A stretch of 64,000 bases of DNA from Chrysoporthe austroafricana. Its lineage: Eukaryota; Ascomycota; Sordariomycetes; Diaporthales; Cryphonectriaceae. Below are positions 1 through 64,000 of this stretch, piece by piece. The notes under the pieces were generated by a model. The model was given only the letters and a program-made list of their open reading frames with translations. It had not been told where the DNA came from and ran no database searches. A program made the translations under genes and the position numbers. The stretch is taken from contig JYIP02000002.1 of the NCBI GenBank assembly GCA_001051155.2, positions 379,583 through 443,582 on the forward strand, written 5' to 3'. The first letter of the stretch is position 1, and every line of letters starts with the position of its first letter.

Positions 1-1366
1 CCGATAATGCCAAACTTAATATTATTATAAATAGCGAAACCGTTAATAACGTAAAGATAGTTAATACCGAAATTGCTTCTTCAAATAAAATTATAGCGTA
101 TATATTTCTTGGATATATAAAGGGCTAGCGTACGGTAATATACTGCAATTTCAGCTTTAATAGCTTTAGATTTAGGGTTATATTTAATAAATAAAGCAGG
201 AATAGCGCAAAGCATAGCTTGTAAAGGCAAAATGCTATTAATATTGGTTCGAAAAGCTCTGCTTAGTATAGCTAACAGATTAGCTATATTCGGTAAATTG
301 TTTTCGATTAAGTCGATAGTATTATTTATAACTTAATAGCGCTTGGCTAGTATTATAAAGTTTCGCTCTATTATAGCAAATAGGCTTAGATTAACGACTG
401 GTATAATAGGCTTAAAGGCTTTAAGCTTAGTTAAGATTAGCTTGATATTCTTAATAATCTTTTTCCAAATAGCGAAAGCTATATTACGATTATATTCGTA
501 GATTATAATAACTTTTGCTATATTAGCTGCATAATGCATAGCATTTACTTCCCTTTTAATAAAGTTGCTGCAACCGCTTAGTATTATCTATTTAGCTTTA
601 TTTTTAATATAACGGCTATGCTTATTTCGTAAGCGATTATCTTTCAATATTATAATAGGAAATAGGATATAATAAGCTATTAATAGGGTATATAAAGTAA
701 GGATAGGATTACGAATAATAAATAAATTCGGAATAAATTTAAACGATATTCTTTTAATAGAGTTATTTATTAATCTGTTATTTATATCTTTGCTCGTAAT
801 AATATCCGTATTAATAAAAGTACTTAAATAAAGCTTTTATTTTTCGTAAATAAGGTTAAAACGGTTAATTTATAATAATATAAAGTATTATAAAATAAGC
901 TTTTGGGCTTCCTTAATAATTAGCAGCCGATTAATATTGCTATTGCTTAGCTCAGTATTAAAGATATAAATATTATATTCGATTTCTTAGTCTATTATAT
1001 TAATATAACTTTTATTAATTAGCGCCCGATAAAAAGCTACTGTATAAGCTTTTTAATAGCGAAAGAAATCGCTTAAGTAATTTTTCGTTATGTAAGTATT
1101 ATAGTAAAAATGGCTTTCGCTATTATATAAATATATAGCTTACCGATATCTTTCTAAGGAAAAGCAGTCTTTAAGCAATACTTTATAAATATATTTGGCA
1201 TATTATATAGTCTTACTTTTTCAGCAGACTTTAAAAGGTTTTTCCTGAGATATAGAATATAATATTGCATAAAAATTAAATATAGCTAAATATATTATTT
1301 TTTATCAATTTTGGTCTTATAATAAAGCATTTACGGAAGAATACGACTTGATAATCGCATAATGCG
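1..1366 (-). pseudogene. GYP1-A second ORF (ORF2) after pol, partial
   Basis: Same-strand ORF lying downstream of the pol chromodomain, where an envelope gene would sit. The reading frame aligns with ORF2 of copies B, C and E. The start position reads ACG where copies B-E have ATG, and the frame carries several TAA/TAG stops at CAA/CAG positions. Readable blocks include AANIAKVIIIYEYNRN (about 486-533) and a run ending FAIIERNFIILAKRY (about 333-377). The C-terminal 280 or so codons are off the left edge. I do not recognise the family. The protein is rich in Ile, Tyr, Asn, Lys and Leu, partly a result of RIP. Confidence 0.65.
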
Positions 1367-1689
1367 TTTTGGTTTTGATAATATTAATAGCTTTATTAAT
1401 ACGATCCTTACAAATTTACGAAAGCTTAGCAAAATAAAGCGAAATTGATAATAATACTAGCTTAATATTCAAAAATAATATTCAAAAATATAATGAAAAG
1501 TAATAATAATAAGGTAATACAGCTAGCTATAATAAGTAAATAAGAATAATAATCGTAAATGCGCTAATAAGAAAAGGAAAATAAAGTAAATTTATTAACA
1601 ATTTATAAAATAATAGCTTTTTGCATTTGCTAGAAATTTACTTGCTTTACTTAGCAATTGCTTTTATTCCAATGCGCGCTTATTACGTT

Positions 1690-4600
1690 ACGGGTTCTTT
1701 CGATTTTTTGGAATAAGTAAACTAGCTTATTCTAATACATTTTCTGTTCGTAAGTCGCGCTTTAGCTTGCTTTGTTTTCGTAAGGCAATTATAATAATAT
1801 TTCCCGGTTTAAGGATTTCTTTCGCTAATAGCCGCTTTCGCTTTGCTCTTTCCTGCAATTCGGCTATAATTTCGCATTTCCGTTCGAAATTATATATTAT
1901 TTCGTCCGCATTCAAAGCATTACAGAGTATCCATATATTGTAATGGCTAAAATAATTTATCCATTTTACTAAATATTCAATTCTGCGCGAATTATATTTA
2001 TATTTTCGCTTATAGCAGTTAATTATCCTTTCTAGCTCGTAATATCGGTAATCTTCCAAGTATTTTTCGATATCCGAATCTTTTAATATATTTATTGGGT
2101 CTTAATATATAAAGTTATATTTATAAAGATCTATTTTAAGAAAATTTGCAAGTATTAATTAAATTACTGAAATTACTGAATAGATATTTATATAAGGAGC
2201 TAATTTCAATTTATATATTAGGTTCTTTATTTTTCGAATAATTTAGAAAAATCCTATTTTTTATTATGAAAATTTCAGAAATAAGTTATTTAGCAATAAA
2301 TATTTATAGCCCAAGCGAATATATATTTAATTATTTAATTCGAAAACTATTTAGCAATAATGCTTATTATATTGCAATTTGGCTATTATTTGCATTTTAA
2401 TAATAAAAAATTAAGCTTTTTCCTGGAAAACTTCTTTTGTTAGAAATATTATATCCTTTATTTATTAGCCCGATAATAAGTTAAATTCGAATAGCATTTA
2501 GCTAGCTGAATATTTTATAGTTCGGTTATATGCATTATTCAAATTGAATTATAATGCCGGTATTATTTCGGTTTATTCTATATCAAAATAAGCGGTTATG
2601 AAATGCCGAATTGCTATTTCAATTATTCGGTTCTTTATTTCAGATTGCTTATTTGTTTGCGGATACGAAGCAGTAAAGTAAACAAGTTTCGTTCCGATAG
2701 CCTCTTATAAATATTTCCAGAATTCCAATAAGAATTTCGAATTTCTATCTGAGATAATCTTCTTGAATATTCCCTAGCTAATAATATAAAGTATCCGTAA
2801 AATAAGGGTTACTTAATTTGCTGCAATATATATTGCATTATTTAATATAATAATTGTAATTTTAGAATATTTATCCGTAATTATAAGAAATGCATCCAGG
2901 AATAGCATTTTAGCTAAAGCTTATATAATATTTATAGATAATACTATTAGTAATTCTATAATAAAGTCTATAATAATAATATAAAATAGAATTAATGGAA
3001 ATAATATAAGCTATATTTCCTTTAAGGATTGCTATAAGTCGTTTTTATTCTTATTACAAGCTCGATATATCGATATATAATTGCGTATTTTGGTATAGCA
3101 ATATCTAATAACGAATCGATCTATTAAGTTATATTATATGCAATTTATACCGAAATAGTATTTTCTATTATAAGCTTCTTTAATAAAATCCAATGCTATT
3201 TTATTCGGGATGCATAATTATTATTTCCTATAATAATCCTTAAGAAATAGTAAGCTATTATAATTTAATATAAAAAGTAGTCGGGCAACCTTATTTAAAT
3301 CTTTTAGTTATTCGATTATTTTGGACTATAAAGAGTATTTTTCGTATCCTTTTTTAATACGCCCTTTCATTTCGCTATTTATGGATATTTTACTGAAAAT
3401 CTGGATAAGTTTGTTTTCTTATATTTTATCTAGAATGCCTTTATCGTTAATAAGTTTCTGGGTAAACGGTAATCTTGATATAGCATTTGCGAAAACGTTC
3501 GATTTTCCCGGTATATAGTATGCTTTTAAATCGAATTGGCTTAAATATTCCAAAACGAGAATTAGCCGTATATTTGCTTTGATCTTATTTACCGTATTTA
3601 TAAATAATGAATAAATAATGCTAATTATTGCTGCGTAATCGGTAAAGATATAAATTAGCTTAGCTCGATTCGATTTTATTATTATCCGTAATTTTCGTAC
3701 TAGCTATATCAGATAAGCTACCTTTAGCTCTATAAGCCAATACTTTCATTCTATCTTATTAATCGTCTTACTTAAATAGAAGATTGGTTATACGGCTATG
3801 CTTATTATTGGCAATATTCCGTTTTATATATAATTATTTATTAATTGGAAAATAACGCTTGAAAACCTTATTTCCTTAAATGCATCTAATTAAATGAAAA
3901 AAGGTTTATTTAGAATATAGTAAAACAAAGCATTTTTAGCTTTTAAAGCTATTTTGAAATCGTAAAAATTATTAATTTCGTTTAATATTAAGTTGAAAAT
4001 AGCTTGCGTAATATAGTTTCGTTATCCTATGCTTAAAAGTAAACGGTTCGATTAGTAAGCTTCGTTCAGTATTTTAGTTTTCTTTCTCTGAAATGGATTA
4101 ATTCTATAATTATATCTAGGAATTAAATAGCGTAAATATCTTATAAATCTAATAAACCTTTCCAGTTGCTAGAATATTTTGGGGAATTCCAAATTGCGAA
4201 TAGCTTATATCCGGTATTCCGTATTGGAAATTCCGAATCTGTCTACTTTAAATCCTAAAATCTAAACTGAAAGATATCCAAAAAACGATTTAAATCCAGC
4301 TAATGAAATATTTTTGCATAAAAATAACGAGAAAATAATTTATAAATATCGCAAATAATCTTATTCTATAATTGAATAGATAATAATATCGTTTATAAAA
4401 GCGGAAGCAAACTTGTAATATAATTATAAGAATTGATCTATAAAATACTAGATATAAAATAATAAATTTCGAAATCCTATAAATAGAACTTTTATTCTTT
4501 CTTAATTACGATAATTGATAATAGTAAATCGGTCTTTATAGTTTGGATATACCAGGAATTAATAGAAAAATTGCTATATATCTATTATTATAATATATAT

Positions 4601-7600
4601 TTTTCCTTTTAGCTATTTAATAATTTTTTGCTATAATAATAGGGGGTAAGTATTGAAAATTAAAATCTTATTCAAAGCGCGTAAATTAATTACTATATAT
4701 CTTTTCTTTTAATTATTTATATTTTTCCAAATTATAAAAATTAATAAACCGAATAGCATTGCATTTATAACTTATTTAGCTTAACCTTATTAGTATAATT
4801 TGTCTAAAATTTCGTTAATTACTTTCTAGTTTTCCTTATTTGAATAATATAGCTTTTATCTTATTTTCTAATTCTGCTATCTTTCGACTAAATTAACTTT
4901 TATCTATTAATCGACTGGCATATTAATGGGATTTATATTTTTGAAAATTCTAGCATATGCTTATACTAATTCTATAATTTTATGGAAAAATTCCGGTAAA
5001 CGCTTGCAAATATATATACCGAAATCAATTTCCGATTCTTTAATAGCTTTATCTTTTCGAATCCTTAGTTTATTATTATTTTCGAAATAGTCTTTTATTT
5101 CAGGAATCTTTATATCCGGGAATCGGTACTCTTCTAGCTATTTTCCAGTAATTTCCGTAATTTATTAGAAAATATGCTTAATAAATAATAGTTAGTCTAA
5201 ATTCAGTTTTCCTGAAAGCTATAACCCGTCTTTAATTCGTTAAAAGAGGTATTATCGCGCAATATAATAGTAATTATCGTAATTCGCTAGCGGAATTATA
5301 TAATCCGTTTGGAATAATTCGATTATTCTTAGAAATTAGTTTTTCTGGATCTTTAAAAGGGTTGCTGCTTAATTCGTTATTAGGACTTCCTTAATCTAAT
5401 AGCCTATTAAGCAATTTATCCATTCTTTCTATTTCGGCTTGAATAGAAAGGTTACGTTTTTGGAATTCGTTTAATATTAATAAGAATTAGCTTATAAGAT
5501 CTAAGCAGTATTATTATAATAATTGCAGCCTTTATTTGCCGGGATCGTATTAGTATTCGGGCAAATATTTCTATTTTCGCTATAGCATTACCAAAATAAC
5601 CAAATCGTATAAATAATTCTGAATTCAGAATATCCAATTCGTAAGGAATATTATATTCTTATCCTAATAAGATATTTGCTTTTAATCGATTTAATATTCA
5701 AATTCTTATTCGAGTACGAAATATAAGTAAATAGCCGTACTTATTGCTCTGGAAATACAAATCGAATTCAGCCTAGCTTTTTGCTAGCAATTAGCTTATA
5801 CTTTTGAACTTAGCCTTTATATTCCAGTTTATTTTCGCTTTAAAGAATTGCATTAGCAATTTCTTAGCAATAGTATAACGATTAGCGTTTATATCGATAT
5901 AAACTTCTATATCCGGCTTATTCGGGTATACTTTGGCTGCAGCTTTTACGTACGTATAGCTACTGCTTTAATAAGGCTTAATTATAAATATAAGAATATT
6001 ATATCCCAAGATTTCTCCTTTCTATATATCGATTTTAGGAAAATTCTATAGCTAATTGGATAGTTATATAAAGTACTTAATATAGAATATACTTTTATTT
6101 ACTAATAGTTTTGCCTTTTCGGCTCGAAAAATCCAAATATTATTCTCGATTATTATATTTTCTTTATTAGCCTATTCTTCCAATTCGTTTTCTTGCCTTT
6201 ATAAGTTTTCGCTATTTTCGGTCTTTTTATTATATTTATCGCTATCCGTTATAAACAGATTGTCATTTATAAGAAAATAGCCTTTTCGAACCAGCTTATC
6301 CTTTTTATTTAAATTATATTGCAATTTTCCATTATCGATATTGAAATTTGCTAAAATTAACTGGATAAAACGTTTTCTAGCATCTTTTCGTACGAATCGA
6401 TAGTAAAAGCGCAATTGGAAATTTCGGTTTTTTGAAATTAAACTTTTGCTATTATTTATAATATTAATTAATATTTTCCTGGCTATACTAGAAATATTTT
6501 ATTATCTGGCTATCCGCTTTTATAACTGGTTCTAAATATTTATTAGCTTTCGCTATTATTCTAATAAAAGCTTTCGGAATTTATATTCCGGGATATATCT
6601 AATACCTTTAAATGAATTTGGCTAGTTAAATATCCTTATTAAGCAAGATAAATATTCAAGTCTTTAAAGCCTGAATCTTCTAGGGCGTTTTAAGAATATA
6701 TTAGCTAGGAAATAAATATTGATATTGGAAAGATTAGCAGCTAATTGCATAACTTTCCGTACCAGTTATACGGGTTTACGAGATAATCTTATTATGCGAT
6801 CTGATTCGAGGATATACTATATCTTTTATTTCGCCTTAAGATATTTTTCGAAATCTTTCGCATTCTCATTTCGATTAGGTTTGTCGAAATATTTAGCTAT
6901 TAATTCTTTATCGATCCGATTCCAGATATTTCTAGCTAAATACGAATTTGAATATTCGGCTAGCTTAGTAAATCGATAGATATAATAAATGAATTCTAGA
7001 ATATTGCAATTATTTCGTACGTTTTTCCTGGAATATTATTGAGCATTTAGCAAATCCTTTGCAATTTTCCGTAATATAGAAAAATCTCTTCTTAACTATT
7101 TCTTCTATTAATTCTAACTATGCTTATGCAAAATAAAGTCCTTACGCTTTTAAGAAAATAATATAGAATAGAATTAAGTATATATTATTTTAATTAAGCA
7201 AGCAAGTAAATAAAAATTAAGATATTTAATATATTTTGTATTTTTGGCTATATATATTTTATACCGGTTTATAAAAGCTTAAAAGTCCTTCCAAATAGTA
7301 ATTTTGCTATCTATAATAGATACGATTATTAAATTAGCATAATCGTTCCAGTTCTTATAAAGTCGGAATTGCTTTATAACCGTATCTTTAAATTCCCTAT
7401 TAATATTAACGGGCAATATTATAAGTTCAAATAAATTAGATTGATAAGCTTAAAGATTTTTAAATTATTTATAATCGAATAATAGATTTCGAGAACTATT
7501 GCTTTTACTATTGCTAGAATCCGATAGATCTAATAGTCTATCTGGCTTATTAATCAGTTTTTCTTGGAAATTAGAATTAATTTCAATATCCGGCTCAGGA

Positions 7601-8845
7601 CCCGAAAATAATCTTTAATCTAATTAATTTCCTGCTCCTGATATAAATATTTGCCGGATACGTTCTTTAATATCAGGAAATGCTAGTTTAGTAAAGCGAT
7701 ATCTGTTATTAATATAATATTTCGCGGCCGAAACGGAAAAGGGTTTTTTAGTAAGTTCCGATTAAAGTATTTATATATTAAAAGCTTATTGCAATCGGAA
7801 TATTTTCTTGAACTTAATATATATTGCCTTTTCCGAAATAAAGCCATTTTAGTAAATTGCTTTTATTTCGGGTTATTATAGAAACTAATCCAATAAGCTA
7901 GTAATTAAAAAAGAAAGGGTTAAGTATTTTTGAAAGATAGTAATAAAATTATCCGATTTTCCTTTATCTAATCTTTTTTCCTTATAATTTTCTTTTTCGA
8001 AAAGCTATAAATAATTTAATAAACCCGATTAGGGCATTAATATGCTTTCTGCTATAAAGTTTATAAAGTTAGCCGGGATAGCTATAATGCAATTTTATTT
8101 GGAAGCATTCCGATTCTAAATTTCCGTTAAGAAAGAAAAAATACGCTTATTTCCTAAAATTTATTATTTTCTTTTACTTTTATTTATTCTTCTTACTATA
8201 ATTAAAGAATTCCCGGATTTATCAGTAAATCTAAAATTTAAGTTTTCGGTCGAATATCGTAATAGATAAATATACTTAATTCCGCTATTAGTATTAATAT
8301 ATTCAAGCATATAATGCTCTCGATTTTCGATAAACTATTGCTAAGCTAATTTTTCTAACAGATTTTCCGAATTATTAAATCGAAAAGTATTTTCGCTTTC
8401 GTTTATTTCTATAAGCATTTATTATTATTCCTTTTCCGTTATCGTTTCAGCAAGCCGTTAAAGTTTGCGATATTTGGAAAAATCTTCCTAGAACGTATTA
8501 TTCTTTCTTATCTACTGGAATAAATTCTTATCGAAATTCGATTTTCTTCTTTCTTAAGTCTAGCGCCTAAGCAGTAAAGGCTATCTTTGCTTAACTACCC
8601 ATACCTTTACTTTCTGCAAAAATGCATTAGCTTCCCTAGAGTTTTGTTTCGCTTTTTCGTATCGATCGGCCAAAAGTTTCCAGTCGACAAAAGCGTATAC
8701 GATTTCGAGAAAGATCTTAATATCCGATATAACCCAATCCTTCCTTTCAAGATCGTTCAAAGCTTATATAAACTTATATACTTAAGCAGGATACTTAATC
8801 TCGATATAATCGATAAGCCGCAATAGTAAAACGTTATTACCGGTA
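1690..8845 (-). pseudogene. GYP1-A gag-pol (gag, PR, RT, RNase H, IN, chromodomain), non-functional
   Basis: Gag starts near 8845, just inside the leader; no intact ATG was found. A gag region of about 2.8 kb precedes a protease-like D-T/S-G site near 5885-5900, now reading YIDINANR. RT shows FASAFINDIIIYSI near 4375-4400, with the F-x-D-D aspartate changed to Asn. RNase H and integrase follow toward lower coordinates. The chromodomain at about 1920-2060 has YYELERII...YLVKWINY...IW, matching the Ty3/gypsy integrase C-terminal chromodomain that targets heterochromatin in related elements. I saw no CCHC knuckle in gag. Many stops make it inactive. Confidence 0.85.
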
Positions 8846-8892
8846 ATTGCTATAATAAATTAGCAATAAATTATCGATAAATAATTATAATA

Positions 8893-9050
8893 TTTCCTAT
8901 AGGAACGCTACTTTTATAGAAGCCGATATCTTATAGGACCGATATTCTTATAAAAGCCGATACTTTACAGAGCCGATACTTTTATAGAAGCCGTTATCCT
9001 ATAAGACCGATATTCCTATAAGAACCGTTATTTTATAAAGCCGATAATCG
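8893..9050 (-). repeat. GYP1-A leader short tandem repeats (CCGATA/TTATA units)
   Basis: Between the 5' LTR and gag there are about eight degenerate units of 15-22 bp, each with (G/A)CCGATA or CCGTTA followed by a CTTATA-like tract. The same array sits at the same place in copies B, D and E, so it is an element feature and not a CRISPR array. Confidence 0.75.
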
Positions 9051-9094
9051 AAACCCGATTATGCAGCAAAGGCGTATAAAGCATAGCTACTAAT

Positions 9095-9301
9095 TAATAG
9101 TAAACGTATTGAAATATATTATAAAGCATTATTTTTCCAAGAAAATGAATTACGCTAAAGCTTATTAAGGCATTATATAAGCTTTTCGGTAAAAGTATAG
9201 CATTTACTTAGTAAATTCATTGCGTATTTACTAGGGGATTTACTATAAATTTACTAAGCGAATCCATTACGAATTCACCTCGTTTATAGGTTTTGCTATT
9301 A
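9095..9301 (-). repeat. GYP1-A 5' LTR (207 bp)
   Basis: Plus-strand ends are TAATAGTAAACG and GGTTTTGCTATTA. The length is 207 bp, the same as both LTRs of copy B. The terminal inverted TGATAG/CTATCA is RIP-altered (TG to TA, CA to TA). The sense strand carries a CTTATATAATGCC TATA-like motif. Confidence 0.9.
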
Positions 9302-9725
9302 TTAAAAAAGAATAAAGAAATAAAAATATAATATAATATAAATATAAGCTTTTTCCTTTAATAATTCAATAATTAATAAAGCTATTAAATTAATTTTAGC
9401 ATATTTATAATACTTTTTATTTATATTATAATATGAAAATTGATTAAGTAAGCAATTGCTTATATAAATAAGCTTTGAGAGAACCGTAAATACTATAAAT
9501 TCTGGAAAAATAATTTTTTTAAGAAAAACTATATCGGTAAATATTTAATATAATATTAGAAATCCGGCAAATAAGGATTATAAATGCTTAGAAATTTAAG
9601 CTATTGATTTTTAATAAAGAGAGGAAAAATACCGAGAAATTTCCGAAAGAAATAGAAAAAAAGACGAAATATTCGAATATATATATTCAGTCCTTTTCCT
9701 TTCCGAAAAAGAAAAATTTAAATAC
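9302..9725. other. AT-rich spacer between GYP1-A and COP1
   Basis: About 420 bp of low-complexity AT-rich sequence with no readable ORF and no LTR or RNA feature. Its last five bases, AATAC at 9721-9725, are the left target-site duplication of COP1. The sequence would originally have continued at 34333. Confidence 0.7.
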
Positions 9726-9920
9726 TGTTAGCTAGGCTTAACTATATACGTAATGAATCGGTTTCGATTTGCTATTTATTGCTATATCTTATCTATTTAG
9801 AAAGAAGGAAAGAAAGAAAGCCGTAAGCAATAACCAGAGCGTAAAAATAGCTTTAGCCCTAGCGTACGGGCTATATCCTAGCCCGTGCCTATATATTAGA
9901 GTGAATAGCTTTATCCTATA
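9726..9920 (-). repeat. COP1 3' LTR
   Basis: 195 bp, starting TGTTAGCTAGG and ending CCTATA (from CCTACA). Its partner is at 34138-34332. It contains the inverted repeat GTACGGGCTA / TAGCCCGTGC at 9864-9888. On the sense strand it is preceded by the purine tract AAGAAAAGAAAAGATTG (about 9925-9941), the likely polypurine tract. Confidence 0.92.
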
Positions 9921-9949
9921 CTAGCAATCTTTTCTTTTCTTATAATGCT

Positions 9950-10865
9950 CTTTCTTTTCCCCTTTACGGCTTATTTACAAATCCTTTTATACGAACTGTA
10001 AGCTGATTGCTATTAATAAAGCGTTTCAGTGCTTTATTCAGTATTGCTTTAGTAAAGGTATCGGCTGGGTTATCGTTGCTATTAATCTATTGTATTTCTG
10101 CAATTTCGCGCCGCTTATACGATTGCCTAAACGCTATTATATCAATTATAAAGCGCTTCTTTTTGGTCGTTCCAAGCTTAACAAGGCATTCGTATAGCGA
10201 ATACGAATCCGTATATACGATTAGAGGGATTATAAAGAGCAATAGCTATTTCGTAACTATCTTTAAGGTTATAGCAAGAGCTATGCTAATATCGACCCCG
10301 TTTACTATTCTATATATTTCAGAAGCTAGAACGTTTTACATAACCCGCTTGCATTTTATTAAGTTCTAATAGATTAAGTTGCTATAAATCGTAAATGTTA
10401 TCTTAAAGGCTTTCTCGTTAATAAAGGTAATTAAGAAGCTTAATTAAGAACTCAGATCTCGATTATTAACAAACGAGCCGTTTGTAAAGATTATTAGTTT
10501 TGCTTTAAAGAGGTCGATAAAGATATATCGTAAGCCGCATTCCAAATTGCTAATCTGCTATGCTAAGCGCTTATTTAGCTGCTTGCAATTATCTTTATTA
10601 AGCTAGCGAGCTTGTATAGCAACAGAAAGATTAAATATAATTTCAAGCTAATAAATTAATGCGATATATACGTTTCTGGTATGCTGCTCGAAATATTATT
10701 ACGTATAATCTTATGCTTTTCTATCGATCTTGCAAAGCCTTAAGCTTTATCCTTTTTGCTTTATTTAGATATTATCCTTTTCAAGCGCTAGCTTAGTTTT
10801 ATTAAAGTCGATAAGCGCGTTTTTAGCAAGCTTTATCTTTAGCTTTGCATGCAATTATGCTTTTT
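9950..10865 (-). pseudogene. COP1 RNase H domain (pol C-terminus)
   Basis: The minus strand reads the typical C-terminal end of fungal copia polyproteins: YTDSYSLYECLVKLGTTKKK, then NPADTFTKAILNKAL, then LTVRIKGFVNK just before the LTR (about 9970-10240). The N-P-A-D-x-(L/F)-T-K motif is diagnostic of Ty1/copia RNase H. In-frame stops such as the TAG at a Gln/Trp position show decay. It follows the RT domain in frame order. Confidence 0.85.
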
Positions 10866-11640
10866 AGAACTTCTTTTTTTCTTTAGCTGAAAATTAAAAG
10901 ATTATTAATATTAGAATATCGTTTATTTATATGCTTATTAAGGCAAATAAGCTATTATTCGTAATTAGCAAATACGAATCGTATATTGAAAAAGCTATTC
11001 CAAGCTCTATTCGGTAATAAGCTTAATACGTTACGAACTAATAAATGCTTATTTTAGTAATGCTATAGAGAGGCTTAATAACCCGTATAATCGTACTTTT
11101 AAAGTATTTTCTTTCTAGCTTTGCCGGCAATTTAATTAAAATAATTCTGAAAAAGTTAGTTTAAAACTGAAAGTACGCTTATATAATATTTCGTAATTCT
11201 ATCCGTATTGTATCATTCTATATTAATGCTAGCGCAATAGCCAGAATTAAATGCTAGCTTATACGCTAGATTATCGGGAATTAAGTTAGAATAGCTTCTT
11301 TGCCGCTATCGTTATAGCTTTGGATAACCAGGCAAAACTTCTTATAAGGCTTTTTAGTTTTGCCTTTAATTTTACGAACTATTTGCAAATGAAATAAGCG
11401 CTTTCCGCTATGCTCGGCCTTATTATAGCATTCGAAGCTGAAGATATTACGGCCAATTAAGTCGTTAATCTCCTTCAGATTTAATTTTTCGAATAGCAAG
11501 CTTAAAGTCGTAATAATTCCATTAATACGCAGCTTAATAGCCAGTTTATATGCTGCGCATTTCTTATTTATCAAGAAAGCTTTTGCTATTATAATATTAG
11601 CTATAATAGCAAGTAAAATATCTTTTAGCTTATTTTTTAA
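10866..11640 (-). pseudogene. COP1 reverse transcriptase domain
   Basis: Minus-strand readable blocks: an opening segment at 11281-11574 with GRNIFSFECYNKAEHSGK and FCLVIQSYNDSGKEAILT, matching the fungal copia RT entry; IRVIKPLYSI near 11090-11110; and the catalytic segment INDILIL at about 10906-10926, where the family has (T/V)DD(T/I)LIL and the first Asp is now Asn. Only this copy of the family is in the window. It has numerous TAA/TAG stops and is inactive. Confidence 0.85.
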
Positions 11641-11863
11641 GTTAATAGGACGTTTTCTTTTTTATAGCTAAGGATTTTAGCATATAACGGTATATTGCTT
11701 ATCAAGCAATAAATAAACTATAATGCAATTTCCGTTTTTATTATTTTCAAATTAAACTTTATTTATACTCTTTTTATCTTCTTATTAATCCTTATAATAT
11801 AGCTATATAACCGTTAATCTGAAAACCGTAAGTTTATTAGCTATATTAATAGTTATATCGTAA
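11641..11863 (-). pseudogene. COP1 integrase C-terminus / linker to RT
   Basis: Continues the integrase frame across the solo LTR: on the minus strand it reads TINIANKLTVFR, matching the 'FRSTVVKPY' segment of fungal copia integrases that follows the core. The join with 12304-12655 is broken only by the solo LTR at 11864-12303. Confidence 0.7.
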
Positions 11864-12303
11864 TGTTATAAACGCTATAATAATTTTAAAATAAATTATA
11901 AAGTTATAAGTTTATATTAGCAAAAGCAGTATTAAGTATAGCCTTGAATTCCGAAATACATTTAACAAGTATTCGCAATATTTATAAGCTTAAGCGGCTA
12001 TTACTTAAAGGTATTATAAGGTCCAAGTAATATTTAAATTTACGACTGAAAAGCTATAATAATCTATTTAGTAAATGTCTTATTTTTATATATCCGGCTT
12101 TTCATTTCTAAATCGACAGATTCTTACGCTAAGTCTTTCGATCTTCCGGAATCGATACCGATCCTATCGATCCGGGATAACCCTAACCCTTTAATTACGT
12201 AAGCGGGTATAAAAAGGGGCTTTTTAAATAAAGTTTGTTAGTAAAGTACTTTATTAATTCCTTTCCGTATTATATACCCTAATTCCTCTATTAAGTTATA
12301 ATA
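11864..12303 (-). repeat. GYP2 solo LTR in COP1 integrase
   Basis: 440 bp, TGTTATAAACGCT to GTTATAATA on the plus strand, in reverse orientation to the GYP2 element next to it. The sense-strand flanks CTATA and TTACG both derive from CTACG by transitions, so they fit a 5-bp duplication altered by RIP. It contains CCCTAACCCT at 12181-12190 and palindromic CGATA/TATCG modules. There is no internal region, so it is a solo LTR left by recombination. Confidence 0.85.
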
Positions 12304-12655
12304 TATAGCTATTAATAATTAAAACTTTATACGGGCTTTGCTATCCTTTTTTCTCTTTCTATATCCGAACTTTACTTTATAATAACAATGCCAGAATAGT
12401 TTCAGTAAAAGGTCCGTTTTATATATTTAGCGTATTATTAACTCGGCATTCTGCTATTATCTTTCGAAAAGCTGCTATCGCTTTTCGAATAGCTTTAGCG
12501 CATTTTACAATCGTAAAAGATAAAGAAGAATCAAAAAATATTCGAAAATAAGTTCCGAAAACAAATAACGTTAAGATTAATCTATTAAGACTAGCTATAT
12601 CGTTTATAGCTTTAATAGCTATTTATAGAATTGCATTAACCGAGCTTTAATTAGC
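12304..12655 (-). pseudogene. COP1 integrase, C-terminal part of core region
   Basis: On the minus strand the frame runs from 20404 onward into this segment once GYP2 is removed, reading NAILQ-position stop, then AIKAINDIASLNRLI and an Ala-rich helix with KAIRKAIAAFRKIIAE, followed by VNNTLNI. This order is that of fungal copia integrases, where 'AVKAVNDTAGPDGLVPTLLVFG' and 'RAAAIRKAM' blocks occur. Residual stops fit RIP. Confidence 0.8.
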
Positions 12656-13064
12656 TATTATAATTTAATATAAAAATAGCTTGCTAATGTATTAAAAAGG
12701 CAAAAAGGGCTAACAAGCTAGCTTATATAATAACCTTATTAAAAAATACTTATAAGGATTGTATAATCCAAAGTTAAAGGTTAAACCGATAATATCGATA
12801 ATAGTCCTATCGGTCTAGAATTAAAGAGCCGGATATATAAGAATAGAATATTTACTAGATAAATTATTATAGCTTTTCAGTCGTAAATCTAAATATTATT
12901 TAAACCCTATTATACTTTCAAGTAATAGCTTTATAAGCTTATAAATATTGCGAACGTTTGTTAAATAAGTTTCCGGTATATAAAGCTATATTTAATACCG
13001 TTTTTGCTAGCATAAACCCTTTAACTTTACAATTTATCTTAAGATTATTATAGCATTTATAATA
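12656..13064 (+). repeat. GYP2 5' LTR
   Basis: 409 bp, TATTATAATT to AGCATTTATAATA, the RIP-altered forms of TGTTATAA and TTTATAACA. It pairs with the 3' LTR at 19956-20403 and has the TTAGC duplication on its left. Its variable block (about 12770-12830) carries CCGATAATATCGATA and CCTATCGGTCT. Confidence 0.92.
12831..12840 (+). promoter_or_regulatory. TATA-like box of GYP2 5' LTR
   Basis: GGATATATAA lies directly after the conserved AAAGAGCC and after the variable block. The same GATATATAAG occurs in every GYP2 LTR in sense orientation (for example 20171-20180). By position it is the likely core promoter; activity is inferred. Confidence 0.5.
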
Positions 13065-13189
13065 TTTTTACGACTTTTATTCAAAAACGGTTTAATATAT
13101 ACTTTTTAAACAATATCGGAAATATAATAGCGCTTTAAATCCTATTTTCTTTTAGCAATTAAGCTTTTTAGGAAAAAGCTTTAACTATC

Positions 13190-14236
13190 CTTATTAACGA
13201 ACAGCTTTAATAATAAAATATAATCTTATATTAATAGCAAAAAGTTAAGAACGAGGTTTTCCGCTTTAATGCTTTCTAGCAAGCTAAAGCTTTCAAGTTT
13301 AATAAGCTTAGACCTTATAAAAGTACTCAAAAAGATTTCTAAGCTTTCTTAATTTAACTCAAAGCTTATTTCAAATACTATAGCGCTTAATTCAGGACTA
13401 TTTACGATTCAATTAATTTCGCGAAAAGCCGCTTTGAAAGAACGGCCTTTTAATAATAAAAGCTAACCTTCCGCAACTATCTGGACAATAATAAGGATTT
13501 CCGTTCTGAAAATATTAAGTGCATTTTTTAGCGCTATGCTAATTTTGAATTAGCTCTTATTAAGACTTTTAAGAACCCGGATAAGAAACGTATTGCAATA
13601 TAGCAATTGGAAGCATTTCGATAAACCGGCTTAACTGCAAACTATATAGCCAAATTTAAACAAATTATCGCTTATCTTAATTACGAAAACGAACTTTTCA
13701 TAAATACTTATTATACGAAATTTAAAGAAAAAGTTAAAGACGAACTTTATAAAGAAAACCGACCCGAAAAACTTAGCAAGTTTATTAATAAAGCAGTCCG
13801 TATCGATAATCGATTTTATAAGCAGTATTAGTAATAATAGAGAAATTATAATAGCATTTCGAAATATTAATTTAATTTAAAGAAATGCAAATTCTAACAG
13901 AAAACCCGGAATAATACGGCTTATTTAAATATAATATATATTAGACTTATAGAATTAAATACTCTATTACGAGAATAATATAAGGGAATTACTTGCTATA
14001 ATTGCGGGAAGAAAGGCTATATTATATGCAATTGCTATTAAGAAAAGAAGAAATGAAATTAGAAACTAATCCCGGAAAGATAAATTAATATTGCTTAGCG
14101 ATAAAAACCCAATTAGCTAAGCAATAATATTTTACCGGAATAAATAATAAACTTTAGCTATAATAGTATAAGCTGGATAGCTTGCTATTAAGACTATTGC
14201 TTATTATACTTTTTAGCAAAAAAAGGTTTAGGATAG
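13190..14236 (+). pseudogene. GYP2 gag with CCHC zinc knuckle, 3' end displaced by solo LTR
   Basis: Ty3/gypsy Gag nucleocapsid/capsid remnant. Readable core: TFKNPDKKRIAI, AKFKQIIAYLNYENE, KVKDELYKENRPEKLSKFI and NKAVRIDNRFY (about 13560-13830), the pattern of fungal gypsy Gag capsid. At 13994-14035 a zinc knuckle reads CYNCGKKGYIICNC: spacing is C-x2-C-x4-x-x4-C, with the His now Tyr (CAT to TAT) and an Arg-to-Cys change, both RIP-type. The C-terminal part, with CY-DYCLLY-like sequence, is split by the solo LTR at 14237 and continues briefly after it. Confidence 0.85.
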
Positions 14237-14683
14237 TATTATAAACGCTGCAGCAATCCTGAGATACGCTATAAAGTTAAAGGTTTATGCTCGCAAGAGC
14301 GGTGCCAAGTATATGCTTTGAATACTGGAATACAATTCATTAAGTATTGCAATATTTATAAGTCTTAAGTAATTATCGATAATGGGGTTTAACTAATATT
14401 TAGATTGATAACTGAAAAGCTATTATCGTTTATTTAGTAAATATCTGATCTTTATATATCTGGTTTTCTCGTCCTATATTGCTGGATTTGCTGGATCTAG
14501 GATAGATCCCCAGATCCGGGATCGGATAGTTCTGTAATAGATTCCCAGATCTTCCCTATTATATACCCTTAACCCTGGCTTACGTAGCAAGGGGAGGGGC
14601 TCCGTAAGTAGGGCTATGGATAAAGTGCTTGCTTGTCCCTATCTTTGCTTTGATATACCCTGTTTCCTTGCTGGGTTATAATA
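14237..14683 (-). repeat. GYP2 solo LTR nested in GYP2 gag
   Basis: 447 bp, opposite in orientation to its host element. The flanks GATAG (14232-14236) and AATAG (14684-14688) are a 5-bp duplication differing by one G-to-A change. It is less AT-rich than its surroundings; its variable block has GGATCTAGGATAGATCC and GATCCGGGATC. Confidence 0.9.
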
Positions 14684-17600
14684 AATAGTTTTTATAGAAA
14701 TTTAAGAAATAAAAGCAATTTGCTATAAGAAAAAAAGGCCTTATTTATAATACGGCTATAAATAGCAATAATTCCGATTATTCAAGCAACTTTTTAAATG
14801 CTAAGGAAGAAAACTTAGAAAAGTTCTTTTTAAACTATTATTTCGAATAATAATAGGATATAATAATAAAAGAGGAATTCGGCATTCAGAAAATAGAAAT
14901 ATTCATACCGAATGCTATGCTCGAAAAAATAATATTGCAAGACAAGCAACTAAATAACTTACTAACCCTTATACTTGAAAAAAAATGCCTTACGGGAATA
15001 AAAGAAATAATTATTTGGAATATAAAGCAAAAATGCTTAAAACGCAATAATTAAATATCCAAATATACGAAAATTAAGCATTTTATTTACGGGCTTATAT
15101 TATAAAAACTCTTTTAAAGCATACCGTTTCAGAATAGCGAATACAAATTTCAAGAAAATAGAAAGATTAATTATTTATACCTTTATTATTATAAACTTGT
15201 TTAGATATGCTATATTTATTATAATTGCTAAATATACTTTAACGAGAAAATTAAATATAATTGGTTTCTAATTAAGGAATAGAATTAATTAATCCAACCT
15301 ATTATAGAATTCCGAGAAAAATATAGAAAAGTTTTGCATATTGAAAATAATAATGCTTATATTAAATTACTTAATAATTATCCGTAAAAATACATTTAAA
15401 GAAAAACGATATAAGAACAATATTATATTATAGCATGCTTTATTTATATGCAAAATAAGGCTAAAGAATAATATTAATTGCAAAAAACCGAGAAAGCAAA
15501 GCAGTATAGCCAAAATTAAATACGAAAGCTAGCAAAACAAGTAGCGAAAAAAGCTTAAAATACCCTAAAAGAGAAAGATTGCTTATAATAAGATAATAGC
15601 CGATTAGGATTACGAAATCCTTATACGCAATTACGAAAGAAAATAAGAAATATATTATATTAAACGCATATATTAACGGGCAACGATATAACGCACTTTT
15701 AAATAATAGCATATAAAGAAATTTTATTTTATTAGAAGTTATTAATAAAGAACAAATCTTTTAAATATAAAAGAAGAATCTTTATAGATTTAATATTATA
15801 GAAAGAAAAGCGGTTGCATATAACTTTAATATAATCGATATAGAAACTGATTACTTATTTATTTCAATTCAAAGCCTTATAATAAATACTACTTTCGATA
15901 TTACAAATACGGCATAATACGAATTAATCTTAAGAATATTTTGGCTTAAGAAATATAATTCTCGAATCGATTGGATTATTAGCTAAATTTTATAAGAATA
16001 AGCCGTATTTATTAAAAAGATTGCAATTAATAGAAAAGGAAAAGTCTTAATTATTAAAGATAGTATTAAGAATATGCGCTTAAATAAGCTTAAATATACT
16101 TTTGAAATAAACGGATTTGCTAAAAAATAAAAAAGGGTTACGAATATTTCAAACTTATAAATATAAATTAAAGATAAATTAGAAATTCAAGCAATTAGCG
16201 ATTAATAAAAGGCTAATTTAGCGCAAAGCATTATAAAGCTATATAAGCTATAGAATTATAAGGAAATACTGCTTCCAAAATAGTAAATACAAAAAAATTA
16301 CGGAAAAAAGTTTAAGTTAATAAATAATAAATACTTAAAGCTACCGGAAATTAAGCCCCGCAAATAACGATAAAAAACGAGCGAAACAAAATATGCTTAA
16401 CAATACCTTTTATTTTTCCAGATTTCAGAAAACGAAAAAATATTATTACTTGAACTCGAAAACGTATTAAAGGAATATTACGAATTCAAGAAATTATAGC
16501 AAAAGAAATTTAATACTAGTTTATTAGAATACGGCCTTTTTGATTATAAAATTCTATTAAAAAAAAGAATAAAATCCCAGAATTATTTTATTTATAAGCT
16601 CGATTAAGCAAAGCTCGAAACATTTAAAGAATATATTAATAAGAATTTAAAGAGAAACTATATACGAAAATCGTAATTATTCGCAAAATACTCGATCCTA
16701 TTTATATTTAAAAAGAACGGCAAATTATAATTTTATATGGATTATTAATAGCTTAACGATATTACGATTAAGAATTGCTATCTTTTATTTCTAATAAAAG
16801 AAATGCGAAATCAATTAATTGGAATAAATTAGTTTATTATATTCGATTTTAAAGAAAGATACTATTATATTCGAATTAAGGAAAATAATATTTGGAAAAT
16901 AGCATTTAAAACTCGTTACGAACATTTCGAATATATAATTTTACTTTTTAAACTAATTAATATACTTGCATTTTTCCAAGAAATAATTAACGATATTTTC
17001 CGTAAATACTTGAATATTATTATTATCGTTTACTTTAACGATATTTTTATCTATTTAAAAGACTTTAAATTATATAAATAGTATATATAATAAGTATTCT
17101 AAATTTTGCAAGATAATAAGTTCTTAATTAAATTAAGCAAATATAATTTCTATTAGCAAAAAGTTAATTATTTCGGTTATACGATAGAATTAAGCAAGAT
17201 TAGCATATAGAAAGATAAAATCCAAATAATAAAAGAATAGCTTATATTAGAAAAAACTAAAGAAATCAAAGTATTTTTCGGCTATATTAACTTTTATTAA
17301 TAATTCATTCGAAATTATAATAAAATCGTACGCTCTTTTACAGATTTTACGAAAAAAGACCGGAAATTCAAATGGATATAAGAAATACAAAAAGCATTCG
17401 ACAAAATCAAAAAACGAATTATATTAAAACTTATATTTTGTAAAGCAAACCTAAATAAGCTATTTAAAATCGAAATCGATATATCGGACTATGCATTCGG
17501 AAAATAACTTGGCTAACGAGATAACCAAGAACGCTTTAGGATTATAAGCAACTTTTCAAAGAAATTAAATAGCCCGGAATTCAATTATAGCATTTCGGAT

Positions 17601-19255
17601 AAAAAATTAATAGCAATTGTAAAAGCATTTAAGGAATAATAATATTATTTAATCGAAACCAAATACCGAATTATAATGCATTCCGACTATAAAAACTTAA
17701 TAATATTTATAATAATAAAGGTTTTGAATAAACGATAAGTTAAATAAGCGAAATTCTTTTTATAATTTAATTTAAAGATTATCTATTGCAAAAAATCTGA
17801 AAATGGCAAAGCAAATATATTTAACAGATAATCAAATTACTAATATACAAAACTTAAAGAGTTCCAGAATATCTTTTAGTAAAATAAGGATAATAATTTT
17901 GTAAATAAAGCTAGGGAATTCAATACGATTATCAGAATTTCTAATAATAGAAAAAAATCAGAAAATATAATTACGGAAGAATAGAACGAATATATTAGAA
18001 ATATATATAATGCATTCGCATACGGCTATCAAAGAGTTAGAGCTATATATAAAAAGATTAAGAAATATTAGAATTTTTTAAGATTAAAAAAAAGGATTAA
18101 AGCAATCTTACGAAAATACGATAGCTGCAAGAAGAATAAGATTAAATATTATAAGCCTTATAAACTATTCTAATTATTTCCCGTCCCAAAAACAATTTGG
18201 CAATCTATTAGCTAGGATTTTATTACTAAGCTACCCCTTTTACGAAAACCTTTAACTAAAATACAATACGATAATATTTTAATAATAGTTTGTAAATTAA
18301 GTAAATGCGCTTACTTTTTCCTATATAAAGAGAGCAGCATAATAGAAAACTTTGTATATACATTTCTTAGAACGGTTATAGCCAATTATAATATGCTTAA
18401 AGAAATTATTTCCAATAAAAATAAAAAGTTTGTATTAAACTTTTAAATTTTACTTATAAAATTATTTGGAATATAGCAAAAAATATCTATAGCATTTTAT
18501 TTATAAATAAATAAATAAATAGAAGGGATAAATTAAATTATTAAATAATATTTACGATATTATATAAATTATAAATAAAATAATTGGGTTAATTTGCTAT
18601 TATTAATACAATTCGTATATAATAGCGCAAATATAAGCATAATAAAAAAATTACCGTTCTATACGCTTTATAGCTATAACCCGATAGCTTATTATAACGA
18701 ATTACTAAGAACAAATACAAAAGCAGCAAAAAAACGAATCCGGAAAATTAAAAAAGTCTAAAAAGAATTTTAGAAAAAACTGAAATTTATACAAGAAAGA
18801 ATAACGAAATATACCAATTCTAAAAAGATTGAAAAACTAATCCTATAGAAAAAAGATAAAATCTATTTTATTTGACAAAAAGAGCATATTAGAATAATAA
18901 AACCCTTTTACTCGCTAAATTATAAGAAACTTAGCCTATTCAGAATTCTAAAGAAAATCTTAAATATTAATTTCAAACTTGCACTACTTTATAGAATAAG
19001 AATCTACCCGGTATTCCATATTTCGTTCCTCAAACTAATACTTAACGCAATCAAAACGGACAAATCTATACAAATCGAAACTAACAAACTGGAATACAAA
19101 ATCGAACGGATTCTTAAATATCAGAAATTAATTAAAGATAAGGAATATCTGATTAAATAGAAAAGATATTATTTAAGCGAAAACAATTAAAAACCAGTTA
19201 GCAACTTAAATAATGCATAATAAGCATTCAAAAAATATTAAAAAAAAAGCAATTA
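14684..19255 (+). pseudogene. GYP2 pol (RT, RNase H, integrase, chromodomain)
   Basis: Domains in order on the plus strand. End of gag and a weak protease-like stretch (to about 15800). RT 16600-17100, with WKIAFKTRYEHFEY and VYFNDIFIYLKD at about 17020-17060 (YLDD changed to YFND). RNase H 17455-17705, with FKIEIDISDYAFG, KKLNSPEFNYSI and IIMHSDYKN. Integrase zinc region 17990-18170, ending CKKNK. Integrase core 18200-18520, with W-D-F-I, a damaged SDR-G-KF block and a T-A-F-Y-P-Q-T motif. C-terminal chromodomain 19090-19250, with YKIERILKYQKL and EYLIK. Stops throughout are mostly TAA/TAG at Gln or Trp positions. Confidence 0.88.
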
Positions 19256-19326
19256 ACCAATTAACCAGAAGAATAATTAGAAAGATCCGGGATAGCCTTA
19301 TGCCTTACGGTTAAGTTAATAGCAAA

Positions 19327-19890
19327 CTAGTTAATACTAAAGCCAAACTGCTATAAGGCAGCATTCAGATCGAAACTTTCGGGAAAAAGGCTTTTAAGGA
19401 TTAAGGTTTCCAAAACGCGATATTCGGTCCCGGTCTTGCAACGCTCCTCTTCCGCCTTTACTGCTTCCAGCCGCTCCAATTCTTCAATAGTATCCAGGCC
19501 CCGATATACCGCGCAAGCCATTTTCTCGGCCTATAAACGATGCTATTTCCGTAGCCGAAAAACTTTCGCATTAGCTAATATCGCTTCCTTTTTAGCAGCA
19601 TCCAATTCCGCTTTAACCTGGGAATGCTATTTCACGATCCGCTATATTTGAACGGGAATAAGGCTTGCTATATCGCAATTACCGCGCTTGCTGCAAATAT
19701 ATTTAGCATAACGCGAAAAATCCTTTTCCGAAGCGTAATAGAAAAGATTACGATCCGAATAGAAAGAATATACAAGCATTTCAGAATAGCGAGAAAAAAC
19801 CGTAAGCCAAAGAGTATTGCTTTAATCTGTTTTCTTATAAAAGCGTTTTTCGACTTTGCGAAATATCCTGATTAGGAAAGGGATATTAGA
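19327..19890 (-). pseudogene. GYP2 antisense ORF (about 185 codons), coiled-coil-like, 3' of pol
   Basis: Opposite-strand reading frame between pol and the 3' LTR, broken only by TAG/TAA at Gln positions. Readable blocks: LTVFSRYSEMLVYSFYSDRN, LFYYASEKDFSRYA, then a charged helix-like part, AELDAAKKEAILANAKVFRL and LDTIEELERLEAVKAEEE, ending FPESFDLNAAL then FGFSIN and TAG. The helix resembles coiled-coil tails seen in small fungal proteins of unknown role; I cannot assign a function. A second copy lies at 58150-58711 in the same position relative to its LTR. It is clearly less AT-rich than pol, and its start codon was not fixed. Confidence 0.65.
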
Positions 19891-19940
19891 AAAAAAGGGT
19901 TAATAAAAGCCTTATAGAAAATTATTAAGGATAATAATTA

Positions 19941-19955
19941 ATAAGAAAGGGATAA
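19941..19955 (+). promoter_or_regulatory. GYP2 polypurine tract
   Basis: ATAAGAAAGGGATAA abuts the 3' LTR. The second GYP2 copy has GAAAGAGGATAA at the same place (58084-58096, minus strand). Position and purine content fit the primer for plus-strand synthesis. Confidence 0.6.
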
Positions 19956-20403
19956 TATTATAACCTAATATAGGAATAGCTTGCTAATATACCGAAAAAG
20001 CAAAGAAAGCCAATAAGTTAGCTTATATAACAACTCTATTAAGGAATACTTATAAGGATTGCATAATCCAAAGTTAAGGGTTGGACCGATAAAATCGCTA
20101 TTAATCTTAACGGTCTTATATGGACTGACGATATCGATAACGGTCTTATTAATTTAGAACTGAAAAGCCGGATATATAAGAACAGGACATTTATTAAATA
20201 GATTACTATAGCTTTTCAGTCGTAAATTTAAGTACTACTTGAACCCTATTATACTTTTAAGTAATAGCCTTATAAGCTTATAAATATTGCGAACGTTTAT
20301 TAAACAAGTTTCCGGTATATAAAGCTATATTTGGCACCGCTCTTATTAATATAAACCCTTTGACCTTACAGTTTATTTTAGGATTACTATAGCGTTTATA
20401 ACA
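19956..20403 (+). repeat. GYP2 3' LTR
   Basis: 448 bp, TATTATAACC to AGCGTTTATAACA, followed by the TTAGC duplication. It carries GATATATAAG at 20171-20180 and a variable block at about 20080-20160 with CCGATA/TATCG repeats. That block is longer than in the 5' LTR, which explains the length difference. Confidence 0.93.
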
Positions 20404-22005
20404 TTAGCCAATTCCGCATATAGGATTTTAAAAATATAACAAAAAGGCGTATAATATCGCTCGATCTTGCCGATCAACCAGTATATTTCGATAAGGACTT
20501 ATTTGCACGTAATATTTATAATCTTCGCTTCTTTACGGAATCCTGCTAAAGCAAAATTAATATTAGTATCGTATATAATTCGGTTTAATAATCCTTGATA
20601 TATATCAATCCAAAGCATTCGAAAGGTTTCTTAAATATCTTTTGCTAAAATCGAAATAAAGAAATAAGCGCTTTAGAAAGCTATAAATATATTAATTACG
20701 TAAAAAACTGGGCGCTTGTTAAAATATATTATATTTACGAAAATCTTATAATTGAACTTACAATCGTCTTTAAAGGTAAACTTGAATCGTTTTAGCGCTA
20801 GGATATTTAGCTAGCAATAATAGCAAAATTTCATAATCGAATCCAAAATAGCTCGATTAGTATTACTATGCTTTGCTTTTTCAAGAAAGTAATATAGGCG
20901 GTTAGCAATAAAGTATCCAAAATAGCAATAAAGACGCCGCAATTCTATCTCGTTCAAAAAGACGCTCGTTCTTTTAGCCTTGTTAAAAAAGAATTACGGA
21001 TAGCCTTATTTGCATACTACTAGTACTACCGTATTGCTATAAATAAGCTCGTTTGAAATATTATTGAAATAAACGCCCAAACAATTTATATCTATTAAGC
21101 ATAAAAGGAAAAGGATTGGTATTTCGAATATATAGAATATAATCGCGCTAATAGAAGTTATAAGGTTAATAAAGCCGATAGAAAATGCAATCGTTCCTTT
21201 ACTAAACTTGATTTTAATATAGCTAATTTCAGAAATATTAATCTGGAATAATAGGTTCTTGCATTTCAGAGCAAAATATTAGTTTTTCTTTGCTATTAAT
21301 ACCGTTACTATACTTGTATTAAGCAGAATGCTTTGAAAACGAATATAAGAGTATCGGTTTTCAATTATAAACTAATTAGCTAAAGCTTCTAAAGTTTTAC
21401 TGAAAATATCGTTACCCGTTAGCTAATAAATAAAAGTTTAATCAGTTAAGTATTAAATAATAATAGCATTATTATTCTTATTATTTGCTTCTCTTTTTAG
21501 ATAGAAAATATCGCCTTTTTCGTTATTGTCTAGCTTATAACTTTCGTAACTTGCTAAGAAAATATTAAAGCTGCTTGCTAGAATATTAATAAAATAATAT
21601 TGGGCCGTATATTATATACGGGCATATCGATATTCTTTTACAGAGTATTTCGTAAATTAGCAACCTTTATAATTGCAAATAAAGCATTTCTTTATTTATT
21701 AGCAAATATATTAATATATGCTTTTTCGTCCGCAAAAACTTCTATAGCCTTATTAATTGCTATTATAACGACAATCAAAATAATACTGCTTTATATCGTT
21801 TTGAATAAAAGTGCTTAATATTAATATACGGCTAAAATATATTTTAATAGCTAAACGAAAGTTAGCAAAAAGCTTTTCGCTTTTATAAGCTAGCTTGAAA
21901 AGTGCTATTTCGAGCTCTAGAACTTTACGGCAAGCTCTAATAACTGCTATTTTCAGGCTATCTTCGCCTTAATAATTAATACTTAAAGCTCGTTAGCATA
22001 ATTAG
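20404..22005 (-). pseudogene. COP1 protease/integrase region
   Basis: Minus-strand Ty1/copia pol. The pre-integrase/zinc part reads SVFLNEIELRRLYCYFGYF near 20870-20990 (family: 'LTDTELRQLHRRFGH'; both His now Tyr). Downstream in sense, near 20410-20560, INITCK and IGKIERYYTPF match the integrase 'SITCKEVPVEAHWSIGKVERYHAPLRRAY' block. The frame continues into 12304-12655 after removal of GYP2. Upstream it meets GYP1-B at the ATTAG duplication (22001-22005). The protease motif itself was not clear to me. Confidence 0.82.
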
Positions 22006-22212
22006 TAATAATAAACGTATTAAAATATATTCTAAAGCATCCTCTTTCCAAAAAAGTAGATTATGCTAAAGCTTATTAAGGCATTATATAAGCCCCCCGG
22101 TAAGGGTATAGCATTTATCTAGTAAATTCACTGCATATTTACTAGGGGATTTACTATAAATTTACTAGGCAAATCCATTACGAATTCATTTTATTTATAA
22201 GTTTTGCTATTA
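22006..22212 (-). repeat. GYP1-B 3' LTR (207 bp)
   Basis: TAATAATAAACG to TTTTGCTATTA on the plus strand, equal in length to the 5' LTR at 32455-32661. On the inner side the sense strand reads ATAAGGGGCCGGCAAT, a G-rich purine stretch that is the likely polypurine tract (22213-22229). Confidence 0.93.
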
Positions 22213-22406
22213 ATTGCCGGCCCCTTATAACCTTTATCTATAAAAGAAGCTAACTATCAGAAATATCTTGAATAACAGTAATACGATATAATAGGACTCT
22301 AGGTTATACGGCAAGGAAAATTACGATAATACTATTGGATAAAGGAGATTATATAGGAAATAACAATCGTTTCATAAAGCCGACTCGTGCCAGAGTCCTA
22401 ACAGGT

Positions 22407-22485
22407 AAACGTGCTTATGCCGGGAACTTGAATAACAAATATGCCCATGCCGGGAATTAAAAGAAAACCTGCCTATGCCGGGAGC
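22407..22485 (-). repeat. Short repeats ATGCCGGGA in GYP1-B 3' region
   Basis: Three units with the core (T/C)ATGCCGGGA, about 29 bp apart, lie between the end of ORF2 and the 3' LTR. Copy C has RIP-decayed counterparts near 36605-36695. Function unknown. Confidence 0.6.
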
Positions 22486-22519
22486 TTAGAATTAATCTTC
22501 TATTATAATCGGTTTATAC

Positions 22520-24727
22520 TTAGGGTAAATAAATATGTATAGTACTTATATATAATAAGGCTGGCCGATATCCAAATATATTTCGGTAATGCTTAATCGT
22601 ATTTATTGCCGAAGTATTTGGTATAGATATAACTAAAGACCAAAATTGCTTGTAGATATTAGTAGAAAGTATAGCTTTCAGATAATAGGATATTAAGTAA
22701 GTATAATAATAGTGAATATAAAATGAAATTACGATAAGATATATCGGTATATAGAGCTGATAGCCGTATATAATTATTATATAGCAATATTGTAATCAGT
22801 TTTCAATATAAGTAATTAAATTTATAAATTATTAAAAGAAAGCAATATTATATGCTATTAATAATATTATATCGATAAATAATAGCTATATTTATTAGTT
22901 AAGAATAATTTTCCAGGCTTTAGCAATAATTTCAAAATTTAATAAGTTATAAAGAAATATAGCAAATAGTTTTTCTTTTCCAATATAATTGCAGAAATCG
23001 GTATAATTATAGATATTAAGCTATAAAGTTTTGATTAGCTTATACGTTTGGATATAGGATTTGAAGCTTATTATGCGATTTTAATATTGCAAGAACCGGG
23101 CAGCGCTAAAGTAATTTTTGTTTTCGTTAACCTATTTCTGAAAAGTAATATTGAAATTGTAATCTATATCGTCCTTAATGAAAACGATTTTAATAGCTTT
23201 GAAATCGTATTCGAAACGGAAGATTTGGTTTATAATAAAATATAAGCCCGACCAGTTAGATAAAATAATAGGATTAAAGTTACGGAACCAAATAACGAAT
23301 TCATATATATATTCTCTTATAATAAAAGGGAAGAAATACTAGATACGATTATTATGGATTCCGATAATACCAAATTTAATATTATTATAAATAGCGAAAC
23401 TATTAGTAACGTAAGGACGGTTAATATTAAGGTTGCTTTTCCAGGTAAAATTATAGCGTATATATTCTTTGGATATATAAAGGGCTAGCGTATAGTAGTA
23501 TACCGCAATTTCGGTTTCAATAGCTTTGGATTTGGGGTTATATTTGATAGATAAGGCGGGAATAGCGCAAGGCATAGCCCGTAAAGGCAAAATGCTATTA
23601 ATACTAGTTTGGAAAGCTTTGCTTAGTATAGCTAATAGATTAGCTATGCTTGGTAAGTTATTTTCGGTTAAGTCGATAGTATTATCCATAATTCAATAGC
23701 GCTTGGCTAGCATTATGAAATTTCGTTCTATTATAGCAAATAGGCTTAGATTAGCGACTGGCATAATAGGCTCGAAAATCTTAAGCTTGGCCAAAACTGG
23801 CTTAATATTCTTGGCTATTTTCTTCCAAGTAGTAAGGGTTATATTACGATTATATTTGTAAATTATAACGACTTTTGCTATATTGGCTGTATAATATACG
23901 GTATTTACTTCTTTTTTAGTAAAATTGTTATAATTGCTTAATATTATCTATTTAGCTTTATCTTTAATATAACGGCTATATTTATTTCGTAAGCGATCGT
24001 CTTTCGATATTATAATAGGAAATAGGATATAATAAGCTATTAATGGAATATATAAGGCAAAGATAAGATTACGAATAGTAAGTAAATTCGGGATAAATTC
24101 AAGCAATATTCCTTTAATAGAATTATCCGTTAATCTATTATTTGTATCCTTATTCGTAATAGTATCCGTATTAATAAAGGTATTTGGATAAAGCTTTTAT
24201 CTTTCGTAAATAGGATTAAAGCGGTCAATTTATAACGGTATAGGGTATTATAAAATAAGTTCCTAAGCTTCTTTAATAGCTAATGGCCGATTAATATTGC
24301 TGCTATTTAGCTCGGTATTGGGAATATAAATATTATATTCGACCTTTCGGTTTATTATATTAATATAACCTTTATTAATTAGCGCTTGACAAAAGGCTAT
24401 TATATAAGCTTCTTAATAACGAAAGAAATCGTTCAAATAGTTTTTCGTTACGTAAATATTATAGTAGAAACGGCTTTCGCTATTATATAAGTATATAGCC
24501 TACCGATATCTTTCCAGGGAAAGGCAGTCTTTAAGCGATACCTTATAAATATATTTAGCATATTGTATAATCTTGTTTTTTCAGCAAACTTTAAAAAGTT
24601 CCTTTTAAGATATAGGGTATAATACCGCATAAAAGTTAAGTATAGCTAAACGTACCGTTTTTTATCAATCTTAATCTTATAACGAAACATTTATAGAAAA
24701 ATACGACTTAATAATTACATAATGCAT
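22520..24727 (-). pseudogene. GYP1-B second ORF (ORF2), about 735 codons, between pol and 3' LTR
   Basis: A single reading frame without a frameshift runs from ATG at 24727 (MHYVIIKSYFSINVS) to TAA at 22520, ending SALLY-like then IHIYLP. Interruptions are only TAA, TAG and TGA codons of the RIP type. Blocks shared with other copies: SLKDCLSLERY, NDFFRY, NRLTDNSIKGILLEFI, FAIIERNFIMLAKRY, MDNTIDLTENN, KYNPKSKAIETEIAVYYYTL, KFGIIGIHNNRI and FNPIILSNWSGLYFI. I do not recognise the family. No signal peptide or clear membrane anchor is evident, and RIP inflates hydrophobic residues. Its position is that of env in errantiviruses, but nothing else supports an envelope role. Confidence 0.72.
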
Positions 24728-25039
24728 TTTGGTTTTAATAATATTAATAGCTTTATTAATATAATCCTTACGGGTTTACGGAAGCTTAGCAGAATAAAGC
24801 GAAATTGATAATAGTACTAGCTTAATACTCAAAAACAGTATTCAAAAATATAATGAAAAGTAATAACGATAGGGCAATACGGCTAGTTATAATAAGTAGA
24901 TAAAGATAATAGTCGTAAGCGCGCTAATAAGAAAAAGAAAATAAAATAAATTCATTAGCGGTTTACGAAATAATAGCCTTTTGCATTTGCTAAAAATTTA
25001 TTTGCCTTACCCAGCAATTGCTTTTACCCTAATGCGCGC

Positions 25040-28000
25040 TTATTGCGTTGCGGGTTTTTTCGGTTTCTTGGAACAAGTAAACTAACTTATTCTAGTATAT
25101 TTTCTGTTCGTAAGTTGCGTTTTGGCTTGCTTTGTTTTCGTAAGGCAGTTACGATAATATTTCCCGGTTTAGGGATTTCTTCTGCTAGTAGCCGCTTTCG
25201 CTTTGCTCTTTCTTGCAATTCGGCTATAGCTTCGCATTTCCGTTCGAAATTATATATTATTTCGTCCGCATTCAGGGCATTACAGGGTATCCATATATTA
25301 TAATAGCTAGAATAGTTTATCCATTTTACCAGGTATTCAATTCTGCGCAAACTATATTTATACTTTTGCTTATAGCGGCTAATTATCTTTTCCAGCTCGT
25401 AATATCGGTAGTTTTCTAAATATTTTTCGATATTCAGATCTTCTAGCATATTTACTGAATCCTGGTATATAAAGTTATATTTATAGAAATCCATTTTAGA
25501 AAAGTTTGCAAGTATTAATTATATTACCGAAATTATTAAATAGATATTTATATAAAGAACCAATTTCAATTTATATGCTAAATTCTTTATTTTTCGAATA
25601 ATTTGGAAAAATCTTATTCTCTATTATAAAAACTTCAAAAATAAGTTATTTAGCAATAAATACCCGTAGCCTAAGCGAATATATACTTAATTATCTAATT
25701 CGAAAATTATCTGGCAATAATGCTTATTATATTGCAATTTGGCTATTATTTGCGTTTTAGTAATGAAAAGTTAAGCTTCTTTCTAGAAAACTTCCTTTGC
25801 TAAAAGTATTATATCCTTTATTTACTAGCCCGATAATAGGTTAAATCCGAATAGCATTTGGCTAGCTGAATATTTTATAGCTTAATTATATATATTATTC
25901 AGATTAAATTGTAATGCTAGTATTATCTCGGTCTATTTTGTATTAGAATAAGCGGTTATAAAATGCCGAATTGCTATTTTAACTACTCGATTCTTTATTT
26001 CAGATTGCCCGTCCGTTTGCGGATACGAAGCAGTAAAGTAGGCAAGTTTCGTTCCGATAGCTTCTTATAAATATTTCCAGAATTCCGATAGGAATTTCGA
26101 ATCTCTATTTAAAATAATCCTTTTGGGTATTCTCTAGCTAATAATATAAAGTATCCGTAAAATAAGGATTGCTTAGTCTATTGCAATATATATTGCATTG
26201 CTTAATATAATAATTATAGTTTTGGAATACTTATCCGTAATCGTAAGAAATGCATCCAAGAATAGCATTTTAGCCAAAGCTTATATAATATTTATAAATA
26301 ATATTATCGGTAATTCTATAATAAAGTCTATAATAATAATATAGAATAAGATTAATAAAGATAATATAGGCTGCATTTCTTTTAAGAGTTATTATAAGTC
26401 GTTTTTATTTTCGTTATAGGCTCGATATATCGATATATAATTGCGTATTTTAGCATAATAATATCTGATAACAAATCGATCCGTTAAGTTATACTATACG
26501 CAATTTATGCCGAAATAATATTTTCTATCGTAAACTTCTTTAATGAAATCCAATATTATTTCATTCGGGATATATAATCGTTATTTCCCGTAATAATCTT
26601 TGAAAAATAATAAGCTATTATAATTTAATATGAAAAGTAGTCGGGCAATTTTGTTTAAGTCTTTTAATTATTCGATTATTCTGGACTATAAGGGGTATTT
26701 TTCGTATCTTTTCTTGATACGCCTTTTTATTTCGCTATTTATAGATATTTTATTAAAAATTTAAATAAGTTTGTTTTCTTATATCTTATTTAAAATGCCC
26801 TTATCGTTAATAGGTTTCTAGGTAAATAGCAATCTTGATATAGCATTTGCAAGAACGTTCGACCTTTCCAGTATATAATATACTTTTAGATCGAATTGGC
26901 TTAAGTATTCCGAAACGAGAATTAGCCGTATATTTGCCTTAATCTTATTTACCGTATTTATAGATAACGAATGGATAATGCTAACTATTATTATATAATC
27001 AGTAAGGATATAAACTAGCTTGATTCGGTTCGATTCTATTATCGTCTTTAGCTTTCGCATTAATTATATTAAATAAGCTATTTTTAGCTTTATAAGCTAA
27101 TACTTTCGTTTTGCTTTATTAATTATCTTGCTTAAATAAAGGATTGGTTATACGGCTATACTTGCTATTAGCGATATTCCGTTCTATATATAATTGTTTG
27201 CTAATTGGAAAATAATGCTTGAAAACCCTATTTCTTTAAATATATCTAGCTGAATAAAGAGAAGTTTGTCTGAAATATAGTAAAATAAAGCATTTTTAGC
27301 TTCTAAAGCTATTTTGAAATCGTAAAAACTATTAATTTCGTCTAATATTGGGTCGAAAGTAGCTTACGTAATATAATTTCGCTATCTTATATCTGAAAGT
27401 AAATAATTCGATTAGCAAGCCTTATTTAGTATTCTAATTTTCTTTTTCTGAAATAGATTAATTCTATAACTATATTTAGGAATTAAATAGCGTAAGTATT
27501 CTGTAAATCCGATAAACTTTTCCAGTTGCTAGAATATTTTGAGGAATTCTAGGTTGCGAATGGCTTGCATTCGGTATTCCGTATTGGAAATTCCGAATCC
27601 GTCTACTTTAAATCCTAAGATTTAAACTGAAAAATATCCAAAAAACGATTTGGGTCTAGCTAATGAAATATTTTTGCATAAAAATAGCGAGAAGATAGTT
27701 TGTAAATATCGTAAGTAATCTTATTTTATAATTGAATAAATAATAATATTATCTATGAAAGCGGAAGCAAATTTGTAATATAGTCGTAAGAATTGATTTA
27801 TAAAATGCTGGATATAGGATAATGAATTTCGAAATCCTATAAATAAAATTTTTATCCTTTCTTAATTATAATAACTAATAACGGTAAATCGGTCTTTATA
27901 GTCTAAATATATTAAGAATTGATAGAAAAATTGCTATGCATTTACTATTATAATATATATTTTTCCTCTTAGCTATTTAATAACTTCTTGCTATAATAGC

Positions 28001-31000
28001 AAGGAATAAGTATTAGGAACTGAAACTTTATTTAAAGCGCGTAAATTAATTATTATATATCCTTTTTTCTGGCTATTTATATTCTTCCAAATTATAAAGA
28101 TTAGTAAACCGAATAGTATTGCATTTATAACCTATTCAGCTCGATTTTGCTAATATAACTTATCCAAAATTTCGTTAATTACTTCCTGGTTTTCTTTATT
28201 TGAATAGTATAGCTTTTATCCTATTTTCTAGTTTTGCTATTTTTTAATTAAGTCGACTTTTATTTATTAGTCGATTAGCATATTAATAGGATTTATATTT
28301 TTGAAAATTCTAGCATATGCTTATATTAATTCTATAACTTTATAGAAAAATTCCGGTAAATGCTTGCAAACGTATATACCGAATTTAATTTCCAATTTCT
28401 CAATAGCTTTATCTTTCCGGATCCTCAGTTTATTACTGTTTTCGAAATAATCTCTTATTTCGGGAATTTCTATATCCGGAAATCGGTATTCTTCCAGTTA
28501 TTTTCCAGTAATTTCCGCAGTTTGTTGGAAAATATACTCAATGAATAATAATTAATCTGAATTTAGCTTTCCTAAAAGCTATAACCTGTCCTGGGTTTAT
28601 TGAAAGAAATATTATCGCGCGATATAATAATAATTGTCGTAATTCGCTAGCGGGGTTATATAATTTGTCTGGAATAATTCGATTATCCTTAGAAATTGGT
28701 TTTTCTGGATTCTTAAAAGGGTTGCTGCTTGGTTCGTTACTAAGACCTTTTTAATCTGATAGCCTATTAAGCAATTTATTTACTCTTTCTGTTTCGGTTT
28801 GAATAAAAAGGTTACGTTTTTGGGATTCGCTTAATATTAATAAGGATTAGCTTATAATATCTAAGCAGTATTATTATAATAATTGCAGCTTTTGCTTGCC
28901 GGGATCGTATTAATATTCGAGCAAATATTTCTACTTTTATTATTGCATTACTAAAATAATCAAATCGTATAAACGATTCTGAATTCAGAATATCTAGTTC
29001 GTAAAGAATATTATATTCCTATCTTAGCAAGATATTTATTTCTAATCGATCTAATACCCAAGCTTTTATTCGAGTACGAAATATAACTGAATAGCCGTAC
29101 TTATTATTTTAGAAATATAAGTCGAATTCAGCTTAGCCTTTTGCTAGCAACTGGCTTATACCTTTAAGCTTGGCTTTTACGTTCCAGTTTACTTTTGCTT
29201 TAAAGAACTATACTAGCAATTCCTTAGTAATAGCATAACGACTAACGCTTATATCGATATAGATTTCTATATTTAGCCTATTCGGGTATACTCTAGTTGC
29301 AGCTCTTGCATATATATAGCTGCTGCTCTAATAAGGCTTAACCGTAAATATAGGAATATTATATTCCAAGATTTCTCCTTTCCATATATCGATTTTGGGA
29401 AAATTTTATAGCTAATTGAATGGTTATATAAGGTATTTAATATAGAATATGCTTTTGTCTACCGATAATTTTACTTTTTCGGCTCGAAAAATCTAGATAT
29501 CGTTTTCGATTATTACGTTTTCTTTATTAGCCTATTCTTCCAATTCGTCCTTTTGCCTCTATAGGTTTTCGTTATTTTCGGTCTTTTTATCGTATTTATC
29601 GCTATCCGTTATAAACAAATTATTATTTACAGAAAAATAGCCTTTTCGAGCCAGCTTATCCTTTTTATTTGAATTATATTGCAATTTTCTGTTATCGATA
29701 TTAAAGTTTGTTAGGGTTAATTGAACAAAATGTCTTTTAGCATCTTTTCGTACAAATTAATAATAAAAGCGCAATTGGAAGTTTCGGTTTTTTAAAATTG
29801 AATTTTTACTATTATCCATAATATTGGTTAATATCTTCTTAGCCGTATTAGAAATATTTTGTTATCTGGCTATCCGTTCTTATAATTAGTTCCGAATGTC
29901 TATTAGCTTTCGCTATTATTTTAATAAGAGCTTTCGGAATTCGTATTCCGGGATATATTCAGTACCTTTAGATAAATTTGGCTAATTAAATATCCTTATT
30001 AAGCAAAATGAATATTCAAATCCTTAAGGCCTGAATCTTCCAGAGCGTTTTAGGAATATATTAGCTAGGAAGTAAATATTAATATTGGGGAAATTGGCAG
30101 CCGATTGCATAACTCTTTATACCGGTTGCGCGGGTTTACGAGATAGTCTTATTACGCAATCTGATTCGAGGATATGCTATATCTCTTATTTTGCTTTAAG
30201 ATATTTTTCGAAATCTTTTGCATTCTCATTTCGACTAGGTTTATCGAAATATTTAGCTATTAGTTCTTTATCGATCCGATCCCAAATATTTCTAGCCAAA
30301 TACGAATTTGGGTATTCGGCTAGCTTAATAAATTGACAGACGTAATAAGTAAATTTCAAAATATTGCGATTATTTCGTATATTTTTCCTGGAATATTATT
30401 AAGCATTTAGCAAGTTTTTTGCAATTTTCCGCAATATAAAGAAATCTCTTTTTAACCACTTTTTCTATTAGCTCTAATTATGCTTATGCAAAATAAAATC
30501 CTTATGCTTTTAGGAAAATAATATAGAATAGAATTAAGTATATACTATTCTAATTAAACAAGCGGGTAAATAGAAACTGAAATATTTAGCGCGTTTTGCA
30601 TTTCTGGTTATATATATTTTATATTGATTTATAAAAGCTTGAAAGTCTTTCCAAATAATAATTTTATTATTTATAGTAAATACGATTATTAAGTTAGCAT
30701 AGTTATTTTAATTTTCGTAAAGTCGGAATTGCTTTATAACCGTATCTTTGAATTCCCTATTAATACTAACGGGTAATGCTATGGGTTTAAGTAAATTAGG
30801 TCGATAAGCTTGGAAATCCTTGAATCGCTTATAGCCGAATAATAAGTTTCGAGAACTATTGCTTTTATTATTGCTAGAATCTGATAAATCCGGTAATCTA
30901 TCTGGCTTATTAATTAGTTTTTTTTGGAAATTAGAGTTAATTTCAATATCCGGTTCGGGACCCGAAAATAGTTTTTGGTCTGGTTAACTTCCTATTCCTA

Positions 31001-32185
31001 ATATAAATATTTGCTAGATACGTTCCTTAATATCAGGAAATGCCGGTCTAATAAAGCGATATCCGTTGCTAGCGTAATATTTCGCGGCCGAAATAGGAAA
31101 GGGTTCCTTAATAGGTTCCGATTAAAACGCTTGCATATTAAAAGCTTATTGCAATCGGAACATTTTTTTGAACTCAATACGTATTGCCTTTTCCGAGATA
31201 AAGCCGTTTTGGTAGATTATTTTTATTTCGGGTCGCTATAAAAACTGGTCTAATAAGCTAGTAATTGGGAAAAGAAGGGTCGGATATTTCTGAGAGATAG
31301 TAATAAGATTGTCCGATTTTTCTTTATCCAATCTTTTTTCCTTATAGTTTTCTTCCCCGAAAAGCTGCAAATAGTCCGATAAATCCGGTTAGGGCATTAA
31401 TATGCTTTCTGCTATAAAGTTTATAAAATTGGCCGGGATAGCTGCAATAAAACCTTATTTAGAAATATTCCGACTCTAAGTTCCCGTTAAGAGGAAAAAA
31501 ATATATTTATTTTCTAGAATTAATTATTTTCTTTTGCCTTTATTTATTTTTCTTACTATAACTAAAAAATTCCCGGATTTATCGGTAAATCTAGGATTTA
31601 AGTTTTCGGTCGAATATCGTAATGGATAAATATACTTAATTCCGCTATTAATATTAGTATATTCAAATATATAATGCTTTCGATTTTCGATAAATTATTA
31701 CTAAGCCAATTTTTCTAACGGATCTTTCGGATTACTAAGTCGAAAGGTATTCTCGCTCTCGTTCATTTTTATAAATACTTATTATTATTCTTTTTCCGTT
31801 ATCGTTTCGGCAAGCTATTAGAATTTGCGATATTTGGAAAAATCTTCTCAGAACGTATTATTCTTTCCTATTTATTAGGATAGATTCTTATCGAAATTCG
31901 ACTTTCTTCCCTCTTAAGTCCAGCGTTTAAGCAATAAAGGCTATCCTTGCTTAACTACTTATGCCTTTGCTTTCTGCAAAAGTGCATTGGTTTCCCTAAA
32001 GTTCTATTTCGCTTTTTCGTATCGATCGGCCAAAAGTTTCCAGTTAACGAAAGCGCATGCGATTTCGAGAAAGATTTTGATATCCGATATAACCCAATCC
32101 TTCCTCTCAAAATCGTTCAAGGCTTGTATAAACTTATATACCTAAGCGGGATACTTAATCTCGATATAATCGATAAGCCGCAGTA
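25040..32185 (-). pseudogene. GYP1-B gag-pol, non-functional
   Basis: Gag opens near 32185 with LRLIDYIEIKYPA, then ALNDFERKDWVISDIKIFLE. It runs about 2.9 kb to a protease site near 29220-29250. RT carries FASAFIDNIIIYSI at about 27733-27770 (second Asp to Asn). RNase H at 26818-27060 reads IIESNRIKLVYILTDY and YLSQFDLKVYYIL...SNVLANAISRLL. Integrase lies at 25750-26640 and includes the HPQT-D-GQ-like site near 26010. The chromodomain at 25270-25430 reads YYELEKIISRYKQ, YLVKWINY, then NIWIPCNALNADE. No CCHC knuckle was seen. Confidence 0.87.
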
Positions 32186-32252
32186 ATAAAATATTATTGC
32201 TAGTAATTGCTATAATGAATTAACGATAAATTATTAATAAATAATTGTAATA

Positions 32253-32410
32253 TTTCTTATAGGAACGCTATTTCTATAAAGGCCGATATCCTACAGGACC
32301 GATATTCTTACAAGAGCCGATACTTTACAAAGCCGATATTTTTACAGAAGCCGTTATCCTATAGGACCGATATTCTTATAAGAGCCGTTGCTTTACAAAG
32401 CCGATAATCG
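32253..32410 (-). repeat. GYP1-B leader tandem repeats (CCGATA units)
   Basis: Eight or so units of GCCGATAT..TTATA/ACCGATATTCTTATA, less decayed than in copies D and E. They lie between the primer-site-like sequence and the start of gag. Confidence 0.78.
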
Positions 32411-32440
32411 AAACTTGATTACGCAGCAAAGGCGTGCAAA

Positions 32441-32452
32441 GCGTAGCTACCA
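32441..32452 (-). promoter_or_regulatory. GYP1-B candidate primer binding site
   Basis: Two bases inside the 5' LTR the sense strand reads TGGTAGCTACGC, beginning with TGG as expected for pairing to a tRNA 3' CCA end. The position in copies D (near 40837) and E (near 48443) is the same but RIP-altered. The tRNA is not identified. Confidence 0.5.
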
Positions 32453-32454
32453 AT

Positions 32455-32661
32455 TGATAGTAAACGTATTGAAATATATTTTGAAGCATCTTTTTTCCAA
32501 AAAAGTAAATTATGCTAAAGCCTATCAAGGCATTATATAGGCTCCCCGGTAAGGGTATAGCATTTACTTAGTAAATTTACTGCGTATTTACTAGGGGATT
32601 TACTATAGATTTACCAGGCGAATCTATTACGAATTTACCTCGTCTATAGGTTTTGCTATTA
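32455..32661 (-). repeat. GYP1-B 5' LTR (207 bp)
   Basis: TGATAGTAAACG to TTTTGCTATTA; the intact TGATAG start shows the original terminal sequence. It is followed by the ATTAG duplication. The sense strand has CCTATATAATGCC (about 32529-32541), a TATA-like core promoter candidate. Confidence 0.93.
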
Positions 32662-34137
32662 ATTAGAGCTTATTTAATATTATCTGGAAAGCTTTACGAA
32701 ATCCCTTTTTAAAGTTTTCTTGGCATATCTTAGCGAATATTATAATCGTCCAGTCGGTATAATAATAGTAATAGTTTATTTTTATATCGAAATGGATTTT
32801 AATCTTTATATATGCTATATAGAAATTATCGTTTCTGCTAACGTATTGAAAGTAATACGCTAAAGCTCGTCCTGTTAATATATAAAAGAATACCGCATAA
32901 AACTGGCTTGGTTAGATCTTTGCGTAAAAGCAAATATTAAAAAGGAGCTTTATCTTATCGTTAAGGAAATCGTACGGTTTGCTAATATACTTTTGGTTTC
33001 GGTTAAAAGTTTTTGCGAACTATATTACTTTCTAGAAATTTAAGCGTTCATTCGGTACTGGTTATAGAAAGAGCGTATTATAAGCATTATATAGTTCGTA
33101 CGCTTATAGCTTGCAGCTAAGCTAGGCTTATAATGCTATAAAAGGTTTATTTAAGGCTTGCTAATTGCTTAAAAGTATTGCTTATAAACGCTCTCTTATT
33201 AGTTCCAGGATAATTAAAAGGGATAGGGATAGTACTCGCTAAGCTAGTATTCTTTCTTCTTTAAGCTATTAGGAAAACTATTTGGATTGGGCTTTAATAG
33301 CTCGCATTATCCTTCCTTAATTTTTGCAAATAGCTTATTATTATTAGTATGCCCGGCTTTCAAATTCGAATATCGTTATTGCTATTTCTGCTTAGTCCCA
33401 TTTAAAAGGGTTTTCTCTCTGCAAGAATTCAGTAAGCTGAAAGGCTATACGGCCGTTATTACGCCCTATATAAACGCTTCGTTACTATAAGAAATGCTTG
33501 AAAGGACGGCGATAAGTATTAAGCACGCTTTCGAATATATTCTAGGTCTATCTTTCGAAATTATCGCAAAAAGCGTAAAAGAGATTATCGTTAAATAGAT
33601 GCTCAGAAATATAAGTTCTTATCGTTCTTGCTATTATCGTAACAAGCTAAGCTCTGTCTAATTCTTTTATAACTAGGTTAGTCCAAGTAATTAGGTTAAT
33701 TATATCTTAAAAGGATTTTTCAATTCGAAATCCTTCTATTAGGGCTTCTAGTTAAAGGGTGCCGTTATCGTTAGCTATTATAAACCGGCTAAACGGTACG
33801 TGCTATATAGGTTTAGCTATATAGCTCGTTTGTATATTATTTATTTCTTATGCGTAATGAACGCGTATTTCGCTTGCCTTGGAAAATATAACTTCGATAG
33901 TTAGGGAGGTTCGCTAGCAAAAGAGATCTTCTTTAACAGTCGCTTAGAGAGTCTGGTTTTCTACAGGGAAGTCTGAAAAAGCGATTGCTAATATTTAGTA
34001 TAGAATGCCTTGTCGAGAGTAAGCCTTACGCGTTGCTAGCGTTAACCGCTAGCATTGCGTAAAACTTAAACAAGTTTTCGAAATCCTATCTCTTTAACCT
34101 AGCTATCTATAATTACCCAAAGGCAATTACTGATCAG
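32662..34137 (-). pseudogene. COP1 gag region and leader
   Basis: Sequence between the COP1 5' LTR and the GYP1-B insertion. By position it must be the leader and gag. The minus strand gives only short readable pieces with many stops, such as NYRSYIFQGKRNTR near 33880-33930. I could not place a zinc knuckle with confidence. It is noticeably less AT-rich than the gypsy copies, fitting a lower copy number and so less RIP. The assignment rests on context more than on motifs. Confidence 0.55.
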
Positions 34138-34332
34138 TATTGGCTGGGCTTAACTACGTACGTAGTGAATCGGTTTCGATTTGCTATCTGTTATTATATC
34201 TTATCTGTCTAAAAGGAAGGAAGGAAAGAAAGCCGTGGGCAATAGCCAGAGCGTAGAAATAGCTTTAGCCCTAGCGCACGGGCTATATCCTAGCCCGTGC
34301 TTATATACTAAAGTAAACAGCTCTATTTTATA
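34138..34332 (-). repeat. COP1 5' LTR
   Basis: 195 bp, TATTGGCTGGG to TTTTATA, followed by AATAC (34333-34337). On the sense strand a TATA-like AGTATATAAG (34301-34310) is followed at once by the perfect inverted repeat GCACGGGCTA / TAGCCCGTGC (34276-34300, 5-bp loop). Confidence 0.93.
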
Positions 34333-34337
34333 AATAC

Positions 34338-36230
34338 AATATAATAAAATAATTCAATATAATATAATATAAATAATCCAATTAATTACTTTGCACTTTA
34401 TAAAATCCTTTATTCCTTATTTATTTACTCTATTATATATGCTAAAAACTTTATAGCTTTCTTATATTATATAATAAAACTTTAAATTAAAATTAAATAA
34501 AATTAAATCGGGAAATTAATTTGAATTTAAAATGCAAAAATAATATTAATATTTAATTATTGAAAAGTTATAATGATATTATAATAATATTATTTCAAAC
34601 TTTTTAAATATTAAATTTTTGTATTAAAATATTATTTATTAAAATATTTTTAAATTTATTATTATTAGCTTATTTATACGATATTTTATAATAAAATTAT
34701 AATAGCTTTATTTAAATAATTTAAAAAAGTTTTTATATATTATATAATTTTAAATAATTATTGAATAATGCTATATATATATTAATTTATATATGCAAAT
34801 TTATATTAAAATAAGCTTTTTAAAACCGATTAAACCGATTGCAAAATATAATAACCGAAACGAAATTTAGCGGAAAAATTATGAAAAAGTCGAAATATTT
34901 TTTATTAGCTTTTTTAAACTTTTTGCAAAAGAATTATTAAAATAAAATAAAAAAACCGGAATTAAAAATAAAATAATTCAAATATTTATAGCAATTTTGT
35001 ATTTATATTAAGTTTGAAAAAATTAATAATAGCTAAATTATAATTTAATAAAAATATTACGAAAAATATTTATTTTAAACTTTAATTTTATAAATCGGAA
35101 AAGTAATAATAATAATAATAATATTAATTAAAGCAAAAGTTTTAATAAAAAATAAATAAAAAGCTTATAAAATAATAGCTAATAATATATTAAATAATAA
35201 AGCTTTTAATAATTATTTTATATATATTAAAAATAGCTTTTATAAATTAATTGAAAATAAATATAAAAATATTTTTAAATATTATGCATTTGAAAATATT
35301 AAAATAGAAAAAAAAGCAGTACTGCAAAAAGATTACGAAATAATTATATAAAATATAATAAAAATAAAATAAAAAATTGCGTAAAGCTTGCAAAAATATT
35401 ATATAATAATAAAAAAAATAAAAAACCAATAGAGAATTAGTTAAAGTTTATTAAAAAAATTAAAGAAAGAAAGAAAAAAAGTAAAAAAAGAAAAAAAGTA
35501 AAAAAAGAAAAAAAAAAGAAAAAGTAATAATTAATTAAAAGTATTATAAAAAAATAGCTTAAATACTTTTATAAAATATTATAATTTTTTATAAAAAAAT
35601 TATATATATATATAAATATATATTTATAAGCGATATAAAACTAATAAAATTATAATATTATAATAAAATAATAATATAATAATTTTAATAAATAATTAAT
35701 AAAAATATTTAAAATAGTTTTAAAATAGCTTTTAAATTTTTAATAATATAATAAAAAGTTATTAATTTATTTATTTATTTTTTATTATATAAATTATAAA
35801 TTTTATATTATAAATTATTTCTCTTTTATTTAATTAATTCAAATTATTTTTTGTATTTTCAATAATATTATAATATATTTTATAAATATTATTTTTATTA
35901 TTTTTATTAAAGTTTTTTTAAAAAAGTTATTTTATTTTATTTTAATAATTTTAAAAAGCTATTAATCTTTGAATATATTAATATTATTATTATAATAACT
36001 TTATTGTTTTTTAATATAACTTATATATATATTTATATAATAATATACAAACCTTTTATATTAAAATTAATAAATATAAAACTTTTAAAATAATATAAAT
36101 ATATATTATTATTTATTTTTAATATAATATTATAATTTATAACTTAAGAAAACTTTATATATATATAATAAAATAAATATTATTTAATTATTTAAATTAT
36201 ATATTTAAAAAAATAATTAATATTTTTTAT
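34338..36230. other. Extremely AT-rich spacer
   Basis: About 1.9 kb made almost only of A and T, with poly-A/T, (ATA)n and an AAAG/AAAAAG-rich purine tract at about 35455-35530. The few short open frames are low-complexity Phe/Tyr/Ile strings and not credible genes. I see no LTR ends, retroelement motifs or RNA genes. It is poorer in C and G than the RIP-mutated elements around it, so it is either older, more fully mutated sequence or native AT spacer. It would originally have joined the spacer at 9302-9725. Confidence 0.75.
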
Positions 36231-36419
36231 TAATAATAAACGTATTGAAATATATTATAAAGCATAATTCTTTTAAAAAGATAAATTACGCTAAAAGTAT
36301 ATTAAAGCATTATATAAGCCCCCCCGGGGGGTAAAGGTATAATATTCACTTAATAAATTTATTGCATATTTATTAAAGGATTTACTATAAATTTATTACG
36401 TTTATAGATTTTACTATTA
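36231..36419 (-). repeat. GYP1-C 3' LTR (189 bp)
   Basis: TAATAATAAACG to TTTTACTATTA; 18 bp shorter than in B because of a gap near the inner end (about 36400). It retains a C/G run (CCCCCCCGGGGGG-like) at about 36318-36330. The left flank is TTTAT. Confidence 0.85.
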
Positions 36420-36729
36420 ATTGCTAGCCTTTTATAACCTTTATTTATAAAAAAAGCTAATAGTTAAAGACGTTTTAAATAATAATAGTACGATATAATA
36501 AGACTTTAAGTTATATAATAAAGAAAAGCATAATAATATTATTGGATAAAAAAGATTATATAGGAAATAACGATCGTTTTATAAAGCCGACTCGTATTAA
36601 AGTCTTAATAAGTAAATATACTTACGCTAAAAACTTAAATAATAAATATGCTTACGCTAAAGATTAAAAAGAAACTTATTTATATTAAAAACTTAAAATT
36701 GATTTTTTATTATAATCGGTTATATTTAA

Positions 36730-39341
36730 AAAGAATAAATATATATAATATTTATATATAATAAAGCTAGCCGATATTCAAATATATATTAATAATGCTT
36801 AATTATATTTACTGCCGAAATATTTAGTATAAATATAATTAAAAACCAAAATTGCTTATAAATATTAATAGAATATATAACTTTCAAATAATAGAGTATT
36901 GAATAAATATAATAGTAATGAATGTAAAATGAAATTATAATAAGATATATCGGTATATAAAATTTATAGCCGCGTAAGGTTATCGTATAGCGATATCGTA
37001 ATCGGTTTTTAATATAAATAGTTAAATTTATAAATTATTGGAAGAAAGTAATATTATATGCTATTAATAAAGTTATATTAATAAATAATAGCTATATTTA
37101 TTAATTAAGAATAATTTCTTAAGCTTTAGCAATAGTTTCAAAGTTTAATAAATTGCGAAAAAATATAGCAAATAGTTTTTCTTTTCCGATATAATTGCAA
37201 AAATCGGTATAATTATAAATATTAAATTATAGAATCTTAATTAGCTTATACGCTTGAATATAAGATTTGAAGCTTATTATGCGATTTTAGCATTGCAAAA
37301 ATCGAATAGTATTAAAGTAGTTTTTATTTTCGTTAGCTTATTTCTGAAAAATTGCGTTAAAATCGTAATTTATATCGTCTTTTATAAAGACGATTTTAAT
37401 AGCTTTGAAATCGTATTCGAAACGGAAAATTGAATTTATAATAAAATGTAAGCCTAACTAGTTAAATAAAATAATAGGATTAAAGTTGCGAAATTAAATA
37501 ACGAATTCGTATATATATATTTTTATAATAAAAGGGAAGAAGTATTAAATGCAATTATCGTAAATTCCAATAATACCGAACTTAATATTATTATAAATAG
37601 CGAAGCCGTTAGCAATATAAAAACAGTTAGTATTGAAATTGCTTCTTTAAATGAAATTATAGCGTATATATTCTTTAGAAATATAAAAGGCTAGCGTATA
37701 ATAATATATTGCAATTTCGGCTTTAATAGCCTTAGATTTAAGGTTATATTTGATAAATAAAGCAAAAGTAGCGCGAAATATAGCTTGTAAAAGCAAGGTG
37801 CTATTAATATTGGCTCGAAAAGCTTTGTTTAATATAGCTAACAAATTAGCTATATTTAATAAGTCGTTTTCGGTTAAGTTAATAGTATTGTTTATAATTC
37901 GATAGCATTTGGCTAGCATTATAAAATTTCGTTCTATTATAGCAAATAAGCTTAAATTAGCAATTAGCATAATAAGCTTGATATTATAAATGCTGCAATA
38001 ATCCTAGAATAAACTATAAGGTTATAGGTTTATGCTAGCAAAAGCGGTATTAAGTATAGCCTTGAGTTCCGAAATACATTTAACAAATGTTCGCAATATT
38101 TATAAGCCTGAGCGGCTATTACTTGAAAGTATTATAAAGTCCAAGTGGTACTTAAATTTACGACTGAAAAGCTATAGTAATCTATTTAGTAAATATCCTG
38201 TTCTTATATATCCAGTTCTTAAGTCTGGGATAGCTTGAATAGCTTAGCTATTTTAGCTATCCTAAACCCTAACCCTTGCTTACGTAAGCAAGCATGCATT
38301 TTTCCCGGGCGGGGTTAGTAATATAATGCCTTGCCGGTGCTTCCTTTCGTATTGCCTGCCTAGCCTATATACTGGGTTATAACACTTAAAAGCTTTAAGT
38401 TTAGCTAAAATTGGCTTAATATTCTTAACTATTTTTTTCTAAATAGCAAGGGCTGTATTACGATTATATTCGTAAATTATAATAACTTTAGCTATATTGG
38501 TTATATAGCGCATAGCATTTATTTCCCTTTTAATAAAATTATTATAACTGCTTAATATTATTTATTTAACTTTATCTTTAATATAATAGTTATATTTATT
38601 TCGTAAGCGATTATCTTTTAATATTATAATAAGAAATAAGATATAACGAGCTATTAATAGGATATATAAAGTAAAAACAGAATTATAAATAGTAAATAAA
38701 TTCGAAATGAATTTAAGCAATGCTTCTTTAATAAAATTATTTATTAATCCATTATTTATATCCTTATTCGTAATAGCATTCGCGCTAGTAAAAGTATTTG
38801 AATAAAGCTTTTATCTTTTATAAATAGAGCTAAAACGGTTAATTTATAATAGTATAAAGTATTATAAAATAAGCTTTTGGGCTTTTTTAACAATTAATAG
38901 CTAATTAATATTACTGCTGCTTAATTTAATATTAAAGATATAAATATTATATTCGACCTCTCGGTCCATTATATCGGTATAACCTTTATTAATTAGCGTT
39001 TAATAAAAGGCTACCGTATAAGCTTTCTAGCAGCAAAGGAAATTGTTTAAATAGTTTTTCATTATATAAATATTACGGTAAAAACAGCTTTCGCTATTAT
39101 ACAAATATATAGCCTATCGATATCCTTTTAAAGAAAAGCGGTTTTTAAGCAATACTTTATAAACGTACTTAGCATATTATATAATCTTACTTTTTCGGCA
39201 AACTTTAAAAGGTTTTTCTTAAAATATAAAGTATAGCATTATATAAAAGTTAAATATAATTAAACGTACCGTTTCTTAATAATTTTAATCTTATAGCGAA
39301 ATATTTATAAAAAGATATAATTTAATAATTGCATAATGCAT
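36730..39341 (-). pseudogene. GYP1-C ORF2, split by a solo LTR
   Basis: Same frame as ORF2 of copy B, starting with an intact ATG at 39341 (MHYAII-like) and running to about 36730. The solo LTR at 37982-38384 lies in the middle. A readable stretch at 37647-37970 contains NLSLFAIIERNFIMLAK, NLTENDLLNIANLLAIL and IKYNLKSKAIKAEIAIYYYT, matching B and E. This copy shows that the frame persists in a third insertion. Function unknown. Confidence 0.65.
37982..38384 (-). repeat. GYP2 solo LTR inside GYP1-C ORF2
   Basis: 403 bp, TATTATAAATGCT to GGGTTATAACA, with flanks CTTGA (37977-37981) and CTTAA (38385-38389), a 5-bp duplication differing by one G-to-A change. The sequence on either side joins in register with copies A and B. 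It holds AAACCCTAACCC (38264-38275) and the perfect palindrome CTTGCTTACGTAAGCAAG (38275-38292). Confidence 0.92.
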
Positions 39342-39649
39342 TTTGAATATAATAGTATTAATAGCCTTATTAGCATAATCTTTATAAGTTTATAAAAGCT
39401 TAATAGAATAAAGCGAAATTAATAATAATATTAGTTTAATACTTAAAAATAATATTTAAAAATATAATGAAAAGTAATAATAATAAAGTAATGCAATTAA
39501 ATATAATAAGTAAATAAAAATAATAGTTATAAGCGTGTTAATAAGAGGAAAAAAATATAATAAATTTACTAGCGGTTTATAAAATAATAGCCTTTTGCGT
39601 TCGTTAGAAATTTATTTGCTTTATTTAGCAGTCGCTTTTATTTCAATAT

Positions 39650-40634
39650 ACGCTTATTGCATTACGGATTCTTTCGATTTCTTGAAATAAATAAATTAAC
39701 TTGCTTTAATGCATTTTCTGTTCGTAAGTTACGCTTTAGCTTGCTTTGTTTTCGTAAGGCAATTATAATAATATTTCTTAGTTTAAGAATTTCTTCCGCT
39801 AATAGCTGCTTTCGCTTTGCTCTTTCTTGCAATTCGGCTATAACTTCGCATTTCCATTCGAAATTACGTATTATTTCGTCCGCATTCAAAGCATTACAAG
39901 GCATTTATATATTGTAATAGCTAAAGTAATTTATTTATTTTATTAAGTATTCAATTCTGTATAGATTATATTTATACCTTTGTTTACGGCAGCTAATTAT
40001 CTTTTCTAGCTCGTAATATCGGTAATCTTTTAAGTATTTTTCGATATCCGGATTTTCTAATATATTTATTAAGTTTTGGTATATAAGGTTATATTTATAA
40101 AGGTTTATTTTAAGAAAGTTTGCAAGCATTAACTGTATTATTGAAATTATTTAATGGATATTTATATAAAAAGCTAATTTTAATTTATATATTAAGTTTT
40201 TTATCTTTCGAATAACCTGAAAAGGTTTTATCTTTTATTATAAAAATTTCAGAAATAGATTATTTAATAATAAATACTTATAGCTTAAGCGAATATATAT
40301 TTAATTATTTAGTTCGAAAACTATTTAGCGGTAATATTTATTATATTGCAATTTGGCTGCTATTTGCGTTTCGATAATAAAAAGTTAAGCTTTTCCCTAG
40401 AAAACTTCTTTTGCTAAAAATATTATATCCTTTATTTATAAGCTTAATAATAAGTTAAATCCGAATAGCATTTAGCTAGCTAAATATTTTATAGCTCGGT
40501 TATATATATTATTTAAGTTAAATTATAATATTAATATTATTTCGGTTTATTTTGTATTAAGGTAAGCGCTAATAAAATGCCGAATTGCTATTTTAATTAT
40601 TCGGTTTTTTATTTCAGATTGCCCGTCCGTTTGC
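39650..40634 (-). pseudogene. GYP1-C integrase C-terminal part and chromodomain
   Basis: Minus strand: chromodomain pieces MPCNALNADEIIRNFE (39857-39904) and DYRYYELEKIISCRKQ with RIEYLIK (39935-40129), in the same arrangement as B. Toward 40634 it enters the end of the integrase core and stops at the TGCCCGTCCGTTTGC site, which encodes the Q-T-D-G-Q region. The rest of pol is missing. Confidence 0.8.
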
Positions 40635-40666
40635 AAATTAATAGCAAAACAAATTAATAGCAAAAC
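40635..40666 (+). repeat. 16-bp tandem duplication at the GYP1-C/GYP1-D junction
   Basis: AAATTAATAGCAAAAC occurs twice in a row (40635-40650, 40651-40666). It contains the first 12 bases of the GYP1 LTR in sense orientation (TAATAGCAAAAC), so copy D appears to start with a doubled LTR tip. Confidence 0.85.
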
Positions 40667-40834
40667 TTATAGATATAGTAAATGTATAATAAATTTCCTA
40701 ATAAATACGCAATGAATTTACTAAATGCTATACTCTTATTAAGAAGCTTATATAATGCCTTAATATACTCTTAGCGTAATTTACCTTTTTAAGAAAAGCA
40801 TGCTTTATAATATATTTCAGTATATTTATTATTA
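40655..40834 (+). repeat. GYP1-D 5' LTR (180 bp)
   Basis: TAATAGCAAAAC to TTATTATTA, followed by ATTAATAGCTACGC, the RIP-altered form of the primer-site region of B. Shorter than 207 bp because of an internal gap near its start. Confidence 0.85.
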
Positions 40835-40878
40835 ATTAATAGCTACGCTTTATACGCTTTTGCTACGTAATCGGGTTT

Positions 40879-41040
40879 CGATTATCGGCTTTGTAAAGCA
40901 ATAGCTCCTATAAGAATATCGGTCTTATAAAATATCGGCTTTTGTAAAAGTATCGGCTTTATAAAATATTAGCTCTTATAAAAATATCGGTCTTGTAAAA
41001 TATCGGCCTCTGTAAAGGTAATATTCCTATAAGAAATATT
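40879..41040 (+). repeat. GYP1-D leader tandem repeats
   Basis: TATCGG(C/T)(T/C)TTGTAAA/TTATAAGAA units, the reverse complement of the CCGATA units in A and B, at the same place between the LTR and gag. Confidence 0.72.
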
Positions 41041-41105
41041 ATAATTATTTATCGATAATTTATTATTAATTTATTATAGCAATTACCGGCAATAATATTT
41101 TATTA

Positions 41106-44100
41106 TTGCAGCTTATCGATTATATTGAAATTAAGCATTTTGCTTAAATATATAAGTTTATATAAGCTTTAAACGATTTTGAGATAAAGAATTGAATTAT
41201 ATCGGATATTAAAATCTTTTTCGAAATTGCGTACGTTTTTATCGATTAAAAACTTTTAGCCGATCGATATGAAAAAGCAAAGCAAAATCTTAAGGAAGAC
41301 AATATACTTTTGCAAAAAGCAAAGGCATAAATAGTTAAGCAAAGATAGCCTTTATTGTTTAAGCAGTAAACTCAAAAGAGAAAAAAGTCGAACTTTGATA
41401 AAGATTTATTCTAGTAAATAAGAAAGAATATTACATTTTAAGAAGACTTTTCCAAATATCGAAAATTTCGGAAGCTTGCCGAAACGATAACGGAAGAAGA
41501 GCGATAATAAATGCTTATAGAAATAAACGAAAGTAAAAATACTTTTCGACTTAATAATCCGGAAAATCCGTTAAAAGAATTAGCTTAGTAATAATCTATT
41601 GAAAATTGAAAGCATTATATATTTGAATATATTAATATTAATAATAGAATTAAATATATTTATTTATTACGATATTCGACTGAAAATTTAAATTTTAAAT
41701 TTATTAATAAATTTAAGAATTCTTTAACTATAATAAGAAAAATAAATAAAAGCAAAAGAAAATAATTAGTTCTAAGAAATAAGCGTATTTTTTTTCTTTT
41801 AATAAGAATTTAAAATCGGAATGTTTCCAAATAAAATTCTATTATAGCTATCCCGGCTAATTTTATAAACTTTATAATAGAAAGCATACTAATGCCCCAA
41901 TCGGATTTATCGGATTATTTATAGCTTTTCGGAAAAGAAAACTATAAGGAAAAAAGATTAAATAAAAGAAAATCGGATAATTGCATTATTATCTTTCAGA
42001 AATATTCGACCCTTTCTCTTTCAATTATTAGCTTATTAAATTAATTTTTATAATAATTCGAAATAAAAGTAATTTACCAAAACGGCTTTATTTCGGAAAG
42101 GGCAGTACGTATTGGGTTTAAGAGAATGCTCCGATTGCAATAAGCTTTTAATATACAAGCGCTTTAATCGGAACTTATTAAAGAACCTTTTCTTATTTCG
42201 GCCGCAAAATAATATACTAGCAATAAATATCGCTTTACTAAATTAATATTTCTTGATATTAAAGAATGCATCCGGCAAATATTTATATTAAAAGCAAGAA
42301 ATTAACTAAACCAAAAACTATTTTCGGATTTTTTAGCTAAATATTAAAATTAATCCTAATTTCTAAAAAGAACTAATCAGTAAGCCAAATAGATAACTAT
42401 CGGATTCTAGCAATAATAAAAATAATAATTCTAGAAACTTATTATTCGGCTATAAGCAATTTAAAAATTCCCGAATATATCGGCTTAATTTATTTGAATT
42501 TATAGCATTGCCCGTTAATATTAATAAGGAATTCAAGAATATAATCATAAAGCGATTCCGATTTTACGAAAACTGGAATAACTATATTAACTTAATAAAC
42601 GTATCTATTATAAATAGCAAGATTACTATCTAGAAAAACTTTTAAGCCTTTATAAACCGGTATAAAATATATATAACTAGAAATGCAAAATGCGCTAAAT
42701 ATTTCAGCTTCTATTTATTCGCTTGCTTAATTAATATAATATATATTTGATTCTATTTTATATTATTTTCTTAAAAGCGTAAAGACTTTACTTTACGTAA
42801 GTATAATTAAAGTTAATAAAAGAAATAGTTAAAAAGAGATTTCTTTATATCGCGGAAAGTTGCAAAAGACTTGCTAAACGCTTAATAATATTCTAAAAAA
42901 GATATACGATATAACTGCAATATTTTGGAATTTACCCATTATATCCGTTAATTTATTAAGCTAGCCGAATACTTAAATTTATACTTAGCTAGAAATATTT
43001 GGGATCGAATTAATAAAGAACTAATAGCTAAATATTTCGACAAACCTAATTAAAATAAGAATGCGAAAGATTTCAAAAAATATCTTAAAGCGAAATAAAA
43101 GATATAGCATATTCTCGAATTAAACTGTATAACGAAATTATTTCGTAAACCCGTATAACCGGTACGGAAAGTTATACAATCGGCTATTAATTTTCTTAAT
43201 ATTAATATTTATTTCTTAATTAATATATTTTCAGAATACCTTAAAGGATTCAAGCTTTAAAGACTTGAATATTTATTTCGTTTAATAAGAATATTTAATT
43301 AGTTAAATAATTTATTTAAAAGTATTGAATATATCCCGGAATACGAATTTCGAAAGCTTTTACTAGAATAATAGCGAAAGCTAATAAATATTCGGAATTA
43401 ATTATAAGAATGGATAGCCCGATAATAAAATATCTTTAATACGGCCAGGAAAATATTAATTAATATTATAAATAATAGCAGAAATTTAATTTCAAAAAAC
43501 CGGAATTTCCAATCGCGCTTTTATTATCAATTCGTATAAAAGGATATTAAAAAACGTTTTATCTAATTAATCCTAGCAAATTTTAATATCGATAATAGAA
43601 AATTGCAATATAATTTAAATAAAAAGGATAAGCTGGGTCGAAAAGGCTATTTTCCTGTAAATAACGATTTATTTATAGCTAATAACGATAAATAAATTGA
43701 AAAAATTAAGAATAGCAAAAACTTATAGAAACGAAATAACGATTCGAAAGAATATATTAACGAAAAAAACGTAATAATCGAGAACAATATATAGATTTTT
43801 CAAGCTAAAGAAATAAAATTATTTATAAACGAAAGCATATTCCATATTAAGTATCCTATATAGCTATTTAATTAATTATAAAATTTTATTAAAGTTATTA
43901 TATAAAAAGAAGAAATCTTAGAATACGATAGTCTTATATTTATAGCTAAGCCTTATTATAGCAGCAGCTATATATATGCAAAAGCTGCAGCTAAAGCATA
44001 TTCGAATAAGCCGAATATAAAGGTTTATATCGATATAAGCGCTAGTCGTTATGCTATTGTTAAAGAATTGCTAGCGCAATTCCTTAAAGCGAAAGTAGAC

Positions 44101-47100
44101 TGGAATATAAAGGCCAAATTCAAAAGCGTAAATCAGTTTCTAGCAAAAGGCTAAGTTGAATTCGATATATATTTCCAAAGCAATAAGTACGGCTATCCGG
44201 TTATATTACGTACTTAAATAAGAGCTTAAATATTAGATTAACTGGAAATAAGCATTTTGCTAGAGCAGAAATACAATATTCCTTACAAAATAGATATTCT
44301 GAATTTAGAATCGTCTTTACGATTTGATTGCTTCAATAGCGTTATAGTAAAAATAGAAATATTCGTTCGAATGCTAGTATAATTCCGGCAAGCAAGAGCT
44401 GCAATTATAATAGTAATGCTGCTCAAATTTTATAAGCTTATTCTTATTAATATTAAGCAAATCCCAAAAATATAACTTTTCTATTGAAGCCGTAATAGAA
44501 AAGGTAAATAAATTGCTTAATAAGCTATTAAATTAAAGAAGTTTTAATAACGAATTAAGCGGCAATCTCTTTAAAAATCTAGAAAAACTAACTTTAGAGA
44601 TAATCGAACTATTTTAGATAGATTATATAACTTTGCTAGCGAACTAAAATAACTATTATTATATTGCGCGATAATATTTCTTTTAACGAATTAAAAACAG
44701 GTTATAGCTTTCAGGAAAACTGAATTTAAATTAATTATTATTTATTAAGCATATTTTCCAATAAATTACGAAAATTATTGGAAAATAGCTAGAAAAGTAC
44801 CGATTCCCGAATATAAAAACTCCCGAAATAAGAAATTACTTCAAAAATAGTAATAAATTAAGGATTCGGAAAGATAAAGCTATTAAAGAAGCGGAAATTA
44901 ATTTCAGTATATATATTTATAAGCATTTACCGGAATTTCTCTATAAAGTTATAGAATTAATACGGATATATATTAAAACTTTTAAAAATATAAATCCTAT
45001 TAATATGCTAATCGATTAATAGATAAAAGTTAATTTAATCGAAAAATAGCAAAACTAGAAAATAGGATAAAAACTATATTTATTTAAATAAAGAAAACTA
45101 AAAAGTAATTAACGAAATTTTGGATAAATTATATTAGCAAAGTTAAGCTAAATAAGTTATAAATATAACGCTATTCAATTTACTAATCTTTATAATTTGG
45201 AAAAATATAAATGGCTAGAAAAAAAGATATATAATAATTAATCTATATGCTTTAAACAAAATTTTAGTCTTTAATGCTTACTTTTTGCTATTATAATAAG
45301 AAATTATTAAATAGCTAAAAGGAAAAATATATATTATAATAATAAATATACGGCAATTTTTCTATTAATTCTTAATATATCCAGATTATAAAAACCGATT
45401 TATTATTATTAGTTATTATAATTAAGAAAAGATAAAAGTTCTATTTATAAGATTTCGAAATTTATTATTTTATATTTAACGTTTTATAGATTAATTCTTA
45501 CGATTATATTACAAATTTATTTCCGCTTTTATAAACGATATTATTATTTATTTAACTTTAAAATAAAATTACTTGCGATAAACTATTTTCTTATTATTTT
45601 TACGCAAAAATATTTTATTAGCAGGACTTAAGTTATTTCTTAAATATCTTTCAGTTTAAATCTTAAGATTCAAAATGGACAAATTCGGAATTTCCAATAC
45701 GGAATACCGGATATAAGCCATTCGCGACCTGGAATTTCCCAAAATATTCTAATAACTGGAAAAGTTTATTAAATTTATAGGATATTTACGTTATTTAATT
45801 CCTAAATATAATTATCGAGTTAATTTATTTTAAAAAAGGAATATTAAGATATTAAGCGAGGTTTGCTAATCGAACTATTTACTCTTAAGCATAAAACGGC
45901 AAAATTATATTACGCAAGCTATTTTCGACTTAATACTAGATAAAGTTAATAATTTTTATAATTTCAAAATAGCTTTGGAAGCTAAGAATGCTTTATTTTA
46001 TTATATTCTAGATAAACTTCTTTTTATTTAACTAGACGTATTTAAAGAAATGGGATTTTCAAGCATTATTTTCCAATTAATAAACGATTATATATAGAAC
46101 GAAATATTGCTAATAGCAAGTATAGCCGTATAATTAATCTTTTATTTAAGCAAAATAATTAATGAAATAAAACGAAAATACTGGCTTATAAAGCTTGAAA
46201 TAGCTTATTTAATATAGCTAATACGAAAATTGCAAACGGTAATAAAATTAAACCGAATTAAGCTAATTTATATCTTTACCAATTATATAATAATAGTTAG
46301 CATTATTTATTCGTTATTTATAAATACAGTAAATAAAACTAAAACAAATATATAGCTAATTTTCATTTCGGAATACTTAAGCCAATTCGACTTAAAAGCA
46401 TATTATATACCGGAAAAGTCGAATATTTTCGCAAATGCTATATCAAAATTACTATTTACTCAAAAATCTATTAATAATAAAGGCATTCTAAATAAAATAT
46501 AAGAAAACGAATTTGTTTAAGTTTTTAGTAAAATATCTATAGATAGCGAAATAAAAGGGCATATCAAGAAAAGATACGAAAAATACTTTTTATAGTCCAA
46601 AATAATCGAATAACTAAAAGACTTAAATAAGATTGCTTAATTACTTTTCATATTAAATTATAATAGCTTACTATTTCTTAAAGATTATTACGGGAAATAA
46701 CGATTATATATCCCGAATAAAATAAATATTATTGCCAGATAGTTTTCGAATTAAACGATTGGGTATATATTTATTTAAGCTACGGGTATTTATTATTAAG
46801 TAACCTATTACTGAAATTTTTATAATAGAAAATAGAATTCTTTTAAATTATTCGAAAAATAAAGAACTTAGCGTATAAATTGAAATTAGCTCCTTATATA
46901 AATATCCATTTAATAATCTTAATAATACAGTTAACGCTTGCAAACTTTCTTAAAATATTTGGAAAATTACCGATATTACAAGCTAGAAAGGATAATTAGC
47001 TGCTATAAACGAAAGTATAAATATAATCCGCGCAAAATTGAATACTTAGTGAAATGAATAAATTATTTTAGCCATTATAATATATAGATATCTCGTAATA

Positions 47101-47345
47101 CTTTAAATGCAAACGAAATAATACGTAATTTCGAACGGAAACGCAAAGCTATAGTTAAATTGTAAGAAAGAATAAAGCGAAAGCAGCTATTAATAAAGGA
47201 AATTCCTGAATTAAGAAATATCGTTATAATTGCCTTACGAAAACAAAGCAAGCTAAAGCGCGATATACGAATAGAAAATATATTAGAGCAAGCTAATTTA
47301 TTTGTTCTAAAAGATCGAAAGAATCCGTAACGTAATAGGCGCGCG
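41106..47345 (+). pseudogene. GYP1-D gag-pol, integrase core missing
   Basis: Gag starts near LQLIDYIEIKHF (41106). Protease region at about 44010-44040 reads YIDISASRYAI (D-T-G to D-I-S). RT has AFINDIIIYL near 45520-45555. RNase H at 46190-46450 retains the SQFDLKAYYIPEKSNIFANA-like run. The integrase core is deleted at about 46730. The chromodomain at 46960-47130 has ISCYKRKYKYNP, then the ANEIIRNFERK segment. Numerous RIP-type stops. Confidence 0.82.
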
Positions 47346-47649
47346 TTAAGGTAAAAGCGATTGCTAAATAAAGCAAGTGAATTTCTAGCGAATGCAAAAA
47401 GCTATTATTCGTAAATTACTAATAAATTCATTTTGTTTTCTTTTTCTTACTAGCGCGCTTATAATTATTATCCTTATTTACTTATTACAGCTAGCTGTAT
47501 TGCTCTATTATTATTACTTTTCATTATATTTTTAAATATTATTTTTAAGTATTAAGCTAGTATTATTATTAATTTCGCTTTACCTTGCCAAATTTCTATA
47601 AACTTGTAAGGACTATATTAATAAAGCTATTAATATTACTATATCCAAA

Positions 47650-47941
47650 ATGCATTACGTAACTATTAAATCGTATCTTTCCGTAAATTCTTTGCTATAA
47701 GATTAAAATTGATAAAAAACGGTACGTTTAGCTATGCCCAATTTCTATGCGATATTATACTTTATATTTCAGGAAAAACTTTCCAAAGTTTTCCGAAAAA
47801 GCAAAACTATATAATACGCTAAATATATTTATAAACTATCGCTTAAAAACCGCTTTTCCCTAAAAGGATATCGATAGGCTATATATTTATATAATAGCGA
47901 AAGCCGTTTTTACTATAATATATATATAACGAAAAACTATT
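47650..47941 (+). pseudogene. GYP1-D ORF2, N-terminal 97 codons only
   Basis: Intact ATG at 47650 (MHYVTIKSYLSVNSL then stops), in frame with ORF2 of B and E through the segment SLKNRFSLKGY. The frame ends at the junction with the GYP2 gag fragment. Confidence 0.6.
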
Positions 47942-48257
47942 CCAATTTCGAAACGGCTTTTATTAAGATTTTCAGAAACTTGGATAAACAATACATTGCG
48001 ATATAGCAATTAAAAGCATTTCGACAAACTAGCTTAGCTGCAAATTATACGGCCAAATTCAAACAAATCGTAACTTATTTCAATTACGAAAACGAACCTC
48101 TTATAAATGCCTATTATGCAAAACTCAAAGAAGAAATTAAGGACGAATTCTATAAAGAAAACCGATCCGAAAAATTTAATAAATTCATTAATAAAGCAGT
48201 TCGTATTAATAACCGACTTTACGAATATTAATAATAGCAATAAAAGAACTATAATAG
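47942..48257 (+). pseudogene. GYP2 gag fragment
   Basis: About 316 bp matching the GYP2 gag at 13541-13860. Readable: AKFKQIVTYFNYENE, EEIKDEFYKENRSEKF and NKAVRINNRLYEY, then a Gln-rich end (48034-48240). It ends at AATAG, where copy E begins. No GYP2 LTR is attached on either side, so it is the visible stump of a GYP2 copy into which E inserted or recombined. Confidence 0.82.
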
Positions 48258-48440
48258 TAATAACAAACTTATAGATATAATGAATTTATAGTGAATTCCT
48301 TAATAAATACGCAATGAACTTACTAAATAAATGCTATACTCTTACCGGGAAGCTTATATAATGCCTTAATATACTTTTAACATAATTTACTTTCTTAAAA
48401 AAAGCATGCTTTATAATATATTTCAATACGTTTACTATTA
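48258..48440 (+). repeat. GYP1-E 5' LTR (183 bp)
   Basis: TAATAACAAACTTATAG to GTTTACTATTA. A gap near the start makes it shorter than 207 bp. The sense strand has GCTTATATAATGCC near 48350-48363, the TATA-like motif. It is followed by the decayed primer-site region. Confidence 0.87.
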
Positions 48441-48484
48441 ATTAATAATTACGCTTTATATGCTTTTACTATATAATCGGATTT

Positions 48485-48645
48485 CGATTATCGGTTTTAT
48501 AAAGTAATAATTCTTATAAAAATATTAGTTTTATAAGATATCGGCCTTTATAGAAGTATCGGCTTTATAAAATATCGGCTTTTATAAGAATATCGGTTTT
48601 ATAAAATATCGGTTTTTATAGAAATAGCATTCTTATAAGAAATAT
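48485..48645 (+). repeat. GYP1-E leader tandem repeats
   Basis: TATCGG(T/C)TTTTATAA(G/A)A units repeated about seven times, equivalent to 40879-41040 in D and 32253-32410 in B. Confidence 0.72.
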
Positions 48646-48714
48646 TATAATTATTTATCAATAATTTATTGCTAATTTATTATAGCAATTACTAACAATA
48701 ACGTTTTATTATTG

Positions 48715-51700
48715 CGGCTTATTAATTATATCGAAATTAAATATTCTGTTCAAGTATATAAGTTTATATAAGCTTTGAACGATTTTGAAATGAAAGATTG
48801 GGTCGTATCGGATATTAAGATTTTTTTCGAAATCGCGTACGTTTTTATCGACTGGAAACTTTTAGCCGATCGATACGAAAAAGCAAAGCAGAATCCTAGG
48901 GAAACCAATATACTTTTGTAGAAAGCAAAAGCATAAGTAGTTAAGCAAGAATAGCTTTTATTGCTTAAGCGGTAAACTTAAAAGGGAAAAAAGTCGAATT
49001 TCGACAAGAATTTGTCTTAATAGATAAGAGAGAATATTATATTCTGGGAAGATTTTTTCAAATATTGAAAATTTCGGAAGCTTGCTGAAATAATAACAGA
49101 AAAAGAACGATAATAAATGCTTATAGAAATAAACGAAAGTAAAAATACTTTTCGATTTAATAATTCGGAAAATCCGTTAAAAGAATTAGCTTAATAATAG
49201 TTTATCGAAAATCGAAAGTATTATATATTTAAATATATTAATATTAATAATAAAATTAAATATATTTATTTATTATAATATTCGACCGAAAATTTAAATT
49301 TTAAATTTACTGATAAATTTGAAAATTCTTTAGCTATAATAAAAAAAAATAAATAAAAGCAAAGGAAAATAATTAATTCCAGAAAGTAAGCATACTTTTT
49401 CTTAATAAAAACCCAGAATCGGAATGCTTTCAAATAAAATTCCATTATAGCTATTTCGGCTAATTTTATAAATTTTATAGCAAAAGGTATGCTAATGCTT
49501 TAATCGGATTTATCGGATTATTCGCAGCTTTTCGGAAAAGAAAATTATAAGAAAGACTAAATAAAGGAAAATCGGATAGTCGCATTATTATCTTTCAGAA
49601 ATACTTAACCTTTTTTTTCTTAATTACTGGCCTATTGGATTAGTTTTTATAGTAATTTGAAATGAAAACAATTTATTAAAACGGTTTTATTTCGGAAAGA
49701 GCAATATGCATTAGATTTAAGAAAATATTCCGATTGCAATAAACTTTCAATATGCAAGCGCTTTAATCGGAACTTATTAAATTAAAAAACCTTTTCTTAT
49801 TTCGGCTGCGAAATAATATGCTAAAAACGGATATTGCTTTATTAAACTAGCATTTCTTAATATTATAAAATATATCCGGCAAATATTTATATTAAGGGCA
49901 AGAAATTAATTAAATTAAAGATTATTTTCGGGTTTTTAATTAAATATTGAAATTAATCCTAATTTTCAAAAAGAATTACTTAATAAACTAAATAAATTAC
50001 CGGATTTATCGGATTTTAATAATAGTAAAAGCAATAATTTTCGAAATTTATTATTCGGCTATAAGCGATTTAAGACTTTTCGAGCATATCGGCTTAATTT
50101 ATTTAAACTTATAGCATTGCCCGTTAGCATTAATAGGAAATGTAAAAATATAATTATAAAACGATTCTAACTTTACGAAAACTAAAACGATTATGCTAAT
50201 TTAATAATTATATCCATTACAAATAGCAAAATTATTATTTGGAAAGACTTTTAAGCTTTTATAAACCAATATAAGATATATATAATTAGAAATGCAAAAT
50301 GCGCTAAATATTTTAATTTATATTTACCCGCTTGCTTAGTTAATATAATATATATTTGGTTTTATTTTATATTATCTTTTTAAGAATATAAAGACTTTAT
50401 TTTGCATAAGTATAGTTAGAGCTAATAGAAGAAGTGGTTAAGAAAAGATTTTTTTATATTACGGAAAACTGCAAAAGACTTGCTAAACGCTTAATAATAT
50501 TCCAGAAAAATATACGAAATAATCGCAATATTCTGGAATTTACTTATTACGTTTGCTAATTTATTAAGCTAACCGAATATTTAAACTTATATTTGGCCAG
50601 AAATATCTGGGATCGAATCGATAAAGAACTAGTAGCTAAATATTTCGATAGACCTGGTCGAAATAAAGATATAAAAGATTTCGAAAAACGTCTTAAAGCG
50701 AAATAAGAAATATAGCATATTTTCGAATCAGACCGCATAATAAGATTATTTCGTAAACCCGCGCAATTAGTACGGAAAGTTATATAATCGGCGGCTAATT
50801 TTCCCAATATTAATATTTATTTCCTAGCTAATATATTCTTAAGACGCTTTGAAAAATTCAAGCTTTAAAGACTTGAATATTCATTTTGTTTAATAAGGAC
50901 GTTTAACTAGCCAAATCTATCCAAAAGTACTGGATATATTCCGGAATACGAATTCCGAAAGCTTTTATTAGAATAATAGCAAAAGCTAATAAATGCTTAA
51001 AACTAATTACGAAAACAAATAGCCCGATAATAAAATATCTTTAATATAGTTAAGAAGATATTAATTAATATTATAAATAATAGCAAAAATTCAATTTTAA
51101 AAAACCGGAATTTCCAATTGCGCTTTTATTATCGATTTGCATAAAAGAATATTAAAAGATATTTTATCCAGTTAATTTTAGCAAATTTCAATATCGATAA
51201 TGGAAAATTGCAATATAATCTAAATAAAGAGAATAAGCTGGGTCGAGAAGGCTATTTTCCTATAAATAACGATTTATTTATAGCTAATAGCGATAAATAA
51301 ATTGAAAAGACTAAAAATAGCGAAAACTTATAAAAGCGAGATAATAATTCGGAAGAATATATTAATAAGGAAAACGTAATAATCGAAAACGATATATAGA
51401 TTTTTCGGGCCGAAAAGATAAAACTATTTATAAATGAAAGCATATTCCATATTAAGCATTTTATATAACTATCCAATTAATTATAAAATTTTACTAAAAT
51501 TACTATATAGAAAAGAGAAATTTTGGGATATAATAATCCTATACTTATAGCTAAGCCTTATTATAGCAGTAGCTATATATATATAAAAGCTATAGCTAAA
51601 ATATATTCGAATAAGCCGGATATAAAAGTTTATATCGATATAAGCGCTAATCGTTATGCTATTGCTAAAGAATTGCTAGCGCAATTCTTTAAAGCAAAAG

Positions 51701-54700
51701 TAAATTGGAATATAAAAGCTAAGCTTAAAAGCATAAATTAAATTTCTAGCAAAAGGCTAAGCTGAATTCAATATATATTTCCAAGGTAATAAATACGGCT
51801 ACTTAATTATATTACGTACCCGAATAAAAGCTTGAGTATTAAATCGACTGGAAATAAGTATTTTGCTAAAGCAAGAATATAATATTTTTTACGAAATAAA
51901 TATTCTGAACTCAGAATTATCCTTACGATTTGGTTGCTTTAATAATATTATAGTAAAAATGGAAATATTTGCCCGAATACTAATATAATTTTAGCAAGTA
52001 AAAACTGTAATTATAATAATAATACTGCTTAGATCTTATAAGCTTATCCCTATTAATATTAAGCGAATCTTAAAAATATAATCTTTCTATTTAAGCTGCA
52101 ATAAAAAGGGTAAATAAATTACTTAATAAGCTATTAGATTAAGGAAATTCTAATAACGAATTAAGCAGCAATTTCCTTAAAGATCTAGAAAAACTAACTT
52201 CTAAAAATAATCGAACTATTTCAAACGGATTATATAACTCTGCTAGCGAACTAAGACAATTATTATTATATTGCGCGATAATACTTCTTTTAACGAATTA
52301 AAAACGGGTTATAGCTTTTAGGAAAGCTGAATTTAAATTAACTATTATTTATTAAGCATATTTTCTAATAAATTGCAGAAATTACTGGAAAATAGCTAGA
52401 AAAATACCGATTCCTGGATATAAAGATTCCCAAGATAAAAGATTATTTCGAAAATAGTAATAAACTGAGGATTCGAAAAGATAAAGCTATTAAATAATCG
52501 GAAATTGATTTCGGTATATACGTTTGCAAGCATTTGCCGGAATTTCTCTATAAAATTATAAAATTAATACGAATATATGCTGGAATTTTCAAAAATATAA
52601 ATTCCGTTAATATGCTAATCGATTAATAAATAAAAATCGATTTGGTTAAAAAATAACAGAATTAGAAAATAGGATAAAAGCTATATTATTTAAATAAGGA
52701 AAATTAAAAAGTAATTAATAAAATTTTGGATAAATTATACTAGCAAAGTCGAGCTAAATAGGTTATAAATATAATGCTATTCGGTTTATTAATTTTTATA
52801 ATTTAGAAAAATATAAATAGCTAAAGGAAAAGATATATAATAATTAATTTATGCATTTTAAATAAAATTTCAGTCTTTAATGCTTACTCTTTATTAGTAT
52901 AATAGAAAGTTATTAAATAGCTAAGAAAAAAAAATATACATTACGGTAATAAATATATAGCAATTTCTCTATTAATTCTTAATATATTCAAATTATAAAA
53001 ACCGATTTACTATTATTAATTATTGCAAATAAGAAAAGATAAAAGTTCTATTTATAGGATTTCGAAATTTATTATTTTATATTTAGCATTTTATAAATTA
53101 ATTCTTACAATTATATTATAAATTTATTTCTATTTTTATAAACGATATTATTATTCATTTAATTACAGAATAAAATTATTTGCAATATTTATAAAATATT
53201 TTCTTATTATTTTTACGCAAAAATATTTTATTAGCAAGACTTAAATTATTTCTTGGATATCTTTTAATCCAAATCTTAAGATTCAAAGTAAACGGATTCG
53301 GAATTTCCAATACGGAATACCGGATATAAACTATTCGCAATTTGGAATTCCCCAAAATATTTTAATAACTGGAAAGATTTATTGGATTTATAAGATATTT
53401 ACGCTATTTAATTCCTAAATATAATTATCGAATTAATTTATTTCAAAAAAGGAAAATTAGAATGCTGAAGTATAGGATAGCGAAATTATATTACGCAAGC
53501 TATTTTTGATTCAATATTAAACGAAATTAATAGTTTTTACGATTTTAAAATAGCTTTAGAAGCTAAAAATGCTTTATTTTATTATATTTTAAATAAACTT
53601 CTTTTTATTTAGCTAAACGCATTTAAAGAAATAAGATTTTCAAGCGTTATTTTTCAATTAGCAAACGATTATATATAGAATAGAATATTGCTAATGGCAA
53701 ATATAGCTATATAATTAATCCTTTACTTAAGCAAGACAATTAATAAAGCAGAACGAAAGTACTAGCTTATAAAGCTTGAAATAGCCTATTTAGTATAGCT
53801 AATACAAAAATTGCAGACGATAATAGAATCGAATCGAATTAAGCTAATTTATATCTTTACCGATTAATATAATAACAATTAATATTATTTATTCGTTATC
53901 TATAAATACGGTAAATAAGATTAAGGCAAATATGCGGCTAATTTTCGTTTTGGAATATTTAAGCTAATTCAACTTGAAAATATATTATATACCGGGAAAA
54001 TCGAATATTCTTGCAAATGCTATATTAAAATTACTATTTACCCAGAAACCTATCGATAACGAAAGCATTTTAAATAAGATATAGGAAAACGAACTTGTTT
54101 AAGTTTTTAATAAAATATTTATAAATAGCGAAATGAAAGGGCGTATTAAAAAAAGATACGAAAAATACGCTTTATAGTCCAAAATAATCGAATAACTGAA
54201 AGACTGAAATAAGATTGCCCGACTACTTTTTATATTAAATTATAATAGCTTATTATTTCTCAAAGACTATTACAGGAAATAATAATTATATATTTCGAAT
54301 AAAATAATATTGGATTTTATTAAGGAAGCTTATAATAGAAAATACTATTTCGGTATAGACTGCATATAATATAACTTAACGGATCGATTTATTATTAAAT
54401 ATTGCTATGCTAAAATACGCAATTATATATCGATATATCGAGCTTATAACGAAAACAAAAACGACTTATAATAACCTTTAAAAAAGATATAGCTTATATT
54501 ATTTCTATTAATCCCTTTTTATATTATTATTATAAATTTCGTTATAAGGCTATCGATAGTATTATTTATAAATACTATATAGGCTTTGGCTAAAATGCTA
54601 TTCCTGAATGCATTTCTTACGATTACAAATAAGTATTTCAAAGCTATAATTATTATATTAAATAATGCAATATATATTATAATAAATTGGGCAATCCTTA

Positions 54701-55840
54701 TTTTACGAATACTTTATATTATTAGCTAAAGAATTCTTAAAAGGATTATTTCAAATAGAAATTCGAAATTTCTATCGGAATTCTGGAAATATTTATAAAA
54801 GGCTATCGGAACGAAACTTACTTACTTTACGGCCTTATATCCGCAAACGAACGGGCAGTCTGAAATAAAAAACCGAATAATTGAAATAGCAATTCGGCAT
54901 TTTATTACCGCTTATCCTAATGCAAAATAGACCGAAATAATACCGGCATTATAATTCAATTTGAATAATATATATAACCGAATTATAAAATATTTAACTA
55001 ATTAAATGCTATTTGGATTTAATTCATTATCGGATTAATAAATAAAGGATATAATATTCTTAATAAAAGAAGTCTTTTAGGAAAAAGCTTAACTTTTTAT
55101 TACCGAAACGCAAATAATAGCTAAAATGCAATATAACAAATATTACTGCTAAATAATTTTCGAATTAAACGATTAAATATATATTCGCTTAAGCTATAAA
55201 TACTTATTATCAAATAAGTCATTACTGAAATTTTTATAATAGAAAATAAGATTTTTCCAAATTATTTGAAAGATAAAAAACTTAGCATATAAATTGAAAT
55301 TAGCTCTTTATATAAATATCTATTTAGTAATCTCGATAATATAATTAATGCTTGCAAACTTTTTTAAAACGGACCTCTATAAATATAACCATATATACCA
55401 GGACCCAATAAATATGCTAGAAAATCCGGATATCGAAAAATACTTAGAAAATTACCGATATTACGAGCTAAAAAGGATAATTAGCTGCTATAACCGAAAA
55501 TATAAATATAATTCGCATAGAATTAAATATTTAATAAAATGGATAAATTATTCTACTCATTATAATATATAAATGCCCCGTAATATTCTGAATACGGACA
55601 AAATAATATGCAATTTCGAACGGAAATACAAAGCTATAGCCGAATTGCAAGAAAGAGCAAAGCGAGAGCGGCTATTTGCAAAAGAAGTTCCTAAATTAGG
55701 AAATATTATTATAATTGCCTTATGAAAACGAGGCAAGCTAAAGCGCGACTTACGAATAGAAAGTATATTAGAATAAGTTAATTTACTTATTCTAAAAGAT
55801 CGAAAGAATTTATAACGTAATAAGCGCGCATTAAGGTAAA
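48715..55840 (+). pseudogene. GYP1-E gag-pol, non-functional, integrase best readable
   Basis: Gag from about 48715 to 51500. Protease segment 51523-51741 has VYIDISANRYAIAKELLAQF (D-T-G to D-I-S). RT catalytic FINDIIIHLITE lies at about 53132-53170. RNase H is at 53560-54060, including ALEAKNALFYY and KTINKAERKY. Integrase is at 54310-55050, with NRKYYFGIDCI (zinc His changed to Tyr), IINFVI for the first Asp region, RIISNRNSKFLSEFWKYL for the second and ALYPQTNGQSE for the Glu site. Chromodomain 55440-55640 reads YYELKRIISCYN and YLIKWINY, then an IW-P-N-L remnant. Confidence 0.87.
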
Positions 55841-56135
55841 AGCAACCGTTAAGTAAAGCAAGTAAATTTCTAGCAAATGCAAAAAGCTATTATTTTATAG
55901 ATTATTAATAAATTCATTTTGTTTTCCTTTTCTTATTAACGTGCTTATAACTATTATCTCTATCCACTTATTATAGCTAGCTATATCGCTCTATTATTAT
56001 TATTTTTCATTATATTTTTGAATATTGTTTTTGGGTATTCGGCCAGTATTATTATTAATTTCGCTTTACCTTATTAAGCTTTTATAAATTTGCAAGGACT
56101 GTATTAATAAGGCTATTAATACTATTATATCCAAA

Positions 56136-57361
56136 ATGCATTATACGATTATTAAATTATATTTTTCTGTAAATGCTTCGCTATAAGACTAAGATTGATA
56201 AGAAACGGTACGTTTATCTATATTTAATTTCTATACAGTACCGTACTTTATATTTTAAGAAAAGCTTTCTAAAGTTTGCCGAAAAAGCAAGATTATATAA
56301 TACGCTAAATACGTTTATAAAATATCGCTTAAAGACTGCCTTTCTTTGGAAAGATATTAATAGGCTATATACTTATATAATAGCGAAAGCTATTTCTACC
56401 GTAATATATACGTAATGAAAAACTACTTAAGCGATTTCTTTCGTTATTAAGAAGCTTATATAATAGCCTTTCGTTAAGCGCTAATTAATAAAGGTTATAC
56501 CGATATAGTAAACCGAAAGGTTAAATATAATATTTATATCTTTAATATTAAATTAAGCAATAGCGATATCGGTCGGCCGCTAATCGCTAAAGAAGCTTAA
56601 GAGTTTATTTTATAATACTTTATGCTATCGTAAATTAACCGTTCCAGCTTTATTTATGAAAGATAGGAATTTTATTCAAGTACTTTTATTAATACGGATG
56701 CTATTACGAGCGAAGATATAAATAACAAACTAATAAATAACTTTATTAAGAGAATATTGCTTGAATTCATTTTGAATTTACTTACCGTTCGTAATCCTAT
56801 CCTTGCTTTATATATTTTATTAATAGCTCGTTGCATTTTATTTCCTATTATAATATCGAGAGATAATTGCTTACGAGATAAGCATAGCTATTATATTAAA
56901 AATAAAGCTAAATAAATAATATTAAGCAATTATAGCAATTTTATTAAAAGAGAAGTAAATACCGTATGCTATATAGCTAATATAGCTAAAGTTATTATAG
57001 TTTACGAATATAATCGTAATACGGCTTTCGTTACTTAAAAGAAAACAGCTAAAAATATCAAGCTAATTTTAGCCAAGCTTAAAATTCTTAAACCCATTAT
57101 GCCAATCGCTAATCTAAGCTTATTTGCTATAATAAAGCGAAATTTTATAATGCTAGCTAAGCGCTATTAAGTTATAAATAATATTATCGACTTAACTAAA
57201 AACGATTTATTAAATATAACTAGTTTATTAGCTATATTAAGCAAGGCTTTCCGAATTAGTATTAATAATACCTTGCTCTTGCAAGCTACGCTTTGCGCTG
57301 CTCCCGCTTTATTTATTAAATATGACCCCAAATCCAAAGCTATTAAAGCCGAAATCGCAAT
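56136..57361 (+). pseudogene. GYP1-E ORF2, N-terminal 409 codons
   Basis: Intact ATG at 56136 (MHYTIIKLYFSVNAS), then a continuous frame with only TAA/TAG/TGA stops and no frameshift. Readable blocks: SLKDCLSLERY, RNIYVMKNYLSDFFRY, ALINKGYTDIVNRK, NSDIGRPLIAKEA, TFINTDAITSEDINN, NPILALYILLIARCILF, ANIAKVIIVYEYNRN and IKYDPKSKAIKAEIA. It aligns codon for codon with B and is cut at 57361 by a GYP2 LTR. No homologous family is known to me. Confidence 0.68.
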
Positions 57362-57647
57362 TGTTATAAACGCTGCAGCAATCTTAAAATTTACTGGAAA
57401 GTTAAAGGGTTTATGCTAGCAAAAGCGGTGCTAAATACAGGCCTCGAATAACCGAAATACGTTCGATAGAGTATCGCAATATTTATAAGCCTGGAACGGC
57501 TATTACTTGAATAGTTTATTAGGTCCAAGTAGTACTTAAATTTACGACTGAAAAGCTATAGCAATTTATTTAGTAAATAGTTCGCCCTTATATATCTAGC
57601 TTTTCAGTTCGGCTCACTTGCTTACTTAATAAGCCGGTAAGCCTGGC
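57362..57647 (-). repeat. GYP2 LTR, truncated (286 bp)
   Basis: Starts TGTTATAAACGCTGCAGC and follows the LTR consensus past the TATA block, then has its own variable segment (TTGCTTACTTAATAAGCC, 57619 onward). It is cut by the next LTR at 57648. About 150 bp of its end are missing and not found after 61359. Confidence 0.85.
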
Positions 57648-58083
57648 TGTTATAAACGCTGCAGCAATCCTAAAATTTACTGTAAAGTCCAAGGGGTTTA
57701 TGCTAGCAAAAGCAGTATTAAGTATAATCTTTAAGTACCGAAATACGTTTAACTAAATATTGCAATATTTATAAGCTTATACGGCTATTACTTGGGTAGT
57801 TTAATAAGGTCGAAATAATATTTAAATTTACGACTGAAAAGCTATAATAATCTAATCTAGTAAATATTTTATCTTTATATATCCAGCTCTTTAATAAAGA
57901 CTGGTTAGACCGATATCGAACGTATCGGTCTTTATGGAATCGATAGGACCGATAGCAATCCTATCGGTCCAAACCCTAACCTTTCTTTTTATATAAACCC
58001 TAACCGGGTTTTACTTGTAAAGCTTGGTATTTATAGCTCCTGCTTGCTTTCGGGGCTTTGGCCTTGCATATTGGGTTATAATA
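57648..58083 (-). repeat. GYP2 LTR (3' LTR of deleted copy)
   Basis: 436 bp, TGTTATAAACGCTGC to GGGTTATAATA. The variable block has two perfect inverted repeats, AGACCGATA/TATCGGTCT (57907-57931) and GGACCGATAG/CTATCGGTCC (57946-57970), followed by AAACCCTAAC (57971-57980) and AAACCCTAACC (about 57994-58004). Confidence 0.92.
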
Positions 58084-58149
58084 TTATCCTCTTTCTATCG
58101 ATTGTTATCCTAATAATTTTCTATAAGTTTTCCGGGATTTATTTCGTTT

Positions 58150-58711
58150 TATCCTATTTTCTTAATAAGGATATTTGGCAGGGTCGCAAAATGTTTTTAT
58201 AAGAAACCCGATCAGAATAATACTCTTTGGTTTATAGTTTTTTCCCGTTATGCGAAAATGCTTGCGTATTCCGCTTATTCTAGCCGCAATCTTTTCTATA
58301 TTATTTCGGAAGAGGATTCTTCCCGTTATATAGAATGCATTCGCAATAAGCATAGGAATTATAATGTGGCAGAGCTTTCCCTTATTCAGATATAATGAAT
58401 TGTTAAGCAGCATTCCCAAATTTGAAATAGAACTGGATATTATAGAAGAAAAAGCGATATTGGCAAATGCAAAAGTCTTTCGTTTACAGTAATAGCGTTG
58501 CCTATAAGCCGAGAAAATAGCGCGAGCGGTTTGCCGTAATTTGGATATTATCGAAGAGTTAGAACGTATAGAAGCCGAAAAAGTTAAGGAGGAATATTGC
58601 AAGGCTATAGCCGAATGTCGTATTACGGATTTTCTGGTTCTTAAAAGTTTTTTTCCTGAGAATTTTAATTTAAATATTATTTTATAGCAATTTGGTTCTG
58701 AAATCGGTTAG
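58150..58711 (+). pseudogene. GYP2 antisense ORF, second copy, one frameshift
   Basis: Same protein as at 19327-19890. Readable: LWFIVFSRYAKMLAYSAYSS, NLFYIISEEDSSRY, then (after a single extra base near 58425) ELDIIEEKAILANAKVFRL, ARAVCRNLDIIEELERI and EAEKVKEEYCKAIAECR, ending before TAG at 58709-58711. It runs opposite to the pol of its own element. It is markedly less AT-rich than the pol region on its right. No function is assigned; the coiled-coil-like helix is the only feature I can see. Confidence 0.65.
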
Positions 58712-58719
58712 CTTATTAT

Positions 58720-60945
58720 TAACTTATCCGTAAAATTTAATATTAAAGCTAGTTTATTTTATCCCGATTGCATTTCTAGCTAATTAGTAAATTGCTTTTC
58801 CTAATAGTTTTTGAATGCTTATCGTATATTATTCAAATTGCTAATTAGTTCTTAGCTATTTTCGTTCGAATAATATCTTTTTTATTTAATTAAATATTCT
58901 TTATATTTGAATAATTTTTTATATTTTGAAAATTCGTTTTATTTTATATTTTAGTTTATTATTTTCGATTTATATTATTTTATCCGTTTTAGTTATTTTG
59001 GGTATTAATTCGAGAAACGAGATATGGAATATTGGGTAGATTTTTATTCTATAAGGTAATGCAAGTTTGAAATTGATATTTGAAATTTTCTTTAAAATTC
59101 TGAACGGGCCAAGTTTTTTATAATTTAGCGAATAAAAGGGTTTTATTATTTTAATATGCTCTTTTCGATAAATAAGATAGATTTTATCTCTTTTTTGTAA
59201 AATTGGTCTTTTAATCTTTTTGGAGTTAACGTATTTCGTTATTCTTTCTTATATAAATTTCAGTTCTTTTTGAAATTCTTTTTGGATTTTCTTAATTTTC
59301 CGGATTCGTTTTTCTGCTGCTTTTGCATTTATTCCTAATAATTTATCGTAATAAGCTATCGGATTATAGCTATAAAATATATAAAACGGTAATTTCTTTA
59401 TTATATTAGTATTTATATTATTATATGCAAATTATATTAATAATAGCAAATTAATCCAATTATCTTATTTGTAATTCATATAATATTATAAGTATTATTT
59501 AATAATCTAATTTATTTATTCTATTTATTTATCCGTTTATAAGTGGAATGCTATAAATATTTTTTGCTATATTCCGAATAATTTTATAAATAAAATTTAG
59601 AAATTTAATATGAATTTTCTATTTCTATCGGAAATAATTTTTTTAAGCATATTATAATTGGCTATAATTATTTTGAAAAATATATATACGAGGTTTTCTA
59701 TTATATTATTTTCTTTATAAAGGAAGAAATAAATATATTTACTTAATTTACAAATTATTATTAAGATATTATTATATTGCATTTTAATTAAAAGTTTTCG
59801 TAAGAAAAATAGCTTAATAATAAAATCTTAGCTAATATATTACTAAATTGCTTATAAAATAAAGAACGGTTAAAGCAATTTATAAAGCTTGTAATATTTA
59901 ATTTTATTCTTTTTGCAGCTATTATATTCTCGCAAGATTCTTTTAATTCTTTATCTTAACTTTAAAAAGTTCTAATATCTCTTAATTCTCTTATATATAA
60001 TTCTGATTCCTTAATAGCTATATGCTAATGCGCTATACGTAATCTTAATATATTTGTCCTGTTTTTCAAAAGATATATTTTCTAATTTCTTTTTATTATT
60101 AGAAACCCTAATAATTATATTAAATTCTCTAATTTCGTTTATAAGATTGCTATTTTTATTTTATCGGAAAATATTTTATAATTTCTTGAATTTTATATCT
60201 TAATAATTTAATTATTTGCTAAGTATATTTGCTTTGCCGTTTTCGAACCTTTTGCAATAAACGATTTTTAAATCGAATTATAAAAAGAATTCTGCTTATC
60301 TAACTTATTATCTATTTAAAACTTTTATTATTATAAATATTATCAAGTTCTTATAGTTAAAATATATTATAATTTAATATTTAATTCCGATTAAATAATA
60401 TTATTATTTTTCAAATGCTTTAATAATTGCTATTAATTCCTTATTTGGGATGCTATAATTGAATTCTAAGCTATTTAATTTTTTCGAAAAATTATTTATA
60501 ATTCTGAAATATCTTTAATCGTTTCGTTAACCAAATTATTTACCGAAAATATAATCTGATATATCGGTTTCGATTTTAAATAATTTGCTTGAATTTGCTT
60601 TATAAAGTATAAATTCCGATATAATTCGTTTTTTGATTTTATTAAATATTTCTTATATTTTTTGAAATTATTCAAATTTCCGATCTTTATTCGTAAAGTT
60701 TATAAAAAAGTATATAATTTTGCTATAATTCTGAATAAATTTTCAACAGAAATTAATATATTTAAAAAATGCTTTAATATTTTTAATTTTCTTTAATATA
60801 AGCTATTCTTTTATTATTTAGATTTTATTTTTCTATATATTAATTTTTCTTAATTTTATTATATAACCGAAATAATTAATTTTTTGCTAATAAAAATAAT
60901 ATTTGCTTAATTCGATAAAGAATTTATTATCCTATAAGATCTGAA
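58720..60945 (-). pseudogene. GYP2 pol remnant (RNase H, integrase, chromodomain)
   Basis: Minus-strand pol lacking gag and most of RT. RNase H remnant at 60330-60570 corresponds to 17455-17705. Integrase core at 59597-59782 reads ILIIICKLSKYIYFFLYKEN and KKIISDRNRKFILNF, keeping the second Asp (SDRNRKF) that is lost in the full-length copy. The C-terminal part and chromodomain lie at 58850-59010. Many stops. Confidence 0.8.
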
Positions 60946-60950
60946 ATATT

Positions 60951-61359
60951 TGCTATAAAGGGTTTATACTAGCAAGAGCGGTGCTAAATATAAGCCTTAA
61001 ATATACGAAATACGTTCGACGGAATATCGTAATGTTTATAAGCTTAAAGCGGCTATTACTTAAACGGTTTGCAAGGTCTAAGTAGTATTTAGATTTACGA
61101 TTGAAAAGCTATAATAGTTTATTTAGTAAATGTCTTATCTTTATATATCCAGCTTTTCAGTTTGGATAGCTTAAATAACTTAGCTATCTTTCAAGATAGC
61201 TTGGATAGCTTGGCTATCCTAGCTACTCTATCCTTAACCCTTGCTTATATAAGCATTTGGTTAATTCTGCAATCAAGCCTGAAAAGCATAATATTAAGTA
61301 AGTCGTTTTTTCGGGTAGTTTTAAGGCCGCGACTTGGTCTTGTATATTGGTTTATAACA
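60951..61359 (-). repeat. GYP2 LTR (5' LTR of deleted copy), inner end missing
   Basis: Matches the LTR from about base 40 to its end TTTATAACA. The variable block (61160-61225) is built of GGATAGCT/AGCTATC repeats, like the solo LTR at 37982 and unlike the partner LTR at 57648. CTTAACCCTTGCTTATATAAGC-like sequence follows at about 61232. Confidence 0.85.
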
Positions 61360-61430
61360 TTAAAGCATTATATAAGCTTTTCGGTAAGGGTATAGTATTT
61401 ACTTAATAAATTCATTACGTATTTACTAAA
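61360..61430 (-). repeat. GYP1 LTR fragment
   Basis: About 70 bp matching the middle of the GYP1 LTR (GCATTATATAAGCTTTTCGG to GTATTTACTA). It is cut on the left by the GYP2 LTR and joined on the right directly to GYP1 internal sequence, skipping about 2 kb present in copy B. Confidence 0.8.
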
Positions 61431-61938
61431 TAATTAATCTATAATAGTATAGAGTATTATAAAATAAGTTCTTAAGCTTCTTTAATAATTAGCAGCCGAT
61501 TAATATTATTGCTATTTAATTCGGTATTAGGAACGTAAATATTATATTCGATTTCTCGGTTTATTATATTAATATAACTTTTACTAATTAGCGCTTGACA
61601 AAAGGCTATTATATAAGCTTCTTAATAGCGAAAGAAATCGCTTAAGTAATTTTTCGTTATATAAGTATTATAATAGAAATAGCTTTTGTTATTATATAAA
61701 TATATAGCCTACTGATATTTTTCTAAGGAAAGGCAGTCCTTAAGCAATATTTTATAGATATATTTGGCATATTATATAATCTTGCTTTTTCAGCAGACTT
61801 TGAAAAGTTCTTTTTAAGATATAAAATACAGTATTGTATAAAAGTTAAGCATAGCTAAATATACCATTTCTTATCAATTTTAGTTTTACGGCAAAGCATT
61901 TACAGAAAGATATAATCTGATAATTGCGTAACGTATTT
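61431..61938 (-). pseudogene. GYP1-F ORF2, N-terminal part, start codon lost
   Basis: Aligns with the first 165 or so codons of ORF2 in B. The start reads ATA CGT TAC where B has ATG CAT TAT, a G-to-A loss of the initiator. It has several Gln-position stops. Confidence 0.58.
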
Positions 61939-62224
61939 TGGTTTTAATAATATTAATAGCCTTATTAATATAATCTTTGCAAATCTATAGAAATTTAATA
62001 AAATAAAACGAAATTAATATTAATACTAGCTTAATGCTTAAAAATATTATTCAAAAGTATAATAAAAAGTAATAATAATAGGGCGATATAGCTAGCTATA
62101 ATGGATAAATAAGGATAATAGTCGTAAGCGCGCTAGTAAGAAAAGGAAAATAAAATAAATTTACTAGCAGTTTACGAAATAATAGCTTTTTGCATTTGCC
62201 AGAAATTTACTTGCTTTACTTAGC

Positions 62225-64000
62225 AATCGCTTTTACCTTAATACGCGCTTATTGCGTCGCGAGTTCTTTCGATTTCTTGAAATAAATAAACTAGCTTATT
62301 CCAATGCATTTTCTATTCGTAAGTCGCGCTTTGGCCTACCTTATTTTCATAAGGCAATTATAATAATATCTCTCGGTTTAAGGACTTCTTCCGCTAATAG
62401 CCGTTTTCGCTTTGCTCTTTCTTACAATTCGGCTATAGTTTCGCATTTCTATTCGAAATTATATATTATTTCATTCGCATTTAGAATATTACGGGGTATT
62501 TATATATTATAATAGCTAGAATAGTTTATTTATTTTATTAAGTATTTAATTTTGTACGGATTACGTTTATATTTTCGCTTATAATAGCTAATTATTTTTT
62601 CAAGCTTATAATATCGGTAATTTTCCCAATATTTCTCGATATCCGGATTTTCTGGTATATTTATTAAGTCTTAATATATAAAGTTATATTTATAAATATT
62701 TATTTTAAAAGGGTTTGCAAGCTTTAATTATATTACTGAGATTATTAAATAGATATTTATATAGGGAGCTAATTTTAATTTATATATTAAATTCTTTATT
62801 TTTCGAATAATTTGGAAAAATTCTATTTTTTATTATAAAAATTTCAGAAATGGGTTATTTAGCAATAAATACCCGTAACTCAAGCGAATATATACCCAAT
62901 TATCTAATTCGAAAATTATTTAGCAATAATGCTTATTATATTGCAATTTGGCTATTATTTGCATTTCAGTAATAAAAAGTTAAATTTCTTCTTGGAAGAT
63001 TTCTTTTGCTAAAGATATTATATCTTTTATCCATTAGCCCGATAATAAATTAAATCCGAATAGCATTTGGCTAGCTAAATATTTTGTAATTCGGTTATAT
63101 ATATTATTTAAATTAAATTGTAATACTAGTATTATTTCGGTTTATTCTATATTAAGGTAAGTGGTTATAAAATGCCGAATTGCTATTTCAATTATTCAAT
63201 TCTTTATTTCAGATTGCCTGTCCGTTTGCAAATACGAGGCAGTAAAGTAAGCAAGTTTCGTTCTGATAGTTTCTTATAAATATTTCCAGAATTCCGATAG
63301 GAATTTCGAATCTCTATCTGAAATAATCCTCTTGGGTATTCCTTAGCTAGTAATATAAAATATCCGTAAAATAAAGGTTGCCTAGTCTGCTATAATATAT
63401 ATTGCATTATTTAATATAATAATTATAGTTTTGGAATACTTATCCGTAATTATAAGAAATATATCTAAGAATAATATTTTAGCTAAAGCTTATATAGTAT
63501 TTATAAATAATATTATTAGTAATTCTATAATAAAGTTTATAGTAATAATATAGAATGAGATTAGTAGAAATAATATAAGCTGCATTTCTTTTAAAAGTTA
63601 TTATAAATCGTTTTTATTCTCGTTATAAGCTCGATATATCGATATATAATTGCATATTTTGGCATAGCAATATCTAATAATAAATCGATCCGTTAAGTCG
63701 TACTATACGCGATTTATGCCAAAATAATATTTTCTATTATAAGTTTCTTTAATAAAATCCAATACTATTTTATTCGGGATATATAATTATTATTTCTTAT
63801 AATAATCCTTAAGAAATAGTAAACTATTATAATTTAATATGAAAGGTAATCGGGTAATTTTATTTGGGTTTTTCAATTATTCGATTATTTTGGATTATAA
63901 AAAGTATTTTTCGTATCTTTTCTTAATACGCTTTTTCATTTCGCTATTTATAGATATTTTACTGAGAATCTAGATAAGTTTGTTTTCCTATATCTTGTCT
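62225..64000 (-). pseudogene. GYP1-F pol (chromodomain, integrase), partial
   Basis: Minus strand. Chromodomain lies at about 62450-62660. The integrase core lies at 62990-63850, with the D-G-Q site near 63215 (CCTGTCCGTTTGC), the second Asp region near 63300-63330 and the zinc region near 63700-63760. It is colinear with B without large indels and is truncated by the window edge. Confidence 0.82.

What the first reader, a model, noticed from the sequence alone, without database searches (positions are those of the whole stretch)
22520..24727. A 735-codon second ORF in the envelope position of a Ty3/gypsy element
Copy B carries, between the chromodomain end of pol and the 3' LTR, one same-strand frame of about 735 codons with no frameshift and only RIP-type stops. 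Fungal Ty3/gypsy elements normally end at integrase/chromodomain. The ORF makes GYP1 unusually long (10.66 kb). I cannot match it to a known family. It could be an env-like gene, a captured host gene or an accessory replication factor; position alone does not decide.
Basis: partly seen in the sequence, partly recalled or inferred. Interest (0 to 1): 0.85.

Follow-up and report, generated by a model that had tools for sequence, protein, structure and literature searches.

The report
Extra gene in a fungal retrotransposon
A heavily mutated fungal jumping gene carries, besides its usual genes, an extra gene near its end that seems to have been kept intact by selection while the family spread; it resembles no protein we could find, and although extra genes in this place are known in other retrotransposons, what this one did is open.

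Summary
Copy B is a minus-strand Ty3/gypsy element (22006-32661, 5-bp TSD ATTAG), and a long same-strand frame lies between the pol chromodomain and the 3' LTR. It is the element's third ORF, not the second. It belongs to the family: 61 copies scored, 59 over the whole frame; 40 of 40 scored matches span the pol/ORF3 junction. It looks truly coding. Codons 45-753 have no net indel in 32 copies. All-copy stops are as rare as in gag and pol, and 3-4 times rarer than in the other forward frames there. Shared non-RIP differences are 4 of 5 synonymous (16% expected). Corrections: the ATG at 24727 was probably made by RIP (13 of 30 copies read ACG); the frame is 753 codons and the likely start is codon 45 (24643), giving about 709 aa. 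Pfam, NCBIfam, PHROGs, PDB, a 5.8-billion-protein set, IMG/VR and plasmids gave no relative; RIP damage makes that a weak negative. The AlphaFold model is useless (pLDDT 28). No signal peptide or membrane anchor stands out, so env is unlikely. Best reading: an intracellular accessory factor, as CERV of Cer1 is. Extra ORFs in this position are a known kind.

The parts
22006..32661 (-). Ty3/gypsy element, copy B (10,656 bp)
   Evidence: LTR pair; identical 5-bp flanks ATTAG at 22001-22005 and 32662-32666; RT, RNase H and chromodomain hits
22006..22212 (-). 3' LTR (about 207 bp)
   Evidence: the two LTRs differ at 26 of 208 sites compared, all transitions
32455..32661 (-). 5' LTR (about 207 bp)
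28765..31465 (-). ORF1, gag-like by position (approximate limits); no domain hit
   Evidence: lowest stop density in its frame; no Pfam hit and no PDB hit
27604..27858 (-). pol: reverse transcriptase (part)
   Evidence: PF00078 E 5e-4 in copy B, 7.6e-5 in another copy; 4-copy profile hits Ty3 RT 4ol8 at 1e-14
26977..27153 (-). pol: RNase H (part)
   Evidence: PF17917 E 0.004 in copy B, 4.9e-6 in another copy
25237..25401 (-). pol: chromodomain
   Evidence: PF00385 E 6.5e-5 in copy B, 5.7e-8 in another copy
22517..24775 (-). ORF3 frame, 753 codons between stops; probable coding part 24643-22517 (709 codons), terminal TAA at 22516-22514
24641..24643 (-). Probable start codon of ORF3 (codon 45)
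   Evidence: ATG in 13 and ATA in 17 of 30 copies; the all-copy stops at 33, 37, 38 and a 62-bp deletion at codons 22-43 shared by 2 of 32 copies lie upstream

Best explanation
ORF3 is the third protein-coding gene of a chromodomain Ty3/gypsy retrotransposon. It was intact and under selection when the family spread, and was then destroyed copy by copy by RIP. Shown: one long frame, joined to pol in every scored junction, with coding-type constraint. Inferred: it is not an envelope but an intracellular accessory protein of about 709 residues. Because it lies after pol in another frame, behind a stretch with stops in all three frames, it was probably made from its own spliced or subgenomic mRNA, and it acted on the element's RNA or particles (for example nuclear export of the genomic RNA, as CERV does for Cer1) or on host silencing.
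For: Family-wide: 61 copies scored out of 256 first-look candidates, 59 over the whole frame and two from codon 42-43 on; 40 of 40 scored matches (of 205 candidates) cross the pol/ORF3 junction. Openness: stops present in all of up to five copies, per 1000 codons, are 17.4 in ORF3 (element 7890-9100), 10.0, 26.8 and 16.7 in three pol blocks, 10.0, 33.4 and 23.4 in three blocks of the gag-like frame; the other two frames of the same blocks have 23-84, and in each block the coding frame is lowest. No net indel in codons 45-753 in 32 copies. Five transversion sites are shared by 2 or more copies; read codon by codon 4 are synonymous and 1 is not, while 16.3% of possible transversions are synonymous (binomial p about 0.003, worked by hand). 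Not env: hydrophobic peaks (19-residue means at most 2.07) stay below those of pol pieces (2.16-2.53). Precedent: CERV of Cer1 (PMC10309623, abstract and passages); bdelloid ORF3s (PMC5408684, abstract).
Against: The role rests on analogy. No homologue and no usable fold. Five stops after codon 45 are present in all 30 copies, so an interrupted master, an intron or read-through cannot be excluded. Only five shared substitutions carry the selection test, and the synonymous share was worked out on a RIP-mutated copy. The ORF3 peaks do exceed those of the gag-like frame (1.47). No transcript data; splice sites were not tested.
Confidence: 0.55

Rival explanations
1. An envelope-like gene: ORF3 made a membrane fusion glycoprotein.
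For: Position between pol and 3' LTR; size about 709 aa; 8-13 NxS/T-type motifs in three less-mutated copies against 1-4 in three pol pieces, though 7 in the gag-like frame; peaks up to 2.07 near residues 238 and 623-629, above the gag-like frame's 1.47.
Against: No hydrophobic stretch after codon 45 that would serve as a signal peptide (judged by eye on the reading) and no membrane peak above the pol control; no match to a known env; fungal walls make an envelope an unlikely tool (general knowledge).
Confidence: 0.1
2. A captured host gene carried as cargo or turned to the element's use.
For: Large, separate frame behind stops; captured domains such as dUTPase are known in fungal chromoviruses (PMC2864245, section 5).
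Against: No hit in Pfam, NCBIfam, PDB or the protein set. The own-genome searches score only about 60 best places, so a diverged host paralogue would not be seen: this is not a test.
Confidence: 0.2
3. A protein gene of another mobile element that inserted into the master copy and was carried along.
For: Size and lack of relation to the gag-like frame and RT.
Against: No inverted repeats of 40 nt or more in 19300-34500 (shorter ones were not sought); constraint during the family's spread.
Confidence: 0.1
4. Not coding: a stop-poor stretch in a very young, RIP-only family.
For: Copies differ almost only by transitions (1119 transition-only sites against 9 purine/pyrimidine sites), so lack of indels is partly youth; the pre-ORF spacer also has no net indel; eight all-copy stops.
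Against: Stop density equals gag-like frame and pol in the same copies, while the other two frames of its block are 3-4 times higher (52.1 and 69.5 against 17.4); 4 of 5 shared transversions are synonymous; net indels occur in the 3' stretch and LTR (8 in about 500 bp, in 5 copies) but not in pol or in ORF3 from codon 45.
Confidence: 0.05

Closest known systems
Fungal Ty3/gypsy elements with an 'add. ORF' of unknown function (Novikova et al. 2010, PMC2864245; passages, section 5 and Fig. 3 legend read; figure and supplement not seen)
   Same: Fungal Ty3/gypsy elements with an additional ORF of unknown function
   Different: Which elements, where the ORF sits and its sequence could not be compared
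Cer1 / CERV of C. elegans (PMC10309623; abstract and passages read)
   Same: Gypsy/Ty3 element; large ORF between pol and 3' LTR that does not resemble env and has no obvious homology outside Caenorhabditis
   Different: Nematode; expressed; the ORF is the C-terminal half of CERV, made from a spliced mRNA and required for genomic RNA export, none of which was tested for ORF3; no sequence comparison made
ORF3s of bdelloid rotifer LTR retrotransposons (PMC5408684; abstract read)
   Same: Third ORF after gag and pol, various non-envelope kinds
   Different: Those described have recognised features (GDSL esterase/lipase, DEDDy exonuclease, one paramyxovirus-type env, smaller ORFs with transmembrane domains)
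Retand additional ORFs of plants (PMC11963269; abstract read)
   Same: Long pol-3' LTR region with ORFs of unknown function
   Different: Antisense to gag and pol in Retand; sense here

Membership tests
Ty3/gypsy chromovirus (chromodomain LTR retrotransposon) | LTRs with target-site duplication | tested here: met
   (copy B)
Ty3/gypsy chromovirus (chromodomain LTR retrotransposon) | Ty3-type RT and RNase H | tested here: met
   the two best profile hits are Ty3 entries
Ty3/gypsy chromovirus (chromodomain LTR retrotransposon) | Integrase after RNase H, chromodomain at its C-terminus | tested here: met
   H2C2 (weak, E 0.008), SH3_Tf2-1 (E 0.0005) and Chromo (E 5.7e-8) in that order in two other copies; the core integrase domain gave no hit in the pieces scanned
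Ty3/gypsy chromovirus (chromodomain LTR retrotransposon) | PBS and polypurine tract | not tested
   not examined
Retroviral/errantiviral env | Signal peptide and transmembrane anchor | tested here: inconclusive
   none above the pol control, but RIP distorts hydropathy and only a Kyte-Doolittle scan and reading by eye were done
Retroviral/errantiviral env | Sequence homology to a known env or fusion protein | tested here: not met
   no Pfam, PDB or protein hits; weak negative because of RIP
dUTPase-bearing fungal chromovirus | dUTPase domain | tested here: not met
   no Pfam dUTPase hit in ORF3
Retand-type additional ORF | Antisense to pol | tested here: not met
   chromodomain and ORF3 are on the same strand
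CERV-like RNA export factor | Made from a spliced mRNA, nuclear, needed for genomic RNA export | not testable with these tools
   needs transcripts and experiments

The most novel reading that the evidence does not exclude
ORF3 founds an orphan protein family by which a fungal Ty3/gypsy element controls its own RNA (export, packaging) or resists host silencing: a CERV-like accessory gene, for which the paper searches made here showed no fungal example.
Probability: 0.15. Interest if true: 0.7.

Novelty: new member of a known kind. Interest (0 to 1): 0.42.

Why it matters
If the role is right, fungal LTR elements, usually seen as gag-pol only, have evolved accessory genes of their own, in a setting (walled cells, RIP) where an envelope makes little sense. 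It would also show that RIP-destroyed families hide whole genes from ordinary annotation.

Tried and rejected
Pfam on ORF3 of copy B and of 16 copies: only Tom7 (best E 0.045, 2 of 16 copies) and Head_binding (E 0.14, 1 of 16), below their cut-offs and taken as chance. PHROGs and NCBIfam: nothing at E 0.1 in 16 copies. Three protein-set searches: nothing; whether the set holds fungal proteins was not controlled. PDB by sequence and by profile: nothing. IMG/VR: 529 pattern matches, none confirmed. Plasmids: none. AlphaFold on window copies only: pLDDT 28, all 736 residues below 50, so no fold search was run. Relation to the gag-like ORF1 or to RT: none (hhalign probability 0.1 each). Relation to the minus-strand frame at 19301-22004: only blastp hits of E 0.03 or worse without composition correction, rejected. 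Sensitivity control: with RIP damage RT itself gives only 20-23 bits in Pfam, and the gag-like ORF1 gives no Pfam or PDB hit; so missing hits for ORF3 tell against a domain about as well kept as RT, RNase H or chromo, and little more. Gap events: one search counted 6 in ORF3, 2 in the spacer, 3 in the 3' stretch, 5 in the LTR and none in pol; two searches showed that those in ORF3 and the spacer are compensating pairs, i.e. alignment artefacts, and left 4 net indels in the 3' stretch and 4 in the LTR. Single-copy transversions in the frame: 4 in the MAFFT alignment, 10 from codon 45 on by BLAST; the surplus probably comes from those artefacts, and singles carry no weight in the argument. The MAFFT alignment of the pol flank is noisy (61 gap runs) and was not used for pol. 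In one search the blocks 300-1200, 3900-4800 and 7500-7935 were counted too (lowest frame 23.4, 36.7 and 20.7 per 1000) but not used as coding controls because the coding frame there is unsure; the last ORF3 block (67-68 codons covered) gave 0 in frame and 14.7 and 117.6 off-frame. L038 proved to hold only a part of its element and was not used. Copy number beyond 61 is not established.

Full report
Setting. The window lies in a 48.15-Mb genome in 22 contigs (G000:C12), is AT-rich (GC mostly 0.20-0.34) and full of diverged repeat copies. That the host is a filamentous ascomycete is inferred from the RIP-type mutations and the element types; it is not named.

The element. Copy B is a minus-strand LTR element, 22006-32661, with LTRs of about 207 bp and the 5-bp duplication ATTAG on both sides. 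Its LTRs differ at 26 of 208 sites, all transitions. Pol carries RT, RNase H, H2C2, SH3 and chromodomain in that order, each weak because of RIP (copy B: RT, RNase H and chromodomain only; two other copies). A profile of four damaged RT-RNase H pieces finds Ty3 RT (4ol8) at 1e-14, so the element is Ty3/gypsy. A gag-like frame precedes pol in another frame; its label rests on position only, as no domain was hit.

The extra frame. The 512 nt before the frame, which include the last codons of pol, have all-copy stops in all three frames (2, 4 and 7 of 170 codons). Then comes a frame of 753 codons closed by a TAA in 30 of 30 copies. Three of the eight all-copy stops (codons 33, 37, 38) and the 62-bp deletion shared by L014 and L024 (codons 22-43, 2 of 32 copies) lie upstream of codon 45, which fits a start there.

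It belongs to the family. With the frame as query 61 places were scored out of 256 first-look candidates; 59 cover it from residue 1-2 to 733-735 and two start at 26-27. Copy number is thus a lower bound. All 40 scored matches (of 205 candidates) to a 1.6-kb query across the pol/ORF3 junction span it.

It is coding. Using up to five copies (at least four per codon), stops present in all of them number 17.4 per 1000 codons in ORF3 (element 7890-9100), 10.0, 26.8 and 16.7 in three blocks of pol, 10.0, 33.4 and 23.4 in three blocks of the gag-like frame, and 23-84 in the other two frames of the same blocks; in each block the coding frame is lowest. The last ORF3 block had only 67-68 codons covered (0 in frame, 14.7 and 117.6 off-frame) and was not used. 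Over 30 copies ORF3 has 50 stop sites (8 in all copies), the other five frames 69-143 (24-63 in all copies). From codon 45 on, no copy of 32 has a net indel; nor has the pol piece or the spacer, while the 3' stretch and the LTR have four net indels each, in five copies together. Variation is almost pure RIP: 1119 transition-only sites against 9 purine/pyrimidine sites. Of those 9, five are shared by two or more copies, four of them synonymous; of the four single-copy ones, one is synonymous, two are missense and one is nonsense (codons as listed). Transversions are synonymous in 16.3% of possible cases, counted on one RIP-mutated copy. This fits selection on the protein while the family spread and none after insertion; the numbers are small.

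What it is. Nothing matched in any library. That is weak evidence, because the gag-like ORF1 is equally silent. It does tell against a domain about as well conserved as RT, RNase H or chromo. The fold prediction from window copies failed (pLDDT 28). Hydropathy peaks near residues 238 and 623-629 (at most 2.07) do not exceed those of pol pieces (2.16-2.53), though they exceed the gag-like frame (1.47), and by eye no signal peptide is visible after codon 45, so an envelope is unlikely though not excluded.

How it may work (inferred). A gene after pol in a third frame, behind stops in all frames, needs its own mRNA or internal initiation. [quoted passage not shown]). I take an intracellular accessory role of this sort as most likely; no step of it has been tested for ORF3.

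Known or new. [quoted passage not shown] I therefore file it as a new member of a known kind.

Noticed in passing
15003-19302 (+): A second, different gypsy pol on the plus strand: RNase H E 6e-18, SH3_Tf2-1 and H2C2 weak.
   Followed up: partly
19301-22004 (-): A long stop-poor minus-strand frame, probably of another element, no Pfam hit; by eye part of it recalls a GAG-pre-integrase region (recalled, not tested).
   Followed up: partly
14231-14480 and 20151-20409: A repeat of about 250 bp in inverted orientation at the two ends of the region with the second gypsy pol; related copies at about 11861, 12807, 37981, 57348, 57648 and 60956. If these are LTRs, their opposite orientation needs an explanation.
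   Followed up: no
32266-32401: Imperfect 34-bp tandem units in the 5' leader of copy B next to the LTR.
   Followed up: no
36227-40634: Another copy of the same element family is interrupted inside ORF3, at about 37981-38395, by a stretch that includes the 250-bp repeat.
   Followed up: no
35001-36000: An extremely AT-rich kilobase, GC 0.082.
   Followed up: no
L014, L024: Two copies share a 62-bp deletion at codons 22-43 of the frame, just upstream of the probable ORF3 start, perhaps a sub-lineage that spread with it.
   Followed up: partly
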